The position numbers and the translations under genes were made by a program. DNA of 64,000 bases from an uncultured Lachnospiraceae bacterium (GTDB lineage: Bacteria; Bacillota; Clostridia; Lachnospirales; Lachnospiraceae): assembly GCA_947165025.1 (NCBI GenBank), contig CAMUYQ010000009.1, forward strand, positions 62,001-126,000, given 5' to 3'. A model generated the notes under the pieces. That model did no database searches. It was not told the origin of the DNA and was given only the letters and a program-made list of their open reading frames with translations. This document shows positions 1 through 64,000 of the stretch, in pieces. Position 1 is the stretch's first letter. Each line of letters begins with the position of its first letter.

Positions 1-1765
1 GAGATATCTCTTTGATGTCTTTGTTAAGAGCCTTTGCAAACGCTGATGCAATCTTAACGTACAGATCGTCATCGGGAATGTCGGATCTTTCAAAAGATTT
101 TTCCGAGAATTCGGTAAAGTTGCCTGATAAGTATCTCTCTCTTATCTTTCTGCGGTTCAGTTTAAAATCATCCGGGCCGATAAGTTCGTCTTTTGTAAAG
201 AAAAGACGGGAGATCTTTCCTGCAAGAAAACCGGAAGAGATCGTGTCCCTGACAGATCCGCGGGCCTCTGACAGATCCTCAAGAGAACAGTCTTTTGATA
301 CCGAACATATGAGGAGCGGTCCCGAATCATCGATGAGCGCTACACCGTTAAGAACAGGAAGATCAAACAGCCCTTCTATAAGGTTCGGGTTAAGGTTCTC
401 ACCGTTTGATCCGATCACAAGATCGTCTTTTCTGCCGAGTATGGTAAAATGCCCGTTTTGAAGCTGTGCAAGATCGTGTGTGTTGAACCTGTCGGGACGC
501 TCGGTCCGTCTGCCGCCTTCGAGTATATAAGAGGCCATTGTTCTTCCCGATACAATTAGCTCCCCATCGGGGCTGATCTCATATTTGAGTGAAGACATTG
601 GCTTTCCGACAAAGCCTCGGTTAATATATTTTCCGCGTCCGGACAGCTCCACGGAGCTGATGCCGATCTCACTCATTCCATAGCCGTTTGCAAGACGGTA
701 CCCGATCCCGTTAAAAAATGACAGGACTTCGGGGCGGATATTACTGCCGCCTGTTATCATGAACTGTATGCTCTCGCCGAACAGATTGTCCCGTACTTCC
801 CTGAACGCAAAATGTGAAAAAGCTTCCGACAGAGGAGGTATGGCGGACAGCTTATTGCTGAGCCGGAGTGCGCGTGTGAACTTTTTGCAGGTATCATCCC
901 CACGTTCTTTGATCTTTGCCGTTGCCCGGTCATAGATCTTTTCCCAGAACATCGGTACGGCAAATATATGGGTCACCTCATGGTTTCGTATCGTTCTCAG
1001 TATCGTATCGGGAGACAGGTCATCAAGATGTACGAACGTTCTTGAAAAGAAAGAAAACCAGATATACAGAGCTGTCAGACCGAATACGTGATAAAAAGGA
1101 AGAAGGTCAAGCTGTTTTAACTGACCGTGATAAAAGCCTTTAAGCTTTGAGCATTTTTTGATGATCTTATAGCTGTCCCGGATCTGATGATAGATCTCTT
1201 CGGCGGTATAAGCGCATATCTTGACCGAAGAAGAAGTTCCCGAAGACATGACGAGAATGTTCGTCCCGTATTTTTCGGGGGTATATTCCTCTTGTTTGGA
1301 CATAAGGGAATCGGAACCGATAGTCCTTACCGTAAACTGCCTGCCGTCAGATATTACGGCAACTGCGTTAAGGTCCGAAAGTGCTTCGCTTAAGACGTCC
1401 TCTCCGAGATTTTCATTCAGAAGAAGCGGACTGTACCCCGCACAAAGAATTGCCCAGAATGATTCTATCCATTCCGGACCGTTTTTCATACACAGGCCTA
1501 CAACGGAACCTTTACCGGTGTCCGACAGCGCATCTGAAAGGGCTTTCGCGCGGATCAGAGAGTTCTTTTTGGCCGTTCCGTATGTGATCTTTTCAGTTTC
1601 TCCGTTTATATCACGTTCATACAGTATGAGGTCTTTCTCGGAAAACATCAGTAAAAACAAAGATGCGAAGGTATGATCCATACTGTCAAACTGTTTGAGT
1701 TTGTTCCTTACGAACGCGTTGATACTGTATGTTCCGCGTTCGGTTTTGATCTTCACCCGATTCAT
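1..1765 (-). CDS. AMP-forming acyl-activating enzyme (ANL superfamily), partial
   Basis: The frame opens at an ATG at 1765 and runs leftwards off the window edge without a stop, so 588 codons are visible and the C-terminus is missing. ANL enzymes activate a carboxylic acid with ATP and usually pass it to CoA or a carrier protein. Visible motifs are an A3-like phosphate loop (SSGTSSSVKI, about residue 173), the A5 motif YGMSE (about residue 360) and the C-terminal hinge GRKDDLVIGSNGENLNP (about residue 440). The A3 loop is weaker than the usual SGTTGxPK form, so the substrate may be unusual; I cannot name it. It diverges from the GH3 gene with about 100 bp between the starts. Small plus-strand frames inside it are shadows. 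Confidence 0.8.
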   Translation of the reverse strand, partial: MNRVKIKTERGTYSINAFVRNKLKQFDSMDHTFASLFLLMFSEKDLILYERDINGETEKITYGTAKKNSLIRAKALSDALSDTGKGSVVGLCMKNGPEWIESFWAILCAGYSPLLLNENLGEDVLSEALSDLNAVAVISDGRQFTVRTIGSDSLMSKQEEYTPEKYGTNILVMSSGTSSSVKICAYTAEEIYHQIRDSYKIIKKCSKLKGFYHGQLKQLDLLPFYHVFGLTALYIWFSFFSRTFVHLDDLSPDTILRTIRNHEVTHIFAVPMFWEKIYDRATAKIKERGDDTCKKFTRALRLSNKLSAIPPLSEAFSHFAFREVRDNLFGESIQFMITGGSNIRPEVLSFFNGIGYRLANGYGMSEIGISSVELSGRGKYINRGFVGKPMSSLKYEISPDGELIVSGRTMASYILEGGRRTERPDRFNTHDLAQLQNGHFTILGRKDDLVIGSNGENLNPNLIEGLFDLPVLNGVALIDDSGPLLICSVSKDCSLEDLSEARGSVRDTISSGFLAGKISRLFFTKDELIGPDDFKLNRRKIRERYLSGNFTEFSEKSFERSDIPDDDLYVKIASAFAKALNKDIKEIS

Positions 1766-1831
1766 GATTATCCATATTACCACATCACACCAAAAAATAC
1801 ATCTTTTAACCCACCCCGGCGGTATCGGTGG

Positions 1832-1837
1832 TATAAT
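1832..1837 (+). promoter_or_regulatory. Candidate -10 box for the GH3 operon
   Basis: TATAAT lies 30 bp before the GH3 start codon. No good -35 box is visible at 16-18 bp, so only the -10 is claimed. A GGAGG ribosome site follows at 1858-1862. Confidence 0.35.
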
Positions 1838-1866
1838 AGAAAACAGCAGTAAAAAAAGGAGGCCAT

Positions 1867-4143
1867 ATGGATTCAAAGATAAGATCATTACTTAAGGAAC
1901 TCACACTTGAGGAGAAAGTCAGTCTCTGTTCGGGGTACGATTTCTGGCATACGAAAGAGATAAAAAGACTTAACATACCGTCGGTCATGGTCAGCGACGG
2001 CCCGAGCGGACTTCGCAAACAGGACTACGAAGCCGGTGAAAAGAGTGTCAATACAAGCATCAAAGCAGTCTGTTTTCCGACAGGGGTCAGTCTTGCCGCA
2101 AGCTTTGACGTTGAGACGGTAAAGAACGTCGGTGAGGCGATAGCTGACGAGTGTCAGGCCGAGAATGTTGCTGCGATTCTCGGGCCGGGAAACAACATTA
2201 AAAGATCCCCGCTTTGCGGCCGTAACTTTGAGTATTATTCCGAGGATCCGCTCCTTTCGGGAAAGATTGCCGCAGCGTTCATTCAGGGTGTCCAGTCAAA
2301 GGGAGTCGGAACATCCCTCAAGCATTTCTGCGCCAACAATCAGGAGTACCGTCGTAACAGTTATGATTCGAGAATAGATGAGAGAACTCTCAGAGAGATA
2401 TATCTCAGATCGTTTGAGATAGCGGTAAAGGATTCCAAGCCTTGGACGGTGATGTGCGCCTACAATATGGTAAACGGAGTCCAGATGTCCGAGAACAAAC
2501 ATATCCTTACCGATATTCTCAGAAACGAATGGGGATTCGATGGACTTGTTGTCAGCGACTGGGGTGCGGTCAGAGACAGGGTCAAAGGCATTGCCGCAGG
2601 ACTTGATCTGGAAATGCCGTACTCTTATGCGGCATATGACAAGCTCGTGATCGATGCCGTAAAGAACGGGGAACTTGCCGAAAGCGACCTTGATGCATGC
2701 GTCGAAAGGGTTCTCGAATTTGTATATAAAGCGATCAAAAATCATAAGGACGACGTTAAGTGGGATAAGGACGAGCATCATCTTCTTGCAAGGAACATTG
2801 CGGGAGAATGTATTGTTCTTCTGAAAAACGATAATAAAGCTCTTCCGGTCAAGAGTGACGAGTATGCCCTTTTCGTCGGAGGATTCGCAAAGAAGCCCCG
2901 TTTCCAGGGCGGAGGAAGCTCGCATATCAACTGCAGCAGTATTGATTCGATCCTCATGGCGGTTCAGTGGAATTCCAAAGTAACGTATGAGGAAGGATTT
3001 TCGGCTTCCGATGATTCGTATGATGAGGCAAAGTTCAACCGGGCAGTTTCAGCGGCAAAAGATGCGGATAAGGTTGTGGTGTTTGCCGGACTTCCCGATC
3101 TGTATGAATGTGAAGGATACGACAGGGAGCATCTTGATCTTCCGAAGGTTCAGAATGATATCATCGATGCGATAGCTGCGGTCAATCCGCATGTTATAGT
3201 AGTTCTTGAAAACGGATCACCGATTACGATGCCATGGCTTTCAAAGGTCGAAGCGGTACTTGAAACATACCTGTGCGGAGAAGGCGTCGGTGTTGCAACG
3301 GCGGATGTACTCTACGGAAAGAACAATCCTTCCGGACGTCTTCCTGAGACGTTCCCGATGAGGCTTGAAGACAATCCTTCATATATTGATTTTTCGGGAG
3401 ACGTGACTGAAATAGATTACAGGGAAGGTATATTTACAGGATACAGGTACTATACGAAAAAGAAAATGCCTGTTCTGTTCCCGTTCGGATACGGTCTGTC
3501 ATACAGCAGTTTTACTTACGGTATGATGGGTGTTGATACCGAAGAGATGAAGGACGACGAGACACTTGAAGTTACGGTGGATGTCATAAACGAGAGCAGC
3601 GTTCCGGGCAAGGAAGTCGTTCAGCTTTATGTTGAGCCGGATATTCCAAACACCAAGGTCAGAAGGGCCGTTCGTGAGCTCAAGGCATTTACCAAGGTTT
3701 TCCTCGATGCGGGAGAAAAAAAGACTGTCAGGTTCATTCTTGATAAGAGTGCGTTTGCATATTACGACACGTCGATATCGGACTGGTATGTCGAACCCGG
3801 CGATTACAGGATCGAGATATGCAGAAATGCCGAGGATGTGATCTCATATAAAACGGTAAAGGTTATACCGAAGAAGGCGAAGAAACCTGTATATACCGAG
3901 AACTCGGTATACAAGGACATCATGGAAAATCATTCGGCTGCAAAGATCGCCGCACCGTACTTTGATAAATATCTGTTTAAGGATCCGGATTCGCAGAGCA
4001 CCGATGAGGTCGCAACCGAAGCGTTCGGGTCGGATCCCGATATATTCCTCAGGGATACAACACTCAGAAATGTTGTTAACATGAGCTTCGGTAAAGTCAC
4101 ATACGAAGATATGAGAGAGCTTTTGGAAAAGCTTAACAAATAG
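1867..4143 (+). CDS. Glycoside hydrolase family 3 (beta-glucosidase-like)
   Basis: A 758-residue protein with the three-part architecture of GH3 beta-glucosidases: N-terminal barrel, sandwich domain, and a C-terminal fibronectin III-like domain that follows the conserved PFGYGLSYSSF motif. The likely nucleophile is D231 in VVSDWGAVRD, the standard GH3 nucleophile context. No signal peptide is visible, so it probably acts in the cytoplasm on imported oligosaccharides. The ATG at 1867 follows GGAGG at the right distance. The next gene starts 12 bp after the stop. The exact sugar specificity (beta-glucoside, xyloside or other) cannot be read from sequence alone. Confidence 0.93.
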   Translation: MDSKIRSLLKELTLEEKVSLCSGYDFWHTKEIKRLNIPSVMVSDGPSGLRKQDYEAGEKSVNTSIKAVCFPTGVSLAASFDVETVKNVGEAIADECQAENVAAILGPGNNIKRSPLCGRNFEYYSEDPLLSGKIAAAFIQGVQSKGVGTSLKHFCANNQEYRRNSYDSRIDERTLREIYLRSFEIAVKDSKPWTVMCAYNMVNGVQMSENKHILTDILRNEWGFDGLVVSDWGAVRDRVKGIAAGLDLEMPYSYAAYDKLVIDAVKNGELAESDLDACVERVLEFVYKAIKNHKDDVKWDKDEHHLLARNIAGECIVLLKNDNKALPVKSDEYALFVGGFAKKPRFQGGGSSHINCSSIDSILMAVQWNSKVTYEEGFSASDDSYDEAKFNRAVSAAKDADKVVVFAGLPDLYECEGYDREHLDLPKVQNDIIDAIAAVNPHVIVVLENGSPITMPWLSKVEAVLETYLCGEGVGVATADVLYGKNNPSGRLPETFPMRLEDNPSYIDFSGDVTEIDYREGIFTGYRYYTKKKMPVLFPFGYGLSYSSFTYGMMGVDTEEMKDDETLEVTVDVINESSVPGKEVVQLYVEPDIPNTKVRRAVRELKAFTKVFLDAGEKKTVRFILDKSAFAYYDTSISDWYVEPGDYRIEICRNAEDVISYKTVKVIPKKAKKPVYTENSVYKDIMENHSAAKIAAPYFDKYLFKDPDSQSTDEVATEAFGSDPDIFLRDTTLRNVVNMSFGKVTYEDMRELLEKLNK

Positions 4144-4155
4144 GAGGTATTGAAA

Positions 4156-6381
4156 ATGTCTGGTAAGAAGATAGTTGCCATCACGTCGGTTGTTGCGATC
4201 TGTCTGCCGCTCTTTGCCTGTTCGCCTGCCCAGTACAAGTCATTCAAGAACCAGCTTGTGGAAGAGGTTGAGAAGGCTGCAGAAGAGTCTGCCGAATCTC
4301 AGGACAACGGACTTGAAGGTGAGGTTCAGACCATCACGAGAAAGAGTCTTCTGAGTGAAGCAAACGATGAATCGGATATCGGAAACATCAAACCGTCTGT
4401 TCCCGAGATAAAGGTAGGCGATGATCTGAAGGAGCTTACGAATTATGATGATTTTCAGTATTTGGACGACGAACTGAAAAAGAAGATCGCCAAGAACGGG
4501 TTTGCGGTGATTGACGGGGCCGGAAGGGAGTTCTTTGAGATATATGAGGACAACCGCTACTTCCAGACACCGAACTTTATAACCGTCGATTCGATGATGC
4601 ATACATATCATGTTTACTTTGCTTACCTTATGAGAGACATCGAGAAAAATCATCTCTTTAATGAACTCAAAGGACTGACAAAGGATATGCTCGATAAGAG
4701 CAAAAAGCAGTACGAAGAGCTTAAGGGAAGCGAATGGGAGGATGCATCAAAGAGAAATATTGCGCTCTTTGCAGTTGCATCAAAACTTCTTGGCGAAGAG
4801 CCGGATGTTGAAAGTGAAATTTCGGATCTAGTAAAGCTTGAATATGACCTTGTCATGGAAGCGAAGGATATAAACGACTCTCCGCTTACGGGTGATCAGG
4901 AGGATTATTCCCAGTACAAGCCGCGCGGATATTATGAGGGCGATGAGACTCTTGAAAAGTATTTCAGGGCGATGATGTGGTACGGAAGGAGACAGTTCGA
5001 TCAGGACAAAGAGGATATGGACAGATCGGCTCTTCTGATCACTCTAGCACTTAATGACGGAAGCTATGACAAATGGAGCTCGATATATACGGTCACTTCG
5101 TTCTTTGCGGGAGCAAGCGATGATCTCGGTTACTGTGAGTATATGCCCGTGATCGATAAAGCATACGGCAAAGACATAAAGGTGTCGGATCTTGTCGGGG
5201 ATGATGCGTCATGGAAAGAGTTCCACAGGCTGACCGGAACGCTTCGTGCACCGCGTATCAACTCAATACCGATCGAGGATACCGAAGATGCAGACAATGT
5301 TATTCCCGGATACAGGTTCATGGGACAGAGGTTCACGATAGACGCTACTATCATGCAGGAACTCGTATACAGAAGAGTCGGAGAGTTTGATGATGACAAC
5401 AAACGTATGCTCCCTGATTTTCTCGATGTTCCGGCAGCACTCGGTTCCGATAAGGCATACGAGATATTAAAGGAAGCCGGTAAAACGGATTACAAGAACT
5501 ACGACAGAAACCTTGAGAACATGAAGAAGGAGTTCATCAACGACGATAACACCATCTGGAATGCAAGCCTCTATGCAGGCTGGCTCAATACACTCAGACC
5601 GCTTCTTGAAGTAAAGGGTGAAGGCTATCCTGCATTTATGCAGAATGAGGAGTGGACAAAGAAGGATCTGGAAACTTTTGCCGGAAGCTTTACGGAACTT
5701 AAGCATGATACCGTTCTGTATTCGAAGCAGATGATGGCCGAGATGGGCGGCGGCTGGGAAGAGGAGAAGGATTTCAGAGGATATGTTGAGCCGGAACCCC
5801 TTGTCTTCTCGAGATTTGCATATCTTGCAAAGAGTACCTCGGACGGATTGAAAGAGCTTGGTTATCTGTCAGACAACGACGAAGAGAACCTGAAGAAGCT
5901 TGCCGATCTTGCCGCAAATCTTAAGACGATATCGCTTAAGGAGCTTCAGAACGAAAAACTGACGGATAAGGAATTCGAGCTGATCGAGATATACGGCGGT
6001 GAAATAGAGCATTTCTGGTTTGATGCGATGAAGGCACAGACCGGTGAGGAATATCCGTCAACAAGCGATTATCCGGCGGCACTTGTTGTTGATATAGCAA
6101 CAGATCCTAACGGAAGCGTGCTTGAGATGGCAACGGGAGATCCGGCACAGATCATGGTCGTAGTTCCCGTTGACGGAAAGCCGAGGCTGGCTACGGGAAG
6201 TGTATACAGCTTCTATCAGTTTGAACAGCCGATCTCCGACAGGCTCACCGACAGCCAGTGGAGAAGAAAGCTCGGAATAGAAGTTGAATACGATGACAGC
6301 TATAACGTGACCACATTTGAGGAAAAAGTAGATCATCCGGACTGGGTGAACAGTTACAGGTTTGTGTATAAGTACGATTGA
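4156..6381 (+). CDS. Large secreted lipoprotein, DUF3160-like
   Basis: 741 residues from ATG 4156, chosen because AGGAGG at 4142-4147 is 8 bp upstream; an in-frame TTG at 4150 would be too close. The N-terminus is a lipoprotein signal with lipobox LFAC, so the protein should be anchored to the outer face of the membrane. The segment FQTPNFITVDSMMHTYHVYF near residue 140 and the overall length fit the DUF3160 family, whose function is unknown to me. It follows the GH3 gene closely and is followed after 2 bp by another membrane-anchored protein, suggesting one transcript. The family name is from memory of the motif, not from a search. Confidence 0.75.
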   Translation: MSGKKIVAITSVVAICLPLFACSPAQYKSFKNQLVEEVEKAAEESAESQDNGLEGEVQTITRKSLLSEANDESDIGNIKPSVPEIKVGDDLKELTNYDDFQYLDDELKKKIAKNGFAVIDGAGREFFEIYEDNRYFQTPNFITVDSMMHTYHVYFAYLMRDIEKNHLFNELKGLTKDMLDKSKKQYEELKGSEWEDASKRNIALFAVASKLLGEEPDVESEISDLVKLEYDLVMEAKDINDSPLTGDQEDYSQYKPRGYYEGDETLEKYFRAMMWYGRRQFDQDKEDMDRSALLITLALNDGSYDKWSSIYTVTSFFAGASDDLGYCEYMPVIDKAYGKDIKVSDLVGDDASWKEFHRLTGTLRAPRINSIPIEDTEDADNVIPGYRFMGQRFTIDATIMQELVYRRVGEFDDDNKRMLPDFLDVPAALGSDKAYEILKEAGKTDYKNYDRNLENMKKEFINDDNTIWNASLYAGWLNTLRPLLEVKGEGYPAFMQNEEWTKKDLETFAGSFTELKHDTVLYSKQMMAEMGGGWEEEKDFRGYVEPEPLVFSRFAYLAKSTSDGLKELGYLSDNDEENLKKLADLAANLKTISLKELQNEKLTDKEFELIEIYGGEIEHFWFDAMKAQTGEEYPSTSDYPAALVVDIATDPNGSVLEMATGDPAQIMVVVPVDGKPRLATGSVYSFYQFEQPISDRLTDSQWRRKLGIEVEYDDSYNVTTFEEKVDHPDWVNSYRFVYKYD

Positions 6382-6383
6382 GA

Positions 6384-6908
6384 ATGACAAAGAAAAGACT
6401 TATCACGGCAGGAATAATTACAATTATCACAGCAGCGCTCATCGCTGCTGTGATTTTTAGGCTGATAATCCCGCCTCTCTTTTCAAAACCCTGCAACAGG
6501 ACAGTACATGATCCCGCAGGTGTTGATATCGTCGAGGAAAAACGGGATATCACCGTGTTCATTGACGGTGAGAAAGTCTGGGAACTTGACGGTAATGTCC
6601 TTGCGCAGGATTTTCTTTTTGAGGATGTCGACGATGACGGTGAAAAGGAACTTCTGATACTGTGCTGGAAAAGAGGCAGATACGGAAAGCGCAGGCCGAC
6701 TTGGGTAAAGAGAGATGAGATAGGCTGGTCCCAGCATATATTCATATATGAAATTAAGGATATGCGGGTTACTCCGAAATGGATGGCATCGGACATCGGG
6801 ATGGATGCCGCCTCCTGGGGATTTAAGGACGGTATGCTGTATATAACAGACACAAAAGGAACGGTCACAAAGTGGAAATGGATACACTGGGGACTGGAGA
6901 AAATATAG
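6384..6908 (+). CDS. Small membrane-anchored protein with an acidic D-D-D-G loop
   Basis: 174 residues from ATG 6384; an in-frame TTG at 6378 overlaps the previous stop and is less likely. One N-terminal membrane segment (about residues 5-28) is followed by an extracytoplasmic domain. The segment FEDVDDDGEKELLIL looks like an FG-GAP or calcium-loop element, as in propeller repeats, but only one copy is clear. Translation is probably coupled to the DUF3160-like gene 2 bp upstream. I do not recognise the family. Confidence 0.6.
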   Translation: MTKKRLITAGIITIITAALIAAVIFRLIIPPLFSKPCNRTVHDPAGVDIVEEKRDITVFIDGEKVWELDGNVLAQDFLFEDVDDDGEKELLILCWKRGRYGKRRPTWVKRDEIGWSQHIFIYEIKDMRVTPKWMASDIGMDAASWGFKDGMLYITDTKGTVTKWKWIHWGLEKI

Positions 6909-6947
6909 CAAAATCAATACTTATATGATATAATTATTCTGTATATT

Positions 6948-6974
6948 AAGAAAACAGGGATGTTTTCCGATATA
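6948..6974 (+). promoter_or_regulatory. Sigma-28 (SigD)-type flagellar promoter
   Basis: TAAG at 6948-6951, then 15 bp, then TCCGATAT at 6967-6974. The Gram-positive flagellar consensus is TAAA-N15-GCCGATAT, so one base differs in each box. It lies 43 bp before the start at 7018. Confidence 0.6.
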
Positions 6975-7017
6975 GTAGTTGAATATCGCAAACCGCACGG
7001 AAGCACGGGGGTAAGAA

Positions 7018-7383
7018 ATGGACAATATCAGAGAACAGCAGAATGAAGCACTGAGGACAGCTGCCGAGTATATTGAGAAGCTGATCCCTGCAATGGAGCA
7101 GGTCGTATCGGAGATCAACGGGCAGATGCAGGAAGACACTGTTGAATTCCTTCTTCAGACTATCGACGGACTGAACTTTATGATCGAGACTTATAATGTA
7201 ACGAGGGATATTGTTAACGATCCTGAGCCGCTTATAAATGACGATCAGCTTGAGAAGGCAGTCGGAGTATTAAGCGAGGGATTTTCAAAGAAGGATTATC
7301 CCGCTATCGCGGAGGAACTTACCGGGGATATGATACCGTTCCTCAAAGTGTTCAAGACAGCGGCCGAGAAGGTTGCATCATAA
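7018..7383 (+). CDS. Small helical protein, probably in the flagellar regulon
   Basis: 121 residues, almost entirely predicted helix with no membrane segment or Cys, and rather acidic. I do not recognise the family. Two context signs point to flagella: a sigma-28-like promoter just upstream and a convergent FliD-like gene just downstream, separated by a shared palindromic terminator. A chaperone or export factor role would fit its size and helical content, but that is inference. The ATG follows a GGGGGT ribosome site. Confidence 0.65.
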   Translation: MDNIREQQNEALRTAAEYIEKLIPAMEQVVSEINGQMQEDTVEFLLQTIDGLNFMIETYNVTRDIVNDPEPLINDDQLEKAVGVLSEGFSKKDYPAIAEELTGDMIPFLKVFKTAAEKVAS

Positions 7384-7406
7384 ACTTCTTATATAATAGG
7401 AAAAGA

Positions 7407-7440
7407 AAAAGCTCTGCAGATATCTGCAGAGCTTTTGTTA
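7407..7440. terminator. Bidirectional terminator
   Basis: A perfect 30-bp palindrome (two 15-base arms, 7407-7421 and 7422-7436) with A-run and T-run at its ends. It can terminate both the plus-strand gene ending at 7383 and the minus-strand gene ending at 7450. Confidence 0.85.
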
Positions 7441-7449
7441 TTCCCCGGA

Positions 7450-8757
7450 TCAGCAGTAACTGCTGAACATCATTCCGCTGTAGTTGCTCGTTACATACGG
7501 TGTAGCGAAACCGTGGCCCGGATTCTTGTATGCAACGACGGTCTTCTGTGTGTACTCCATCGGATCAAGGGCAACCTGATTGGCTCTCTTTAATACATTT
7601 GCCGTAAACTTCTTGATCGCTGAAAACTGTTCCATCGCATCGTCCTCACGTGCGGTCTGGGTCAGAAGGTTGTTATCTACCTTTATCGTACCGTCATCCG
7701 AGAAGTTCAGGCCGATCGATTCAAGTTCCGATGAATAAAGGGATGCGACCTTGTTCATCTCGTTGACAAGCTTCCTTGAGTAAGGCTGCTTTTCGGCATA
7801 CGAATTGACGTTGTCAATGAATGAGTTGTATGCGCTGACGAGATTGTTGATATTCTCGGTAACCGATTCAACGTCTGTCTTGAGTCCGACATTGACCGAA
7901 GTGCCTTCTTCGCTGATGCCGTTAAGATTGATCTCATACATCTTCTCGATCGAGAAGTGGTTGGAGAACGTGCTCCTGTCCTCGCCGTTGAGTGTGAACA
8001 GAGAGTTCTGAGGATATTTAGTGACATCACCGATTCCGAAGTACTCAACCGTTCCGGCAGTCTTGTGTGTATTATTATCGGATATCTCAAAGTTCATGCC
8101 GTTCCTGCCGCGTACACCCGTTTCGTCGGATGTGATCGAAAGAGCGACCTTTCCGGTATCGTCCGTAAGAACCTCGGCGCTGACACCGATGTTGGAACGC
8201 GTGATAAGACGCGCCAGTTTTTCCTCGATTATCCTGTTCGTATCGTTCTCGCCGATGTTGAACTGGAACTCATAGTCCATTTCTCTTGAGTGTATGTCGA
8301 ATGAATACGTACCCGGCTCAAGATCCATCGAATCGGGTTCGAGGAACTTACCGCGGTTCTCCTGCCTGTCGGCAAGCTGTTCAACCGAGATCTCAAGAGA
8401 CGGGAATGAATCGGGATCTATATCTCCGGTCCCTATGAACGAAGCCGAGATAACACTCTCATCACTTGATGCAACAGCCTTCTGGTCGAGCATGTTATCC
8501 GAATCATCCATTGAGAGGGACGAGATGACATTCTTGAGCGTGCGCGCATTTTCCTTGAGCCCTACTGCAAATTCCTGTGTCGAAGGAGACGTGTCAAGCA
8601 GGAACAGAGGAGCGTCTTTATTCATTTTAACAATGGAATTATAAAGACCACGAAGCTCGCTCTTCTTATGGGTATCATACTTACTGTTGGTACCCTGTGG
8701 CGCGTACGTGGTTAGGAAATGATTATATACAGTAGAAATAGCTGTATTATCTGCCAT
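7450..8757 (-). CDS. fliD: FliD-like flagellar filament cap protein (HAP2)
   Basis: 435 residues from the ATG at 8757, chosen because GGAGG lies just upstream; the open frame continues to 8847 without a better start. The C-terminal half has the FliD pattern: a segment like FTLNGEDRSTFSNHF before a beta-rich region, then a long helical region (SVTENINNLVSAYNSFIDNVN) typical of FliD_C. FliD caps the filament and helps flagellin assemble outside the cell. It lacks Cys except near the end (SSYC). The protein stands alone; no fliS or fliC is adjacent. FliD identity is from pattern only and could be a paralogue. Confidence 0.65.
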   Translation of the reverse strand: MADNTAISTVYNHFLTTYAPQGTNSKYDTHKKSELRGLYNSIVKMNKDAPLFLLDTSPSTQEFAVGLKENARTLKNVISSLSMDDSDNMLDQKAVASSDESVISASFIGTGDIDPDSFPSLEISVEQLADRQENRGKFLEPDSMDLEPGTYSFDIHSREMDYEFQFNIGENDTNRIIEEKLARLITRSNIGVSAEVLTDDTGKVALSITSDETGVRGRNGMNFEISDNNTHKTAGTVEYFGIGDVTKYPQNSLFTLNGEDRSTFSNHFSIEKMYEINLNGISEEGTSVNVGLKTDVESVTENINNLVSAYNSFIDNVNSYAEKQPYSRKLVNEMNKVASLYSSELESIGLNFSDDGTIKVDNNLLTQTAREDDAMEQFSAIKKFTANVLKRANQVALDPMEYTQKTVVAYKNPGHGFATPYVTSNYSGMMFSSYC

Positions 8758-8869
8758 TGTTGCCCCTCCTTTCTTCCTTGAATGGTTCAGCTTCCACGGA
8801 ATCAGTTCCGAGTCCCGTTCATAAGGAGTGAACGGACGCCTGGGCATAAAATGCTACTTTTATGTCTAT

Positions 8870-8898
8870 ATACTACTATGAAAATAATTGAAAAGCAA
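8870..8898 (-). promoter_or_regulatory. Sigma-A-type promoter for the fliD-like gene
   Basis: Read on the minus strand: TTGCTT (8898-8893), 17 bp, TAGTAT (8875-8870). No CCGATAT flagellar -10 was seen in this region, unlike upstream of 7018. Confidence 0.45.
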
Positions 8899-9072
8899 GC
8901 GTTTTCGCCCCCGAAAGCGCCTAAAAAGCGCCAAAAAAATAACAATAATTATTTAAATAAATTGGTCAAAATGACAACAAAACCCTGGCAAATTCTATAT
9001 ATAGTAGAAACACGACTTAAGATCCGCATGATATGCCTTTAAAATACAGAAAAAAACAATATCAAAAATCAA

Positions 9073-9101
9073 TTGACGATAGGGCTCTGCTGTGTTATAT
9101 T
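9073..9101 (+). promoter_or_regulatory. Promoter of the rpmG-secE-nusG-rplK-rplA transcript
   Basis: TTGACG at 9073-9078, 17 bp, TATATT at 9096-9101. It is about 90 bp before rpmG and no other promoter of this quality is seen before rplJ. Confidence 0.7.
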
Positions 9102-9188
9102 ATTCCGGCGAGACGATTTTCGGTCTTTTTTTTGTGCTGAAAAAAAGTCTGCAACAAGGTATGAGTAAACAATCAGAGAGGTGAAAAC

Positions 9189-9338
9189 ATGCGTACCAGA
9201 ATAACACTTGCCTGCACTGAGTGCAAGAACAGAAACTACGATACAAAGAAGGATAAGAAGACACATCCCGATCGTATGGAAACAAAGAAGTACTGCAGAT
9301 TCTGTAAGAAGCATACATTACACAAGGAGACGAAGTAA
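9189..9338 (+). CDS. rpmG: Ribosomal protein L33
   Basis: 49 residues ([17 protein letters not shown]...). It has the zinc-binding form of L33, with two cysteine pairs: CTEC near the N-terminus and CRFC near residue 38. The ATG follows AGAGAGGTG at 9176-9184. The stop overlaps the secE start (TAATG), so the two are translationally coupled. rpmG before secE-nusG is the usual order in Firmicutes. Confidence 0.95.
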
Positions 9339-9553
9339 TGGCAGAGACGAATAAGGGAGCCGAGGTTTCCCCAAAGGGAAAGGGCTGGTTTAAAGGCCTT
9401 AAGGCGGAATTCCATAAGATAAGCTGGACTTCAAAGGACGATGTTACTAAGCAGACGATCGCCGTTGTTGTCGTATCGGTTATTCTGGGTCTTCTCATTG
9501 CACTGATAGATTTCCTTCTTCAGTTGGGAATCAATTTCCTGGTAAATCTGTAA
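9338..9553 (+). CDS. secE: Preprotein translocase subunit SecE
   Basis: 71 residues, single-span form of SecE as in Gram-positive bacteria. A cytoplasmic amphipathic stretch (FKGLKAEFHKISWTSKDDV) carries the conserved LK.E..K..W pattern, followed by one membrane helix (about residues 43-67). It clamps the SecY channel. The start overlaps the rpmG stop, and nusG follows after 12 bp. Confidence 0.95.
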   Translation: MAETNKGAEVSPKGKGWFKGLKAEFHKISWTSKDDVTKQTIAVVVVSVILGLLIALIDFLLQLGINFLVNL

Positions 9554-9565
9554 GGAGGTGTTAAG

Positions 9566-10177
9566 ATGGCAGATACTAAAGACATCGAACTTACGGAAGA
9601 AGTAAGTGAAGAGACGGCTGCTGAGGAATTTGCCGAAGATGCGGCAGAAAACAGCGGTCCCAAGGCAAACTGGTATGTTGTCCATACTTATTCGGGGTAT
9701 GAGAATAAGGTTAAGGCCAATATAGAAAAGACGATAGAGAACAGACATCTTGAGGACGAGATCCTCGAAGTGCGTGTTCCGATGCAGGACGTGACCGAGG
9801 TTAAGAACGGCGTGAGAAAGACGAGCGCCAAGAAGATGTTCCCGGGCTATGTTTTGATCAATATGATCATGAATGACGTTACATGGTATGTTGTCAGAAA
9901 CACACGTGGTGTAACGGGATTCGTAGGACCGGGAAGCAAGCCCGTTCCGCTTTCGGACGCTGAGATGAAGCCGCTTGGCATCAAGACTGAGAACGTATTC
10001 ATCAACTTCACCGAAGGAGATACGGTCAACGTCATCGCAGGTGTCTGGAAAGATACGATCGGAGTCGTTCAGCGTATGGATATGGGTAAGCAGACAGCTA
10101 CTATCATGGTCGAACTGTTTGGCCGTGAGACACCCGTTGAAATCAGCTTCGACGAGATCAACAAATCAAATTATTAA
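9566..10177 (+). CDS. nusG: Transcription elongation/antitermination factor NusG
   Basis: 203 residues. An acidic N-terminal extension of about 30 residues precedes the NGN domain (WYVVHTYSGYENKVKANIEK), which binds RNA polymerase. The motif FPGYVLI lies mid-domain, and a C-terminal KOW domain (EGDTVNVIAGVWKDTIGVV) follows. The acidic extension is longer than in E. coli. GGAGG lies at the right distance from ATG 9566. Confidence 0.96.
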   Translation: MADTKDIELTEEVSEETAAEEFAEDAAENSGPKANWYVVHTYSGYENKVKANIEKTIENRHLEDEILEVRVPMQDVTEVKNGVRKTSAKKMFPGYVLINMIMNDVTWYVVRNTRGVTGFVGPGSKPVPLSDAEMKPLGIKTENVFINFTEGDTVNVIAGVWKDTIGVVQRMDMGKQTATIMVELFGRETPVEISFDEINKSNY

Positions 10178-10193
10178 GAACTCTATATGAGTT

Positions 10194-10218
10194 GTGGGAG
10201 GAAAATAATTTCCGCCAC
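10194..10218 (+). promoter_or_regulatory. Hairpin in the nusG-rplK spacer, possible L1 autoregulatory site
   Basis: GTGG-GA-GGAAA, a 4-base loop, then TTTCC-G-CCAC forms a stem with a small asymmetric internal loop. Ribosomal protein L1 is known to repress translation from a site in the rplK leader in many bacteria. The structure is seen; the L1 link is inference. Confidence 0.35.
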
Positions 10219-10245
10219 TACCACATTTTATTATAGGAGGCTATT

Positions 10246-10671
10246 ATGGCTAAGAAAGTAGAAGGTTACATCAAACTTCAGATTCCTGCCGGAAAAGCAA
10301 CACCGGCACCCCCGGTTGGCCCTGCACTCGGTCAGCACGGCGTGAACATCGTTGAGTTCACAAAGCAGTTCAATGCAAAGACAGCAGATAAGGGCGACGT
10401 TCTTATCCCTGTTGTCATCACTGTTTATGCAGACAGAAGCTTTTCTTTTATCACAAAGACTCCTCCTGCAGCAGTTCTCATCAAGAAGGCATGCAACATC
10501 AAGTCAGGTTCGGGCGTTCCCAACAAGACAAAGGTTGCAACACTTTCAAAAGAGAAGTGCCGTGAGATAGCTGAGATGAAGATGCCGGATCTTAATGCGG
10601 CTTCAATCGAAGCAGCCATGAGCATGATAGCAGGAACGGCCAGAAGTATGGGCGTTACAGTCGAGGAATAG
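10246..10671 (+). CDS. rplK: Ribosomal protein L11
   Basis: 141 residues, full family length. The N-terminal segment [20 protein letters not shown] is the thiostrepton-region signature of L11, and the C-terminal rRNA-binding domain ends in [11 protein letters not shown]. It forms the GTPase-associated centre with 23S rRNA and L10-L7/L12. AGGAGG lies 8 bp before the ATG. rplA follows after 13 bp. Confidence 0.98.
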
Positions 10672-10684
10672 GAGGGAGCTTAAT

Positions 10685-11374
10685 ATGAAACACGGAAAGA
10701 AATATACCGAAGCGGCTAAGCTTGTGGATCGTGCTACTTCCTACGAGCCCGCTGAAGCTATCGCGCTTGTAAAGAAGACAGCGACAGCAAAGTTTGACGA
10801 GACTGTTGAAGTACATATCCGTACAGGATGCGACGGCAGACATGCCGAGCAGCAGATCCGCGGAGCCGTAGTACTTCCCAACGGAACAGGTAAGACAGTA
10901 AGAGTTCTTGTATTTGCCAAGGGTGACAAGGTGGCTGAGGCTGAATCGGCAGGTGCTGATTTCGTCGGCGGTGACGAGCTCATTCCCAAGATCCAGAACG
11001 AAGGATGGCTTGATTTTGACGTAGTTGTTGCAACTCCCGACATGATGGGTGTTGTCGGACGTCTCGGTAAGGTGCTCGGTCCCAAAGGACTCATGCCCAA
11101 CCCCAAGGCAGGAACGGTTACGATGGATGTCGCTAAGGCGATCGCCGATATCAAAGCAGGTAAGATCGAGTACAGACTTGACAAGACAAACATCATCCAC
11201 TGTCCTGTAGGAAAAGCAAGCTTTTCCGAAGAGAAGCTTTCCGAGAACTTCAATGCTCTTATGGAAGCGATCGTTAAGGCTAAGCCTTCGGCACTCAAGG
11301 GACAGTACTTAAGAAGCATCAGCCTTTCCACAACGATGGGACCCGGCGTAAAAGTTTCTACAGCAAAGTATTGA
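10685..11374 (+). CDS. rplA: Ribosomal protein L1
   Basis: 229 residues, normal for L1. The conserved core [21 protein letters not shown] lies around residue 125-145. L1 forms the L1 stalk at the E site and is a translational repressor of its own operon in known cases. GGAGGG precedes the ATG. A strong terminator follows, so the downstream CapA-like gene is set apart from the ribosomal transcript. Confidence 0.98.
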
Positions 11375-11388
11375 TTTATGTTATTATT

Positions 11389-11419
11389 AACCCGGCAGGA
11401 TCCTGCCGGGTTGTTTTTT
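11389..11419 (+). terminator. Rho-independent terminator after rplA
   Basis: Perfect 12-bp arms AACCCGGCAGGA / TCCTGCCGGGTT (11389-11412) followed by GTTTTTT. Confidence 0.9.
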
Positions 11420-11434
11420 GCTTTCGGGAAAGAT

Positions 11435-12808
11435 ATGAGATCACATTATTTGCTGGAAAAATCAATAGCGGCGTGTATGATCGTCGCCGTGACGGCGGTG
11501 GCTCTTACGGGATGCGTTACCGTGAACATAACGAAGAAGTCCGAGGCGTCCGAAAAAAGTACCGACAGCAGTCAGGTTACGCCGGCACCGGTAATTACGA
11601 TAAATGATGACTCCGAGGCGGTCATAGCCAACGTTGAAGAAGAAGAGGAGTTCGTTTACGAAGAGATATACGATCCTGTTGAAAAACGCTATTCAGTTGA
11701 GTGTGCGGATCCCGAAAAAGTGACGATGGCTTTTGTCGGTGATGTCGGGTTTGCCCAGGGGTATGCGACGATAAACAAATACAGGAGCAACGGAAGCGAC
11801 ATCCATAACAGCATGGATGAGGGTGTTCTGTCCACGATGCAGGGCGTGGATATAATGATGGCGAACAATGAGTTTCCGTACAGCGACAGGGGTACGCCGA
11901 CGCCGAACAAGACATTTACGTTCCGTGCGGATCCCAAGGATGTTCATATAATGAAGGATATGGGAGTGGACATCGTCTCCCTTGCAAACAATCATGCTTA
12001 TGATTACGGCCCGGATGCACTGATAGATACGATAGATACGCTTAATGATGCGCGTCTTCCGTTCGTGGGTGCAGGGAAGGATTTTAACGAGGCAGCTCAT
12101 CCCGTGTATTTTCATGTGAACGGACACGTAATATCGTATGTGAGCGCCACACAGATAGAGAGGCTTGGAAATCCGGACACGAAGGAAGCAACGGCTGATT
12201 CGCCGGGAGTTCTGCGTACGCTCGATCCGAAAAAGGCGGTTGCGGCAATAGAAGAGGCAGCGGCAAACAGTGATTTTACGGTAATGTATGTGCACTGGGG
12301 AAGCGAGAGTACCGATCTTGTTGAGCAGAGCCAGCGCGATCTGGCGCGTGCATATGTTGATGCGGGAGCGGATCTGATCATCGGTGACCACTCGCACTGC
12401 CTGCAGGGTATTGACTATGTCGATGATGTTCCGGTGTTCTACAGTCTCGGAAACTTCTGGTTCAATTCGAAGACACTTGATACATGCATTGTTCGCGCAA
12501 CGCTTGACAGTGAATGCAAACTGTCGCTTCTTGAATTCATTCCGTGCATCCAGAGAGGATCGTGTGTTGTCAGCACGACCGAGAGCGAGAAGACCCGGAT
12601 AATCGAATACATGCGCGGTATTTCAAACTATGCCGAGATTGATGATAACGGATGTGTAACAAAATCGGACAGCGATCATAACAAACAGAACGGACAGAAC
12701 ACGTCTCCTGCCAGAAAACCTGCACAGCCGGCGGCTGAAGAGACTCCTGCTGCCCAGGAAGCGGTGCAGCTTCCCGACTGGGCTGTAGATCCGGCAACCG
12801 TGGAGTAA
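11435..12808 (+). CDS. CapA-family lipoprotein (poly-gamma-glutamate-type metallophosphatase fold)
   Basis: 457 residues from ATG 11435. The frame stays open upstream to 11378, but that would place the start before the terminator and spoil the lipoprotein signal. The N-terminus ends in lipobox ALTGC. The CapA/PgsA fold is clear: AFVGDVGFA, NNEFPYSDRG, LANNHAYDYGPDAL, YVHWGSE, GDHSHCLQG and YSLGNFWF, in family order with metal-ligand residues kept. The C-terminal tail is rich in Pro, Ala, Gln and Glu, probably a cell-wall spacer. CapA proteins act in capsule or poly-gamma-glutamate export, but many are of unknown role. It is an unusual insertion between rplA and rplJ, and no promoter of its own was found. 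Confidence 0.85.
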   Translation: MRSHYLLEKSIAACMIVAVTAVALTGCVTVNITKKSEASEKSTDSSQVTPAPVITINDDSEAVIANVEEEEEFVYEEIYDPVEKRYSVECADPEKVTMAFVGDVGFAQGYATINKYRSNGSDIHNSMDEGVLSTMQGVDIMMANNEFPYSDRGTPTPNKTFTFRADPKDVHIMKDMGVDIVSLANNHAYDYGPDALIDTIDTLNDARLPFVGAGKDFNEAAHPVYFHVNGHVISYVSATQIERLGNPDTKEATADSPGVLRTLDPKKAVAAIEEAAANSDFTVMYVHWGSESTDLVEQSQRDLARAYVDAGADLIIGDHSHCLQGIDYVDDVPVFYSLGNFWFNSKTLDTCIVRATLDSECKLSLLEFIPCIQRGSCVVSTTESEKTRIIEYMRGISNYAEIDDNGCVTKSDSDHNKQNGQNTSPARKPAQPAAEETPAAQEAVQLPDWAVDPATVE

Positions 12809-12836
12809 CAAAGTGCCGAAAATACGCAGAAAAATG

Positions 12837-12865
12837 TTGACAACGTTATGAACATATGGTAGTTT
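12837..12865 (+). promoter_or_regulatory. Promoter of the L10 leader-rplJ-rplL transcript
   Basis: TTGACA at 12837-12842, 17 bp, TAGTTT at 12860-12865. The consensus -35 is just after the CapA stop. Transcription should start near 12872, at the head of the L10 leader. Confidence 0.7.
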
Positions 12866-12871
12866 AGACAA

Positions 12872-13063
12872 GGTCGCGCAAGCGGCAAAGCCGAAGACAG
12901 CAGGTGCTATTTCGCGTAAGCAACTGACAGTTCGCCTGCCGAGGAGAATACGAGTAATCGCTTTATCATGCTGATGATCATACCCGTTCCGTCTTCGGAG
13001 CGGTTATTTTTTTGATAACCTCGTTTTCGGCAAAGAATCGAAAATCTATAAGGAGGTAAAAGA
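12872..13063 (+). promoter_or_regulatory. Ribosomal protein L10 leader
   Basis: The leader holds the pieces of the known L10 leader RNA: AAGACAGCAGGTG (12894-12906), then a distal strand with CCTGCCGAGG (12935-12944) that can pair with it around a kinked hairpin. The L10-L7/L12 complex binds this RNA and represses its own operon. A terminator-like hairpin (12984-13013) lies between it and rplJ, so control may be by attenuation as well as translation. Confidence 0.8.
12984..13013 (+). terminator. Attenuator hairpin in the L10 leader
   Basis: CCGTTCCG / CGGAGCGG arms (one G-U pair) with a TCTT loop, then TTATTTTTTT. It sits upstream of the rplJ ribosome site and so would act only when formed in competition with the leader fold. 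Confidence 0.75.
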
Positions 13064-13639
13064 ATGGCAAAGGTAGAACTTAAGAAACCTGTTGTTGATG
13101 AGATCTCTGAAGTTGTCAAGGACGCTCAGGGCGTTGTGCTCGTAGACTACCGCGGACTTACCGTTGAGCAGGATACGATCCTTCGTAAGCAGCTTCGTGA
13201 GGCAGGCATCACTTACAAGGTTTACAAGAACACAATGATGAACTTTGCATTCAAGGGAACTGATTTTGAGGTACTTGCTCCTCATCTTGAAGGTCCCAGT
13301 GCTATTGCCGTATCAAAGGAAGATGCAACAGCACCCGCACGTGTTATCGTCAAGTTTGCAAAAGAAGCTCCGAACCTGGAACTCAAGGCAGGCGTGATCG
13401 AAGGCGTGCTCTATGATGCAAAGGGTATTGCGGAGGTTGCCAAGATCCCGTCAAGAGAAGAACTTCTCTCCAAACTGCTTGGATCACTGCAGTCACCTCT
13501 TTCCAACTTTGCTCGCGTTCTTAATCAGATCGCAGAGAAGGGTGGAGAGGCAGCACCTGCAAAGGAAGAGGCACCCGTAGAAGAAGCCAAGGCTGAGGAA
13601 GCAGCACCTGCAGAAGAAGCAGCTCCCGCTGAAGAATAG
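13064..13639 (+). CDS. rplJ: Ribosomal protein L10
   Basis: 191 residues. The rRNA-binding N-terminal domain (VVLVDYRGLTVEQ, YKVYKNTMMNFAF) is normal. After the helix that binds L7/L12 dimers (about residues 140-160), the protein carries an extra tail of alternating Ala, Pro and Glu of about 30 residues, longer than the standard of about 165-175. AAGGAGG precedes ATG 13064. Expression is under the L10 leader. Confidence 0.97.
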   Translation: MAKVELKKPVVDEISEVVKDAQGVVLVDYRGLTVEQDTILRKQLREAGITYKVYKNTMMNFAFKGTDFEVLAPHLEGPSAIAVSKEDATAPARVIVKFAKEAPNLELKAGVIEGVLYDAKGIAEVAKIPSREELLSKLLGSLQSPLSNFARVLNQIAEKGGEAAPAKEEAPVEEAKAEEAAPAEEAAPAEE

Positions 13640-13723
13640 GCAGATGGGAGGGGCCCGTTTACGGGAAGAACCTGTCTGCACATTAATATTAGAAAATCGG
13701 ATTATAATTAGGAGGAAAATACA

Positions 13724-14107
13724 ATGGCAAAGATGTCAACAGCAGAATTTATTGATGCTATCAAAGAGTTAACAGTATTAGAGCTTAACGATCTTGTTAA
13801 GGCTTGTGAAGAAGAGTTCGGTGTATCTGCAGCAGCAGGTGTTGTAGTTGCAGCAGCAGGCGGTGCAGCTGATGGCGGCGCAGCAGGCGAGGAGAAGAGC
13901 GAATTCGATGTTGAACTTACAGATGTAGGTCCCAACAAGGTTAAGGTTATCAAGGTTGTTCGTGAAGCAACAGGTCTTGGACTTAAAGAAGCCAAGGATC
14001 TTGTTGATTCTGCTCCCAAGGTACTTAAAGAGGGCGCTTCCAAGGAAGAGGCTGAGGATATCAAGACAAAGCTTGAAGCTGAGGGCGCAAAGGTTACTCT
14101 TAAGTAA
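13724..14107 (+). CDS. rplL: Ribosomal protein L7/L12
   Basis: 127 residues. It has the N-terminal dimerisation helices, an Ala/Gly-rich hinge (residues 38-55) and a C-terminal factor-binding domain with the conserved [20 protein letters not shown] segment. It makes the stalk that recruits EF-G and EF-Tu, both encoded further on in this window. AGGAGG precedes the ATG. Confidence 0.98.
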
Positions 14108-14142
14108 TCAGATAATATTTCAGAAAATTTAAAAAATTTTTC

Positions 14143-14171
14143 TTGACTCTAAAAAGAGCTTGTGTTACCAT
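14143..14171 (+). promoter_or_regulatory. Internal promoter for rpoB-rpoC
   Basis: TTGACT at 14143-14148, 17 bp, TACCAT at 14166-14171. It overlaps a long-range inverted repeat (AAAAAGAGC 14151-14159 and GCTCTTTTT 14199-14207) followed by a T-run, which may act as an rplL-rpoB attenuator. Confidence 0.55.
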
Positions 14172-14312
14172 GGATAACGCACTATTGTGGTTTCATAGGC
14201 TCTTTTTGCGTGCTTTTTTTCTAAAAAACCGCTAAATATAGGGGCTTTGATGCGTTTGCCCACAAGTGCATGATCAATGCAATCTAAATAGAAGAACGGG
14301 GTGAAAACGTCA

Positions 14313-17300
14313 ATGGAAAAGAACAGGATACGTCCGGTTACGGTTGGCAAGAGCACGAGAATGAGCTTTTCGCGTCAGAAAGAAGTTCTCGAGATGCCGA
14401 ATCTCATCGAGGTTCAGAAGGACTCATACCAATGGTTTCTGGATGAAGGTCTGAAGGAAGTCTTTGCAGACATCTCACCGATCACGGACTACAGCGGACA
14501 GTTAAGTCTCGAGTTTGTTGATTTTAAGCTTTGCGAGGAAGATGTCAAGTATTCTATTGAGGAGTGTAAGGAACGGGATGCGACATATGCTGCTCCGTTA
14601 AAAGTTCTGGTACGTCTCTATAACAAACCGGAAGACAAGATCATCGAGCACGAGATCTTTATGGGCGACCTGCCTCTCATGACTGCCACGGGCACATTCG
14701 TTATAAACGGTGCTGAACGTGTTATCGTCAGCCAGCTGGTCCGCTCCCCGGGAATCTATTACGGGATCACCCACGATAAATTCGGTAAAAAGCTGTACTC
14801 ATGTACGGTAATCCCCAACAGAGGTGCATGGTTGGAGTATGAAACAGACTCCAATGATGTCTTCTTTGTGCGCGTGGACCGTACAAGAAAAGTTCCTGTT
14901 ACCGTTCTGCTCCGTTCACTCGGACTCGGAACAAACCAGGAGATACTCGATCTGTTCGGTGATGAGCCGAAGATCATGGCTTCATTCGGAAAGGATGTTG
15001 CAACGAACTATCAGGAAGGTCTTCTCGAATTATATAAGAAGATCCGTCCCGGTGAGCCTCTTGCGGTTGAAAGCGCAGAGAGCCTTATCAATGCAATGTT
15101 CTTCGATCCGAGAAGATATGACCTTGCAAAGGTAGGTCGTTATAAGTTCAATAAGAAGCTAATGCTCCGTTACCGTATCAGGAACAGAGTGATCGCTGAA
15201 GATGTTATCGATCCCAATACAGGAGAGATACTTGCAAAGGCCGGAACGGTTGCCACCATGGAACTTGCAGACAAGATCCAGAATGCGGCAGTTCCTTATG
15301 TAGTCATTCAGTGTGATGAGAGAAACGTAAGAGTGCTCTCAAACCTTATGGTTGATATCACAAGCTTTATCGACTGTGATCCGAAGGAACTCGGTATCAC
15401 CGAGCTTGTTTACTATCCCGCACTGCAGGCTCTTTTGGCTGAATATGCGAGCGATCCGGAAGCTCTTGCCGATGCGATAGCAGAGTCCGTTCATGCTCTC
15501 GTTCCCAAGCATATCACTAAGGAAGATATTTTTGCTTCCATTAACTATAACATGCATCTTGAGTACGGCATCGGTCATGACGATGATATCGATCACCTCG
15601 GTAACCGTCGTATCCGTGCTGTCGGAGAACTGTTACAGAACCAGTACAGGATCGGTCTTTCAAGACTTGAAAGAGTTGTCAGGGAGAGAATGACGACTCA
15701 GGATCTTGAGGGTATCTCACCGCAGCAGCTTATCAACATCAAGCCGGTAACCGCAGCGGTCAAGGAGTTCTTCGGATCATCACAGCTGTCACAGTTCATG
15801 GACCAGAACAACCCTCTCGGTGAGCTTACTCATAAGAGAAGGCTGTCGGCTCTCGGTCCCGGAGGTCTGTCAAGAGACCGTGCCGGATTCGAGGTCCGTG
15901 ACGTACATTATTCTCACTACGGAAGAATGTGTCCCATTGAGACACCTGAAGGACCCAACATCGGTCTTATCAACTCGCTTGCATGCTACGCAAGGATAAA
16001 TGAGTACGGATTTGTAGAGGCGCCGTACAGAAAGATCGATCATTCGGATCCGGAAAATCCTGTCGTAACGGATGAGGTTGTCTACATGACCGCCGATGAA
16101 GAGGATAATTACCATGTTGCACAGGCTAATGAACCTCTTGATGAAAATGGTCATTTTATAAAGAACAATGTATCTGGACGTTTCCGCGACGAGACACAGG
16201 AATATGACAAGTCCATGTTTGAGTTCATGGATGTATCGCCTAAGATGGTGTTCTCGGTTGCTACGGCACTTATCCCGTTCCTTGAGAACGATGACGCCAA
16301 CCGTGCCCTTATGGGATCGAACATGCAGCGTCAGGCGGTTCCGCTCCTTCGTACGGAGGCCCCTGTTATCGGAACAGGAATGGAGCCCAAGGCAGCTGTT
16401 GACTCGGGCGTGTGCGTTGTTGCCAAGAAGCCCGGTACTGTTGTAAGTTCAGTATCCGACGAGATCGTTATCAAGAATGACGACAAGACGGTTGAGACAT
16501 ATCATCTTACAAAGTTCCTGCGTTCGAACCAGTCGAACTGCTACAACCAGAAGCCCATAGTTGACAAGGGTGAGCATGTTGAGGCAGGACAGGTCATCGC
16601 AGACGGTCCTTCCACATCAAACGGAGAGATGGCACTCGGTAAGAACCCGCTCATCGCGTTCATGACATGGGAAGGATACAACTACGAGGATGCCGTTCTT
16701 CTGTCGGAAAGACTTGTACAGGAAGATGTATATACATCCGTTCATATAGAGGAACATGAAGCGGAAGCAAGAGATACCAAGCTCGGACCCGAAGAGATAA
16801 CAAGGGATGTCCCGGGTGTCGGTGAGGATGCGCTCAAGGATCTTGATGAGAACGGTATCATCCGTATAGGTGCGGAAGTAAGAGCCGGTGATATCCTTGT
16901 CGGTAAGGTAACTCCCAAGGGAGAGACGGAACTTACCGCAGAGGAAAGACTTCTTCGCGCGATCTTCGGTGAGAAAGCAAGAGAAGTAAGGGATACATCA
17001 CTTAAGGTTCCTCACGGTGAATACGGTATCATCGTTGATGCAAAAGTGTTCACAAGGGAAAACGGAGATGAGCTTCCTCCGGGAGTAAACAAATCCGTAA
17101 GAATATACATTGCGCAGAAGAGAAAGATCTCCGTCGGAGATAAGATGGCAGGTCGTCACGGAAACAAGGGTGTTGTTTCCCGCGTGCTTCCTATAGAGGA
17201 TATGCCTTATCTTCCCAACGGACGTCCGGTAGATATAGTTCTTAACCCTCTCGGCGTTCCTTCGCGTATGAATATCGGACAGGTACTTGAGATCCATCTG

Positions 17301-18200
17301 TCACTTGCCGCAAAGGCACTCGGATTCAATATCTCGACTCCGGTCTTTGACGGTGCGGATGAGGATGACATCATGGATACTCTTGATCTGGCCAATGACT
17401 ACGTAAATCTTCCTTTTGATTCAAAGGAAGCAAAGGACAAGTCGGAGGTTACGTTTGAGAGCCTTCATAAGGCAGAACTTCTTCCCGAGGTTTATGAATA
17501 TCTGTCTGAGAACAGGGATCACAGAACACTCTGGAAAGGCGTTCCGATCTCAAGAGACGGTAAGGTAAGACTTCGTGACGGACGTACGGGAGAATACTTC
17601 GACAATCCGGTCACGATCGGACATATGCATTACCTTAAGCTTCACCATCTGGTAGACGATAAGATCCACGCACGTTCCACGGGACCGTACTCACTCGTTA
17701 CACAGCAGCCTCTCGGTGGTAAAGCCCAGTTCGGCGGACAGCGTTTCGGTGAGATGGAAGTTTGGGCACTTGAGGCATACGGTGCATCATACACACTGCA
17801 GGAGATACTGACTGTCAAGTCCGATGACGTTATCGGCCGTGTCAAGACATATGAAGCGATCATCAAGGGTGACAATATTCCCGAAGGTGGAATACCCGAA
17901 TCATTTAAGGTCCTTCTCAAGGAACTTCAGTCACTCGGCCTTGATGTGCGTGTTCTTAAAGATGACAATACGGAAGTAGAGATTAAAGAAACCGTTGAAT
18001 ACGGCGAAACCGACATGCGTTCCGTTCTCGAAGGTGATTTCAAGGATTACCGCAAGGATGAAAACTTTGCAAAGAGCGGATACAGCACACAGGAATTCGA
18101 CGAAGAAAGCGGAGACCTCGTTGATGTCGAGGAAGAATCCGATGATTTTGATGATTCCGATGTAGACTTCGAAGAAAGCTACGACGACTCAGAGGAATGA
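14313..18200 (+). CDS. rpoB: RNA polymerase beta subunit
   Basis: 1295 residues from ATG 14313; an in-frame GTG at 14301 overlaps the ribosome site GGGGTG and is less likely. All core regions are present. In the rifampicin pocket ([20 protein letters not shown]) the aspartate, histidine and serine that are classically changed in resistant mutants are all wild-type residues. The motif [12 protein letters not shown] and the C-terminal [13 protein letters not shown] are intact. The tail after the last conserved block is very acidic (about 40 residues). It is followed by rpoC after 33 bp. Confidence 0.98.
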
Positions 18201-18233
18201 TTTTAGCCTATACTTTTGTAAAAGGAGCGAAAC

Positions 18234-21200
18234 ATGGCAGAACAAAATAAAGAAGCTTACGAGCCTTTAACATTTGATGCGATCCGTATCGGACTCGCAT
18301 CACCCGAAAAGATAAAAGAGTGGTCAAGGGGTGAAGTCAGAAAACCGGAGACCATCAACTACAGAACACTCAAGCCCGAGAAGGACGGTCTGTTCTGCGA
18401 AAGGATATTCGGACCTTCAAAAGACTGGGAATGTCACTGCGGAAAGTATAAAAAGATCCGTTATAAAGGTGTTATCTGTGACCGTTGCGGAGTTGAGGTC
18501 ACAAAGGCAAACGTCCGTCGTGAACGTATGGGTCACATCGAACTTGCTGCACCCGTTTCCCATATCTGGTATTTCAAGGGAATCCCGAGCCGTATGGGAC
18601 TGATCCTTGATCTTTCACCGAGAACACTTGAGAAGGTTCTCTATTTTGCAAATTACATCGTACTCGATCCGATGGGTACCGATCTTAAGTACAAGCAGGT
18701 ACTTACCGAGGCAGAGTACCAGAAGGAAGTTGAAGAATACGGATACGGCAAGTTCCGTGTAGGAATGGGTGCCGAAGCGATCAAGGAACTTCTGATGGCT
18801 ATCGATCTTGATGCCGAGGCAGAAGACCTCAAGGCTCAGCTTGAAGATTCAACAGGTCAGAAAAAGGCAAAGATCATCAAGCGTCTTGAAGTTGTGGAAG
18901 CATTCCGCGAGTCCGGTAACAAGCCCGAGTGGATGATAATGGATGTGATCCCGGTCATCCCGCCCGATCTTCGTCCCATGGTACAGCTTGACGGCGGAAG
19001 ATTCGCCACATCTGACCTTAACGATCTGTACAGAAGGATCATCAACAGAAATAACCGTCTGAAGAGACTGCTTGAACTCGGAGCTCCCGATATCATCGTT
19101 CGAAACGAGAAGAGAATGCTCCAGGAAGCAGTTGATGCTCTTATTGATAACGGCCGCCGCGGACGTCCCGTAACAGGACCCGGAAACAGACCCCTCAAGT
19201 CTCTTTCAGACATGCTCAAAGGTAAGTCCGGACGTTTCCGTCAGAACCTTCTTGGTAAGCGTGTCGACTACTCAGGACGGTCGGTTATCGTCGTTGGACC
19301 CGAGCTCAAGATTTATCAGTGCGGTCTGCCCAAGGAGATGGCTATAGAGCTGTTCAAGCCTTTTGTTATGAAAGAGCTTGTTGCCAACAAATCAGCTCAC
19401 AACATAAAGAACGCAAAGAAGATGGTTGAAAGACTTCGTCCCGAAGTCTGGGATGTGCTTGAGGATGTTATCAAAGAACATCCTGTTATGCTGAACCGTG
19501 CACCAACACTGCACAGACTCGGTATCCAGGCATTTGAGCCGATCCTTGTAGAAGGTAAGGCCATAAAGCTTCATCCTCTTGTATGTACCGCGTTCAACGC
19601 TGACTTTGACGGTGACCAGATGGCCGTGCATCTTCCTCTTTCGGTTGAGGCACAGGCTGAGTGCAGATTCCTTCTGCTCTCGCCCAACAACCTGTTAAAG
19701 CCTTCGGACGGCGGTCCCGTTGCGGTTCCTTCACAGGATATGGTACTCGGTATCTACTATCTTACGATGGAGAAGATGAGAGACCTTTCAAAGGATCCGG
19801 ATTTTGAAGGTGAGGCACAGATCAGCTTCCCGCCTACAGAAGCAGAAGCACAGAAGGCCAAGGAAGAGATAAAGGAACTCAACAGAGTCATAGAGGAATA
19901 CTCTTCAGATAAGGATAAATCCGACAGAGGAGCTAAAAAGGATTCCGACAAAAAAGCGATCGAAGAGGCAAAGGCCAAGAGAGAACATATCCGCTCGGCA
20001 TTTGTTGAATCAGTCGGAAAGGCTTTCTATGATTATCAGGACGCTAAAGAAAAGGCCGTTAAGGCAGGCAAGAGCGTCGACAGCATAAAGGGCACGCCGC
20101 TTGAGCGTGATACTCTTATCAGAGTGAACATCGATCCCGAGCGAGACAGATGGATCGTCTGCGAGATGGTAGATATTCTCGGAAGATATTACGATTCGAT
20201 GAACCAGGCTCTCCTTGCTTACGAAAATCAGGAGATCACCCTTCATCAGCCGATCAACGTTTACCGCAGGAAAACACTTCCCGACAATACGGAAGTTTCA
20301 GGAGTCATTAAGACAACGCTCGGCCGTCTGATCTTTAACGAGATACTTCCTCAGGATCTCGGATTCGTTGACAGGGAAGATCCCGAGAACGCACTTAAGC
20401 TTGAGATCGATTTCCATGTAGGAAAATCACACCTCAAGAAGATACTTGAAAGAGTAATCAATAACCACGGTGCTACAAAGACAGCAGAAGTTCTTGATGA
20501 TATCAAGTCGATGGGTTACAAGTATTCGACCCAGGCTGCTATGACGGTTTCCATTTCCGATATGACGGTTCCCGCAGCCAAGCAGGAAATGCTTGACGGT
20601 GCACAGAAGACCGTTGAGGAGATCACAAAGAACTATAAGCGTGGCCTTATCACGGAAGAGGAGAGACACGACGGAGTCATTAATACATGGAAGGCTACCG
20701 ACGAGAACATTACAAAAGAACTGATCGACGGACTCGATAAGTACAACAACATCTACATGATGGCTGACTCGGGTGCCCGTGGTTCGAACAAGCAGATCAA
20801 ACAGCTTGCAGGTATGCGTGGACTGATGGCCGATACAACAGGTAAGACCATCGAGCTCCCCATCAAGTCGAACTTCCGTGAAGGTCTTGACGTTCTGGAG
20901 TACTTCATGTCAGCTCACGGTGCACGTAAAGGTCTTTCGGATACGGCTCTTCGTACAGCCGATTCGGGTTACCTGACACGTCGTCTTGTTGATATCTCTC
21001 AGGAGCTTATCATCCGTGAACAGGACTGCTCCGAGAAGCGTGCAACGATACCGGGAATGTTCGTTAAAGAGTTTGCTGACGGCAAGGAAGTGATTGAGAC
21101 TCTTCGCGACAGGATACTCGGAAGATATGCTGCAGAGGATATCGTTGATAAGGACGGAAATGTCCTTGTCGGCAAAAATCATATGATAACACCGAGACGT

Positions 21201-22328
21201 GTCGAGAACGTTCTTAAGAACGCTGTCGATTCAGAAGGAACTCCCATCACGGAATCAAAGATCGGTGTTAAGATCCGTACGATCCTTACATGTAAGTGTC
21301 ATAACGGAATCTGCTCGAAGTGCTACGGTGCCAACATGGCGACCGGTGAAATGGTCCAGGTCGGTGAGGCTGTCGGTATCATCGCCGCACAGTCGATCGG
21401 TGAACCCGGTACACAGCTTACTATGAGAACGTTCCATACCGGTGGTGTTGCCGGAGACGATATCACACAGGGTCTTCCCCGTGTCGAGGAACTGTTTGAG
21501 GCACGTAAGCCCAAGGGTCTTGCGATCATCTCCGAGATAGCAGGACATGCGGTACTTCATGATACAAAGAAGAAACGTGAAGTCGTTGTTACCAACGATG
21601 AGACCGGAGAGAGCAAGACTTATCTGATCCCTTACGGATCACGTTCGAAGATAACGGAGGAGGGTGTTGACATCCAGGCCGGTGACGAACTTACCGACGG
21701 TTCTGTCAATCCTCATGACATCCTGAAGATCAAGGGCGTACGCGCAGCACAGGATTACATGCTTCGCGAGGTTCAGAGAGTTTACAGACTCCAGGGTGTT
21801 GAGATCAACGATAAGCATATCGAGGTCATTGTCCGTCAGATGCTCAAGAAAGTCCGCATCGAAGACGACGGTGATTCGGATCTGTTACCCGGATCCCTTG
21901 TGGATGCTCTCGAACTTGAAGACATCAACGAGGCACTTGAGGCAGAAGGCAAGAAGACTGTTGAAGCCAAGCAGGTTATGCTCGGTATTACAAAGGCAAG
22001 TCTTGCTACAAGCTCGTTCCTGTCGGCTGCATCATTCCAGGAGACGACAAGAGTTCTTACGGAAGCAGCCATAAAGGGTAAGGTCGATCCTCTTATCGGA
22101 CTGAAAGAGAACGTTATCATCGGTAAGCTGATACCTGCAGGAACAGGTATGAAGCAGTACAGAAACGTTATGCTCGACACTACGCTTCCCGACAGCCTTG
22201 CTGTTGAAAAAGAGAAAGAAGCCGAATACGAAGATGTCGATATCGACGATCAGACTGAAGTAGATGAAGATATCGATTTTGAAGAAGAGGAACTTGTGGA
22301 AGAGACCACGGATGATTCCGAGGAATGA
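18234..22328 (+). CDS. rpoC: RNA polymerase beta' subunit with a lineage insertion
   Basis: 1364 residues. The N-terminal zinc site ([20 protein letters not shown]), the catalytic [12 protein letters not shown] triad, the bridge helix and trigger loop region, and the second zinc site ([13 protein letters not shown]) are all present. Between GIYYLT (ends at residue 511) and [10 protein letters not shown] (from residue 658) lie 146 residues, where B. subtilis and E. coli have about 20. The extra part is highly charged and helical, then ends in a more ordered stretch. The C-terminus is acidic. AAGGAG precedes ATG 18234. Confidence 0.98.
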
Positions 22329-22357
22329 TCCCGGATTCTCCGAAATCATAAGATCAA

Positions 22358-22388
22358 AAAAGCCGAAGGATTAAATCCTTCGGCTTTT
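22358..22388 (+). terminator. Terminator after rpoC
   Basis: 15-base arms AAAAGCCGAAGGATT / AATCCTTCGGCTTTT with minimal loop; T-run on the plus strand and A-run on the other, so it may also serve the convergent gene at 22409. Confidence 0.9.
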
Positions 22389-22408
22389 CATATGAAATAA
22401 AATGAATA

Positions 22409-22846
22409 TCAATAGTTAACGTATATCGATGCAACCGACGCCTCAGCCTCTTTGGAAAGCTGATATGCACGGATCGGATGCAGGAATCCGGATGAAAGTT
22501 TATATGCCTTGCGGCTTGCAGGCGATAACTTTCCTGACAGCTCCCATGTGTTCCTGCGGATCGATATGTACCATGTCATATACAAAAATCCAACAGTCAG
22601 TACAAAGGATATGACAGAAACCCATACAATGTATGTGGACACATCGGCTGTATGAGGAGCAGCAGCAAGCGGCACATCATTGTTCTGGACAACAAAGAAT
22701 ACATAGTCATCCGAATATGAAGCTATCTCTTTTGTCTGACCGGCATTCGTCTCTGTTGTCATCAGTCCGATCACCGGAAGGAGAAACAGAAATACAAAAG
22801 CCATCAATGCAAGAATATTAACTATCACTCTGCGTTTTGTCGTCAT
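22409..22846 (-). CDS. Membrane protein with two spans, unknown function
   Basis: 145 residues from ATG 22846, chosen because AGAAGG is 5 bp upstream; the frame is open to 22870. Two membrane segments (about 10-30 and 72-94) enclose a short external loop containing VVQNNDVPLAAAP. The second segment is followed by a basic cytoplasmic tail. The loop before the second segment resembles the stalk of small anchored cell-surface proteins, but no LPxTG or lipobox is present. It diverges from the GGDEF-like gene. Family not recognised. Confidence 0.6.
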   Translation of the reverse strand: MTTKRRVIVNILALMAFVFLFLLPVIGLMTTETNAGQTKEIASYSDDYVFFVVQNNDVPLAAAPHTADVSTYIVWVSVISFVLTVGFLYMTWYISIRRNTWELSGKLSPASRKAYKLSSGFLHPIRAYQLSKEAEASVASIYVNY

Positions 22847-23027
22847 GGTTACCTTCTTTCTGAAACACAAAACATATCCTTTTAATGATTAAGACACCTG
22901 TATTTTGCAAAAAGGTTCAGCGACTTTATTATACTTTAAAAATCTTTTCTTTTCATGTCACAAGGTATATAATATATTGGATTCGGTGTGGACAAATGCC
23001 GAAAGATCATGGAGAAGCTGTTCAAAA

Positions 23028-23726
23028 ATGAGAGATGATTATTTCAAAAGCTACAAGATGTTCAAGTTTATCCAGCTTGCACTTCTTGTGATCTTTGCAG
23101 TCTGTTTTTTTCTTTTCATTTTTCTTGATGAGAATTTAAGAACCGGCGTTTTTTCGAACAAGGTGCTTATGACGATATGCGTGTTCCTGTGGGCGTTCAT
23201 GCTTTACAGTGTTGCGTGCATCATTATGGACTTCAGACTCCTTGAGGGACATATCGTGCATGACCATGTTCTCAAAAGAGCAGTGTATGTCGATACCCTT
23301 ACCGGTATACCCAACAGATTTTCATGCGACCAGATTTTTGAAAAGTATGAAGGCGAACAGGATATTTCAAAGCTTGGCTGTGCGCTTGTAAAAATACAGA
23401 ATCTTGATGAGATAAACCAAAGTCACGGAAGATCGAGCGGAAACGTGGCTCTTAAGGAATTCTCATCGATGATCGAGAGGATAAGCGCTTATTACGGATT
23501 TGTCGGAAGGAACAACGGAAATGAATTCCTTGTTGTGATCGAGAACTGTAATGAGGACAGGATGACGAAGTTCAGTGAAGGACTTCAGAAAGAGATCGCA
23601 CAGTATAACAAGACTTCAGGCGGATATGAGATAAGGATCAGTTTTGCAAAGGTACTGAATGAGTCGCTTGGCATGAGTGATTTCAGAGAACTTGTGGCTA
23701 AATTGTACGGGATTGCCAAGGTGTAA
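23028..23726 (+). CDS. Membrane protein with a degenerate GGDEF domain
   Basis: 232 residues from ATG 23028 (GGAGAA about 12 bp upstream); the frame is open back to 22905 but without a convincing site. Two membrane helices (about residues 12-32 and 45-67) precede a GGDEF-type domain that begins DTLTGIPNRF. The catalytic loop, normally GG[DE]EF, reads NNGNEF at residues 162-167, so it lacks the first Gly and the metal-binding acidic residue. It is therefore probably not a diguanylate cyclase and may instead sense a nucleotide or act as a scaffold. It ends 2 bp before the sigma factor gene, suggesting a shared control unit. Confidence 0.75.
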   Translation: MRDDYFKSYKMFKFIQLALLVIFAVCFFLFIFLDENLRTGVFSNKVLMTICVFLWAFMLYSVACIIMDFRLLEGHIVHDHVLKRAVYVDTLTGIPNRFSCDQIFEKYEGEQDISKLGCALVKIQNLDEINQSHGRSSGNVALKEFSSMIERISAYYGFVGRNNGNEFLVVIENCNEDRMTKFSEGLQKEIAQYNKTSGGYEIRISFAKVLNESLGMSDFRELVAKLYGIAKV

Positions 23727-23728
23727 GG

Positions 23729-24301
23729 ATGGCTGATTTTAATCATGCCTATATCGGACGGCTGGTTCAAAAATCACAAAAGGGAGACAGTGATGCCTTC
23801 GCCGAACTGTATGCTATCACATATCAGCATACGTACAATTACGCGGCACACTATTTAAGGGATGCGAATCTTGCGCAGGATGCCCTGCAGGAAACATATA
23901 TCCTTGCGCTTCGAAATATCACCGGGATAAAAGAACCGACCCTTTTCGTGGCATGGCTGAATCAGATATGTTTCAGGGTCTGCTACGATATGGAACGCAA
24001 GAACCGGCAGGAATACGGTGAAAACAATCCCGAACTGCTGGAACTTGTAAGCGATGATTATATCGATCACAATCCGGAAGAACAAACGGAAACAGCGGAC
24101 GAATCGTCAAGGTTAAAGGAAGCGATAATGTCTCTTCCCTTTAACGAGCAACAGGTAGTCGTCATGCGATACTACAACGACATGAAGCTCGAGGACATTG
24201 CCTCGGCACTGTCGTGCTCAAGAAGCAGTGTCAAACGATACCTGATATCAGCCAGGGACAGGCTGAAAACAATGCTCAGAAAGGGGAATGAAGATGTTTA
24301 G
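23729..24301 (+). CDS. RNA polymerase sigma factor, sigma-70 (ECF-like)
   Basis: 190 residues, the size of group 4 (ECF) sigma factors. Region 2 is seen in the segment LYAITYQHTYNYAAHYLRDANLAQDALQ... (about residues 27-55). Region 4 is the helix-turn-helix MKLEDIASALSCSRSSVKRYLISARDRL (about residues 150-178). The linker is acidic. It follows the GGDEF-like gene by 2 bp and overlaps the next, membrane-anchored gene, which is in the usual place for an anti-sigma factor. Target promoters are unknown. Confidence 0.9.
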   Translation: MADFNHAYIGRLVQKSQKGDSDAFAELYAITYQHTYNYAAHYLRDANLAQDALQETYILALRNITGIKEPTLFVAWLNQICFRVCYDMERKNRQEYGENNPELLELVSDDYIDHNPEEQTETADESSRLKEAIMSLPFNEQQVVVMRYYNDMKLEDIASALSCSRSSVKRYLISARDRLKTMLRKGNEDV

Positions 24302-24782
24302 AAGAAATAAAACATACAGCATAAACAGAAAAGCGGCAAACCAGGCACTTCAGAACGTCTTCGCTGCCTGCGACCAGACACCCAATACACAGTCATTGGA
24401 TATGCTGCTGTTTAAGAACATTGCAAATACGACACTGGTCAAGGCCGGAAAGTGGATGTCGGTCGGACTGCTGGTGCTCGTACTCCTGTCACCGACGGTA
24501 TTTTACATAGCCGGTAAGGAAGGCAGTGCCAAGCCTCACAAGGCGGACATTACCGTTGTCAGCCATTATCTCGACAAAGATAATGAGAGCTTTGTGATGG
24601 AGCTTAAAGGAAAAGATATCGATTATGAAGGAATATATGCAAAGAAAGAGGACGGCTCCGTGATCTATCCATCGGAAACCGATCCGGACGGTACCGTGAA
24701 GTTTCACTTCACATCAGGTACACTGAACATATATATTCCCGATACGGAGGGTGGAATTGTTCAAGCGGTTTTATCCAAATAA
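24294..24782 (+). CDS. Membrane protein, candidate anti-sigma factor
   Basis: 162 residues from ATG 24294 (GGGG 7 bp upstream); ATG 24288 is the alternative. It has a short cytoplasmic N-terminal part of about 55 residues, one membrane helix (about residues 57-77), and an external domain of about 85 residues. This topology, and overlap with the sigma gene, suggest an anti-sigma factor, but no zinc-binding HxxxCxxC motif is present, so the role is inference. The external domain may sense envelope state. It overlaps the next gene by 26 bp. Confidence 0.6.
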   Translation: MFRRNKTYSINRKAANQALQNVFAACDQTPNTQSLDMLLFKNIANTTLVKAGKWMSVGLLVLVLLSPTVFYIAGKEGSAKPHKADITVVSHYLDKDNESFVMELKGKDIDYEGIYAKKEDGSVIYPSETDPDGTVKFHFTSGTLNIYIPDTEGGIVQAVLSK

Positions 24783-25707
24783 ATCCATATTGATCACTTG
24801 CCTTCTTGTTATAGCGCTGGCCTTTACGGCATGCGGCGATTCCGGTCCCGAAGATACCGAGGTCAAGATAACAAAGATCGGATCCGAGAAGAACAGAAGC
24901 AATGAACCCAAGTGTCTGACTCCGGTAGCCGGAGGGAAGGATATACTTGGCGGCGATGAGCTTATTGTTGATGCCACGAACAGATCGGAAGGCTACCTGT
25001 ACGTTAAGAACACGGGCGAGATTGATGATATCAAGATACAGCTGAACTGTAATGACAGTGTCACATATACCTACATTATCCCGGAGGGTGATTCGGTGAT
25101 CCCTCTTTCTCTCGGGGACGGACAGTATACGGTTGTCGCATACGAGGGAATGGGAGATGAAGGAATGTATGCGACAAAGTTTGCGGAGACAATGGATGTC
25201 ACGATGCCGGATCAGTTCCTGCCTTTTCTGTATCCGAACTGTTATGTGCAGTTTGATATCAATGCGGATGTAGTTGCGCTCGGTAAGGAACTTGCCGCAG
25301 GCAAGCAGTCGGATATAGAGGTTGTTGCGGCGGTCTATGATTATGTGGTCAAGAACATAACCTATGATCACGAGAGAGCAGCAACGGTCAAACCGGATTA
25401 CGTTCCGGATGTTGATCAGGTCCTCAAGGAGAAAAAGGGTATCTGCTTTGATTATGCTTCACTGATGGCGGCCATGCTCAGAAGTCAGAGGATACCGACA
25501 AGGCTGGAATTCGGATATGCGGGAGATGCTTATCACGCATGGATCACCATATATATAGAAGATGAAGGATGGATCAACGGTATCATCGAATTCGACGGAG
25601 TCGACTGGACCCTTATGGATCCGACATTTGCCGCAAATGCGGGAACAAAGAAGATAAAAAGCTTTATAGGCGACGGTAATAACTATACTACCAAATATAC
25701 ATACTGA
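24757..25707 (+). CDS. Lipoprotein with a transglutaminase-like domain
   Basis: 316 residues from TTG 24757, which sits 6 bp after GGAGG at 24746-24750; GTG 24751 abuts the ribosome site and is unlikely. The signal ends in lipobox FTAC. The C-terminal half has the transglutaminase/protease-like triad: C230 in GICFDYASL, H260 in AYHAWI and D288 in LMDPTFA. Such domains cleave or remodel peptides in the envelope. The N-terminal half is beta-rich and unrecognised. It lies between the sigma pair and the pilus-like genes and could belong to either. Confidence 0.85.
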   Translation: MFKRFYPNKSILITCLLVIALAFTACGDSGPEDTEVKITKIGSEKNRSNEPKCLTPVAGGKDILGGDELIVDATNRSEGYLYVKNTGEIDDIKIQLNCNDSVTYTYIIPEGDSVIPLSLGDGQYTVVAYEGMGDEGMYATKFAETMDVTMPDQFLPFLYPNCYVQFDINADVVALGKELAAGKQSDIEVVAAVYDYVVKNITYDHERAATVKPDYVPDVDQVLKEKKGICFDYASLMAAMLRSQRIPTRLEFGYAGDAYHAWITIYIEDEGWINGIIEFDGVDWTLMDPTFAANAGTKKIKSFIGDGNNYTTKYTY

Positions 25708-25727
25708 TGCTGATAGGAGAGGATTAA

Positions 25728-26774
25728 ATGAACAAGAAAAAGCTTCTGAACAACCAGGAATTGTCAATGTTCTGTGATCAGATCGCCATGATCCTTAATG
25801 CGGGAATATCCGCCATGGAAGGTATCTCGATCATGCTTGACGATGCTACGACGGAAGATGCACGTGAGATACTTCAGACGATCCTGGATAAATGTAATGA
25901 AGGAGACACGTTCCATCATTCGGTGGAAGCTTCGGGAGTATTTCCGAAATATGCTCTTGATATGATCGAGATAGGCGAACAGTCCGGTAAGCTTGAGGAA
26001 GTCATGAGAGCTCTTGCTTTTCATTACAACCGCGAGGAGAATGTCGCCAGAGGTATTAAGAGTGCAGTAACTTATCCGATGCTCATCGTCGGTATGATGC
26101 TTATCGTAATCCTTGTGCTTGTTGTAAAGGTCCTTCCTATATTCAATGATGTGTTCAATCAGCTCGGAACAGAGATGACGGGCTTTTCAAAAGCGATGCT
26201 CAACTTCGGAAATGCGGTCAGCAAATATGCGCTTGTTATCGTTATAGTTGCCGCTGTCATCATCGCTCTTATATTCGTGTTCACCAAGACAACAGGCGGA
26301 AGAGCAAAGATGAGAGGTTTTCTTGCAAAGTTTGTTGCAACGCGCGGACTGTATGACAAGATCGCAGCCGGAAGGTTTGCATCAGGTATGGCGCTTACGA
26401 TGAGTGCCGGACTTGATACCGACGAGAGTCTTAACATGGTCTCAAATCTTGTCGATAACAGCGACATGGTACAGAAGATCAGCAAGAGTAAGGAATGCAT
26501 GGCAAACGGACAGTCGTTTGCGGATGCACTTTGCACGGCGGGAATCTTTTCGAATATGTATTCAAGGATGATCTCTGTCGGATTCAGGACAGGATCCGTT
26601 GACAAGGTTCTTGAGAAGATCGCTGTGGGGTACGATGACGAAGTAGACGAGAAGATCACCAACCTGATCTCGGTCCTTGAGCCGACGCTCGTAATAATTC
26701 TTTCGGTCGTTGTGTGCCTTATCCTTTTATCGGTAATGTTACCTCTTATGGGAGTTATGGGTAGTATCGGATGA
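25728..26774 (+). CDS. GspF/PilC-type inner-membrane platform protein
   Basis: 348 residues with two copies of the T2SSF domain, each followed by membrane helices (about residues 115-137 and 165-185, plus one at the C-terminus). The sequence IEIGEQSGKLEEVM and AVTYPMLIV match the family signature. This protein is the platform on which a type II secretion or type IV pilus ATPase works. It is the first gene of a tight cluster that ends with the ATPase, each gene overlapping or nearly touching the next. Confidence 0.9.
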   Translation: MNKKKLLNNQELSMFCDQIAMILNAGISAMEGISIMLDDATTEDAREILQTILDKCNEGDTFHHSVEASGVFPKYALDMIEIGEQSGKLEEVMRALAFHYNREENVARGIKSAVTYPMLIVGMMLIVILVLVVKVLPIFNDVFNQLGTEMTGFSKAMLNFGNAVSKYALVIVIVAAVIIALIFVFTKTTGGRAKMRGFLAKFVATRGLYDKIAAGRFASGMALTMSAGLDTDESLNMVSNLVDNSDMVQKISKSKECMANGQSFADALCTAGIFSNMYSRMISVGFRTGSVDKVLEKIAVGYDDEVDEKITNLISVLEPTLVIILSVVVCLILLSVMLPLMGVMGSIG

Positions 26775-27109
26775 ACAACAGATTTAACAAACCCAGCCTG
26801 AAAAAAAGAATAACGGAATCCGTCAATTTTTCGGTCTTCTTCTTTGTGATCGTAATAGTTGTTTTCATGTTCGGGATATCCTTTATCGCTTCCACATCGT
26901 CGAGGGATCAGAAAAAGATCCTTACTGATGCGGTAAGTAAGGATATCATCCACTGCTATGCGATCGAGGGGTATTATCCTCCGAGTCTTTCCTATATAGA
27001 AGACCACTACGGACTGACATACGATAAATCAAAGTATCTGATCGATTATGTTCCCGTCGGCGATAACATCATGCCGAGCGTGACCATTGTGGAGATAGGC
27101 AGAAAATGA
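26771..27109 (+). CDS. Small pilin-like membrane protein (first of four)
   Basis: 112 residues with one N-terminal membrane helix (about residues 20-42) preceded by a basic stretch. The external part is short and contains HCYAIEGYYPPSLSYIEDHYGL, a pattern often seen after the N-terminal helix in Gram-positive pseudopilins. No canonical G|FTLIE cleavage site is present. Start overlaps the GspF-like stop (ATGA). Function inferred from position only. Confidence 0.6.
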   Translation: MNNRFNKPSLKKRITESVNFSVFFFVIVIVVFMFGISFIASTSSRDQKKILTDAVSKDIIHCYAIEGYYPPSLSYIEDHYGLTYDKSKYLIDYVPVGDNIMPSVTIVEIGRK

Positions 27110-27630
27110 ATTTTGCAAAGAGAAACAACAAATCGATAGTTGATTTTCTGTTCATACTTGCGCTGTTTGGAGCATTTGCCATAACTGCCCTGTTTGTCGT
27201 GCTCTTCGGTGCGCGTATATATAACAGCACGGTCTCCAACATGAACACGAACTATGAGAAGCGTACAGCCATGTCCTACCTGACAGAGAAGATCAGGTCA
27301 CACGATTATACGGGCGGTGCCGATGTTGCCGATCTGAAGTCGCTCAGGGAAGACGGCGACCATTCGGTGCTCAAGCTTTACCAGGATATGGGTGGGAAGA
27401 GATATGTTACATATCTGTTCGTACATGAAGGATACCTTAAGGAGTTTACGGCAGACGAGGCATATGATTTTGACTATTCATCGGGAACACCGATACTTGC
27501 GATAAAGGATTTTTCCGTCAGGAAAGAAAGTGACGGACTGTATTTCTTCAACATCACCGATACGAATGATGAGAACACGCAGTTCTTTGTAGCATTGTAC
27601 AGCGGAACGGACGGAGACGGGGATGAATAA
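27106..27630 (+). CDS. Pilin-like membrane protein, DUF4860-like
   Basis: 174 residues, one N-terminal membrane helix with Asp in the place where pilins carry Glu5 (SIVDFLFILALFGAF), then a beta-rich external domain. I recall this as the DUF4860 type, which sits in such pilus-like operons; not searched. It overlaps both neighbours by 4 and 8 bp, so the operon is translationally coupled. Confidence 0.6.
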   Translation: MNFAKRNNKSIVDFLFILALFGAFAITALFVVLFGARIYNSTVSNMNTNYEKRTAMSYLTEKIRSHDYTGGADVADLKSLREDGDHSVLKLYQDMGGKRYVTYLFVHEGYLKEFTADEAYDFDYSSGTPILAIKDFSVRKESDGLYFFNITDTNDENTQFFVALYSGTDGDGDE

Positions 27631-28063
27631 ATATCTCAAATCAAAAACATCACTCTTTCTGATGGAGCTGATCATAACGATACTTCTGTTTGCAGCATGC
27701 GGAGCCGTATGCGTAAAACTGTTCGTGACCTCACATGTGATGACAAAGGATACGGTTGAGATCAATGAGGCTGTTTCGATCGCACAGGGATTTGCCGAGG
27801 TAATGAGAGGAAGTGACGGCGACATCGATTCGGTGCTTGAACATTATCCTACCGCGGTACACGGCGGCGACGGATTCTTTGAAGTGTTCTACGATGCGGA
27901 CTTCAATGTCTGTGAATTCTCCGAAGCTTCATATGTCAGCGACGTGACGATGAATCCTAACGGCGCGATACAGAACATGGAGATCAGGATAGTTAGACTG
28001 GCGGATTACAAGGACATTTACACGTTAAATGCAACGAAATACATGAACAGGACGAAAGGGTAG
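27623..28063 (+). CDS. Pilin-like membrane protein with a Glu5-like residue
   Basis: 146 residues. The N-terminal helix (LFLMELIITILLFAACGAVCV) keeps the Leu-x-Glu-Leu pattern of type IV prepilins, but the residue before the expected cleavage point is Ser instead of Gly. A CxxxC pair lies inside the helix. The rest is a small external domain. It is the most pilin-like of the four small proteins. Confidence 0.65.
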   Translation: MNKYLKSKTSLFLMELIITILLFAACGAVCVKLFVTSHVMTKDTVEINEAVSIAQGFAEVMRGSDGDIDSVLEHYPTAVHGGDGFFEVFYDADFNVCEFSEASYVSDVTMNPNGAIQNMEIRIVRLADYKDIYTLNATKYMNRTKG

Positions 28064-28066
28064 CAG

Positions 28067-28582
28067 ATGGAAAAGAAGCATTCCGGAGGGATCAACATCG
28101 GAACAAGTTCAATACTGGTAACATTCGTGCTGCTCGCACTTGTTACGTTTGCAGCCCTGTCGTATATGTCGGCAAGATCTGATTACGTGCTCTCCAAGGA
28201 GCATGCCGACAGGACGGCCAGCTATTACGATGCAAACAGAATGGCCGAGATATACCTGGCAAACATCGAGGCGCTTCTGTCAAAGCACCTTGATTCGTCC
28301 AAGACTGAACAGGACTATTATGACGGAGTGGATGCGCTGTTTGCCGATAACGACAAGATCGAAGTCGGACAGAGTGATGACGGTGACAAGACGCTTTCAT
28401 ATACAATAGCGGTCACAAACGGACAGAATCTCAATGTTACGCTCAGGGTCCATTACCCGGATGTTAAAGATGACAGGCTGTTTCTGATCGACAAGTGGAC
28501 AACGAATGTTAACAGGGAATGGCTTGATAAAGTCAAAGAGGGTTCCGAGGGAGAATCCGGAACAAAACTGCTTTTCCAATAA
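28067..28582 (+). CDS. Pilin-like membrane protein (fourth)
   Basis: 171 residues with one N-terminal membrane helix (about residues 13-35) and a soluble external part with helical then beta content. The site before the helix (GGINIGTSS) has Gly residues but no Glu. Probably a minor pseudopilin-like component. It starts 3 bp after the previous stop and is followed by the ATPase gene after 11 bp. Confidence 0.6.
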   Translation: MEKKHSGGINIGTSSILVTFVLLALVTFAALSYMSARSDYVLSKEHADRTASYYDANRMAEIYLANIEALLSKHLDSSKTEQDYYDGVDALFADNDKIEVGQSDDGDKTLSYTIAVTNGQNLNVTLRVHYPDVKDDRLFLIDKWTTNVNREWLDKVKEGSEGESGTKLLFQ

Positions 28583-28593
28583 AGGAGAAAATC

Positions 28594-29664
28594 ATGGCTG
28601 TAGAAGAAACCTTAGCAAAGATCACACAGGACGGAGCATCGGATATTTTCATAGTCGCCGGACTTCCTCTTTCATATAAGAGGAAAGGCGTATTTGTGGA
28701 GGAGAGCGAAGGAAAGCTCATGCCTGCGGATACGGCTGTGCTTATAACCGAGATATATGAACTTGCCGGCGGCCGTGACATGACAAGACTTCAGAAGAGC
28801 GGCGACGATGATTTTTCATTTGCGATAAGAGGTGTTGCAAGATTCCGTATCAACACTTACAAGCAGAGGGGTTCGCTCTCTGCCGTTATCCGTGTCATCA
28901 CGTTTAACATTCCCGATCCCGCTGAGCGTAATATCCCGCAGAACATCATTGAGTTTGCCGATAAGAAAAAGGGAATGGTGCTCGTTACCGGTCCCGCCGG
29001 AAGCGGAAAATCAACCACGCTCGCATGTATGATCGATCATATCAATACGACAAGACATGCGCACATCATCACGCTTGAGGATCCTCTTGAGTATCTTCAT
29101 ATGCATAAGCAGAGTATCGTCAGCCAGCGTGAGGTTGTTACCGATACGGAGAGTTACCTTACAGCTCTTCGCGCATCCCTCCGTCAGAGCCCGGATGTTA
29201 TCCTGCTCGGTGAGATGCGTGACTACGAGACGATGAACGTTGCAATGACCGCAGCTGAGACGGGACACCTTATCCTGTCGACACTGCATACGATCGGTGC
29301 GTCAAATACGATCGACCGTATCATAGATGCATTCCCGCCCAACCAGCAGCATCAGATAGCACTTCAGCTGTCCATGGTTCTCCAGGCGGTTGTATCGCAG
29401 CAGCTTGTTCCTTCAACGGACGGCGGACTTGTTCCGGCATTCGAGATCATGACGCTTACTCCCGCGATCAGGAACATGATAAGGGAATCAAAGGTTCATC
29501 AGATAGACGGTATGATCTATGCTTCCGCTGCCGATGATATGATCGCAATGGACACAAGTCTTCTTAATCTATATAAAGAAGGAAAGATCACGGATAAGAC
29601 GGCTCTTACTTATGCCACGAATGCAGAACTTCTTCAGAAGAAGATCGGCCTTCTGAACAAGTAG
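28594..29664 (+). CDS. pilT: PilT-like type IV pilus/secretion ATPase
   Basis: 356 residues, the length of PilT retraction ATPases. The Walker A loop is GPAGSGKSTT with K139. It keeps the Asp-box and Walker B in ILLGEMRDYETM (about residue 205), and the His-box HLILSTLHTIGASNTIDRIID. The PilT-like size, without the extra N-terminal domain of PilB/GspE, makes PilT more likely, yet it is the only ATPase in the cluster, so it might power both directions. It is the last gene before the rpsL promoter. Confidence 0.88.
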   Translation: MAVEETLAKITQDGASDIFIVAGLPLSYKRKGVFVEESEGKLMPADTAVLITEIYELAGGRDMTRLQKSGDDDFSFAIRGVARFRINTYKQRGSLSAVIRVITFNIPDPAERNIPQNIIEFADKKKGMVLVTGPAGSGKSTTLACMIDHINTTRHAHIITLEDPLEYLHMHKQSIVSQREVVTDTESYLTALRASLRQSPDVILLGEMRDYETMNVAMTAAETGHLILSTLHTIGASNTIDRIIDAFPPNQQHQIALQLSMVLQAVVSQQLVPSTDGGLVPAFEIMTLTPAIRNMIRESKVHQIDGMIYASAADDMIAMDTSLLNLYKEGKITDKTALTYATNAELLQKKIGLLNK

Positions 29665-29684
29665 GTGTTCAGGGCAAAAAGTCC

Positions 29685-29713
29685 TTGACATCCCCATGAT
29701 TAATACGTATAAT
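29685..29713 (+). promoter_or_regulatory. Consensus promoter of the rpsL-rpsG-fusA transcript
   Basis: TTGACA (29685-29690), 17 bp, TATAAT (29708-29713): a perfect match to the vegetative consensus in both boxes and spacing. Confidence 0.92.
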
Positions 29714-29779
29714 CGTTAAGCGTGCACAAAAATGCACTCTATTTTTGTTGTAAAAAATTCAGACAAGGAGGTGAAAAGA

Positions 29780-30193
29780 ATGCCAACATTTAACCAGTTA
29801 GTAAGAAAGGGTAGAGAAACTTCAGTTAAGAAGTCTACTGCACCCGCTCTTGGCAAGGGATTTAACTCTCTTCACAAGAAGCCTATCGACACTGCTTCTC
29901 CGCAGAAGCGTGGTGTGTGCACTGCTGTTAAGACAGCTACCCCTAAGAAGCCTAACTCAGCTCTTCGTAAGATCGCCAGAGTACGTCTTTCAAACGGTAT
30001 CGAAGTTACAAGCTACATTCCCGGTGAAGGACATAACCTGCAGGAGCACAGCGTTGTTCTTGTAAGAGGCGGAAGAGTAAAGGACTTACCCGGTACAAGA
30101 TATCATGTTATCCGTGGTACGCTGGATACGGCGGGTGTTGCAAACAGAAACCAGGCCCGTTCAAAGTACGGCGCAAAGCGTCCTAAGAAGTAA
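29780..30193 (+). CDS. rpsL: Ribosomal protein S12
   Basis: 137 residues from ATG 29780, which follows AAGGAGG; an upstream in-frame ATG at 29732 has no site. The streptomycin-region lysine in [11 protein letters not shown] is wild type. It carries the longer internal loop (about 13 residues before GVCTAVKT) seen in many Firmicutes S12 proteins. Confidence 0.98.
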
Positions 30194-30272
30194 GGTAACT
30201 GTCACTGGAACTGTTGAGTGTTGGAGTTCATTCACCAGCACGTACACAACGTTTTCCATTGTGAGTACCTAA

Positions 30273-30776
<504 letters not shown>

Positions 30777-30791
30777 TAGGAGGAAAAAATC

Positions 30792-32912
30792 TTGGCTGGA
30801 AGAGATTATCCATTGGAGAGAACCAGGAATATCGGTATCATGGCTCATATCGATGCGGGTAAGACCACAACGACTGAGCGTATACTGTATTACACCGGTA
30901 TCAATCATAAGATAGGTGAGACTCATGATGGTACTGCAACCATGGACTGGATGGAGCAGGAACAGGAAAGAGGTATCACCATAACTTCCGCAGCTACGAC
31001 ATGCCACTGGACATTACAGGATCATTGTAAGCCGAAGGCAGGTGCGCTTGAGCATCGTATCAACATCATCGATACTCCGGGCCACGTTGACTTTACTGTC
31101 GAGGTTGAGAGATCGCTTCGTGTTCTTGACGGAGCTGTAGGTGTATTCTGCGCTAAGGGCGGTGTTGAACCCCAGTCCGAGAATGTTTGGCGTCAGGCGG
31201 ATACGTATAACGTTCCCCGTATGGCTTTCATCAATAAGATGGACATCCTCGGTGCTGATTTCTACGCAGCCGTAGATCAGATAAGAAATCGTCTGGGTAA
31301 GAATGCCATCGTCATCCAGCTGCCTATCGGCAAGGAAGACGAGTTCAAAGGTATTATCGACCTTTTTGAAATGAAGGCATATATCTACAACGACGATAAG
31401 GGTGAGGATATCTCGATCGTGGATATCCCCGATGATATGAAGGATGAGGCAGAGATGTATCATGAAGAGCTCGTTGAGAAATGTGCAGAGCTTGATGATG
31501 ATACTATGATGGCATACCTTGAGGATTCTGAGAGCGTAACTGTTGACGACCTCAAGAAAGCGCTTCGTAAAGGTACATGCGAATGTACGGCGGTTCCCGT
31601 TTGCTGCGGAACGGCTTACAGGAACAAAGGTGTACAGAAGCTTCTCGATGCAGTTATCGAGTACATGCCCTCACCTCTTGATATTCCCGCGATAAAAGGT
31701 GTTGACCTTGAAGGAAACGAGACTGAGAGACATTCTTCGGATGAAGAGCCTTTCTCGGCACTTGCATTCAAGATCATGTCAGATCCGTTCGTAGGAAAGC
31801 TCGCATTCTTCAGAGTTTATTCAGGTACGATGAACTCCGGTTCATACGTGCTTAACGCAACAAAAGGCAAGAAGGAGCGTGTAGGACGTATCCTTCAGAT
31901 GCATGCCAATAAGAGAGAAGAGCTTGAAAAGGTTTATTCAGGTGATATCGCAGCAGCTGTAGGTTTTAAGCTTACAACGACAGGTGATACGATCTGTGAT
32001 GAACAGCATCCCGTTATTCTTGAGTCTATGGAGTTCCCGGAGCCTGTTATCGAGCTTGCCATCGAGCCCAAGACAAAGGCGGGACAGGGCAAGCTGGGAG
32101 AATCTCTTGCAAAGCTTGCTGAGGAAGATCCTACATTCCGCGCACATACCGATCCGGAAACAGGTCAGACGATCATCGCCGGAATGGGTGAGCTTCACCT
32201 TGAGATCATCGTTGACAGACTTCTTCGTGAGTTCAAGGTAGAGGCAAATGTCGGTGCACCTCAGGTTGCTTATAAAGAGGCTATCACAAAGCCCGTTGAT
32301 ATTGAGAGCAAGTACGCAAAGCAGTCCGGTGGACGTGGTCAGTACGGTCATTGTAAAGTACGTTTCGAGCCCATGGATGCCAACGGAGAAGAGCTGTTCA
32401 AGTTTGATTCGGAAGTTGTCGGAGGTGCCATCCCGAAGGAATACATTCCCGCTGTCGGAGAAGGTATCGAAGAGGCAACAAAGGCAGGTATCCTTGGCGG
32501 ATTCCCTGTTGTCGGCGTACATGCAACGGTTTATGACGGATCATACCATGAAGTCGACTCATCCGAGATGGCATTCCATATCGCAGGTTCCCTTGCATTC
32601 AAGGAAGCCATGCAGAAGGCAGGAGCAATTCTGCTCGAGCCCATCATGAAGGTTGAGGTAACGATGCCCGAGGAATACATGGGAGATGTCATCGGTGACA
32701 TCAACTCAAGACGTGGACGTATCGAGGGTATGGACGATGTCGGTAACGGCAAGATCGTTCGCGGATTCGTTCCTCTTTCGGAGATGTTCGGATACGCTAC
32801 AGACCTTCGTTCCAGAACACAGGGCCGTGGTAACTACTCAATGTTCTTTGAAAAGTATGAGCCGGTTCCGAAGTCAGTTCAGGAAAAGGTTCTTGCTGCA
32901 AAGAAAGCTTAA
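30792..32912 (+). CDS. fusA: Elongation factor G
   Basis: 706 residues starting at TTG 30792, 9 bp after TAGGAGG. G1 is [13 protein letters not shown]3 DTPGHVDF, and G4 NKMD. The C-terminal domains IV and V are complete. EF-G drives ribosomal translocation and recycling. A non-ATG start on such a highly expressed gene, as with rpsG, suggests deliberate tuning. A separate promoter for tuf follows the stop. Confidence 0.98.
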
Positions 32913-32922
32913 CAAAAATTCC

Positions 32923-32951
32923 TTGATAATAGCAGGAAAATGAAATATAAT
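32923..32951 (+). promoter_or_regulatory. Promoter of tuf
   Basis: TTGATA (32923-32928), 17 bp, TATAAT (32946-32951), about 70 bp before the tuf start. Confidence 0.88.
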
Positions 32952-33020
32952 CTTTGTTATCGGGCGTAAGGCTCATAGAGAGATTAAGAGAAGTATTTAA
33001 TCTAAGGAGGATTAATTAAA

Positions 33021-34208
33021 ATGGCAAAAGAGAAATTTGACAGAAGTAAAACCCATTGTAATATCGGTACCATCGGCCACGTTGACCATGGTAAAACAAC
33101 ACTTACAGCTGCAATCACAAAGGTTCTTGCTGAAAGAGTTGCCGGAAACGTAAAGGTTGACTTTGAAAACATCGATAAGGCTCCCGAAGAGAGAGAGCGT
33201 GGTATCACAATTTCAACAGCTCACGTTGAGTACTCAACAGAGAAGAGACACTATGCACACGTTGACTGCCCGGGACATGCCGACTACGTTAAGAACATGA
33301 TCACAGGTGCAGCTCAGATGGATGGTGCTATCCTCGTTGTTGCTGCTACAGACGGTGTTATGGCTCAGACAAAGGAGCATATCCTTCTGTCACGTCAGGT
33401 TGGTGTTCCTTACATCGTTGTTTTCCTTAACAAGTGTGATATGGTTGACGATCCCGAGCTTATCGAGCTCGTTGAGATGGAAGTAACAGAGCAGCTTGAA
33501 GAGTACGGATTCAAGGATTGTCCTATCATCAAGGGTTCAGCTCTTAAGGCTCTTGAAGATCCCAACGGTGAGTGGGGCGACAAGATCATGGAGCTCATGG
33601 ATACAGTTGATTCTTACATCCCTGATCCTGAGCGTGATACAGATAAGCCTTTCCTTATGCCTGTCGAGGACGTATTCACGATCACAGGTCGTGGTACTGT
33701 TGCTACAGGTAGAGTTGAGCGTGGTACACTTCATATGTCTGACGAAGTTGAGATCATCGGTATCAAGGAAGAGACACAGAAGTCTGTCGTAACAGGTATC
33801 GAGATGTTCAGAAAGCTTCTTGACGAGGCTCAGGCAGGTGATAACATCGGTATCCTTCTTCGTGGTATCAACAGAACAGATATCGAGCGTGGACAGGTTG
33901 TAGCTAAGCCCGGTTCGGTTAAGTGCCACAAGAAGTTTACAGCTCAGGTTTACGTTCTTACAAAGGACGAGGGTGGACGTCATACACCTTTCTTCAACAA
34001 CTATCGTCCTCAGTTCTACTTCAGAACAACAGACGTTACAGGTGTTTGCGAACTTCCCGCAGGTACAGAGATGTGCATGCCCGGTGATAACATCGAGATG
34101 ACTATCGAACTTATCCATCCCGTAGCTTGTGAGCAGGGTCTTACATTCGCTATACGTGAGGGTGGTAGAACAGTAGGTTCAGGAAGAGTTGCTTCCATCA
34201 TCGAGTAA
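33021..34208 (+). CDS. tuf: Elongation factor Tu
   Basis: 395 residues. G1 is [12 protein letters not shown]3 [12 protein letters not shown], and G4 NKCDMVDD. Codon choice is strongly biased, as expected for a top-expressed gene. It delivers aminoacyl-tRNA to the ribosome. It has its own promoter and terminator and so forms a single-gene unit after fusA. AAGGAGG precedes ATG 33021. Confidence 0.99.
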
Positions 34209-34230
34209 TCAGTAAAATATGCAGTAATCA

Positions 34231-34264
34231 AGGGCTTTCCGAGAGATCGGGAAGCCCTTTTTGT
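34231..34264 (+). terminator. Terminator after tuf
   Basis: 12-bp stem AGGGCTTTCCGA / TCGGGAAGCCCT (one G-U pair) with loop GAGA, followed by five Ts. Confidence 0.9.
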
Positions 34265-34291
34265 CCAACATACAAAAAGGGGAAATCTTAC

Positions 34292-35920
34292 ATGAGTAAA
34301 AATCACAAAGCCGTAGTTTATCCGCTGATGCTTGCACTTTGCCTTGCCGCAACTTCTCTTACGGCGTGCGGGGACGATGATGCCGCAAAGGCACTCGCGA
34401 TCAATAAGCAGGATGATACTTCATCGGAATCATCGGATGATATATCAACGGAAAATGAAAACGGTGGTACAGATAATACGGAAGAGATATCACCGGAAGA
34501 GCAGTATCCGGAGGAGGATATTGACGATGAGTGGATGGAAGTACTTGAGGCAAACGGTACGTTCTATGATGCATTCTATAATTACCGGAAGATACTTAAA
34601 GAGGAAGAGCCGGATCATCCCGATAATGTCAAAATGCCGGACGGTATAATAAAAGAAAACAATGATTATTACATTCCCGATATGGAAGTGCCGGAAACAA
34701 CATCGGTGGAGATGTCGGAACTGTACGGAAGGTGGCTTCCCGTATCATCAACATACATGGATATTGATACGGACTGGACCGCTTTGAGAGAGGCCAATGT
34801 TGATTTTCATCTGGATCTTAATGAAGACGGAACATGCGCGTGCAATATGTTCGGTGGTGAGAAGAGCGGAAACTGGAACAGCAAAGCTATCCCGATAAAC
34901 GGAAAAGACTGTGCATACGGTATGGAAGGTGATCTGCTCATTCTTCATCAGGACATGGGACTCGGTGCCGAGATGATATACAGATTCGAGAGAGACACGA
35001 AGGACACCGCTCTTGTAAGAGCGCATGAAGATGAAGTTACCGGGTATTTCGGACATAAGCTCAAGGACGCAAAGGTTTACAGGCTTGCCCGTATTATTGA
35101 AAACGGTAAGGAAACGACTGTCAGTACCGAAGATGTAGAAACGTCTCCCAAAGACCATTTTGTCGTATATGTTGAGACGGATGATGAGTATCACAGCGGT
35201 TACGGATATATGCGGGAGGGCGTAACGGATACGGCGCTTTACTTCCAGGGCGACAGAGGCGTGGTAAAGAAAATAAACGAGGATACGACGAACAGGAACG
35301 CCGGAATGGGACGAACGAGGTATGAGATCGTAAATGACGGTAAACTGCTCCGTCTCGGCTTGGGGTATCGACAACTATCAGAAATATGCTATGAATATGA
35401 ACTGAACGAGGATGAGGGGGCCCCGAGATCCCATCTGGCAGTAGGTCCCGTACCGAACAGGAAAGAGATCGAGGTACCGGAGGGTACGCATAACAAGGCG
35501 GGATTTTACAGACTCGACAAGTTATTCAATTACACATATGTTGCCGGGGACCCGTTCATGGAGACAGAATTACAGCCTGTAGATGATAATGTATACGGAA
35601 CGGATTCGAGAAAATATGATGCTGACTTCTGGTATGTTCTGAAAGACGACGGAACAGGATATATGCGTGCATGGAACCGGTATTTTGAAGTTGTATGGAA
35701 CGATGATTTTCAGTATTATTACGATATCTCAGGCAAACACCAGCTTGGTACCGTAGTCGGTGAGATAGATTATGACGGTACGTTCATGAGACTGTTTAAA
35801 GACGAGCTCAACGAGGTTCCCGAATATCCCGAGGAACTCACATATGAAGGAGCGAAAAAGCTTAAGGAAGAGATAGAAAAGAAAGCTGAAGAAAGAGCAA
35901 AGAAAGAAGATAGGGAGTAA
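34292..35920 (+). CDS. Lipoprotein of unknown function
   Basis: 542 residues with a signal ending in lipobox LTAC. A Ser/Asp/Glu-rich linker (about 60 residues) is followed by a mostly beta-rich external part with repeated motifs like LYGRWLPVSSTYM and an FxVxxETDDEY stretch, suggesting lipocalin-like or immunoglobulin-like modules. The C-terminus is a charged helix. I do not recognise a family. It stands alone between two terminators; no promoter of its own is evident. Confidence 0.65.
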   Translation: MSKNHKAVVYPLMLALCLAATSLTACGDDDAAKALAINKQDDTSSESSDDISTENENGGTDNTEEISPEEQYPEEDIDDEWMEVLEANGTFYDAFYNYRKILKEEEPDHPDNVKMPDGIIKENNDYYIPDMEVPETTSVEMSELYGRWLPVSSTYMDIDTDWTALREANVDFHLDLNEDGTCACNMFGGEKSGNWNSKAIPINGKDCAYGMEGDLLILHQDMGLGAEMIYRFERDTKDTALVRAHEDEVTGYFGHKLKDAKVYRLARIIENGKETTVSTEDVETSPKDHFVVYVETDDEYHSGYGYMREGVTDTALYFQGDRGVVKKINEDTTNRNAGMGRTRYEIVNDGKLLRLGLGYRQLSEICYEYELNEDEGAPRSHLAVGPVPNRKEIEVPEGTHNKAGFYRLDKLFNYTYVAGDPFMETELQPVDDNVYGTDSRKYDADFWYVLKDDGTGYMRAWNRYFEVVWNDDFQYYYDISGKHQLGTVVGEIDYDGTFMRLFKDELNEVPEYPEELTYEGAKKLKEEIEKKAEERAKKEDRE

Positions 35921-35937
35921 GAAGTAAGACATGATTC

Positions 35938-35971
35938 TGCGGCACAGCCCGGCTGTGCCGCAATTTTTTTG
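35938..35971 (+). terminator. Terminator
   Basis: Arms TGCGGCACAGCC / GGCTGTGCCGCA (35938-35949, 35951-35962) followed by AATTTTTTT. Confidence 0.88.
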
Positions 35972-35990
35972 AGAAATTTTCAAATTGCTG

Positions 35991-36018
35991 TAAACTTTCC
36001 GCTCATATCATCCGATAT
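35991..36018 (+). promoter_or_regulatory. Sigma-28-type promoter
   Basis: TAAA at 35991-35994, 16 bp, TCCGATAT at 36011-36018. It is nearly identical in boxes to the promoter at 6948-6974 and precedes two unknown genes. Confidence 0.6.
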
Positions 36019-36038
36019 ATGTGATAAGCAGTATTGTC

Positions 36039-36058
36039 GTCTCAAATGGAATTGAGAC
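36039..36058 (+). promoter_or_regulatory. Hairpin in the 5' leader of the DUF6033-like gene
   Basis: GTCTCAA / TTGAGAC arms around a 6-base loop, about 20 bp after the sigma-28 -10 box and 30 bp before the start codon; it could affect mRNA stability or translation. Confidence 0.45.
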
Positions 36059-36087
36059 ATTATTACTTCAAGGAAGAAGGTGTTATC

Positions 36088-36888
36088 GTGACAAATTCAA
36101 TCAACAGTATCTATGGCGCTTCAGCGTCTCTTTCAGCGTATTCAGCGCAGAAATCCGAAAAAAAGGAACAACCTAAGAAGACGGAGTCGGCAGTCGAGAC
36201 TAAGGAATGGAAGGGACTCACATCCGAAAGCAGTCTCATTCCGACAGCGAAGGCAGGCTACGGAACGGTTATCGGTGATGTCAATCTCTCCGATAAGGCG
36301 AAGGAATACTATGCCAAACTCAAGGAGAAGTTCGGCGGTGCTGATTTTATCCTTGTGAGCAAAGATAACAAGGAGCAGGTGGAGAAAAATGCAAGCCGTT
36401 ACGGTTCGGCTTTAAAGCCCGTCGTTCTCATAGATGATGAGAAGATCGAGAAGATGGCGAACGATCCCGAATATGCGAAGAAATATGAGAACATCATCGA
36501 GTCATCATTAAACAGCCTAGAGGCTGCGAAGAACACTCTTGCTGCAAGCGGAGCGGTTCTCAAGAACTTCGGCATGAGTGTCGGAGAGGACGGAAAGACA
36601 ACATTCTTCGCTGTTCTTGAAAAAGCAAATGATGCTGCCAATAAGATAAGAGAGAAGAATATAGAAAAGCATAAAGCAGAGAAAGCCGAAGAAAAGAAGA
36701 AGGCTGAAAAGGAAAAAGAACAGGAGCGTATCGAGGACATATTCAATGATGATAAGGAATACATAGAGTTCAGATCCGATTCCCTTGATGCCCTTGTCGA
36801 CAAGGTTTCCAAGTATGCTTTTGAAAGCTCTGAAAGCGCACTGGCTGCACAGGAAGGTATAGGACAGTCCATAGATTTCAAGGGGTGA
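36088..36888 (+). CDS. DUF6033-like protein under a sigma-28 promoter
   Basis: 266 residues from GTG 36088, which follows AGAAGG at the right distance; the upstream TTG 36034 falls in the hairpin-bearing leader. No membrane segment. The N-terminus (NSINSIYGASASLSAYSAQ) resembles export or rod-type flagellar N-termini in being Ser/Asn/Ala-rich. The segment DVNLSDKAKEYYAKLKEKFGGADFILVSKD is recalled as DUF6033. A charged coiled coil (about residues 190-215) follows. The sigma-28 promoter implies expression with flagella or chemotaxis. Confidence 0.6.
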   Translation: MTNSINSIYGASASLSAYSAQKSEKKEQPKKTESAVETKEWKGLTSESSLIPTAKAGYGTVIGDVNLSDKAKEYYAKLKEKFGGADFILVSKDNKEQVEKNASRYGSALKPVVLIDDEKIEKMANDPEYAKKYENIIESSLNSLEAAKNTLAASGAVLKNFGMSVGEDGKTTFFAVLEKANDAANKIREKNIEKHKAEKAEEKKKAEKEKEQERIEDIFNDDKEYIEFRSDSLDALVDKVSKYAFESSESALAAQEGIGQSIDFKG

Positions 36889-36893
36889 TGCAT

Positions 36894-37835
36894 ATGACGG
36901 GTATAGGTAATGCTCTTCTGTACTCTTATACCGCGGCAAAGACGGCTTCCGTTCCGAAGAATACAAGACAGATCATCGGTAATTTTGCAAAGGATGATGA
37001 TACCGAAAAGAAAGCGGATGTATCAAATATGCGCCGCGCACTTCGGAAAGGTACGGAAAAACTTGCAAAAGAAACAAACATGTCTGTCATTGACAACATG
37101 CAGCTGTATTCAAAAGCTCTGAAGAAACAGAGAGAGAACAATAACAACGTCGCTCTTGAAAAGAAGAAGGTAAAATACAGCTTCAAAAAGATATCGTCAA
37201 AGATCGTAAGCAGCAAGACATCGATGGCTGCAAGAGAAGCCGTGTCACAGGCCAAACGCGAGATCCAAAAGCTTAAGGCAGCCAGAAGAACGGGAAAGTA
37301 TGACCCGGAAGAAATAGAGGCGGCTATAGATCACGCAAAGGCGATGGAGCGTATTGCCAGAAAAAAGGTCAGACACCTCGAGGAAGAGGAGATGGCAAAA
37401 CGGTGCTCATCCGAATCAGTTTCTTCGGGAAAGCCTGCTGTTGATGACGAGGATATCCGGGAAGATAAGGATCCGGTACAGAAGGAGATCGATGAGATCC
37501 GGGACGAGCTTGAGGATGTTGGTGATAAGGCCCAAAATGAAGAGTACATAGAATCAGGCGAGATAACAAATGAGATGATCAGTGAGATCACGGACGGCAT
37601 GGAAGAGATGCTCGATGCGATCGAAGAACTCAACGATCTGTTAAATGATTTTGCCGAAAACATTTCGGATATGGATACTGATGACATAAAAACAATGGTC
37701 ATCAAACACAGAAACAGGGAAATGAAAGATATAACCAAGGCGGATGCGGACTATATGAAGGTGATGTTCGAACACCTTGAAAACATGAAGGCCGGCTCTG
37801 GACCGTCGGCTTCATCAATAGATGTTGCGTTGTAG
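36894..37835 (+). CDS. Coiled-coil protein in a sigma-28 operon
   Basis: 313 residues from ATG 36894, 8 bp after GGGG; ATG 36888 overlaps the previous stop. The N-terminus (GIGNALLYSYTAAKTASVP) mirrors that of the upstream gene in being Ser/Thr/Ala-rich and could be an export or assembly signal. Three coiled-coil segments follow: basic (about 90-150), acidic (170-210), and acidic helical (215-270). No membrane helix. Function unknown; the promoter context points to flagella or motility. Confidence 0.6.
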   Translation: MTGIGNALLYSYTAAKTASVPKNTRQIIGNFAKDDDTEKKADVSNMRRALRKGTEKLAKETNMSVIDNMQLYSKALKKQRENNNNVALEKKKVKYSFKKISSKIVSSKTSMAAREAVSQAKREIQKLKAARRTGKYDPEEIEAAIDHAKAMERIARKKVRHLEEEEMAKRCSSESVSSGKPAVDDEDIREDKDPVQKEIDEIRDELEDVGDKAQNEEYIESGEITNEMISEITDGMEEMLDAIEELNDLLNDFAENISDMDTDDIKTMVIKHRNREMKDITKADADYMKVMFEHLENMKAGSGPSASSIDVAL

Positions 37836-37856
37836 TGTTTCGTTCCCCGTCGTGAT

Positions 37857-37889
37857 AAGGCCCGGGCAGCTTGCCCCGGGTCTTATTTA
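37857..37889 (+). terminator. Terminator
   Basis: CCCGGGCA and TGCCCCGGG arms with one bulged base around GCT, extended by AAGG/TCTT pairing, then a T-rich tail. Confidence 0.75.
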
Positions 37890-37892
37890 TCG

Positions 37893-37921
37893 TTGGCAAT
37901 CCGCCACTGAAAGTTTATAAT
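37893..37921 (+). promoter_or_regulatory. Promoter of glf-dnaE
   Basis: TTGGCA (37893-37898), 17 bp, TATAAT (37916-37921). Confidence 0.85.
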
Positions 37922-37947
37922 AGTGAATATATGTTCGGAGGGTGATC

Positions 37948-39066
37948 ATGTCAAAGAAATATGATTTTCTGATCGTCGGATCAGGGCTGTACGGAGCGAT
38001 CTTTGCCCATGAAATGACAAAAGCGGGCAGGTCGTGTCTTGTCATAGACAAAAGAAACCATATCGGCGGAAATGTTTATACCGAAAATGTGGAAGGGATC
38101 AATGTCCATAAATACGGAGCGCATATCTTCCACACGAGTAACCGCAAGGTGTGGGACTATATGAACGGATTTGCCGAGTTCAACAGATATACGAACTCGC
38201 CTGTTGCAAGATATAAGGATGAGCTTTATAACCTGCCTTTTAACATGAACACGTTCCATGAACTGTGGGGCGTTAAGACGCCTGCTGAAGCAAAGGCAAA
38301 GATCGAGGAGCAGAAGAGAGAGGCAAAGCTTCCCGACGGCAAAGAGCCTGCCAACATGACCGAGGCAGCGATACAGCTTGTCGGTAAGGATATATACGTA
38401 AAGCTCGTAAAGGGCTATACCGAGAAGCAGTGGGGAAGGCGTGCCGAAGAGCTGCCGCCGTTCATCATCAAAAGGCTTCCGGTAAGGTTCACGTATGACA
38501 ATAACTATTTTAACGACAGTTATCAGGGTATCCCGATCGGCGGATACACGAATATCATAGAGAAGATGCTCGAGGGCTCGGACGTTAAGCTTAACGAGGA
38601 TTATTTCGCAAAGCGTGATGAGTATGATGCTATTGCCGAAAAGACCGTGTTCACCGGAATGATAGACGAGTACTATGATTACTGCTTCGGACCGCTTGAG
38701 TACAGGAGCCTGCGCTTTGAGGACAAGGTACTCGATACGGATAACTTCCAGGGAAATGCCGTTGTAAATTACACGGAATATGAGATCCCTTACACAAGGA
38801 TAATCGAGCATAAGCATTTCGAATTCGGAAGCGGTGACAGGACCGTGATCACATATGAGTATCCCGCGGTCTGGAATAAAGGCGATGAGCCTTATTATCC
38901 GATGAACGACGATAAGAACAACGCACTGTTTTTAAAATACAGGGAGCTTGCCGACAAAGAGACAAAAGTGATCTTCGGGGGAAGGCTCGGAGAGTATAAA
39001 TACTATGACATGCATCAGGTAGTGGCCGCTGCGCTTTCGGCTGCAGAGGCGGAACTTAAAGGATAG
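37948..39066 (+). CDS. glf: UDP-galactopyranose mutase
   Basis: 372 residues from ATG 37948 (GGAGGG 5 bp upstream). The N-terminal FAD-binding motif VGSGLYGAIFAHEM is followed by the second conserved block NHIGGNVYTE. The residues KYGAHIFHTSN (about residue 50-60) and the FTYDNNYFNDSYQGIPIGGY block are typical of Glf. It converts UDP-galactopyranose to UDP-galactofuranose, a precursor of surface glycans. It is followed after 4 bp by dnaE, an odd partner. Confidence 0.95.
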   Translation: MSKKYDFLIVGSGLYGAIFAHEMTKAGRSCLVIDKRNHIGGNVYTENVEGINVHKYGAHIFHTSNRKVWDYMNGFAEFNRYTNSPVARYKDELYNLPFNMNTFHELWGVKTPAEAKAKIEEQKREAKLPDGKEPANMTEAAIQLVGKDIYVKLVKGYTEKQWGRRAEELPPFIIKRLPVRFTYDNNYFNDSYQGIPIGGYTNIIEKMLEGSDVKLNEDYFAKRDEYDAIAEKTVFTGMIDEYYDYCFGPLEYRSLRFEDKVLDTDNFQGNAVVNYTEYEIPYTRIIEHKHFEFGSGDRTVITYEYPAVWNKGDEPYYPMNDDKNNALFLKYRELADKETKVIFGGRLGEYKYYDMHQVVAAALSAAEAELKG

Positions 39067-39070
39067 TCGG

Positions 39071-42000
39071 ATGTCATTTGTTCACCTGCATACCCATACG
39101 GAGTATTCGCTCCTTGACGGGTCCAACAAGATAAAAGAATATGTCAAGTGTGTCAAAGAACTGGGCATGAATGCCGCCGCGATAACCGATCACGGCGTTA
39201 TGTACGGCGTCATTGATTTTTACCGAGCAGCAAAAGCGGAAGGTATAAAGCCGATCATAGGGTGCGAGGTGTATGTGGCGCCCAATTCGAGATTTGACAG
39301 GGAACTTAAAGGTGGTGAGGACAGGTATTACCACCTTATCCTTCTTGCGGAGAATAATACCGGATATCACAACCTGATGAAGATCGTCAGCATCGGTTTT
39401 ACGGAAGGATTTTATTCAAGGCCGCGAGTTGACATGGAGATCCTTGAGAAATACCACGAGGGTATCATTGCCGCATCGGCATGTCTGGCCGGAGAGGTTG
39501 CAAGATATATCCAGAAGAACCTGTACGAAGAGGCAAGGGATGCTGCGAAAAAGTATCTTGACTGTTTCGGGAGGGGTAACTATTTTCTGGAACTTCAGGA
39601 TCACGGTATTCCTGAGCAGAAGCTTGTGAACCAGGCGATTCTCCGGATCAGCAAAGAGCTCGATATTCCTCTTATCGCGACTAACGACGTTCACTATACT
39701 TATGCCGATGATGCCGATGCGCATGATCTTCTTCTGTGCATCCAGACCGGCAAGAAGGTTTCGGATGAGGACAGGCTCCGCTATGAAGGAGGACAGTTCT
39801 ATATCAAATCCGAAGAGGAGATGAGGAAGCTCTTTCCTTATGCACCGGAGGCTCTCGAGAACACGCAGAAGATCGCTGACAGGTGCAACGTTGAGATAGA
39901 GTTTGGAAAATCAAGGCTGCCCCATTTCGAGGTTCCCGAAGGATACGATTCATGGACATATCTTCGTAAGCTCTGCTATGACGGGATCGAAAAGAGATAT
40001 CCCGGCTACACGGAAGAGCATGTCGAAAAGCTTGAAAAAGAGCTTGGAACGATAAAGAAGATGGGCTTTGTCGACTACTTCCTCATAGTTTCCGATTTTA
40101 TCCATTATGCAAAATCAAACGGATATGCCGTAGGACCCGGACGAGGAAGTGCGGCAGGTTCGATGGTATCGTATTGTCTCGGGATAACAAACATAGACCC
40201 GATAAAATACCAGCTCCTGTTCGAGAGGTTTCTTAACCCCGAACGTGTAACGATGCCTGATATTGACGTTGACTTTGATGAACACCGTCAGGATGTCATA
40301 GATTACGTCGTTAACAAATACGGCGAAGAAAAGGTTGCTCAGATAGTGACTTTCGGAACGTTCAAGGCAAGAGGCGTTGTAAGGGATGTCGGAAGGGTGC
40401 TTGACCTGAGCTATTCGTACTGCGACAGTCTTGCAAAGGCGATTCCGAATGAGCTCAACATTACACTGAAAAAAGCACTCGAGAAAAGTGCCGAGTTCAA
40501 AGGCTTTTATGACAGTGATCCCCAGGCAAAAAATCTTATCGACATGGCGATGAAGCTTGAGGGACTGCCCAGACATTCGTCGATGCATGCGGCCGGTGTC
40601 GTTATCTGTCCCGATGCCGCCGATGAGCTTGTACCGCTTGCATGCGGATCCGACGGTACCGTTGTTACTCAGTATGTTGCTACAACACTTGAGGAGCTCG
40701 GTCTTCTGAAGATGGACTTTCTCGGACTCGTAACACTTACCGTGATAAAAGAGGCTGTACGTCTCGTTTATGAGAACACGGGCGAAAAGATAGATATCGA
40801 GAACATCGATTACAATGATGAAAATGTATATGCATATATCGGAACAGGAAAGACCGACGGTATATTCCAGCTTGAAAGTGCGGGCATGAAAAACTTTATG
40901 AAGGAGCTTCGCCCGAAGAGCATGGAAGATGTTATCGCCGGTATATCACTTTACCGTCCGGGCCCGATGGATTCCATTCCCGCATATATCAAGGCAAAGA
41001 ATTCAAAGGGTGATATTACCTATGACTGCCCGCAGCTTGAACCGGTGCTGAAGCCCACATACGGATGCATCGTGTACCAGGAACAGGTTATGCAGATCGT
41101 TCAGGATCTCGGTGGCTACACGCTCGGACGTGCCGATCTTGTCAGACGTGCGATGAGCAAGAAGAAGCGTGAGGTCATGGAAAAGGAACGTATGAACTTC
41201 GTTTACGGAAACGATGAGGAAAACGTTCCGGGCTGTCTGTCAAAAGGGATATCGGAATCCGTTGCAAACAAGATATATGATGAGATGATGGATTTTGCCG
41301 AGTATGCGTTCAACAAATCCCATGCTGCGGCTTATGCCGTCGTCGCATATCAGACCGCTTATCTTAAATACCATCATCCGGTTGAATTCATGGCTGCGCT
41401 TCTTACAAGTGTTATTGATAACTCCGCGAAGGTTTCGGAATATATCTATTCGTGCAAGAGCATGGGAATAAGTATCATCCCGCCTGATATCAACCGCGGG
41501 GTTGCCGGCTTTTCCGTAAGCGGTAACAGCATAGTATACGGCCTTGCTTCGATAAAAGGTGTGGGCTGGCCCGTTGTAAACTCGATCGTAGCGAACAGGA
41601 ACGAGAGGGGAGAGTTCAGGGACATATATGATTTTCTGAACAGGATGGACGGAAGCGAGATCAACAAACGTGTTGTCGAAAACCTGATTAAAGCCGGTGC
41701 GTTCGACTGCCTTAACGGAACACGCAAACAGCTCATAAGCGTATACGGCGGTTATATGGACGGGGTCATAAAGGACAGGAAACAGAACATGGCAGGCCAG
41801 ATGTCGCTGTTCGATCTGGGCGATCCCGAGATGAAGGATGAGCTTGGTGAAAAGCTTCCCGACATCGGTGAATATCCGAAGCAGGAAAAACTTGCATATG
41901 AAAAAGAAGTTCTCGGAGTTTATGTTTCAGGTCATCCGCTTGAGGAGAACGAAGCGCTGTGGCGCAGGACGATAACAAACAGGACTAATGATTTTAAATA

Positions 42001-42517
42001 TGACGAAACTTCCGGAGAGACAAAAGTCTCTGACGGACAGAAGGTTACGGTCGGCGGCATGATCGAATCAAAGACGATCAAGTACACGAAAAGAAATGAG
42101 GTAATGGCTTTTCTGACGATAGAGGATCTTGTCGGGACTGTCGAGGTCATCGTCTGGCCGAGCGATTATGAAAAGAACTCTCAGTGGCTTGTAGAAGACT
42201 CGAAAGTATTTGTCGAGGGTCGTGTTTCCGCCGAAGACGAAAAGGATGCAAAGGTCATATGCAACCGTATAATCCCGTTTGAGAGCGTTCCGAAGAAGCT
42301 GTGGATCAGGTTTGAGAACAGGGACAGATACAACGAGTGCGAGGAGCAGTTAAATAAACTAATTGCGGATTCTGACGGTAAGGATATAATTGTAATATAC
42401 ATTGTTGAGACAAAAGAGAAAAAAGAACTGTCCAAGGGCATGAGTATTTCGGCGGATGCCGAGACGGTAGAGAGATTCTGTCAGGCATTCGGAGCCGATA
42501 ATGTAAAGCTTGCATAA
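39071..42517 (+). CDS. dnaE: DNA polymerase III alpha subunit (DnaE)
   Basis: 1148 residues. The N-terminal PHP domain starts HLHTHTEYSLLDG, keeping metal-binding His residues. The catalytic palm aspartates are in MPDIDVDFDEHRQD (about residue 395-405). The tandem helix-hairpin-helix and OB-fold C-terminal region are present (VTVGGMIESKTIKYTK). It lacks a 3'-5' exonuclease domain, so it is DnaE rather than PolC. In Firmicutes DnaE extends RNA primers before PolC takes over. Confidence 0.97.
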   Translation: MSFVHLHTHTEYSLLDGSNKIKEYVKCVKELGMNAAAITDHGVMYGVIDFYRAAKAEGIKPIIGCEVYVAPNSRFDRELKGGEDRYYHLILLAENNTGYHNLMKIVSIGFTEGFYSRPRVDMEILEKYHEGIIAASACLAGEVARYIQKNLYEEARDAAKKYLDCFGRGNYFLELQDHGIPEQKLVNQAILRISKELDIPLIATNDVHYTYADDADAHDLLLCIQTGKKVSDEDRLRYEGGQFYIKSEEEMRKLFPYAPEALENTQKIADRCNVEIEFGKSRLPHFEVPEGYDSWTYLRKLCYDGIEKRYPGYTEEHVEKLEKELGTIKKMGFVDYFLIVSDFIHYAKSNGYAVGPGRGSAAGSMVSYCLGITNIDPIKYQLLFERFLNPERVTMPDIDVDFDEHRQDVIDYVVNKYGEEKVAQIVTFGTFKARGVVRDVGRVLDLSYSYCDSLAKAIPNELNITLKKALEKSAEFKGFYDSDPQAKNLIDMAMKLEGLPRHSSMHAAGVVICPDAADELVPLACGSDGTVVTQYVATTLEELGLLKMDFLGLVTLTVIKEAVRLVYENTGEKIDIENIDYNDENVYAYIGTGKTDGIFQLESAGMKNFMKELRPKSMEDVIAGISLYRPGPMDSIPAYIKAKNSKGDITYDCPQLEPVLKPTYGCIVYQEQVMQIVQDLGGYTLGRADLVRRAMSKKKREVMEKERMNFVYGNDEENVPGCLSKGISESVANKIYDEMMDFAEYAFNKSHAAAYAVVAYQTAYLKYHHPVEFMAALLTSVIDNSAKVSEYIYSCKSMGISIIPPDINRGVAGFSVSGNSIVYGLASIKGVGWPVVNSIVANRNERGEFRDIYDFLNRMDGSEINKRVVENLIKAGAFDCLNGTRKQLISVYGGYMDGVIKDRKQNMAGQMSLFDLGDPEMKDELGEKLPDIGEYPKQEKLAYEKEVLGVYVSGHPLEENEALWRRTITNRTNDFKYDETSGETKVSDGQKVTVGGMIESKTIKYTKRNEVMAFLTIEDLVGTVEVIVWPSDYEKNSQWLVEDSKVFVEGRVSAEDEKDAKVICNRIIPFESVPKKLWIRFENRDRYNECEEQLNKLIADSDGKDIIVIYIVETKEKKELSKGMSISADAETVERFCQAFGADNVKLA

Positions 42518-42537
42518 CGACTTCAAGGAGATTGATT

Positions 42538-43512
42538 ATGGAAAAAGAGATCCGTACAATAGGCGTACTTACAAGCGGAGGTGACGCTCCCGGAATGAAC
42601 GCGGCGATCCGTGCCGTTGTCAGGAAGGCTATCGCTTCCGGCAAGAAGGTCATGGGTATAGAGAAAGGTTACAGAGGCCTTCTCGATGAAGAGATCTATG
42701 AGATGTCGCCAAGAGATGTTTCCGATTCCATCCAGCGCGGAGGAACGATCCTGCGTACCGCAAGGTGTGAGGAGTTCATGACGGAAGAGGGACAGAAGGA
42801 AGGCGCCAAGATCTGTAAAAAGCACGGAATTGACGGACTCGTTGCGATCGGCGGTGACGGTACATACCGCGGTGCGCAGAAGCTGGCTTCTCTCGGCATC
42901 AACACGATAGGCGTTCCGGCGACGATCGATCTTGATATATCCTCAACCGATTACACGATCGGTTTTGATACAGCGGTCAATACGGCGATGCAGGCCATCG
43001 ACAAAGTCAGGGATACATCATCCTCCCATGAAAGATGCTCGATCATCGAGGTAATGGGCAGAAACGCGGGCTACATCGCGCTCTGGTGCGGAGTCGCTAA
43101 CGGTGCCGAAGATATCCTGATCCCCGAGAAGTACGGATTCGAAGAACAGGAGATCATCAACAACATCATCAATAACAGGAAAAAGGGTAAGACCCACCAT
43201 ATAATCATCAATGCGGAAGGCATAGGCCATTCCACTTCAATGGCGCGAAGGATCGAAGCTGCGACCGGTCTTGAGACAAGAGCTACGATACTCGGACACA
43301 TGCAGCGAGGCGGATCACCGACATGCCGCGACAGATATTACGGATCGATGATGGGAGCATATGCGGTCGACCTTCTCTGTGACGGAGCAACGAACCGTGT
43401 CGTATCGTTCAGAAACGGTGAATGGGTCGATTTTGACATAGACGAAGCGCTTGCAATGGAGAAGCATATTTCCGAATACGAATACTCGATCAGTAAAGCA
43501 CTTGCAATATAA
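42538..43512 (+). CDS. pfkA: ATP-dependent 6-phosphofructokinase
   Basis: 324 residues from ATG 42538 (AAGGAG 7 bp upstream). The ATP-binding motif GGDAPGMNA and the ATP-specific Gly in GGDGTYRGA are present. The catalytic loop reads ATIDLDISSTDYTIGFDTA; in the typical enzyme the base pair of Asp residues is in TIDNDIxGTDYTIG, so the middle Asn is Leu here and Gly is Ser. Both Asp residues are retained. It catalyses the committed step of glycolysis. Its TAA overlaps the next start. Confidence 0.96.
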   Translation: MEKEIRTIGVLTSGGDAPGMNAAIRAVVRKAIASGKKVMGIEKGYRGLLDEEIYEMSPRDVSDSIQRGGTILRTARCEEFMTEEGQKEGAKICKKHGIDGLVAIGGDGTYRGAQKLASLGINTIGVPATIDLDISSTDYTIGFDTAVNTAMQAIDKVRDTSSSHERCSIIEVMGRNAGYIALWCGVANGAEDILIPEKYGFEEQEIINNIINNRKKGKTHHIIINAEGIGHSTSMARRIEAATGLETRATILGHMQRGGSPTCRDRYYGSMMGAYAVDLLCDGATNRVVSFRNGEWVDFDIDEALAMEKHISEYEYSISKALAI

Positions 43513-44303
43513 TGAACATGATAACGAGCACTTCAAATGAGAATATCAAACGAGTGACACTGCTCGTCAAAAACGCAAAAGCCCGCCGCAAGGAGGGCCT
43601 TTTTGTGATAGAGGGGGAGCGGATCGCATCCGAGATACCCGAAGGAGCACTCAGGGAGTGCTATGTAACTCAGGACTACATGACGGATGACAGGCTGTCA
43701 AAGATCTTTTCTTACAAGGTTGTTCCGACCGTTGTGTCGGACCAGGTGTTTGCAAAGATGTCCGACACTCAAAGCCCTCAGGGAATACTTTGCGTCTGCG
43801 AGGCAAAGAAAGAGCAGGCGGATGATTTTCTCGAAGGAAGGAAGACGGGACCGCTTAAGCTGCTGGTGCTTGAGAGGATACAGGATCCGGGAAATCTCGG
43901 AACTATGATAAGGACCGCGGAGGGTGCCGGATTTGATGCGCTTATAGCGGATGAGAACACCGTGGATGTATATAATCCCAAGGTCGCAAGATCGACAATG
44001 GGTTCGCTCTTCAGGGTTCCGCTGTTTTACGTATCCGATCTTGGAGAGACGCTGACGCGCCTCAAAAATCATGGGATCACGGTTTATGCCGCCCACCTGA
44101 AGGGGAAGACTGACTATACGGATGAAAAGTATGAAGACAGAATGGCCATCCTTATCGGCAACGAAGGGTCCGGGCTGTCGGATGAGATAACGGATAAGGC
44201 CGACAGACTTGTCAGGATCCCGATGAAGGGAAAACTTGAATCACTGAATGCCGCGGTCGCTGCGGCGCTTCTGATGTATAACACGGTAAACGCACGAAAG
44301 TGA
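43512..44303 (+). CDS. TrmH/SpoU-type RNA 2'-O-methyltransferase
   Basis: 263 residues. An N-terminal RNA-binding (L30e-like) domain precedes the SPOUT knot, with all three motifs: RIQDPGNLGTMIRTAEGAGF (about residue 121-140), LIGNEGSGL and IPMKGKLESLNAAVAAA. It methylates ribose in rRNA or tRNA; the target is not clear. The TAATG overlap with pfkA suggests coupling. ATG 43518 is an alternative start. Confidence 0.9.
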   Translation: MNMITSTSNENIKRVTLLVKNAKARRKEGLFVIEGERIASEIPEGALRECYVTQDYMTDDRLSKIFSYKVVPTVVSDQVFAKMSDTQSPQGILCVCEAKKEQADDFLEGRKTGPLKLLVLERIQDPGNLGTMIRTAEGAGFDALIADENTVDVYNPKVARSTMGSLFRVPLFYVSDLGETLTRLKNHGITVYAAHLKGKTDYTDEKYEDRMAILIGNEGSGLSDEITDKADRLVRIPMKGKLESLNAAVAAALLMYNTVNARK

Positions 44304-44315
44304 AGGAGGAAGTTT

Positions 44316-45110
44316 ATGAAACTGGGAGTGGTTGGACTTGGAAATATGGCAACGGCGATGGTCGGAGGGATCATAAGGGCCGGACTGTTTGCGCCGGGCG
44401 ATATAACGGGATCTGATGCGTTTGAAGCACAGAGGAAAAAAGCAGAAGAAACGCTCAAGATAAAGACATGCGAAAGCAATGAGGAAGCAGTCGCTGCCGG
44501 TGATTACGTCATACTTGCCGTAAAGCCGCAGGTATACGAGACTGTCCTTAACGGGATAAGCGGATCGGTTGACGAAAGCAAGGTCATAATTTCGATCGCA
44601 CCCGGGAAAACGCTTTCATATCTTGCGGGAAAGCTCGGGACTTCTGCCAGGATCGTAAGACTTATGCCGAACACGCCCGCACTTGTCGGCGAAGGATGCA
44701 CGGGTGTGTGCAGGAATGAAAATGTTTCCGATGAGGAATTTGAGTTTGTTCTGAAGATGCTGAACGGTTTCGGAAAGGCATTTGAGGTTAAGGAGAGCCA
44801 GATGGATGCGGTCGTTGCCGTTTCGGGAAGCTCACCCGCATATGTGTTCATGCTCATAGATGCGATGGCTGACGGTGCCGTAGCCGAGGGACTTGACAGA
44901 GCCACGGCGATAAAGATGGCAGCCCAGGCGGTTCTCGGAAGTGCAAAAATGGTTCTTGAGACCGGAAAGCATCCGGCTGAACTTAAGGATATGGTCTGTT
45001 CGCCTGCAGGGACAACGATTGACGCGGTTGCGGTGCTCGAAGAGGCCGGATTTAGGGGCTCCGTGATAGATGCGATGGAGGCATGTGCCGAAAAATCACG
45101 CAAAATTTGA
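44316..45110 (+). CDS. proC: Pyrroline-5-carboxylate reductase
   Basis: 264 residues. The N-terminal Rossmann motif GLGNMATAMVGGI binds NAD(P)H, and the C-terminal proC signature VFMLIDAMADGAVAEGLDRATA is complete. It catalyses the last step of proline synthesis. AAGGAGG lies before ATG 44316. The promoter of the next gene (45107-45135) overlaps its stop codon. Confidence 0.97.
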   Translation: MKLGVVGLGNMATAMVGGIIRAGLFAPGDITGSDAFEAQRKKAEETLKIKTCESNEEAVAAGDYVILAVKPQVYETVLNGISGSVDESKVIISIAPGKTLSYLAGKLGTSARIVRLMPNTPALVGEGCTGVCRNENVSDEEFEFVLKMLNGFGKAFEVKESQMDAVVAVSGSSPAYVFMLIDAMADGAVAEGLDRATAIKMAAQAVLGSAKMVLETGKHPAELKDMVCSPAGTTIDAVAVLEEAGFRGSVIDAMEACAEKSRKI

Positions 45111-45135
45111 CTTTGAGCAGAAGATTTGTTATAAT
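45107..45135 (+). promoter_or_regulatory. Promoter of the cell-wall hydrolase pair
   Basis: TTGACT (45107-45112) overlapping the proC stop, 17 bp, TATAAT (45130-45135), about 44 bp before the start. Confidence 0.85.
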
Positions 45136-45178
45136 TCCATGGCCAATGAAATGATCAGGAAACATTTTGGAGGAAGAT

Positions 45179-46363
45179 ATGAAAAAGGCTGCATGGCCGG
45201 CCCTGATAATCGCCGTAGCGATCATCATCGTCGGAACATGGGGGAGTACGATCAGTGCATCGGCGACTGATTCGAAGATCCGGGTCGTGACTGCGGGGGC
45301 AGCCAAAGCCGTTACTGATAACAAAACTAAAGCCGTTGCATCAAAAGAAACGATAAACATTGAAATCGTAAAGGATACAACAGATCCTTCGGAATCAGGG
45401 TCAAAGTCGGGTGAAGCAACCACAAAGAAGGGAACGGTTGCCGGTATTTCCTATGACAAACTTGTCATGGCCGACGTTGATGAAGCCGTTAATGTCAGGG
45501 AGAGTGCGTCGGAAGACAGCAAGCTTCTCGGCAAATTCTTCAAGGAATGCGGTGGAGAGATTCTTGAAAAAGGAGACGGGTGGACAAAGGTTAAAACGGG
45601 TGATCTGACAGGATGGATCAAGAACGATTACCTTATGTTCGGAGACAGAGCGGTTGAGCTTGCCAACAAGGTTGTTGAGAAGACCGCAACATGTACTACA
45701 GACTGTCTGAGGGTCCGCAAGAGCGCTGATCCCGATGCTACAGTTCTCGATCTTCTTGCAAAAGGTGATACGATAGGTGTCCTCGGCCAGGAAGGAGAAT
45801 GGACAAAGGTTGAGTTCTCCGACGGTGAGGAAGGTTATGTTTCCACCGAATATGTTACTGTTGCCGATTCTCTTGGAACCGGTAAAACGATGGAAGCAAT
45901 AAAGGCCGAAGAAGAAAAGGTCAAGAAAGAAAAAGCACAGGCTGAAGCTGCGGCTAAGAAAGCCGAAGTTGAGGCTGGCCGCACTACAGATACTACAAAG
46001 ACAAACAACGGTGCCGTTGCGGCAGATGTGAGCGATCAGGTTCTTCTGGCTGCGCTCATTCAGGCTGAAGGTGGAAACCAGCCGTATGAAGGACAGGTTT
46101 CGGTCGGAACAGTCGTAATGAACAGGCTCAGGAGCGGAAGATACGGAGGCAGCATTTCTTCCGTCATATATGCAAAAGGACAGTTCGGTCCTGCGGGAAG
46201 CGGACAGGTTGCCCGGATAGCAGCGGCCGGTCCCAAGGCATCATGTCTTGCGGCTGCACAGGATGCGATAAACGGTGTCAGCTACATCGGTGGAGCAACA
46301 CATTTCAGAAATGTCAGATCAGGTTATACGGGTATAGTGATAGGATCACACGTATTCTGGTGA
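45179..46363 (+). CDS. SH3-domain cell-wall hydrolase (SleB/CwlJ-like)
   Basis: 394 residues from ATG 45179, after GGAGG; an in-frame TTG at 45167 is upstream of the site. A signal peptide (about residues 1-27) is followed by two bacterial SH3 domains (about 90-145 and 165-220) that bind peptidoglycan. An Ala/Lys/Glu linker helix follows, and a C-terminal hydrolase_2 domain (LLAALIQAEGGNQPYEGQVSVGTVVMN...) of the SleB/CwlJ type. It should cut peptidoglycan outside the cell, as in germination or remodelling. Strong promoter; followed by a GH25 lysozyme 36 bp downstream. Confidence 0.92.
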   Translation: MKKAAWPALIIAVAIIIVGTWGSTISASATDSKIRVVTAGAAKAVTDNKTKAVASKETINIEIVKDTTDPSESGSKSGEATTKKGTVAGISYDKLVMADVDEAVNVRESASEDSKLLGKFFKECGGEILEKGDGWTKVKTGDLTGWIKNDYLMFGDRAVELANKVVEKTATCTTDCLRVRKSADPDATVLDLLAKGDTIGVLGQEGEWTKVEFSDGEEGYVSTEYVTVADSLGTGKTMEAIKAEEEKVKKEKAQAEAAAKKAEVEAGRTTDTTKTNNGAVAADVSDQVLLAALIQAEGGNQPYEGQVSVGTVVMNRLRSGRYGGSISSVIYAKGQFGPAGSGQVARIAAAGPKASCLAAAQDAINGVSYIGGATHFRNVRSGYTGIVIGSHVFW

Positions 46364-46399
46364 TAAATGGAGTATAAGGATAATAAGGAGATAAGAGTA

Positions 46400-47116
46400 A
46401 TGAAACTGTTCAGAAGGATAACAGCGATCACATGTGTACTTGCATGTCTTGTTGCATCACCTGTTGCAGCTACGGTTGCCGATTATTATGATATCGGTTT
46501 TCTGAAGTTCAACGGTGTGTATGTTAACCGCTGGGGACAGCCGATTCCGAATGTAGTTGCAAGAGGCGTTGACGTATCTTCGTATCAGGAAACGATAGAC
46601 TGGGCTGCAGTCGCACAGGATGATGTAAGCTTTGCGTTCATCAGATGCGGCACTACCAATTCGGGTCCCGACAGAATGTTTGATACAAATGCAGCAGGCG
46701 CTACGGCAAACGGGATCCCGATCGGACTTTACTATCGTACATATGCTCCCAACGAGGAGATAGCAAAGCTTGAAGCACAGTATACTGTTCTGTGTGCACA
46801 GAAGTACAACGTTACACTTCCTCTTGTTATGGATATTGAGGGAAGTACGCTTGCAGCACTCGGTACTGTACAGCTTCAGAAGAACATTCAGGCATGGTGT
46901 GATGTTGTAAGAGCTTCGGGATATACACCGATGGTTTATTCTTCAAAGAGCTTCATGAACACATACATCAAATCCACACCGTGTGACAAGTGGATCGCTC
47001 AGTACGGTGACGTATTCACCTATACGGGCGGCGGTGCAAAGTACTGGCAGTGTTCCAGCCACGGATTTGTAAACGGAATCCCGGGTCGTGTCGATATAGA
47101 CTTCAGATTCCAATAA
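46400..47116 (+). CDS. Secreted GH25 lysozyme
   Basis: 238 residues from ATG 46400 (AAGGAG 9 bp upstream); ATG 46367 has no site. A signal peptide ends near residue 24 (VAATVA). The GH25 domain is marked by GVDVSSYQETIDW (catalytic Asp), FAFIRCGTT, PLVMDIEG (second acidic pair) and the C-terminal DIDFRF. It hydrolyses the MurNAc-GlcNAc bond. It and the preceding hydrolase form a two-gene wall-remodelling unit. Confidence 0.94.
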   Translation: MKLFRRITAITCVLACLVASPVAATVADYYDIGFLKFNGVYVNRWGQPIPNVVARGVDVSSYQETIDWAAVAQDDVSFAFIRCGTTNSGPDRMFDTNAAGATANGIPIGLYYRTYAPNEEIAKLEAQYTVLCAQKYNVTLPLVMDIEGSTLAALGTVQLQKNIQAWCDVVRASGYTPMVYSSKSFMNTYIKSTPCDKWIAQYGDVFTYTGGGAKYWQCSSHGFVNGIPGRVDIDFRFQ

Positions 47117-47122
47117 TAATAC

Positions 47123-47151
47123 TTGAATTAACATTACTGTTCGTGTATAAT
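47123..47151 (+). promoter_or_regulatory. Promoter of tRNA-Gln
   Basis: TTGAAT (47123-47128), 17 bp, TATAAT (47146-47151), 28 bp before the tRNA. Confidence 0.8.
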
Positions 47152-47179
47152 AACCTTCGTTGCAAACGCAGCGAAGAAT

Positions 47180-47251
47180 AGGGCTATCGCCAAACGGTAA
47201 GGCAACGGACTCTGACTCCGTCATCTGAAGGTTCGAATCCTTCTAGCCCTG
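47180..47251 (+). tRNA. tRNA-Gln (CTG anticodon)
   Basis: Cloverleaf: acceptor AGGGCTA/TAGCCCT, D-arm GCC-AAACGGTAA-GGC, anticodon arm ACGGA-CTCTGAC-TCCGT with anticodon CTG, and T-arm containing GGTTCGAATCC. The discriminator is G, and CCA is not encoded (GCGA follows). A terminator follows. It marks the boundary between core genes and the A+T-rich accessory region and is a candidate integration site. Confidence 0.95.
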
Positions 47252-47253
47252 CG

Positions 47254-47283
47254 AAAAGGAACCGGATTTCCGGTTCCTTTTTT
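47254..47283 (+). terminator. Terminator of tRNA-Gln
   Basis: AAAAGGAACCGGA / TCCGGTTCCTTTT arms with a TT loop and T-run. Confidence 0.9.
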
Positions 47284-47574
47284 GATGCTTCAAAGCCAGT
47301 ATTTATGCGCATCTTCGCACTCCTGAAAAATCATTTTCCTGCTTTATTCTGGTTATTACTGACAGGAAAAATCAGGACGATAATCCCTCAAAAAACGTCA
47401 AAATCAGATGATGTTCTGAAAGATAGGTCAATTTAGGGGTCAATTATAGGTCAATCGAGGTAACGGGGCTTATTTGCTAATTTGGATTTAACTCGATTCT
47501 AACTTAAGTTTAACTCGACAAAAAGCACTTAACGAGTTAAAATCGAGTTAGAATCGAAATAGGGAGGGGTTAAA
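47284..47574. other. Boundary region between tRNA-Gln and the island cargo
   Basis: 291 bp without a gene. Three GGTCAAT repeats start at 47426, 47438 and 47449, about one helical turn apart. After these lies the iteron array at 47489-47561. The part 47284-47420 shows nothing I can support. Confidence 0.6.
47489..47561. repeat. Two opposed arrays of 11-bp-phased repeats (TAACTCG / CGAGTTA)
   Basis: Left array: TAACTCG at 47489, the variant TAACTTA at 47500, TAACTCG at 47511, exactly 11 bp apart. Right array in opposite orientation: CGAGTTA at 47533 and 47544 and the variant CGAAATA at 47555, again 11 bp apart. The arrays are 15 bp apart and end 13 bp before the start of the next gene, overlapping where its promoter should be. 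This looks like a multi-site operator or an initiator-type binding array. Confidence 0.75.
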
Positions 47575-49227
47575 ATGCGGACAATACCACACAAAGAGGA
47601 TCTGACAGTCGAGTTTAAAAGTGATATAAAAAACCTACGTGATAATGAATTAATAGATGAAATAGTAGGAATGACTAATACAAAGGGTGGAACACTATAC
47701 TTAGGCGTAGAGGATGATGGAAAAATAACCGGAGTCAGCAATATGCATAAGGATGCTATTGGTGTAACAGCACTAATTGCAAATAAAACAGTTCCATCAG
47801 TATCTGTTCGGGCAGATATTATTACAGAAGAGGGGAAGGATGTACTAAAAATAGAAATACCGATAAGCAGAACAGTGGTGTCTACTAGTTCCGGAAGAAT
47901 GTTAAAACGAAGACTAAAAGCAGATGGGTTGCCGGAAGTTATACCAATGTTTTCTTATGAGATCGTAACCAGATTATCGGAATTAAAGTTGTTAGATTTT
48001 TCGGCAGGTCCACTTGCAGGGGCAACAATCAACGATTTTGATCCAAGTCAAAGGTTAAGATTGCGAAACATCATACAGACGAACCCTGGCGGAGAAAAAA
48101 ACCTGCTTAGTCTATCAGATGAAGAATTAGACAAGGCTTTACGCTTTACCACAGAGATAGATGGGAAAATATATCCAACAGTGACAGGTATGCTAATTCT
48201 TGGAAGAGAAAACAAAATTACAGAGTTGATGCCTACTGCCAAAGCATCGTTTCAAGTGCTAGAGGGAACGAAGGTTAGAGTAAATACGGAGACAACGGCT
48301 CCTTTACTGGAGGTATTTGAAAAATTCGAAACATATTCTGAAGCATGGAATCCTGAACGAGAAGTAGAGTATGGTCTGTTTAGGGTTGCAATTCCTGAAT
48401 TTGATAAAGCTGCATTTAGGGAAGGATTAATAAATGCATTCTGTCATAGAGATTATACGATGCTTGGAACCGTGAGAGTTCTAATTGATGATGAAGGAAT
48501 GACTATTAGCAGTCCGGGAGGATTTATTGACGGTGTTACGCTGGATAATCTTCTTACGGTGGAGCCCCATGGAAAAAATCCGGCATTGGCAGATGCATTA
48601 AAAAGAATTGGACTAGCCGAGAAAACCGGGAGGGGAATTGATCGTATATATGAAGGATCTATATTGTATGGTAGACCGTGGCCGGATTATTCCGAGACGA
48701 CTAGTACAAATGTAAAACTGTTTATTCAAAGGGCTAAAGCAGATGAGAAGTTTACCAAATTTATTTCGGATGAACAGAATAGATTGGGTAGACCGCTATC
48801 AATATATGCACTGATGATTTTGTCTATACTAAAGAATGAGAGACGACTTACAATTGATCGGATCACCGAATTGACACATTTGTCGGAAGGAAAATTAAGA
48901 GGTTCGATAGAAAATCTTATAGAAGATGGTCTTGTCGAGGGGGTTGGAAACGGTAAGTCAAGATCGTATCATCTTTCCGAAAAAGTGTATAAGGAAAACA
49001 ATAAGAGCATCCAGTATGTGAGACAGACGGGAATAGATAAGGTTGCCTTCCCGGAACTTATAATAAAACTGGCAAATACACAAGATGGTTATATTACAAA
49101 ACAGGATGTAGCAGAACTATTAAAGATAACGCCGCAACAGGCGTATTCAGAAATAAAGAAACTGATTAAAGAAGGGAAGATGTATAAGTTCTGCGGGGGA
49201 AAATATACGAAGTACAAAATGAGATAA
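47575..49227 (+). CDS. AlbA_2 (Schlafen-like) DNA-binding and HATPase protein
   Basis: 550 residues. The N-terminal AlbA_2 domain is seen in VEFKSDIKNLRDNELIDEIV and GGTLYLGVEDDGKITGV (about residues 10-60). A HATPase-like domain follows with NAFCHRDYTMLG (about residue 300) and SSPGGFIDGV. The last 150 residues hold two winged-helix-like segments. Proteins of this build are ATP-dependent regulators and are often found in phage-defence islands, but their activity is not settled. GGGAGGGG precedes the ATG. The gene is clearly more A+T-rich than the core and sits behind the iteron array, which it may bind. Confidence 0.8.
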   Translation: MRTIPHKEDLTVEFKSDIKNLRDNELIDEIVGMTNTKGGTLYLGVEDDGKITGVSNMHKDAIGVTALIANKTVPSVSVRADIITEEGKDVLKIEIPISRTVVSTSSGRMLKRRLKADGLPEVIPMFSYEIVTRLSELKLLDFSAGPLAGATINDFDPSQRLRLRNIIQTNPGGEKNLLSLSDEELDKALRFTTEIDGKIYPTVTGMLILGRENKITELMPTAKASFQVLEGTKVRVNTETTAPLLEVFEKFETYSEAWNPEREVEYGLFRVAIPEFDKAAFREGLINAFCHRDYTMLGTVRVLIDDEGMTISSPGGFIDGVTLDNLLTVEPHGKNPALADALKRIGLAEKTGRGIDRIYEGSILYGRPWPDYSETTSTNVKLFIQRAKADEKFTKFISDEQNRLGRPLSIYALMILSILKNERRLTIDRITELTHLSEGKLRGSIENLIEDGLVEGVGNGKSRSYHLSEKVYKENNKSIQYVRQTGIDKVAFPELIIKLANTQDGYITKQDVAELLKITPQQAYSEIKKLIKEGKMYKFCGGKYTKYKMR

Positions 49228-49280
49228 GGAGTTTATTGTAGTGTTAGGATTATTAACTTGAAAAAGTGTTTTATAAATAG

Positions 49281-49292
49281 TGTTCGCGAACA
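49281..49292. promoter_or_regulatory. 12-bp palindrome before the OLD-like gene
   Basis: TGTTCGCGAACA is a perfect palindrome in the 133-bp spacer, next to a possible -10 (TATAGT, 49294-49299). It could be an operator. The SOS LexA box of Gram-positives has GAAC and GTTC in the opposite order, so it is not that. Confidence 0.45.
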
Positions 49293-49360
49293 GTATAGTA
49301 ATATATATCATAATGAAAATATGATAAAATCATGACTAAAAGATAAATAGGAGTACAAGA

Positions 49361-50848
49361 ATGAGTATAAGGATGATAATTCATAATGTGAAGAATATAG
49401 ATGATTTTGAATTTGAAATCCCGACACAGAAGGGACTTTACGCACTGACGGGGGAAAACGGAACAGGAAAGAGTACAGTTATTTCTTGTGCGGCCACTGC
49501 GTTCTATGTGCCCTCTCTTTTTGACTATTTTGGCGATCCGAGAGAGGGTGCGAAGATTTCTTTTGAGTTTGATGGGAGGAGGAGAAACATAACTGCAAAC
49601 AACGATAAATGGATAAATCCTAAAGGACAGTTGAAAATAACGGGTTTCTACGAGGGTAGTATAGTATTTGGAAATAGATTCAAGGATATAGATTATTCGC
49701 TTTTGTCAAAACTAGCATTAGTGAAAAAAGAGCAATTAACAAATGCATCCAGCTTCGTAAAAGAGAGTTTGGGCGATATTTTACATGATGATAAGACATA
49801 TTATGAGAAGCTGTTTGTATTGAAATCGGGTGAAGCAAAGAAAATGAAATTAAAGAAATCGCCATATTACTATGAGAACAAAGGAGCTTTAATAAGTCAG
49901 CTTAATATGTCAACGGGAGAGAACTTGCTTTTGTCTATCCTTTTTTCTCTTGAAAACAGATTAAAAAAAGATATTTATGGTGATACGCCGGCATTTATTT
50001 TTTTGGATGAGATAGAATTGGCGCTACACTCTTCCGCGCTAAGAAGACTCGTATACTTCTTAAAAGATATTGCGGATAATCATAATTCGGTTGTTGTTTT
50101 TTCTACCCATTCTATTGAATTGATTAGAAGCATTTCGCCTGAGAATATATATTATTTACAAAGACATAATGATGGAGTAATTGAGACTATTAACCCGTGC
50201 TATCCGATTTATGCTACAAGAAATCTTGAATCATCAAACTATGGACATGATTATATTATTATGGTGGAGGATGATCTAGCAAAACAAATAGTTGAGAGAA
50301 TTCTTCGTGAAAAAAAGTTACTATCAAATAAAAGAGTACTAGTAATATCTGTTGGTGGATGGCCACAAGTATTACGTTTTGCATATGATACGATTCGATC
50401 CAATCTTGCTTTAAGTACAACAAAGATTCTTATAGTTCTAGACCGTGATATAAAGAATATGGTATCACCATTTATGAAGAAGGAACATATTGGTTTTGCT
50501 AATGCACCGGTTTATTTACCAATAAAGAGTCTTGAAAAATATTTGCTTGAAAAACTTGTTGATCATGTTGATATTACGCTTTTTCGTGAACTGAATGATT
50601 ATCTCTTTCAAGGAAGGTCACTAGATGATATTGTTCGTAATTATATGACAGGTATAAAAACAGGAAAAATAAAAGATGAAGAGAAAATCAAAAATGGAAA
50701 AAGCCTATATGATGAGTTGCACAATGAATTAGTTCAACTAAGGAAAAATGATAAAGATTTAATAGATATTATTGTGCAGTATCTATTTTCAACAAATAAT
50801 CCGGAAATAGAAGAATTGTCAGGTTTTTTTCAAGAGAGATTGAAATAG
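49361..50848 (+). CDS. OLD-like ATPase with TOPRIM nuclease domain
   Basis: 495 residues. The ATPase domain has Walker A GENGTGKST (K37), the Walker B region IFLDEIELAL (D216, E217) and H-loop FSTHS. The second domain has TOPRIM features: the acidic residue E303 in IMVEDDLAK and the D361-x-D363 pair in IVLDRD. This is the architecture of OLD-family nucleases, used by phages and in anti-phage systems such as Gabija GajA. No GajB-like UvrD helicase is next to it, so it may be a single-gene OLD system or work with its neighbours. It is A+T-rich like the rest of the cargo. Confidence 0.8.
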   Translation: MSIRMIIHNVKNIDDFEFEIPTQKGLYALTGENGTGKSTVISCAATAFYVPSLFDYFGDPREGAKISFEFDGRRRNITANNDKWINPKGQLKITGFYEGSIVFGNRFKDIDYSLLSKLALVKKEQLTNASSFVKESLGDILHDDKTYYEKLFVLKSGEAKKMKLKKSPYYYENKGALISQLNMSTGENLLLSILFSLENRLKKDIYGDTPAFIFLDEIELALHSSALRRLVYFLKDIADNHNSVVVFSTHSIELIRSISPENIYYLQRHNDGVIETINPCYPIYATRNLESSNYGHDYIIMVEDDLAKQIVERILREKKLLSNKRVLVISVGGWPQVLRFAYDTIRSNLALSTTKILIVLDRDIKNMVSPFMKKEHIGFANAPVYLPIKSLEKYLLEKLVDHVDITLFRELNDYLFQGRSLDDIVRNYMTGIKTGKIKDEEKIKNGKSLYDELHNELVQLRKNDKDLIDIIVQYLFSTNNPEIEELSGFFQERLK

Positions 50849-50910
50849 TCCTAGAAGAGACATATATAAAGGGACTTAATCAAATACATATATCAAGATA
50901 ACGATGAGAA

Positions 50911-51135
50911 ATGGGAATTTATAGTCTTCCACATATTAATGATACGTTATTTTACATTAATAAAGAAGTAAAAGTAACAAGGGTTTATGCGCTGTTTGGA
51001 CTTGTAATAGTGCAGTATTTGAATGAACATAAAGAGTTTTGCGTGGATTATCATGCGCTTTCACTTAAGCCAGATAATACAAATAGTATTTCTTTATATT
51101 TATTCGAGGGAGAAAACCATGAGCAGTATAGATAA
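50911..51135 (+). CDS. Small protein leading the ABC-3C-like cluster
   Basis: 74 residues, beta-rich and without a membrane segment (YSLPHINDTLFYINKEVKV...). It overlaps the next gene by 17 bp, so the frame is probably real and coupled. I do not recognise it; it could be a small accessory component of the downstream system, or an antitoxin-like inhibitor of the REase-like protein. The ribosome site is weak. Confidence 0.5.
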   Translation: MGIYSLPHINDTLFYINKEVKVTRVYALFGLVIVQYLNEHKEFCVDYHALSLKPDNTNSISLYLFEGENHEQYR

Positions 51136-52072
51136 GTATATTGAAGGTAATATGACGGGAGATTCATGGGAGGAGTTATGTGTTCAATGTTATCGCATCC
51201 GCTTTCAAGTAGACAATTATACCCCTATACCGGCTATACAAGGTGGCGATGCGGGAATAGAGGGTTTTACCAATAAAGGAATAGTTCATCAGTGTTATTG
51301 CCCGGAACGAGAATATTCAGATAAGGATTTATATGAACACCAGCGTAACAAACTTACGGCTGATATAGAAAAGCTAAAAAACAATGCTGATAGACTAAAG
51401 AAATTAGGTGTACCACCTATTACAGAATGGCATTTTAATATTCCAGAATACAGGGATTCAAGAATACTAGAACATGCAGAAACCAAACGGCAGGAAATTC
51501 TTAAGGAAAAAAAGGACAGACCTTCCAATTATGAGCATATTACGGAGAGTTTTCAAATTGTTATTAAAACCGCAGAAGACTTTAAACCAGAAATATCTAG
51601 AATCATCCGCACAAATATGTTAGATATGAAACTTAATTTGGTAATCAACCATCGAACAGAGCCAGATTGGTCTAAATGTGATTCTGAAAAGATCGCTAAT
51701 ATACGGAGGAAAATAAAGGCGATCATGCTTACAGATGAGGATGATGAAAGCTTAAATAAAATAACCGGGTATTATGCGGAGTATTATATCAGTGGTTTGG
51801 AAATACTTAATGATTTGCGTATACGCTTCCCGGAGATTTATGAAGATATTTATCAACTTGAGAAAACCTACAAACGTGAGGTATCAATAAAAACACTTAT
51901 GAATACAGACAAGGTTATGAATCGTAATTTGTTTGAGACTATTCTCGATGATTTTTATTCTAAACTCAAATCTGATTTTTCTATAAGTCTAACGGAGGCA
52001 TCAATCTGTGAACTAAAGCAAGATTTAATTGCTAGTTGGCTTGCGGATTGCTCCATGGAATTTAAAGGATAG
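51119..52072 (+). CDS. REase-like component of an ABC-3C-type system
   Basis: 317 residues from ATG 51119 (GAGGGAG upstream); a longer in-frame start at 51023 overlaps the previous gene more deeply. The N-terminus has the PD-(D/E)xK fold pattern: W17-E18 on the first helix, then GGD44AGIE48GF, then a strand GIVHQCYCPE. In active nucleases of this type the strand is QxK; here the position is Tyr60, so the active site is changed. The rest is helical. In ABC-three-component systems, as described computationally, such a protein carries the C-terminal effector-linked region. Activity is uncertain. Confidence 0.65.
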   Translation: MSSIDKYIEGNMTGDSWEELCVQCYRIRFQVDNYTPIPAIQGGDAGIEGFTNKGIVHQCYCPEREYSDKDLYEHQRNKLTADIEKLKNNADRLKKLGVPPITEWHFNIPEYRDSRILEHAETKRQEILKEKKDRPSNYEHITESFQIVIKTAEDFKPEISRIIRTNMLDMKLNLVINHRTEPDWSKCDSEKIANIRRKIKAIMLTDEDDESLNKITGYYAEYYISGLEILNDLRIRFPEIYEDIYQLEKTYKREVSIKTLMNTDKVMNRNLFETILDDFYSKLKSDFSISLTEASICELKQDLIASWLADCSMEFKG

Positions 52073-52077
52073 ATAAT

Positions 52078-52560
52078 ATGAATGAAATATCAATTGATTA
52101 TGTAGGTATTGTTTTTGATGAAAAACCGGATGCGGTTCCATATAAGTATCGAATTAGCTATAAGGTTACACAGTTATGCTTAATAATGAAAATATGCGGC
52201 CGGGGAAGTGTTTGCTCCTTGATAAAACTTCATATGATTTCTCATGCATTAATCTCCAATGACAATATGAGAAGTCTTATTGAATTTGTGAATGGTTCCA
52301 ATAGTTTGCCAGTTGTTCGATTTGATCCATCAGTCAACAGAGCTTTGACATATGCTATGGGATTTGGATTGATTGAGCAACAGAAAAATTCAAGATTTAA
52401 GCTTTCTGATCGCGGGCGTCTTCTTACGGAACAAATTCTGGCGGTGGGAGATCTAATGGTAGCCGAAATTAGTGATTTGAGTTTATTATCAAAAAAATTA
52501 ACAGAGAGAATGGTGGATGAAATAGAGTATAAGTGGAGAGCAAGGGATGCTAAGGATTAA
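52078..52560 (+). CDS. Middle component of an ABC-3C-type system
   Basis: 160 residues, five bases after the REase-like gene. No enzymatic motif. A winged-helix-like C-terminal part (RFKLSDRGRLLTEQILAVG) is preceded by a helical region. Position between an effector-like gene and an SMC-like ATPase, and this size, match the 'middle component' proteins of ABC-3C systems. The stop overlaps the next start by 14 bp, so translation is coupled. Confidence 0.6.
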   Translation: MNEISIDYVGIVFDEKPDAVPYKYRISYKVTQLCLIMKICGRGSVCSLIKLHMISHALISNDNMRSLIEFVNGSNSLPVVRFDPSVNRALTYAMGFGLIEQQKNSRFKLSDRGRLLTEQILAVGDLMVAEISDLSLLSKKLTERMVDEIEYKWRARDAKD

Positions 52561-54583
52561 CAGATTAAGAATTGAAATTAACACAATAAAAGGCATATTT
52601 GGAATTGATGAAACATTTCAAGATGGCTTGACTTTTATCTCAAGCCTTGACAATACATGTGGAAAGAGTTCTATTTTAGCCGCGATATATTATTGCCTTG
52701 GATTTGAGCAGATTTTAGGAGGTGCTGGAGGGGTCGGAAGTAAGGTTCTTACATCGGCATTTAAGACCATTATCGAGGACGATAAAGAATCATTAACAGT
52801 AACAGAATCCGGAGCATATCTTGAAATCAATAATGGAAATGAAACGCGAACGATATACAGAAGCATAAAATCAGAAAGCAAAGATAATAGACTTGTGACG
52901 GTATATTATGGGGATTATGATTCAATCTATAATCATAAAACATTAGCTGAAGATTTTTATGTTAATGTTCAAAGCTCTGCAACAAGCAAAAAGGGATTTC
53001 ATACATGTCTTGAAGAGTTTCTTCATATGGAACTCCCATTAGTACAAACATCGGATGGTAATGAAAGAAAATTGTATTTACAAGTAATATTTGCGTCTAT
53101 GTTTATTGAACAGAAACATGGATGGTCTGACATTTTGTCTGGAATGCCAGTATTTGGGATTCGCGAATCAAAAAAACGAATAGTTGAGTATATATTAGGG
53201 CTAGACACGTTGAATAATGAAAAGGAGAGGGATCAACTAAAAACTGTTAAAACAAAGTTGGAACACAAGTGGCACCAAGTTGTTTCTGATTTCGAAGACT
53301 ATGTTAATTCGGAATTGTGTGAGGTTATTAATCTCCCTACACATCCCCGAGTACTATCGGATATTGACTACTCGAGAATAGTTGTGTCTGTCATGGGAGA
53401 ATCATCTGTAGAAGAGGAAATTCAATCCCTTAAAAATATGTATAACAATCTACGACAACTGAAGCCTCGTGTTTGTGATAATTATGATGCTCTAAACATA
53501 GAGTTATCTGAGACACAAAAGCAAATCCTTGTCTTTGAAAATCGCATAAATGAAATAGAAAAAGATATAGCGAGTTATGATGAGGCAATAAAGAGACTAA
53601 CCGCAGATTTAGAAGTTGTTAGTTCTGATATTAGAAATAATACTGACGCTGCTCGACTTCAAAAGTTTGGATCTGAAACGGTAGGTGGAGACATTTCGGT
53701 AGACATTTGCCCTGTTTGCAAACAACAAATACAAGATAATTTATTTGATGCAAAGGTTGTAAGCGGATTTATGAGCATTGAGGATAATATTAGACATCTT
53801 AAGGAACAAAAAAAGATGCTCGAATTTACATTAAGAAGTCGAAAAGAATCACGAGAAATAATAGTTGTTGAAAAAAATGAATTGGAAATGCGACTGCAGA
53901 GACTTAGAAAGCTTGCATTTGCTATCCGCTCGGATCTCTTTTCAACTGTAGATACAGAGGCATCCGAAGCAATCATGCTTAAGCGCATTGAGATAAGTAA
54001 TCGTATTGAACAATTATCAAAACTGAAAGATAAAACAGATTATTTTCTAGAGCAACTTAAGGAGTTGTCGATTGAGTGGAGAGCATATATTGATCGAAAA
54101 GGACGCCTTCCCAAATCAGACATCTCAGATTCTGATAATGAGAAGATTATTCTTTTAAAAAAGAAGTTTATAGATAATCTAATACAATATCATTATAGTA
54201 GTTTGTCAAGTTTTGATGGTATTGATATCTCCATGAAGTCATCATTACTTCCAACAATAGATGGATTTGATATGAAGTTTGATTCGTCAGCCAGTGATGG
54301 TATACGTGTGATTTGGGCTTTTACATTGGCATTATTACAAGTATCAATTGAAAAAAATGGTAATCATCCGAGTATTATCATTTTTGATGAACCAGCACAA
54401 CATAGTATTGTGCCAGAAGATATTAAAAGTTTTATTGAATCAGTTATGAATATCAAGGGGTCGTTTCAAATTGTTACTGCTATTACCTTGAATAGTCAGG
54501 ATCTAAAAAGTATGATTGATGAGTTGGATGCATCGAATTATCACATAGTGCAGATTGAAGGAAAGGCATTCAAAGCATTATAA
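52547..54583 (+). CDS. SMC-like ABC ATPase with a Cys hook (ABC-3C type)
   Basis: 678 residues. The Walker A is LDNTCGKSS (K40), lacking the first Gly of the classic loop. A long coiled coil carries a central hook CPVC (C388, C391), as in Rad50 zinc hooks. Towards the C-terminus come a degenerate signature (SASDGIRVIWAF) and Walker B IIIFDEPAQHS (D614, E615). The hook would bring two arms together; the ATPase likely senses DNA or nucleoprotein and triggers the REase-like partner. This is the third member of the cluster and the best reason for the ABC-3C call. Confidence 0.8.
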   Translation: MLRINRLRIEINTIKGIFGIDETFQDGLTFISSLDNTCGKSSILAAIYYCLGFEQILGGAGGVGSKVLTSAFKTIIEDDKESLTVTESGAYLEINNGNETRTIYRSIKSESKDNRLVTVYYGDYDSIYNHKTLAEDFYVNVQSSATSKKGFHTCLEEFLHMELPLVQTSDGNERKLYLQVIFASMFIEQKHGWSDILSGMPVFGIRESKKRIVEYILGLDTLNNEKERDQLKTVKTKLEHKWHQVVSDFEDYVNSELCEVINLPTHPRVLSDIDYSRIVVSVMGESSVEEEIQSLKNMYNNLRQLKPRVCDNYDALNIELSETQKQILVFENRINEIEKDIASYDEAIKRLTADLEVVSSDIRNNTDAARLQKFGSETVGGDISVDICPVCKQQIQDNLFDAKVVSGFMSIEDNIRHLKEQKKMLEFTLRSRKESREIIVVEKNELEMRLQRLRKLAFAIRSDLFSTVDTEASEAIMLKRIEISNRIEQLSKLKDKTDYFLEQLKELSIEWRAYIDRKGRLPKSDISDSDNEKIILLKKKFIDNLIQYHYSSLSSFDGIDISMKSSLLPTIDGFDMKFDSSASDGIRVIWAFTLALLQVSIEKNGNHPSIIIFDEPAQHSIVPEDIKSFIESVMNIKGSFQIVTAITLNSQDLKSMIDELDASNYHIVQIEGKAFKAL

Positions 54584-54652
54584 GAAAGATGAGCTTTTTT
54601 ATAGTAGTATTAAGTCTTGTGAATAATTAGCTTGTATTTTAGAAATTGTTAT

Positions 54653-55165
54653 TTATAGATCTTTTGAGATGATAATGTTTGATCGGCAAATAGATAACCG
54701 GTCTTCTTCAAGACTGGTATCCCATCGTTTATAATTATCCATATCGATAGGTGTAGCATATAGTGTTTTATCTGTATCTATTTTATTCTGCAGATCTTTT
54801 ACTTTTACATAGTCAGCAAGTTTCCTGTTCAGTGACGGGTGTTTGAAGGATATCTTTATCGATTCGGGGATGGGGTTACCATCCTCGTCGTATTCTGCAT
54901 TGAATTCCATTTCAACCTGTTCGTCCATCTTTGTGATCAGCGACATAACGTCTGACACGGTCACTATGTCAAAATCTGTAAATATGTTAATACTGACCCC
55001 GAGGGCATCTGCTATCTTCAGCAGCATCTTAGGCTTGGGATTCATCATATCACATTCAAGCTTCTTTATAGTACTCAGTCCAATTCCGGACAGATTTGAG
55101 AACTGGGCTTGTGTTATCCCCAGTGTACTTCTATAGTATTTGATCTTTTCGCCCAATGTCATCAT
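54653..55165 (-). CDS. XRE-family repressor of the mobile element
   Basis: 170 residues from ATG 55165 (AAAGG 8 bp upstream); the frame is open to 55240 but overlaps an operator. The N-terminal helix-turn-helix is LGITQAQFSNLSGIGLSTIKKLE (about residue 18-40). The rest is a charged, mixed alpha/beta domain of unknown type, perhaps for inducer sensing or dimerisation. It lies divergent from the excisionase-integrase genes with three palindromes between them, a lysogeny-switch layout. Confidence 0.85.
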   Translation of the reverse strand: MMTLGEKIKYYRSTLGITQAQFSNLSGIGLSTIKKLECDMMNPKPKMLLKIADALGVSINIFTDFDIVTVSDVMSLITKMDEQVEMEFNAEYDEDGNPIPESIKISFKHPSLNRKLADYVKVKDLQNKIDTDKTLYATPIDMDNYKRWDTSLEEDRLSICRSNIIISKDL

Positions 55166-55234
55166 ATCAGTAGCCTTTCCACACACATTTTTACAAGTAT
55201 AATACCACATTTCTTCCGTATCGGAACCACTTTC

Positions 55235-55325
55235 GTTCAAAAAAATGAACTTTTTTACAAAAACCTATTGACAGTTCATAAAAATGAACCTTATAATAAG
55301 CACATAAAAGTTCATAATAGTGAAC
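55235..55325. promoter_or_regulatory. Three operator palindromes GTTCA-N6-TGAAC
   Basis: O1 55235-55250, O2 55274-55289, O3 55310-55325, all with perfect GTTCA...TGAAC arms and a 6-bp A/T-rich centre. Centres are 39 and 36 bp apart. O2 lies inside the spacer of a consensus promoter, so repressor binding there should block it directly. O1 lies by the divergent repressor gene. Confidence 0.88.
55268..55297 (+). promoter_or_regulatory. Repressible promoter for xis-int-mob
   Basis: TTGACA (55268-55273), 18 bp, TATAAT (55292-55297). Operator O2 fills 16 of the 18 spacer bases. Confidence 0.88.
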
Positions 55326-55457
55326 CAAAGAATCAATCAACAGCTCTTCAGAAGGTTCCGGGAAAAACCGGGATGTCCCTGAAGAAGGAATATCGCGATA
55401 GGAAAAAGTCGCCGGAAACCTACTCAATCGATCAAAAGAAGAAAAGAGGTGAAGCGG

Positions 55458-55673
55458 ATGAGAAACACAATGATCAATCAGGTACAGGATGAATACACAG
55501 TTTTGTCGGCAAGAGAGTTGGCATCCAGGCTTCATATCGGACGAGACAAAGCGTATGCGCTGATAAAGAGCAAGAGCTTCCCGTCCATAAAGCTTGGGGG
55601 TCGCTATATCGTAACAGCCAAAGCTCTTAACGAGTGGCTTGACCAGTACGAGTACAAAACCTTTCTTGTATAG
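55458..55673 (+). CDS. xis: Excisionase-like small DNA-binding protein
   Basis: 71 residues from ATG 55458 (GAGGTG upstream). The protein has the excisionase helix-turn-helix pattern ARELASRLHIGRDKAYALIK and the wing SIKLGGRYIVTAKALNEWL, as in the HTH_17 family. It lies 11 bp before the integrase, in the usual Xis-Int order. It should bend DNA at an att site during excision. Confidence 0.88.
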   Translation: MRNTMINQVQDEYTVLSARELASRLHIGRDKAYALIKSKSFPSIKLGGRYIVTAKALNEWLDQYEYKTFLV

Positions 55674-55684
55674 GAGAGTAGTAA

Positions 55685-56929
55685 ATGGCCAGCAGGGGAA
55701 CGAAGGGACAGGGTTTCTTTAAAGATAATCCTGACGGAACTGTCACATATCGTAAGGGTGTCGGCTATAAGGACGACGGCAAGAGAAAGACTTTGACCGT
55801 TACCGCTAAGAACCGGGCGGTCTGTATGCGCCTAATGAAGGAAAAAGAGGACAACTGGCTTGCCGAGAAGGCCCGGACCGTGATCACGGATATTGATACC
55901 GTGGAAGATCTTTGTACGAGGCATCTGGTTTTTCAGATGAAGGGTGGGGAGCTCAAGCCCAAGTCTGCGGACAGAAGAGAAGGTACGATCAAAAATCAGA
56001 TCGCCAAGTACCCTATCGGACATATGCAGGTGCAGGTCGTATCGCCTACGGATATCGAGGAGCATATCAATGCACTCATTAAGAAGGATTTGTCGGTTTC
56101 TTCCATAGAAAAGGCACTGGACGTAATAAATGCGGCATATGAATGGGGAGTCGCCCGCGGTGATATCAAAGCAAACCCGGCGCTGTCGATAAAGAAGACT
56201 ATCAAAAAACGTCTGTCGAAGCTTGAGGCAAAGAATGCTGCCGATGCGGATGTGATCGTCCTGTCTGAAGAGGAAGAAAGGGCTTTTCAGGAAGAATGCC
56301 TCAAACAATATCCGACCGGCCGATACAAATACGCCGGCGGTCTGATCGGAAGAATTCTCCTTCACACAGGGATGAGAGTTGGAGAGGTCATAAGCCTTAG
56401 GTGGAAGGATTATGACAAAAAAGAAGGACTTCTTACCATAAATAAGAGCACTTCACTGATCATAAACCGTGACAGGAAGCCTGATGAAAAGAACTACAAA
56501 GCCGTAGTAGGTACAACAAAGAACCAGAAAGCCCGGGTGATCCAGCTCGGAAGCGATGCGAGAAAGGATCTTGAGCTTATGTCGGAACTCAGGCCCGGAA
56601 CACAGGACGATCTGATATGCAGGTCCAGAAATGGGAAACCGTATACGGCAACCATGTTGGAGCATTGCATGCTTACCATATATAAGAACCTCGGATTCGG
56701 AGATGATGTAAGTGGATTGCATGTGCTTCGAAGGACATTTGCCACAAGGATGTATGACAACGGTGCCGGAGTAAAGGAGATTGCTGCATATATAGGAGAT
56801 CTTGAATCCACAACAATGCAGTATTACATCGCGGCACGAAAGAAGATGAAGGTGGGATCAACAACAAAGCAGTTTGTTCCGATCCCGGTAGACAGGAATA
56901 AACCGAAAGAGGGTGATAACGATGAGTGA
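55685..56929 (+). CDS. int: Tyrosine integrase
   Basis: 414 residues. An N-terminal arm-binding domain and a core-binding helical domain are followed by the catalytic domain: R231 in HTGMRVGEVISLRW, H346-x-x-R349 in LHVLRRTFATRM, and Y380/Y381 in MQYYIA as the nucleophile. This is the Tn916/phage-type integrase of ICEs and IMEs. The att site is not adjacent; tRNA-Gln lies 8.4 kb away. The next gene overlaps the stop by 8 bp. Confidence 0.95.
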   Translation: MASRGTKGQGFFKDNPDGTVTYRKGVGYKDDGKRKTLTVTAKNRAVCMRLMKEKEDNWLAEKARTVITDIDTVEDLCTRHLVFQMKGGELKPKSADRREGTIKNQIAKYPIGHMQVQVVSPTDIEEHINALIKKDLSVSSIEKALDVINAAYEWGVARGDIKANPALSIKKTIKKRLSKLEAKNAADADVIVLSEEEERAFQEECLKQYPTGRYKYAGGLIGRILLHTGMRVGEVISLRWKDYDKKEGLLTINKSTSLIINRDRKPDEKNYKAVVGTTKNQKARVIQLGSDARKDLELMSELRPGTQDDLICRSRNGKPYTATMLEHCMLTIYKNLGFGDDVSGLHVLRRTFATRMYDNGAGVKEIAAYIGDLESTTMQYYIAARKKMKVGSTTKQFVPIPVDRNKPKEGDNDE

Positions 56930-57272
56930 GAAAAGATATCGTATTGCAGGCAGTGACAGCGACCTAGCCAGATCATATCCCGATGTGGCGAAAACGCTGT
57001 CAATATCCGGAAGGAACATGTCCAACATCTGTTATGGCTGTATGGCTTTGTTCATAAGGTGTTTGGGCTTTTGCCCGGAGAATAAGGAGGATGTAAAGAA
57101 GCTGACGGAACTCATAAAAACGATAAACGATCATAACGTGAGGCCGTGGATCATCACATCTTCCGGGAAAGTGCCCATTGGGACAGATGATGTAGCGCAA
57201 ACGTATTCTCCATTGACGGATAACTCTGCTATAGGCTGGAGCGATCCCGATATGGAAGAAGAACTCTTTTAG
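56922..57272 (+). CDS. Small protein of the mobile element
   Basis: 116 residues from ATG 56922, with a GAGGGTG site. The N-terminal half is helical and begins with a motif DLARSYPDVAKTLSISGRNMSN; the rest is short and charged. No membrane segment. It sits between int and the ParM-like gene in an apparently continuous operon. Family not recognised; it may be a partner of the actin-like protein. Confidence 0.55.
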   Translation: MSEKRYRIAGSDSDLARSYPDVAKTLSISGRNMSNICYGCMALFIRCLGFCPENKEDVKKLTELIKTINDHNVRPWIITSSGKVPIGTDDVAQTYSPLTDNSAIGWSDPDMEEELF

Positions 57273-57290
57273 AAACGGAGGATTTTTATT

Positions 57291-58277
57291 ATGAAGACAA
57301 AAGTTATAGCAGTGGATGCCGGAAAGGCTGAAACAAAGGTGGTTGCAATAGGTGAAGAGACAAAGGTAGTTCGTGATCATTTTCCGACTGCCATCGGTAA
57401 TTCAGGTGACGGCAGGGTCGATTTTCTCGACAATGTCCACACGTTCTCGTCCAAAACACTTGGCTCGATAGGTAAGGAAGTAAAGATCGGTTGTGATGAG
57501 CTTCCTATTAAAGCAGATGATGACTTCTCAAAGGATGCGGACATTAACAGGATATGCACTCTGTATGGTATTGCAAAAAACGTTGTCCCCGGCGAAACAG
57601 TAAATGTTGTTGTCGGATGCCCGCTTTCGATCTACAAGGAGAAGGATAAGAGGATGGAATATGGGCAAAACATTGTTCCGAACGGCAGGATCGAGTGTGT
57701 TGTTGACGGTAAGCCCATAGAATTTAGTGTTGATAAACGCCTGGTCTGTGCGGAGTCTACCGGAATACTGACGATGCACCCGGAGCTTTTCAGCAAAAAG
57801 GATTATGATGCTGCGATCATCGACATGGGTGGTCTTAACATGAATATCACTGCCATCAACAATTCGAACGTGATAATTGAGACATCCCATACATCGAGGC
57901 ATGGTGGCAGGATGCTCTGCCGTCAGATACAAAGACACCTCATGGATCATGGTCTTGATATTGAAGATACCCAGATCTTAAGCTCGATCATGCGCGGATT
58001 TATCAACCACCGGGATCCGGACAGGAAAGAAGAGTCAAAAGTAATAATCTCTCAGGCAGTGGGATCGTTTATCGATGAGATTGATCGTACCCTTCGTAAC
58101 AGCTGGTCGAACCTTGATACATTGGAGCTTTTCTTCATCGGTGGAACATCGTTTTTGCTGAAGGATTTCCTCGCAGAACGTTTTGGCGAGCATGCACATT
58201 TTGAAAAAGATTTCGAGACATCACGCTATGCAAATGCTGAGGGATTTGCTCGCAAGATGTATCAGAAGCTCGCCTAG
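57291..58277 (+). CDS. parM: ParM/StbA-like actin-fold ATPase
   Basis: 328 residues with the actin-fold phosphate motifs: VDAGKAETKVV (residues 8-18), IIDMGGLNMNI (about residue 175) and FIGGTSFLL (about residue 285). Such proteins segregate plasmids, and they also occur in ICE/IME elements, where they may stabilise the excised circle. No ParR partner is identified, unless the preceding small gene serves. ACGGAGG precedes the ATG. Confidence 0.85.
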   Translation: MKTKVIAVDAGKAETKVVAIGEETKVVRDHFPTAIGNSGDGRVDFLDNVHTFSSKTLGSIGKEVKIGCDELPIKADDDFSKDADINRICTLYGIAKNVVPGETVNVVVGCPLSIYKEKDKRMEYGQNIVPNGRIECVVDGKPIEFSVDKRLVCAESTGILTMHPELFSKKDYDAAIIDMGGLNMNITAINNSNVIIETSHTSRHGGRMLCRQIQRHLMDHGLDIEDTQILSSIMRGFINHRDPDRKEESKVIISQAVGSFIDEIDRTLRNSWSNLDTLELFFIGGTSFLLKDFLAERFGEHAHFEKDFETSRYANAEGFARKMYQKLA

Positions 58278-58613
58278 GATCCTGGCACAAGGTGATACGA
58301 CCACCCCGCCAGGGTCCCGGTGGTCGTAACAGCCGGATAACTCGGTAAAAAGCACCTCTTTACCCCTGTTACGACCACGTCTGTAGCTGCCAAGTGGCTG
58401 TATCTACCGTATTTTTTGATCTACATGGCAGCTACAGACAAAACCACTACCATCCCCCGCAAAAAAGCGGCAGGATCTCCCCCCGGATCCCTCTTGGGGA
58501 TGGTAGGCAAGTTTCGCATTGTGGCAAGCCACAATGCAAACTTGCCAGTGGGCTTCGCCCCCTTGGAACCCCCTTCTGCACCCCGCCAGGGGATATCAAA
58601 GGATGTGATCACA
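58278..58613. other. Inverted-repeat-rich region, candidate oriT
   Basis: 336 bp without a gene, just before mobC and relaxase. It holds four inverted repeats: (1) 58296-58305 with 58319-58328; (2) GTGGTCGTAACAG 58320-58332 with 58366-58378; (3) 14-bp arms 58379-58392 and 58426-58439; (4) 58506-58525 with 58528-58546 (19 paired bases, one bulge). Repeats 1 and 2 share the same middle arm and so are mutually exclusive. The last repeat is followed by a GGGCTTCGCCCC stretch. Position before mobC-relaxase fits a transfer origin; the nick site is not known. An open frame crossing this region (58416 onward) is Pro-rich and unlikely to be coding. Confidence 0.65.
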
Positions 58614-59006
58614 ATGCAACGCGCAAACCGCAAACGAAACCGAGCCGTCACCGTACGGATGAACGATCGCGAATATGCCCGCATGCAGAAGAAGATAGCC
58701 GAGTCCGGGCTGTCCCAGCAGGCATATATCATAAGTGCGGTCTGCTCGTATCCGATCACATCATCTGACGAGATGGCGGAGCTTAAGAACATAAGCAGGA
58801 CGTTTTCGGACTTTGAGCGGCAGATACGCGGTATGGCGACGAATGTGAATCAGATGGCTCATGTCGCAAACGGTCAGGGGCAGGTAGCGAGTGAGAAGAA
58901 ACTGGAAGAGTTGGCGGAACAGATCCGTGATTACCGGAGAGAGAGTGAGGCTATATGGCAATCAATAAGGTCGTCAATAACGGGGGCTGTTCACACGGAG
59001 CCATGA
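58614..59006 (+). CDS. mobC: MobC-like relaxosome accessory protein
   Basis: 130 residues from ATG 58614. The N-terminus is basic and then a ribbon-helix-helix fold (AVTVRMNDREYARMQKKIAESGLSQQAYI), typical of MobC proteins that open oriT DNA. The C-terminal half is a helical bundle (FERQIRGMATNVNQMAHVAN). The frame continues upstream to 58416, but that part is unlike MobC and overlaps the repeats. It overlaps the relaxase gene by 52 bp. Confidence 0.85.
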   Translation: MQRANRKRNRAVTVRMNDREYARMQKKIAESGLSQQAYIISAVCSYPITSSDEMAELKNISRTFSDFERQIRGMATNVNQMAHVANGQGQVASEKKLEELAEQIRDYRRESEAIWQSIRSSITGAVHTEP

Positions 59007-60199
59007 GAAATGCCATAGAATATGTTCTGCGGGATAACTCGCTTGAGGAAGAGTATATAGAGATAACCGGTCCATATAACGGGGAGACTATAAATTATGA
59101 TGAGGTATACCAGACGTGGCTTGCGGAAAAGAGAATGTGGGATAAAGACTCCGGCAGGATGTACGCCCACAATATCATCAGCTTCCATAAGGATGAACAG
59201 ATAACACCGGAGCAGGTACTTGAGATCGGCAGGCAGTTCGTAGACAGTTTCTTTCCAGAACACCAGAGTCTGATAACAGTACACCGGGACAAAGAGCATC
59301 TGCACTGTCATATCCTGACGAACAGCGTGTCGTATGTTGACGGGCATAAGCTTCATCAGACAAAGCATGATCTGCAGATGCAGAAGGACTTTACCAATGA
59401 ATTATGCCGGGATCAGGGGCTAAGTGTAGCAGAAAAGGGTCATCATTTTGACGGATCCATTATAGAACAGGGAGAGATTACAGCATGGAGTAAGGATAAA
59501 TACAATCTCCTCATCAATAATCAAAAAGACAGTTTCGTTGCCGATTGCGCACTGGCGATCATGAGTGTAGTGGATAGAGGTTGTTGTAGCCGGGATGATT
59601 TTATATCAGAAATGGCACAGCAGGGATGGGAGGTACAGTGGCTGGATAACAGAAAACACATCGTATTTGAGAATGAGAACGGAGACAAAGTCCGTGACAG
59701 CAGGATCGAGAACACTTTTGCAGGATTAGTAGTGAACAAGGAGGCGCTGAACCATGAATTTGAAAGACAGAAACAGCTCAGACTCGAGCAGCTTGCAGCC
59801 GAACAGGAACTTGAAGAAGCAAGAAGAATTGAAGAAGAACGAGAATACGCCGAATACGAACAGTACATCGCAGAGATCGAAGCAGCTGTCGCCGGACATA
59901 ATAATGAAGAAGCAGTCCGAGACGATTCAGCAACTTATCACAGAGAACACGACCTTAAGGAAACAGATCATGGAAAGGAGCGAAGGGAACCCAGACACGG
60001 AACAGACGATATCAGATCTTTCCTCGCAGATATCGATGCTCAAGAAAAAGGTGCTCGATCAAAAGCAAGAAATAGTGGACTTAAACGAAAAGAACGCGAA
60101 GCTGAACAGCAGCGACTTGCAATTAAAAGAAGCCAGGAGCATGAAAGAGCAAGCCGAGCAAGACATGCGAGAAGCCACAACATTGGTCTCGGACTTTGA
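58955..60199 (+). CDS. Relaxase/mobilization nuclease
   Basis: 414 residues. The relaxase core has a histidine cluster for metal: H110, H115, H117, H119 in VHRDKEHLHCHILTNSV, and an N-terminal NAIEYVL where the catalytic Tyr would sit. It nicks oriT and stays attached to the strand during transfer. Beyond about residue 265 the protein is a charged coiled coil rich in Glu, Arg and Gln. From 59754 on, this tail is also coding in another frame. Confidence 0.9.
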   Translation: MAINKVVNNGGCSHGAMRNAIEYVLRDNSLEEEYIEITGPYNGETINYDEVYQTWLAEKRMWDKDSGRMYAHNIISFHKDEQITPEQVLEIGRQFVDSFFPEHQSLITVHRDKEHLHCHILTNSVSYVDGHKLHQTKHDLQMQKDFTNELCRDQGLSVAEKGHHFDGSIIEQGEITAWSKDKYNLLINNQKDSFVADCALAIMSVVDRGCCSRDDFISEMAQQGWEVQWLDNRKHIVFENENGDKVRDSRIENTFAGLVVNKEALNHEFERQKQLRLEQLAAEQELEEARRIEEEREYAEYEQYIAEIEAAVAGHNNEEAVRDDSATYHREHDLKETDHGKERREPRHGTDDIRSFLADIDAQEKGARSKARNSGLKRKEREAEQQRLAIKRSQEHERASRARHARSHNIGLGL

Positions 60200-60968
60200 A
60201 AAGCATAAGGAGAGTATGATCGCGGCCCTTGATGAGCGCGAAGCTGCCATAAGCAAAAAAGAAAAAATCATAAATGCTATCAAGAGCGATCTGGAGGGTG
60301 AGATCAGGAAACGTGTGGATATAGAAGTGTCCGATATCGAACACGAACTCGAGATAAAATACAGAAAAAAAGTACAAAACCTGAGAGAAGAATACGATAA
60401 TCTAAAGGCGGAACACTGGATAGTGTTTATAGTGGCGCTTATCGGATCATTATTATCGTTTATTAGCATGGTGATATTATCCAAGCCGCTGCAAAAAGAA
60501 CTATCTGACTTTTTGTTGAAACTACTTGAAGTGCTCAAGAAAATAGGGATGTTTCCAATTAATGTCGGAGACGGAATTGCATCAGGTATGTGTGGATTAC
60601 CGGATTCGTCAGGTGGTTATATTGCCATCATGATCATATCGTTCGTGGTGCTGCATGGATTAATGATAGTTGTTCTGGTTTTATCGGGGAAATTTCTGAT
60701 AGAGAATATATCAGACTGGTATGATGATGATATTACGAAGACTATAGGGATCATAATTGTCGTCATAAGCATATTCTTTAGCCCGGCCTTTGCTGATATA
60801 TTACCAATAAACACATTTACATTGGATATATTGATACTTGCTGCATATACAGTTGTAAGATTCATGACCGAATGGGATATGCAGGAAACAAAAAAGCAAG
60901 TACTATGTTGGATTCTGATAATAACGGCATCATATCTGATAGTAAAGGGGTTATTGAGAATATGTTAA
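59754..60968 (+). CDS. Coiled-coil multi-span membrane protein (DUF6040-like), overlapping the relaxase
   Basis: 404 residues from ATG 59754, which sits 9 bp after AAGGAGG (59738-59744), a strong site within the relaxase gene. The first 220 residues are polar and then heptad-rich coiled coil. Then five membrane segments follow (about residues 222-242, 287-310, 326-346, 350-367, 380-400). I recall the type as DUF6040, found in related elements, but did not search. The first 446 bp read in both this frame and the relaxase frame. It may be part of a transfer or exclusion apparatus in the membrane. A later start at 59904 is possible, but has no good ribosome site. Confidence 0.75.
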   Translation: MNLKDRNSSDSSSLQPNRNLKKQEELKKNENTPNTNSTSQRSKQLSPDIIMKKQSETIQQLITENTTLRKQIMERSEGNPDTEQTISDLSSQISMLKKKVLDQKQEIVDLNEKNAKLNSSDLQLKEARSMKEQAEQDMREATTLVSDFEKHKESMIAALDEREAAISKKEKIINAIKSDLEGEIRKRVDIEVSDIEHELEIKYRKKVQNLREEYDNLKAEHWIVFIVALIGSLLSFISMVILSKPLQKELSDFLLKLLEVLKKIGMFPINVGDGIASGMCGLPDSSGGYIAIMIISFVVLHGLMIVVLVLSGKFLIENISDWYDDDITKTIGIIIVVISIFFSPAFADILPINTFTLDILILAAYTVVRFMTEWDMQETKKQVLCWILIITASYLIVKGLLRIC

Positions 60969-61281
60969 GTGAATCGTGGGGAGCTGCTCTCCCCACGCCC
61001 CTGGCCTACCGCACTCCGGATGAACCGATCGCACTGTCCTGTGGCTGATTAAGATTTTTGAGATCGGCTCATCCTGCGTTTGGTGAATTAATCATGCACA
61101 TGATGAACATACATGAAACAACAGAATAATATGCAAATACAGTCTCTACGGATATAGATCAAAATGATCGAAGGGTTATGAGATCAAAGGAAATCCTTGC
61201 ATTCATATGCAGGTGATTTATAATGAGATAAGAGATTAATAGCCTTTAAAACATCTATGTATGTTATGGGAGAAAATAGTA
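60969..61281. other. Gene-free region after the relaxase operon
   Basis: Contains a 9-bp hairpin CGTGGGGAG/CTCCCCACG (60975-60997), without a T-run. It also contains a 13-base arm pair with one mismatch (61018-61030 with 61062-61074) and a palindrome TCATG-CA-CATGA (61092-61103). A promoter for the next gene is at 61198-61225. Whether the mobile element ends here is not clear. Confidence 0.5.
61198..61225 (+). promoter_or_regulatory. Promoter of the vapD-like pair
   Basis: TTGCAT (61198-61203), 16 bp, TATAAT (61220-61225), about 57 bp before the start. Confidence 0.6.
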
Positions 61282-61611
61282 ATGATAAAAATGATAATCA
61301 AGATGAATGAAGTCAAAATTGATATGTCTAGCCAATATACTTCAGACAGGATTTATGCAGCGTTGGATAGAATCTTTTTCGAAAGAGGAATGGAAAGAGT
61401 TGATTCGTCTCTCGGTATTGAGTATAGAGGGCATGAAAGATCTTCGGATTTTGCTAGTTTTGGAAAGATTATGCTTGGCTTAAAGGAACAAACGTGGTTC
61501 ATGGATAATGCAATAGAATGGCTGTTCTGCAGTAACGATGATTCTGATGATCCCAGGATATTTAATGAAGAAGATCTTCTTGTTCACTATGGAAAGAAAA
61601 CGGTTGTTTGA
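61282..61611 (+). CDS. Partner gene of the VapD-like protein
   Basis: 109 residues from ATG 61282 (GGGAGA 8 bp upstream); ATG 61261 lacks a site. Small, acidic, mixed helical. It ends 5 bp before the vapD-like gene. In known VapD loci the partner antitoxin (VapX) is a similarly small protein next to vapD. The match to VapX in sequence is not evident, so the antitoxin role is inference. No DNA-binding motif seen. Confidence 0.55.
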   Translation: MIKMIIKMNEVKIDMSSQYTSDRIYAALDRIFFERGMERVDSSLGIEYRGHERSSDFASFGKIMLGLKEQTWFMDNAIEWLFCSNDDSDDPRIFNEEDLLVHYGKKTVV

Positions 61612-61616
61612 GGTGA

Positions 61617-61937
61617 GTGTTGGAGAGAAAGTATTACAAAGCAATCAATTTCGATCTTGATACAATCGAATTAAAGAAGTTCTATCCAAGATATCAGCAA
61701 GCGTATAAGGACGTTCTAAAGTTTTTTAGGGAACGTGATTTTTCTCATCGTCAGGGATCTGGTTATGTATCAAATAAAAAAATGACATCTGCTGATATTG
61801 TGGATTTGGTGGGTGATCTTCAAAAGACGTTTGTCTGGTCAGATACCTGTATTAAGAGAATTGATGTTACAAATGTAAGCGCGCAGTATGACTTAACTGA
61901 ACTGCTTAAGAAGGAAGAACAGGGATTTTCGATATAG
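61617..61937 (+). CDS. vapD: VapD-like endoribonuclease
   Basis: 106 residues from GTG 61617 (TTG 61620 is possible). The pattern KAINFDLDTIELKKFYP, then YQQAYKDVLKFFRERDFSHRQGSGYVS, and the closing segment CIKRIDVTNV, fits VapD, a Cas2-like ferredoxin-fold RNase of toxin-antitoxin type. The N-terminal FDLD and the RQGSGY loop are the VapD hallmarks. It is cotranscribed with the gene before it. Toxin action and target are not known here. Confidence 0.75.
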   Translation: MLERKYYKAINFDLDTIELKKFYPRYQQAYKDVLKFFRERDFSHRQGSGYVSNKKMTSADIVDLVGDLQKTFVWSDTCIKRIDVTNVSAQYDLTELLKKEEQGFSI

Positions 61938-61958
61938 TGAATATATAGGGGTATTAGA

Positions 61959-62288
61959 TCATTTTTCATAATCTTCTTTTCGAAAAATGACCTGACCATT
62001 ATTATCGATTTCCATAACGTATGTTCCATCCTGCAGATGTAGAATAATATCTGATGAAACAGAAGCCTCGCCAATGGTTATATTGGCTGAATAACGTTGC
62101 TTTTTGGGGAACAACTGCTTCTCTTCTCTGTTGACCTCAATATATTTTCGGTATCGCTGTTCTTTTGTTTCTAGAGCTATGGATTTTTGGATTATGTCAG
62201 AGATCCTATTTGAGCGTTTTGTGTCATTCTGCTCAAATGCTTTTACCATTTCAGCAAGTGCATCAGTTTTCTTAACTGCCCGGTTCAT
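61959..62288 (-). CDS. Small protein, third gene of the AgrB operon
   Basis: 109 residues from ATG 62288, 1 bp after the stop of the preceding gene (GGGG 8 bp upstream). Basic helical N-terminal two thirds and a beta-rich C-terminal part with SDIILHLQDGTYVMEIDNNG. No membrane segment. The sequence is not recognised. It is convergent with the vapD-like gene with 21 bp between them. Confidence 0.55.
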   Translation of the reverse strand: MNRAVKKTDALAEMVKAFEQNDTKRSNRISDIIQKSIALETKEQRYRKYIEVNREEKQLFPKKQRYSANITIGEASVSSDIILHLQDGTYVMEIDNNGQVIFRKEDYEK

Positions 62289-62289
62289 A

Positions 62290-63390
62290 TTATTTCCCCA
62301 ATGTTTTTACAATATCACATACGCTATTAACTCGGTTGATATAGTTCTGAAGACATGTTTCAATCTTATACCAGTTCAGAAAAGACAGAAGATCAAAGAA
62401 CTGTTCTCTGTTTTTTATGGAGATACCCATGCTTAAAAATGGATTGCCATCAACTACAATATCGTAATATGTGATAGTCATGAAATCTTCCCAGGGAGTA
62501 TTTACATTATAAACATACTCACTGTTAAGACTGGCAATTAGTGAAGTCCGTAGTTCAAATGAAAGCTTAATGAGGGAATTTGCATTTCCGGGTATATCGT
62601 GGATCTTTGCAGCAGACATTTTGCTACCTTCAATTATTGTATACTGGGTGTATCTTCCATCTTTGTATATACGGAAGTGCGTGCGAACTTCGTTACTGTT
62701 TTCCGGAATACCGAAAAGGTCATTTGAAACATACATTCCAATTCCGGCAAAGTATCCTTTCAGCAATTCAGCATTCCGATCAGGATCGGTTTGCCCAATA
62801 TCCTGCAATAATTGCTCTGTCAAATCATTTATATTGCTGCGGAACGCATACAGGTGATCGATGTAAACGGGTAGTTTTCCCAAGAAATGTTTCGTAATAG
62901 CGATATTTTGGTTTTGAGGAAGCTGTATTGATATTCCACCTTCTATTTGCTCTCGAAATAGATCTTCCTTAGTTCGAAGGCGATCTTCACGTAAAGATAA
63001 CTCTTTTCTTTCTTCCTCAACACAGAAGGCAGAAGCCTGCTGCTTTCGTTGTTCATAGTATTGTTCAAGGCACTTATCATATCCAAGAATAATATCCAGC
63101 TTTCTCATGGGGTATTTTGAATCATCACTTTGCAAAAGTTTCGCAAGCATTGCAAATGCGCAACAAACGCTTGCAATTGCGGCGATTTGCATGAGTAGAA
63201 AACAGGCAGGACGATTTTTAACAGAGATCTGAAAATAGGATGATGCAGCGAAACCTGTACCAGTAGATGTCAGAAAACAAGTAATCCCGGTTGTTATTTG
63301 CTTCCATTTTTTGTCAAAACGAAAAAACAAAAGTGTTCCAAATCCACCATATAGAATTCCAATGACTATAAAAATTAGATACGTTACCAT
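62290..63390 (-). CDS. Membrane sensor-like protein next to AgrB
   Basis: 366 residues from ATG 63390, whose first base is the last base of the agrB stop codon. Three N-terminal membrane helices (about residues 3-23, 34-52, 62-84) are followed by a charged coiled coil (about 108-150) and a C-terminal mixed domain. No histidine-kinase H-box or N-box is visible, so it is not AgrC-like. It may be a peptide sensor of another type. Confidence 0.6.
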   Translation of the reverse strand: MVTYLIFIVIGILYGGFGTLLFFRFDKKWKQITTGITCFLTSTGTGFAASSYFQISVKNRPACFLLMQIAAIASVCCAFAMLAKLLQSDDSKYPMRKLDIILGYDKCLEQYYEQRKQQASAFCVEEERKELSLREDRLRTKEDLFREQIEGGISIQLPQNQNIAITKHFLGKLPVYIDHLYAFRSNINDLTEQLLQDIGQTDPDRNAELLKGYFAGIGMYVSNDLFGIPENSNEVRTHFRIYKDGRYTQYTIIEGSKMSAAKIHDIPGNANSLIKLSFELRTSLIASLNSEYVYNVNTPWEDFMTITYYDIVVDGNPFLSMGISIKNREQFFDLLSFLNWYKIETCLQNYINRVNSVCDIVKTLGK

Positions 63391-63971
63391 TATGATTCGC
63401 CTGACCCTGTTATAGGATTTGATACTTTGCTCGGAAGCATCATAAGCAGCACCTCTATAAATGCGATATATATTCCCGACATCATAAAATCAGTTCTCAT
63501 GATAAAATCAATGAGTGATACAAAGAGACAAATTATAATAACATATAGAGTATGTTTCTTGTACACTGTCTGTTCATACAAGGAAAGGGACTTGTTTACG
63601 GATTCAATTGGAGCAAGCATGTATATTATCAGTGCTATAACTATCTCCGAAACAAAAGAATACAGGGTAAAATGGATTGAGCAAATGAAAGCAACAGCGC
63701 ATGCTTCAAGTATGCAAGTAATCAGCAGGCATGCCCTCTTGCTATGTGCATGATATCCACCGGCATTCTTTCGTAAGAATACGAAAGATACAAAGTACCC
63801 AATGCAATTGGATATATTATTTGTTAACAATCCCGCAATAACAACAAATATTGTATTTAAGGTAAGATAGACTAACTTGGATAATCCAAATGCAAGTATT
63901 GCTTTATCACGGGATGTTTTTCCAATGTTTAATCTGTTTACCAGATGAATCCAGATATTTGTTTCTTCCAT
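63390..63971 (-). CDS. agrB: AgrB-family peptide-processing membrane protease
   Basis: 193 residues from ATG 63971; the frame stays open to the right edge, so a longer form is not ruled out. The AgrB core is seen in FLRKNAGGYHAHSKRACLLIT (about residue 65-85), including the catalytic His, with the active-site Cys downstream in the CLLITC region. Five or so hydrophobic segments match. AgrB cleaves and cyclises the AgrD peptide for quorum signalling. No AgrD-like short frame is found immediately downstream, where it is normally placed; an upstream copy would lie past the edge. Confidence 0.85.
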   Translation of the reverse strand: MEETNIWIHLVNRLNIGKTSRDKAILAFGLSKLVYLTLNTIFVVIAGLLTNNISNCIGYFVSFVFLRKNAGGYHAHSKRACLLITCILEACAVAFICSIHFTLYSFVSEIVIALIIYMLAPIESVNKSLSLYEQTVYKKHTLYVIIICLFVSLIDFIMRTDFMMSGIYIAFIEVLLMMLPSKVSNPITGSGES

Positions 63972-64000
63972 CTTTTCTAAGATCCGCCACTTCCTTTGGA

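Follow-up and report, generated by a model that had tools for sequence, protein, structure and literature searches.

Four closely spaced genes of an uncultured Lachnospiraceae bacterium raise two questions: which system they encode, and how its nuclease-like protein could work with a tyrosine where a lysine is usual. The analysed window is a stretch of 64,000 nucleotides, and all positions refer to it (Table 1). The Lamassu family comprises systems by which bacteria defend themselves against phages and plasmids. The existence of all four genes was confirmed, and together they make up one operon, a Lamassu system with the order S, LmuA, LmuC, LmuB. With a probability of about 0.8, we read the locus as a Lamassu (ABC-3C, type II-like) four-gene defence operon with a Tyr-type, Mrr-like effector LmuA and with S as a fourth subunit. 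The coordinates confirmed the layout given in the preliminary description, namely four ORFs that overlap or nearly touch, led by a 74-residue gene. The ORFs of S and LmuA share 17 nt, and those of LmuC and LmuB share 14 nt. The mechanical ORF list starts LmuA at 51023, ahead of the start used here (51119). A promoter scan gave the chance level (26 vs 28.2).

Table 1. Genes and motifs of the Lamassu operon, with positions in the window
Feature	Position	Strand	Remarks
S, 74 aa	50911..51135	+	Predicted SH3/Tudor-like barrel, confident at about residues 11–50; less certain C-terminal tail with a conserved SISxxL-like stretch
LmuA, 317 aa, effector	51119..52072	+	N-terminal Mrr-like REase domain (about 1–165) and a mostly helical C-terminal part
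LmuA Asp44 codon (D of the PD-(D/E)XK site)	51248..51250	+	Kept in 45/46; aligns with the Mrr Asp
LmuA Gln58-Cys59-Tyr60 codons, at the place of the QxK motif	51290..51298	+	Gln58 and Tyr60 in 46/46; Tyr60 on the Mrr Lys
LmuC, 160 aa, middle component	52078..52560	+	Winged-helix-like by weak matches
LmuB, 678 aa	52547..54583	+	SMC/Rad50-like ABC ATPase
LmuB Walker A, residues 33–41	52643..52669	+	Longer by one residue than its counterpart in 11 compared relatives without S
LmuB CPxC zinc-hook-like motif (C388, C391)	53708..53719	+	Both Cys in 43/43
LmuB Walker B D614-E615	54386..54391	+	Glu present; 43/43

Lamassu membership was found for LmuB, for LmuC and for an LmuA effector with an N-terminal enzyme domain. 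In the window, PADLOC matched LmuB with model PDLC03863 (7.6e-92) and LmuC, between LmuA and LmuB at 52078-52560, with model PDLC03871 (1.3e-24). The PADLOC LmuA model (PDLC03852) did not match the window LmuA; it matched 22 of the 29 aligned LmuA members (best 9.6e-33) and 5 of the 6 distant plasmid LmuA proteins scanned. The window LmuA has 45–74% identity to the other 28 members aligned. LmuB matched the PDB LmuB 9ux7 over a short stretch (6.6e-06). The matches of LmuC to PDB sequences were SMC and HTH proteins (best 0.0061), and its match to Mrr_N (0.0054) was under the cut-off of that model. PADLOC, Pfam and NCBIfam gave no name for S.

ABC-3C systems are reportedly the subject of Krishnan et al. 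2020. Pfam models that we take, by name, to be those of ABC-3C middle components and CTDs had no match among the window proteins with E of 1 or below; the ABC-3C CTD9 model touched 5 of the 29 LmuA members weakly (best 0.005). The Lamassu superfamily takes in ABC-3C according to a review (PMC10586767; here and below, papers are cited for parts of their text), which supports the earlier view of an ABC-3C-like defence cluster. The remark that such systems have seen little experimental work is outdated, as type II has been tested with phages (PMC8565338) and an LmuB has been solved.

The linkage across genomes, which the preliminary description had proposed to check, was found. Among 34 genome-contig relatives (LmuB identity 43–79%), the order S-A-C-B was kept in all 33 with upstream sequence, LmuA being broken in one. 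With starts chosen by script, S overlaps lmuA in 28 of these 33 relatives and lmuC overlaps lmuB in 33/33. Interrupted genes were lmuA in L013 and L014 and lmuB in L032, L033 and L035. LmuA was present in 1/398 phylum genomes sampled, which is the window's own genome, and in 3/391 class genomes sampled. LmuB was matched in 6/250 family genomes: three full systems, two weak local matches and one C-terminal fragment (G561), around which the other operon genes were absent within 14 kb. In phage records, neither LmuB (E 1e-5) nor LmuA (E 0.01) was detected. L025, whose contig begins inside LmuB, was left out everywhere, and the near-copies L006, L031 and L032 were left out of all alignments. The LmuA set was made without L013 (broken lmuA) and L014 (shortened lmuA), the LmuB set without L013, L016, L033 and L035 (the LmuB frame is cut short in the last two), the LmuC set without L016 and L028, the LmuB tree without L062 (split LmuB), and the LmuA residue count without L058, whose LmuA is of another type.

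The distribution of S marks one LmuB clade, since a single change suffices on the 43-row LmuB tree. Twelve distant relatives showed no detectable S. It was matched in 5/391 class genomes, and three of these copies adjoin LmuA. The fourth match lies inside a long ORF, which we take to start like a DNA polymerase I, and the fifth falls in a short ORF, where the 8 kb examined contained no Lamassu gene; both were taken as chance. The structure model of S has four strands and a short fifth, with pLDDT >90 in residues 11–50. Foldseek against the PDB gave top matches with a probability of about 1.0, TM of about 0.5–0.6 and E of 0.05–0.2.

S probably binds LmuA. A possible but rather unlikely account of this small protein is that of an antitoxin-like inhibitor of the LmuA nuclease that is removed upon firing. 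It is consistent with the first place of S in the operon, usually overlapping lmuA, and with its presence beside LmuA in every checkable member of the clade. However, a homologous LmuA occurs without detectable S in 11 distant relatives, and inhibition by S is thus not generally needed. Only slightly less plausible is that S, as an SH3/Tudor/KOW-like adaptor, binds DNA or RNA and targets or licenses the complex, or that it regulates its own operon. The Foldseek neighbours of S include Tudor and Spt5-type domains, some of them from nucleic-acid complexes. The SH3-like barrel is widespread and serves many purposes, however; no Foldseek match was found at E 0.001, and the S profile found no relative among PDB sequences up to E 10.

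The usual nuclease site follows the rule D-(D/E/Q)xK. Asp44 and the QCYCPE strand with Tyr60, which the preliminary description pointed out in LmuA, are present. The hhalign comparison of LmuA with the Mrr catalytic domain (Mrr_cat, PF04471) aligned the shared E..D..(D/E)..Q pattern over LmuA 12–73. Its score was 28.6, and none of 200 column shuffles reached it (maximum 21.4). The Mrr set held 17 of 20 loci, and the 13-row distant LmuA set in the shuffle test consisted of 11 plasmid rows and two S-clade viral rows (L050, L051). Mrr_cat was not among the matches listed in plain Pfam scans (in one of them, 25 of 27 families were listed). The helix/strand order of the AF2 model (pTM 0.57) fits a REase core. 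Foldseek found no significant match to the PDB under E 0.001 (best E 0.18), and the support for the REase fold of LmuA therefore comes from the sequence profile and the helix/strand order. The REase core proposed earlier is thus supported by the profile and fits the predicted order, and the PDB fold comparison did not add to it. Cap4 was also considered as the nearest REase of LmuA. It was rejected, as hhalign gave no match (P 0.29; 3 of 5 Cap4 loci used); a Cap4 structure appeared in Foldseek at rank 19 with probability 0.15.

Unlike in the Mrr domain, the place of the catalytic QxK lysine is taken by Tyr in each of the 46 aligned LmuA proteins, including plasmid-borne ones from four other phyla. 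LmuA is thus an Mrr-like relative rather than a canonical member. Asp82 and Lys85 were found in 46/46, Lys78 in 45/46 and Glu48 in 43/46. Since Tyr60 is kept across phyla and aligns on the Mrr Lys, we consider the site to be old and altered rather than decayed. It is unlikely that this LmuA branch is not a nuclease, its REase-like domain having lost the Lys early to become a DNA-binding or scaffold part, with damage done by another route. The missing canonical Lys, the additional lack of Glu18 and Asp44 in L052 (which also lacks Lys78) and the missing PDB fold match agree with such a loss. Kept catalysis fits better, however, with Asp44, Glu48 (Asp in the other three proteins), Gln58 and Tyr60 so well kept at identities near 20% across phyla. 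In some REases, moreover, K is replaced by E, Q or N or recruited from elsewhere; what the lysine does in PD-(D/E)XK enzymes is described as not fully established, and Tyr is the proposed base of PacI, an HNH enzyme (PMC4081073).

S evolves fast, and its omega of 0.12–0.58 in the 13 of 15 chosen pairs in which it was computable indicates purifying selection. The last codons of S carry the apparent Shine-Dalgarno sequence of lmuA, which partly explains the conserved Gly-Gly of S. These codons and the usual overlap with the lmuA start would suit a leader ORF that has no working product and whose translation is coupled to that of lmuA; this is very improbable given omega below 1 and the confident predicted fold of the S family. 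The S start looks out of frame in L007, and L018 lacks a standard start codon at the corresponding position; S may therefore be dispensable at times.

The LmuB Walker A reads S33-L-D-N-T-C-G39-K40-S41, and the usual first Gly is absent, as had been reported. We ruled out a defect, as the longer P-loop is common to all 32 S-bearing rows of the 43-row LmuB set. Tyr60 and this Walker A had been singled out; both are present, but as traits of the family (46/46 and 32 S-clade rows), not of the window copy.

The operon resembles Lamassu type II (LmuA-LmuC-LmuB, including DdmABC of Vibrio cholerae) in its SMC-like LmuB with CPxC, its small LmuC, its LmuA effector and the order A-C-B. It differs from type II in the extra gene S and in the longer Walker A loop of the S clade. 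DdmA has a Cap4 domain (PMC12409362), whereas the window LmuA is Mrr-like with QxY, and hhalign did not match LmuA to the 3 Cap4 sequences used. Lamassu LmuB generally has Gln at Walker B (PMC10586767), in contrast to the Glu of all 43 LmuB rows here. In one Lamassu kind, whose LmuA is a protease, LmuA is likewise preceded by an additional gene; its product is a nuclease of the metallo-beta-lactamase fold that a protease activates (PMC12799240). Here the extra gene encodes a 74-aa protein predicted to be SH3-like, and the nuclease-like part is LmuA. An MBL-type gene lies upstream of LmuA in the Shewanella locus L058.

Lamassu is reported to sense DNA ends or DNA structure (PMC12904381), and preprints on DdmABC and other Lamassu report LmuA release and tetramer formation (PMC12409362). 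Activation by release and tetramer formation was reported for the Cap4 nuclease, whereas hhalign matched LmuA to none of the three Cap4 sequences compared. By analogy with the studied Lamassu, we infer that LmuB, with its CPxC hook motif, and LmuC would sense foreign DNA by its ends or odd structures and keep LmuA inactive until then. LmuA would then be released and oligomerise, and its Mrr-like domain would cut DNA, so that the phage or plasmid is stopped or the cell is killed. The invariant, old Tyr60 may take over the job of the Lys as a general base or transition-state aid; alternatively, this job may be left to the conserved Lys78/Lys85 in the next helix. Co-translation of S and LmuA is probable; S would most likely bind LmuA (or LmuA and DNA) and may control its folding, silence or assembly. 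We tentatively speculate further that an old multi-phylum Lamassu branch has an Mrr-like effector that cuts nucleic acid with an invariant Tyr, as base or even nucleophile, and that one Bacillota-centred clade acquired a dedicated fourth subunit, SH3-like in fold, to gate or license the effector.

This kind of Lamassu is already known; in the literature covered, Tyr60 and S seem to be new. Neither S nor the Tyr site was described among the full-text matches listed or in the available parts of PMC10586767, PMC12409362, PMC12799240, PMC12904381, PMC8565338 and PMC4081073. As S is nameless in PADLOC, Pfam and NCBIfam and PADLOC misses the window LmuA, annotations may list systems of this type as incomplete. 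Lamassu gains a testable fourth part in S, and a nuclease-like site that departs from the D-(D/E/Q)xK rule is nevertheless kept across phyla. If LmuA cuts DNA, it would offer a natural tyrosine enzyme on which to probe what the Lys does in PD-(D/E)XK enzymes; otherwise, the branch would hold another kind of effector.

The four open reading frames proposed in the preliminary description were all confirmed in the window, with overlaps of 17 nt between S (the 74-residue small protein) and LmuA and of 14 nt between LmuC and LmuB. PADLOC called neither S nor the window LmuA. Its LmuA model PDLC03852 matches 22 of 29 aligned LmuA proteins. Of six distant LmuA proteins from plasmids that were also scanned, five match it, and the one from Shewanella plasmid locus L058 matches another LmuA model instead. 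The operon is of a known kind, Lamassu. Its earlier reading as an ABC-three-component-like (ABC-3C) cluster was right, because PADLOC names Lamassu genes for LmuB and LmuC and the available text of a review (PMC10586767) places ABC-3C, together with DdmABC, within the Lamassu superfamily. The accompanying remark on little experimental work did not hold, as the Lamassu name brings phage tests of type II (excerpt of PMC8565338) and a solved LmuB structure in the PDB.

Features of the operon and its surroundings in the window
Feature	Position (nt)	Support
tRNA-Gln	47180-47252	
Schlafen/AlbA_2 gene	within 47575-50848	
OLD-like ATPase-TOPRIM gene	within 47575-50848	PADLOC ATPase-Toprim_I-B, 3e-35
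S	50911-51135	ORF confirmed
LmuA	51119-52072	ORF confirmed
LmuC	52078-52560	PADLOC PDLC03871, 1.3e-24
LmuB	52547-54583	PADLOC PDLC03863, 7.6e-92
HTH_17 protein, excisionase-like by place	within 55449-60196	
Tyrosine integrase	55685-56929	
Actin-like protein, MobC/NikA, MobA-type relaxase	within 55449-60196, beyond integrase	
Minus-strand pair, presumably resembling AgrB-like membrane protein and sensor kinase	62290-63971	

The GC content is 0.33–0.39 across 48–56 kb of the window and 0.42–0.50 elsewhere, except at 60–64 kb (0.37–0.38). An 83-base repeat (99%), consisting of the 3′ part of the tRNA-Gln and adjoining sequence, is located at 47205-47287 and, within this genome, on a second contig (G000:C14:41818-41900); two same-genus genomes (G1018, G1024) carry partial copies that lie downstream within the same contig. 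Because of these copies, the two full-length sites are probably attachment sites. The Lamassu operon is probably cargo of the integrated element. The Schlafen/AlbA_2 and OLD-like ATPase-TOPRIM genes lie with the operon between the tRNA-Gln and the integrase and are likely further defence genes. The gene set at 55449-60196 is probably an integrative mobilizable element.

The linkage in other genomes, on which the preliminary description had made its reading depend, proved to be conserved. A scan of genome contigs gave 34 LmuB-bearing loci, and L025, whose contig begins inside LmuB, was left out of the count; homologues kept the order S-LmuA-LmuC-LmuB in 33/33 other loci, the weakest S match having an E of 0.009 (L024). 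With gene starts picked by script, lmuC and lmuB overlap in all 33 and S and lmuA in 28 (exceptions L007, L030, L033, L034 and L013). S also precedes LmuA in genomes G295, G235 and G629 and in viral contigs L049–L051. Window included, this holds for 40/40 S-clade loci reaching far enough upstream, among which a few are near-copies of one another and in which these three genomes may overlap with others counted. In L013 (Sedimentibacter, 4560-5530), lmuA is broken by an in-frame stop, with S, LmuC and LmuB present. The LmuB frame is shortened in L032, L033 and L035, by decay or sequence errors. Genome G561 has a C-terminal LmuB fragment (L067 5747-6574) with LmuA, LmuC and S all absent from the surrounding 14 kb; it is a decayed copy.

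Plasmid records matched LmuB (24) and LmuA (21). Twelve distant loci were taken from Bacillota, Cyanobacteriota, Pseudomonadota, Actinomycetota and Gemmatimonadota; all have LmuC and LmuB (split in L062), 11 have a homologous LmuA, and hmmsearch without filters (ORFs of at least 30 aa, E up to 1) detected S in none. A quick maximum-likelihood tree was built from 43 LmuB proteins, 32 of them from loci with S and 11 from loci without; a single change suffices to explain where S is present (SH-aLRT 100). The outer branches are long and the root is therefore unsure, so a single gain of S is the simplest reading of the tree and no proof. The L058 locus (1365-6005) is a Lamassu with an MBL-type gene upstream and an LmuA of another type, and its LmuB is 29% identical to that of the window. 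It is an effector swap on a shared sensor. Since its LmuA matches the other model and follows the MBL-type gene, it is probably the nuclease-protease kind of Lamassu described in the available text of PMC12799240.

The lack of the first Gly in the window Walker A, pointed out earlier, is common to the S clade: 32/32 LmuB rows have the Ser-starting, one-residue-longer form SxxNTxGKS, and in the 11 S-less rows the loop is shorter by one residue and starts with A, G or V. All 43 rows have Gly39, Lys40 and Ser41, the two Cys of the hook, and the Walker B residues Asp614 and Glu615. The review PMC10586767, in its available text, gives Gln as general for LmuB at the Walker B Glu place, whereas Glu615 here hints at real ATP hydrolysis.

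LmuA residues were counted in 46 aligned proteins (the window, 28 relatives and 17 more, L058 excluded). Gln58 and Tyr60 are present in 46/46, Asp44 in 45, Glu18 in 42 and Glu48 in 43 (Asp in the other three). Profile comparison aligned residues 12–73 with Mrr_cat at P 7e-5 (six control pairings, P 0.17–0.75), pairing Asp44 with Mrr Asp, Gln58 with Mrr Gln and Tyr60 with Mrr Lys, in agreement with the earlier placement of Tyr60 in the catalytic Lys position. With query columns only, P was 3e-4 and the score 28.6; shuffling the columns 200 times never gave a score above 21.4, and reversing the alignment gave 12.0. Subsets of 33 and 13 rows (11 of the 13 being distant relatives) each gave P of about 7e-4. 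The hhalign probabilities were modest (63%; trimmed runs 26–39%). The AF2 model (mean pLDDT 84.4, pTM 0.57) showed helix 14–28, strand 55–59, helix 68–88, strand 101–107, helix 115–133 and strand 141–150, preceded by short strand pieces. An REase core is expected to show such a helix/strand order. The REase core of the preliminary description thus stood in the Mrr_cat profile and the predicted order and not in Foldseek, which found no significant match to the model in the PDB. LmuA therefore likely has a domain of REase type related to Mrr, short of proof. In LmuA of the Priestia plasmid locus L052 (3577-4509), Gln58 and Tyr60 are kept and Glu18, Asp44 and Lys78 are changed to Lys, Gly and Glu; its nuclease-like site may be dead.

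The available text of PMC4081073 describes REases whose catalytic Lys is replaced by E, Q or N or supplied from another part, and the HNH enzyme PacI, whose Tyr is thought to act as base. Lys78 (45/46) and Lys85 (46/46), located with Asp82 (46/46) on the next helix of LmuA, may replace the missing Lys; alternatively, by analogy with PacI, Tyr60 could act as base.

At E values up to 1, window S matched no entry of Pfam, NCBIfam or PADLOC; the PDB gave no sequence match either, and no Pfam family matched more than one of 31 S members. The predicted model is a confident small barrel (residues 11–50, mean pLDDT >90), with Tudor, Spt5 and other SH3-like domains as nearest folds (probability about 1.0, TM about 0.5–0.6, E 0.05–0.2). 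Omega was 0.12–0.58 in the 13 computable of 15 chosen pairs. The tail has a conserved SISxxL-like stretch, followed in many members by Gly-Gly; this pair falls where the DNA ahead of lmuA resembles a Shine-Dalgarno sequence. In 391 genomes of the class, the three convincing S matches were all beside LmuA. On the barrel model, omega, tail and these neighbouring matches, we favour S as a candidate partner of LmuA. Relative to known Lamassu, two features look new: a QxY nuclease-like site found throughout the branch and a fourth gene confined to one clade.
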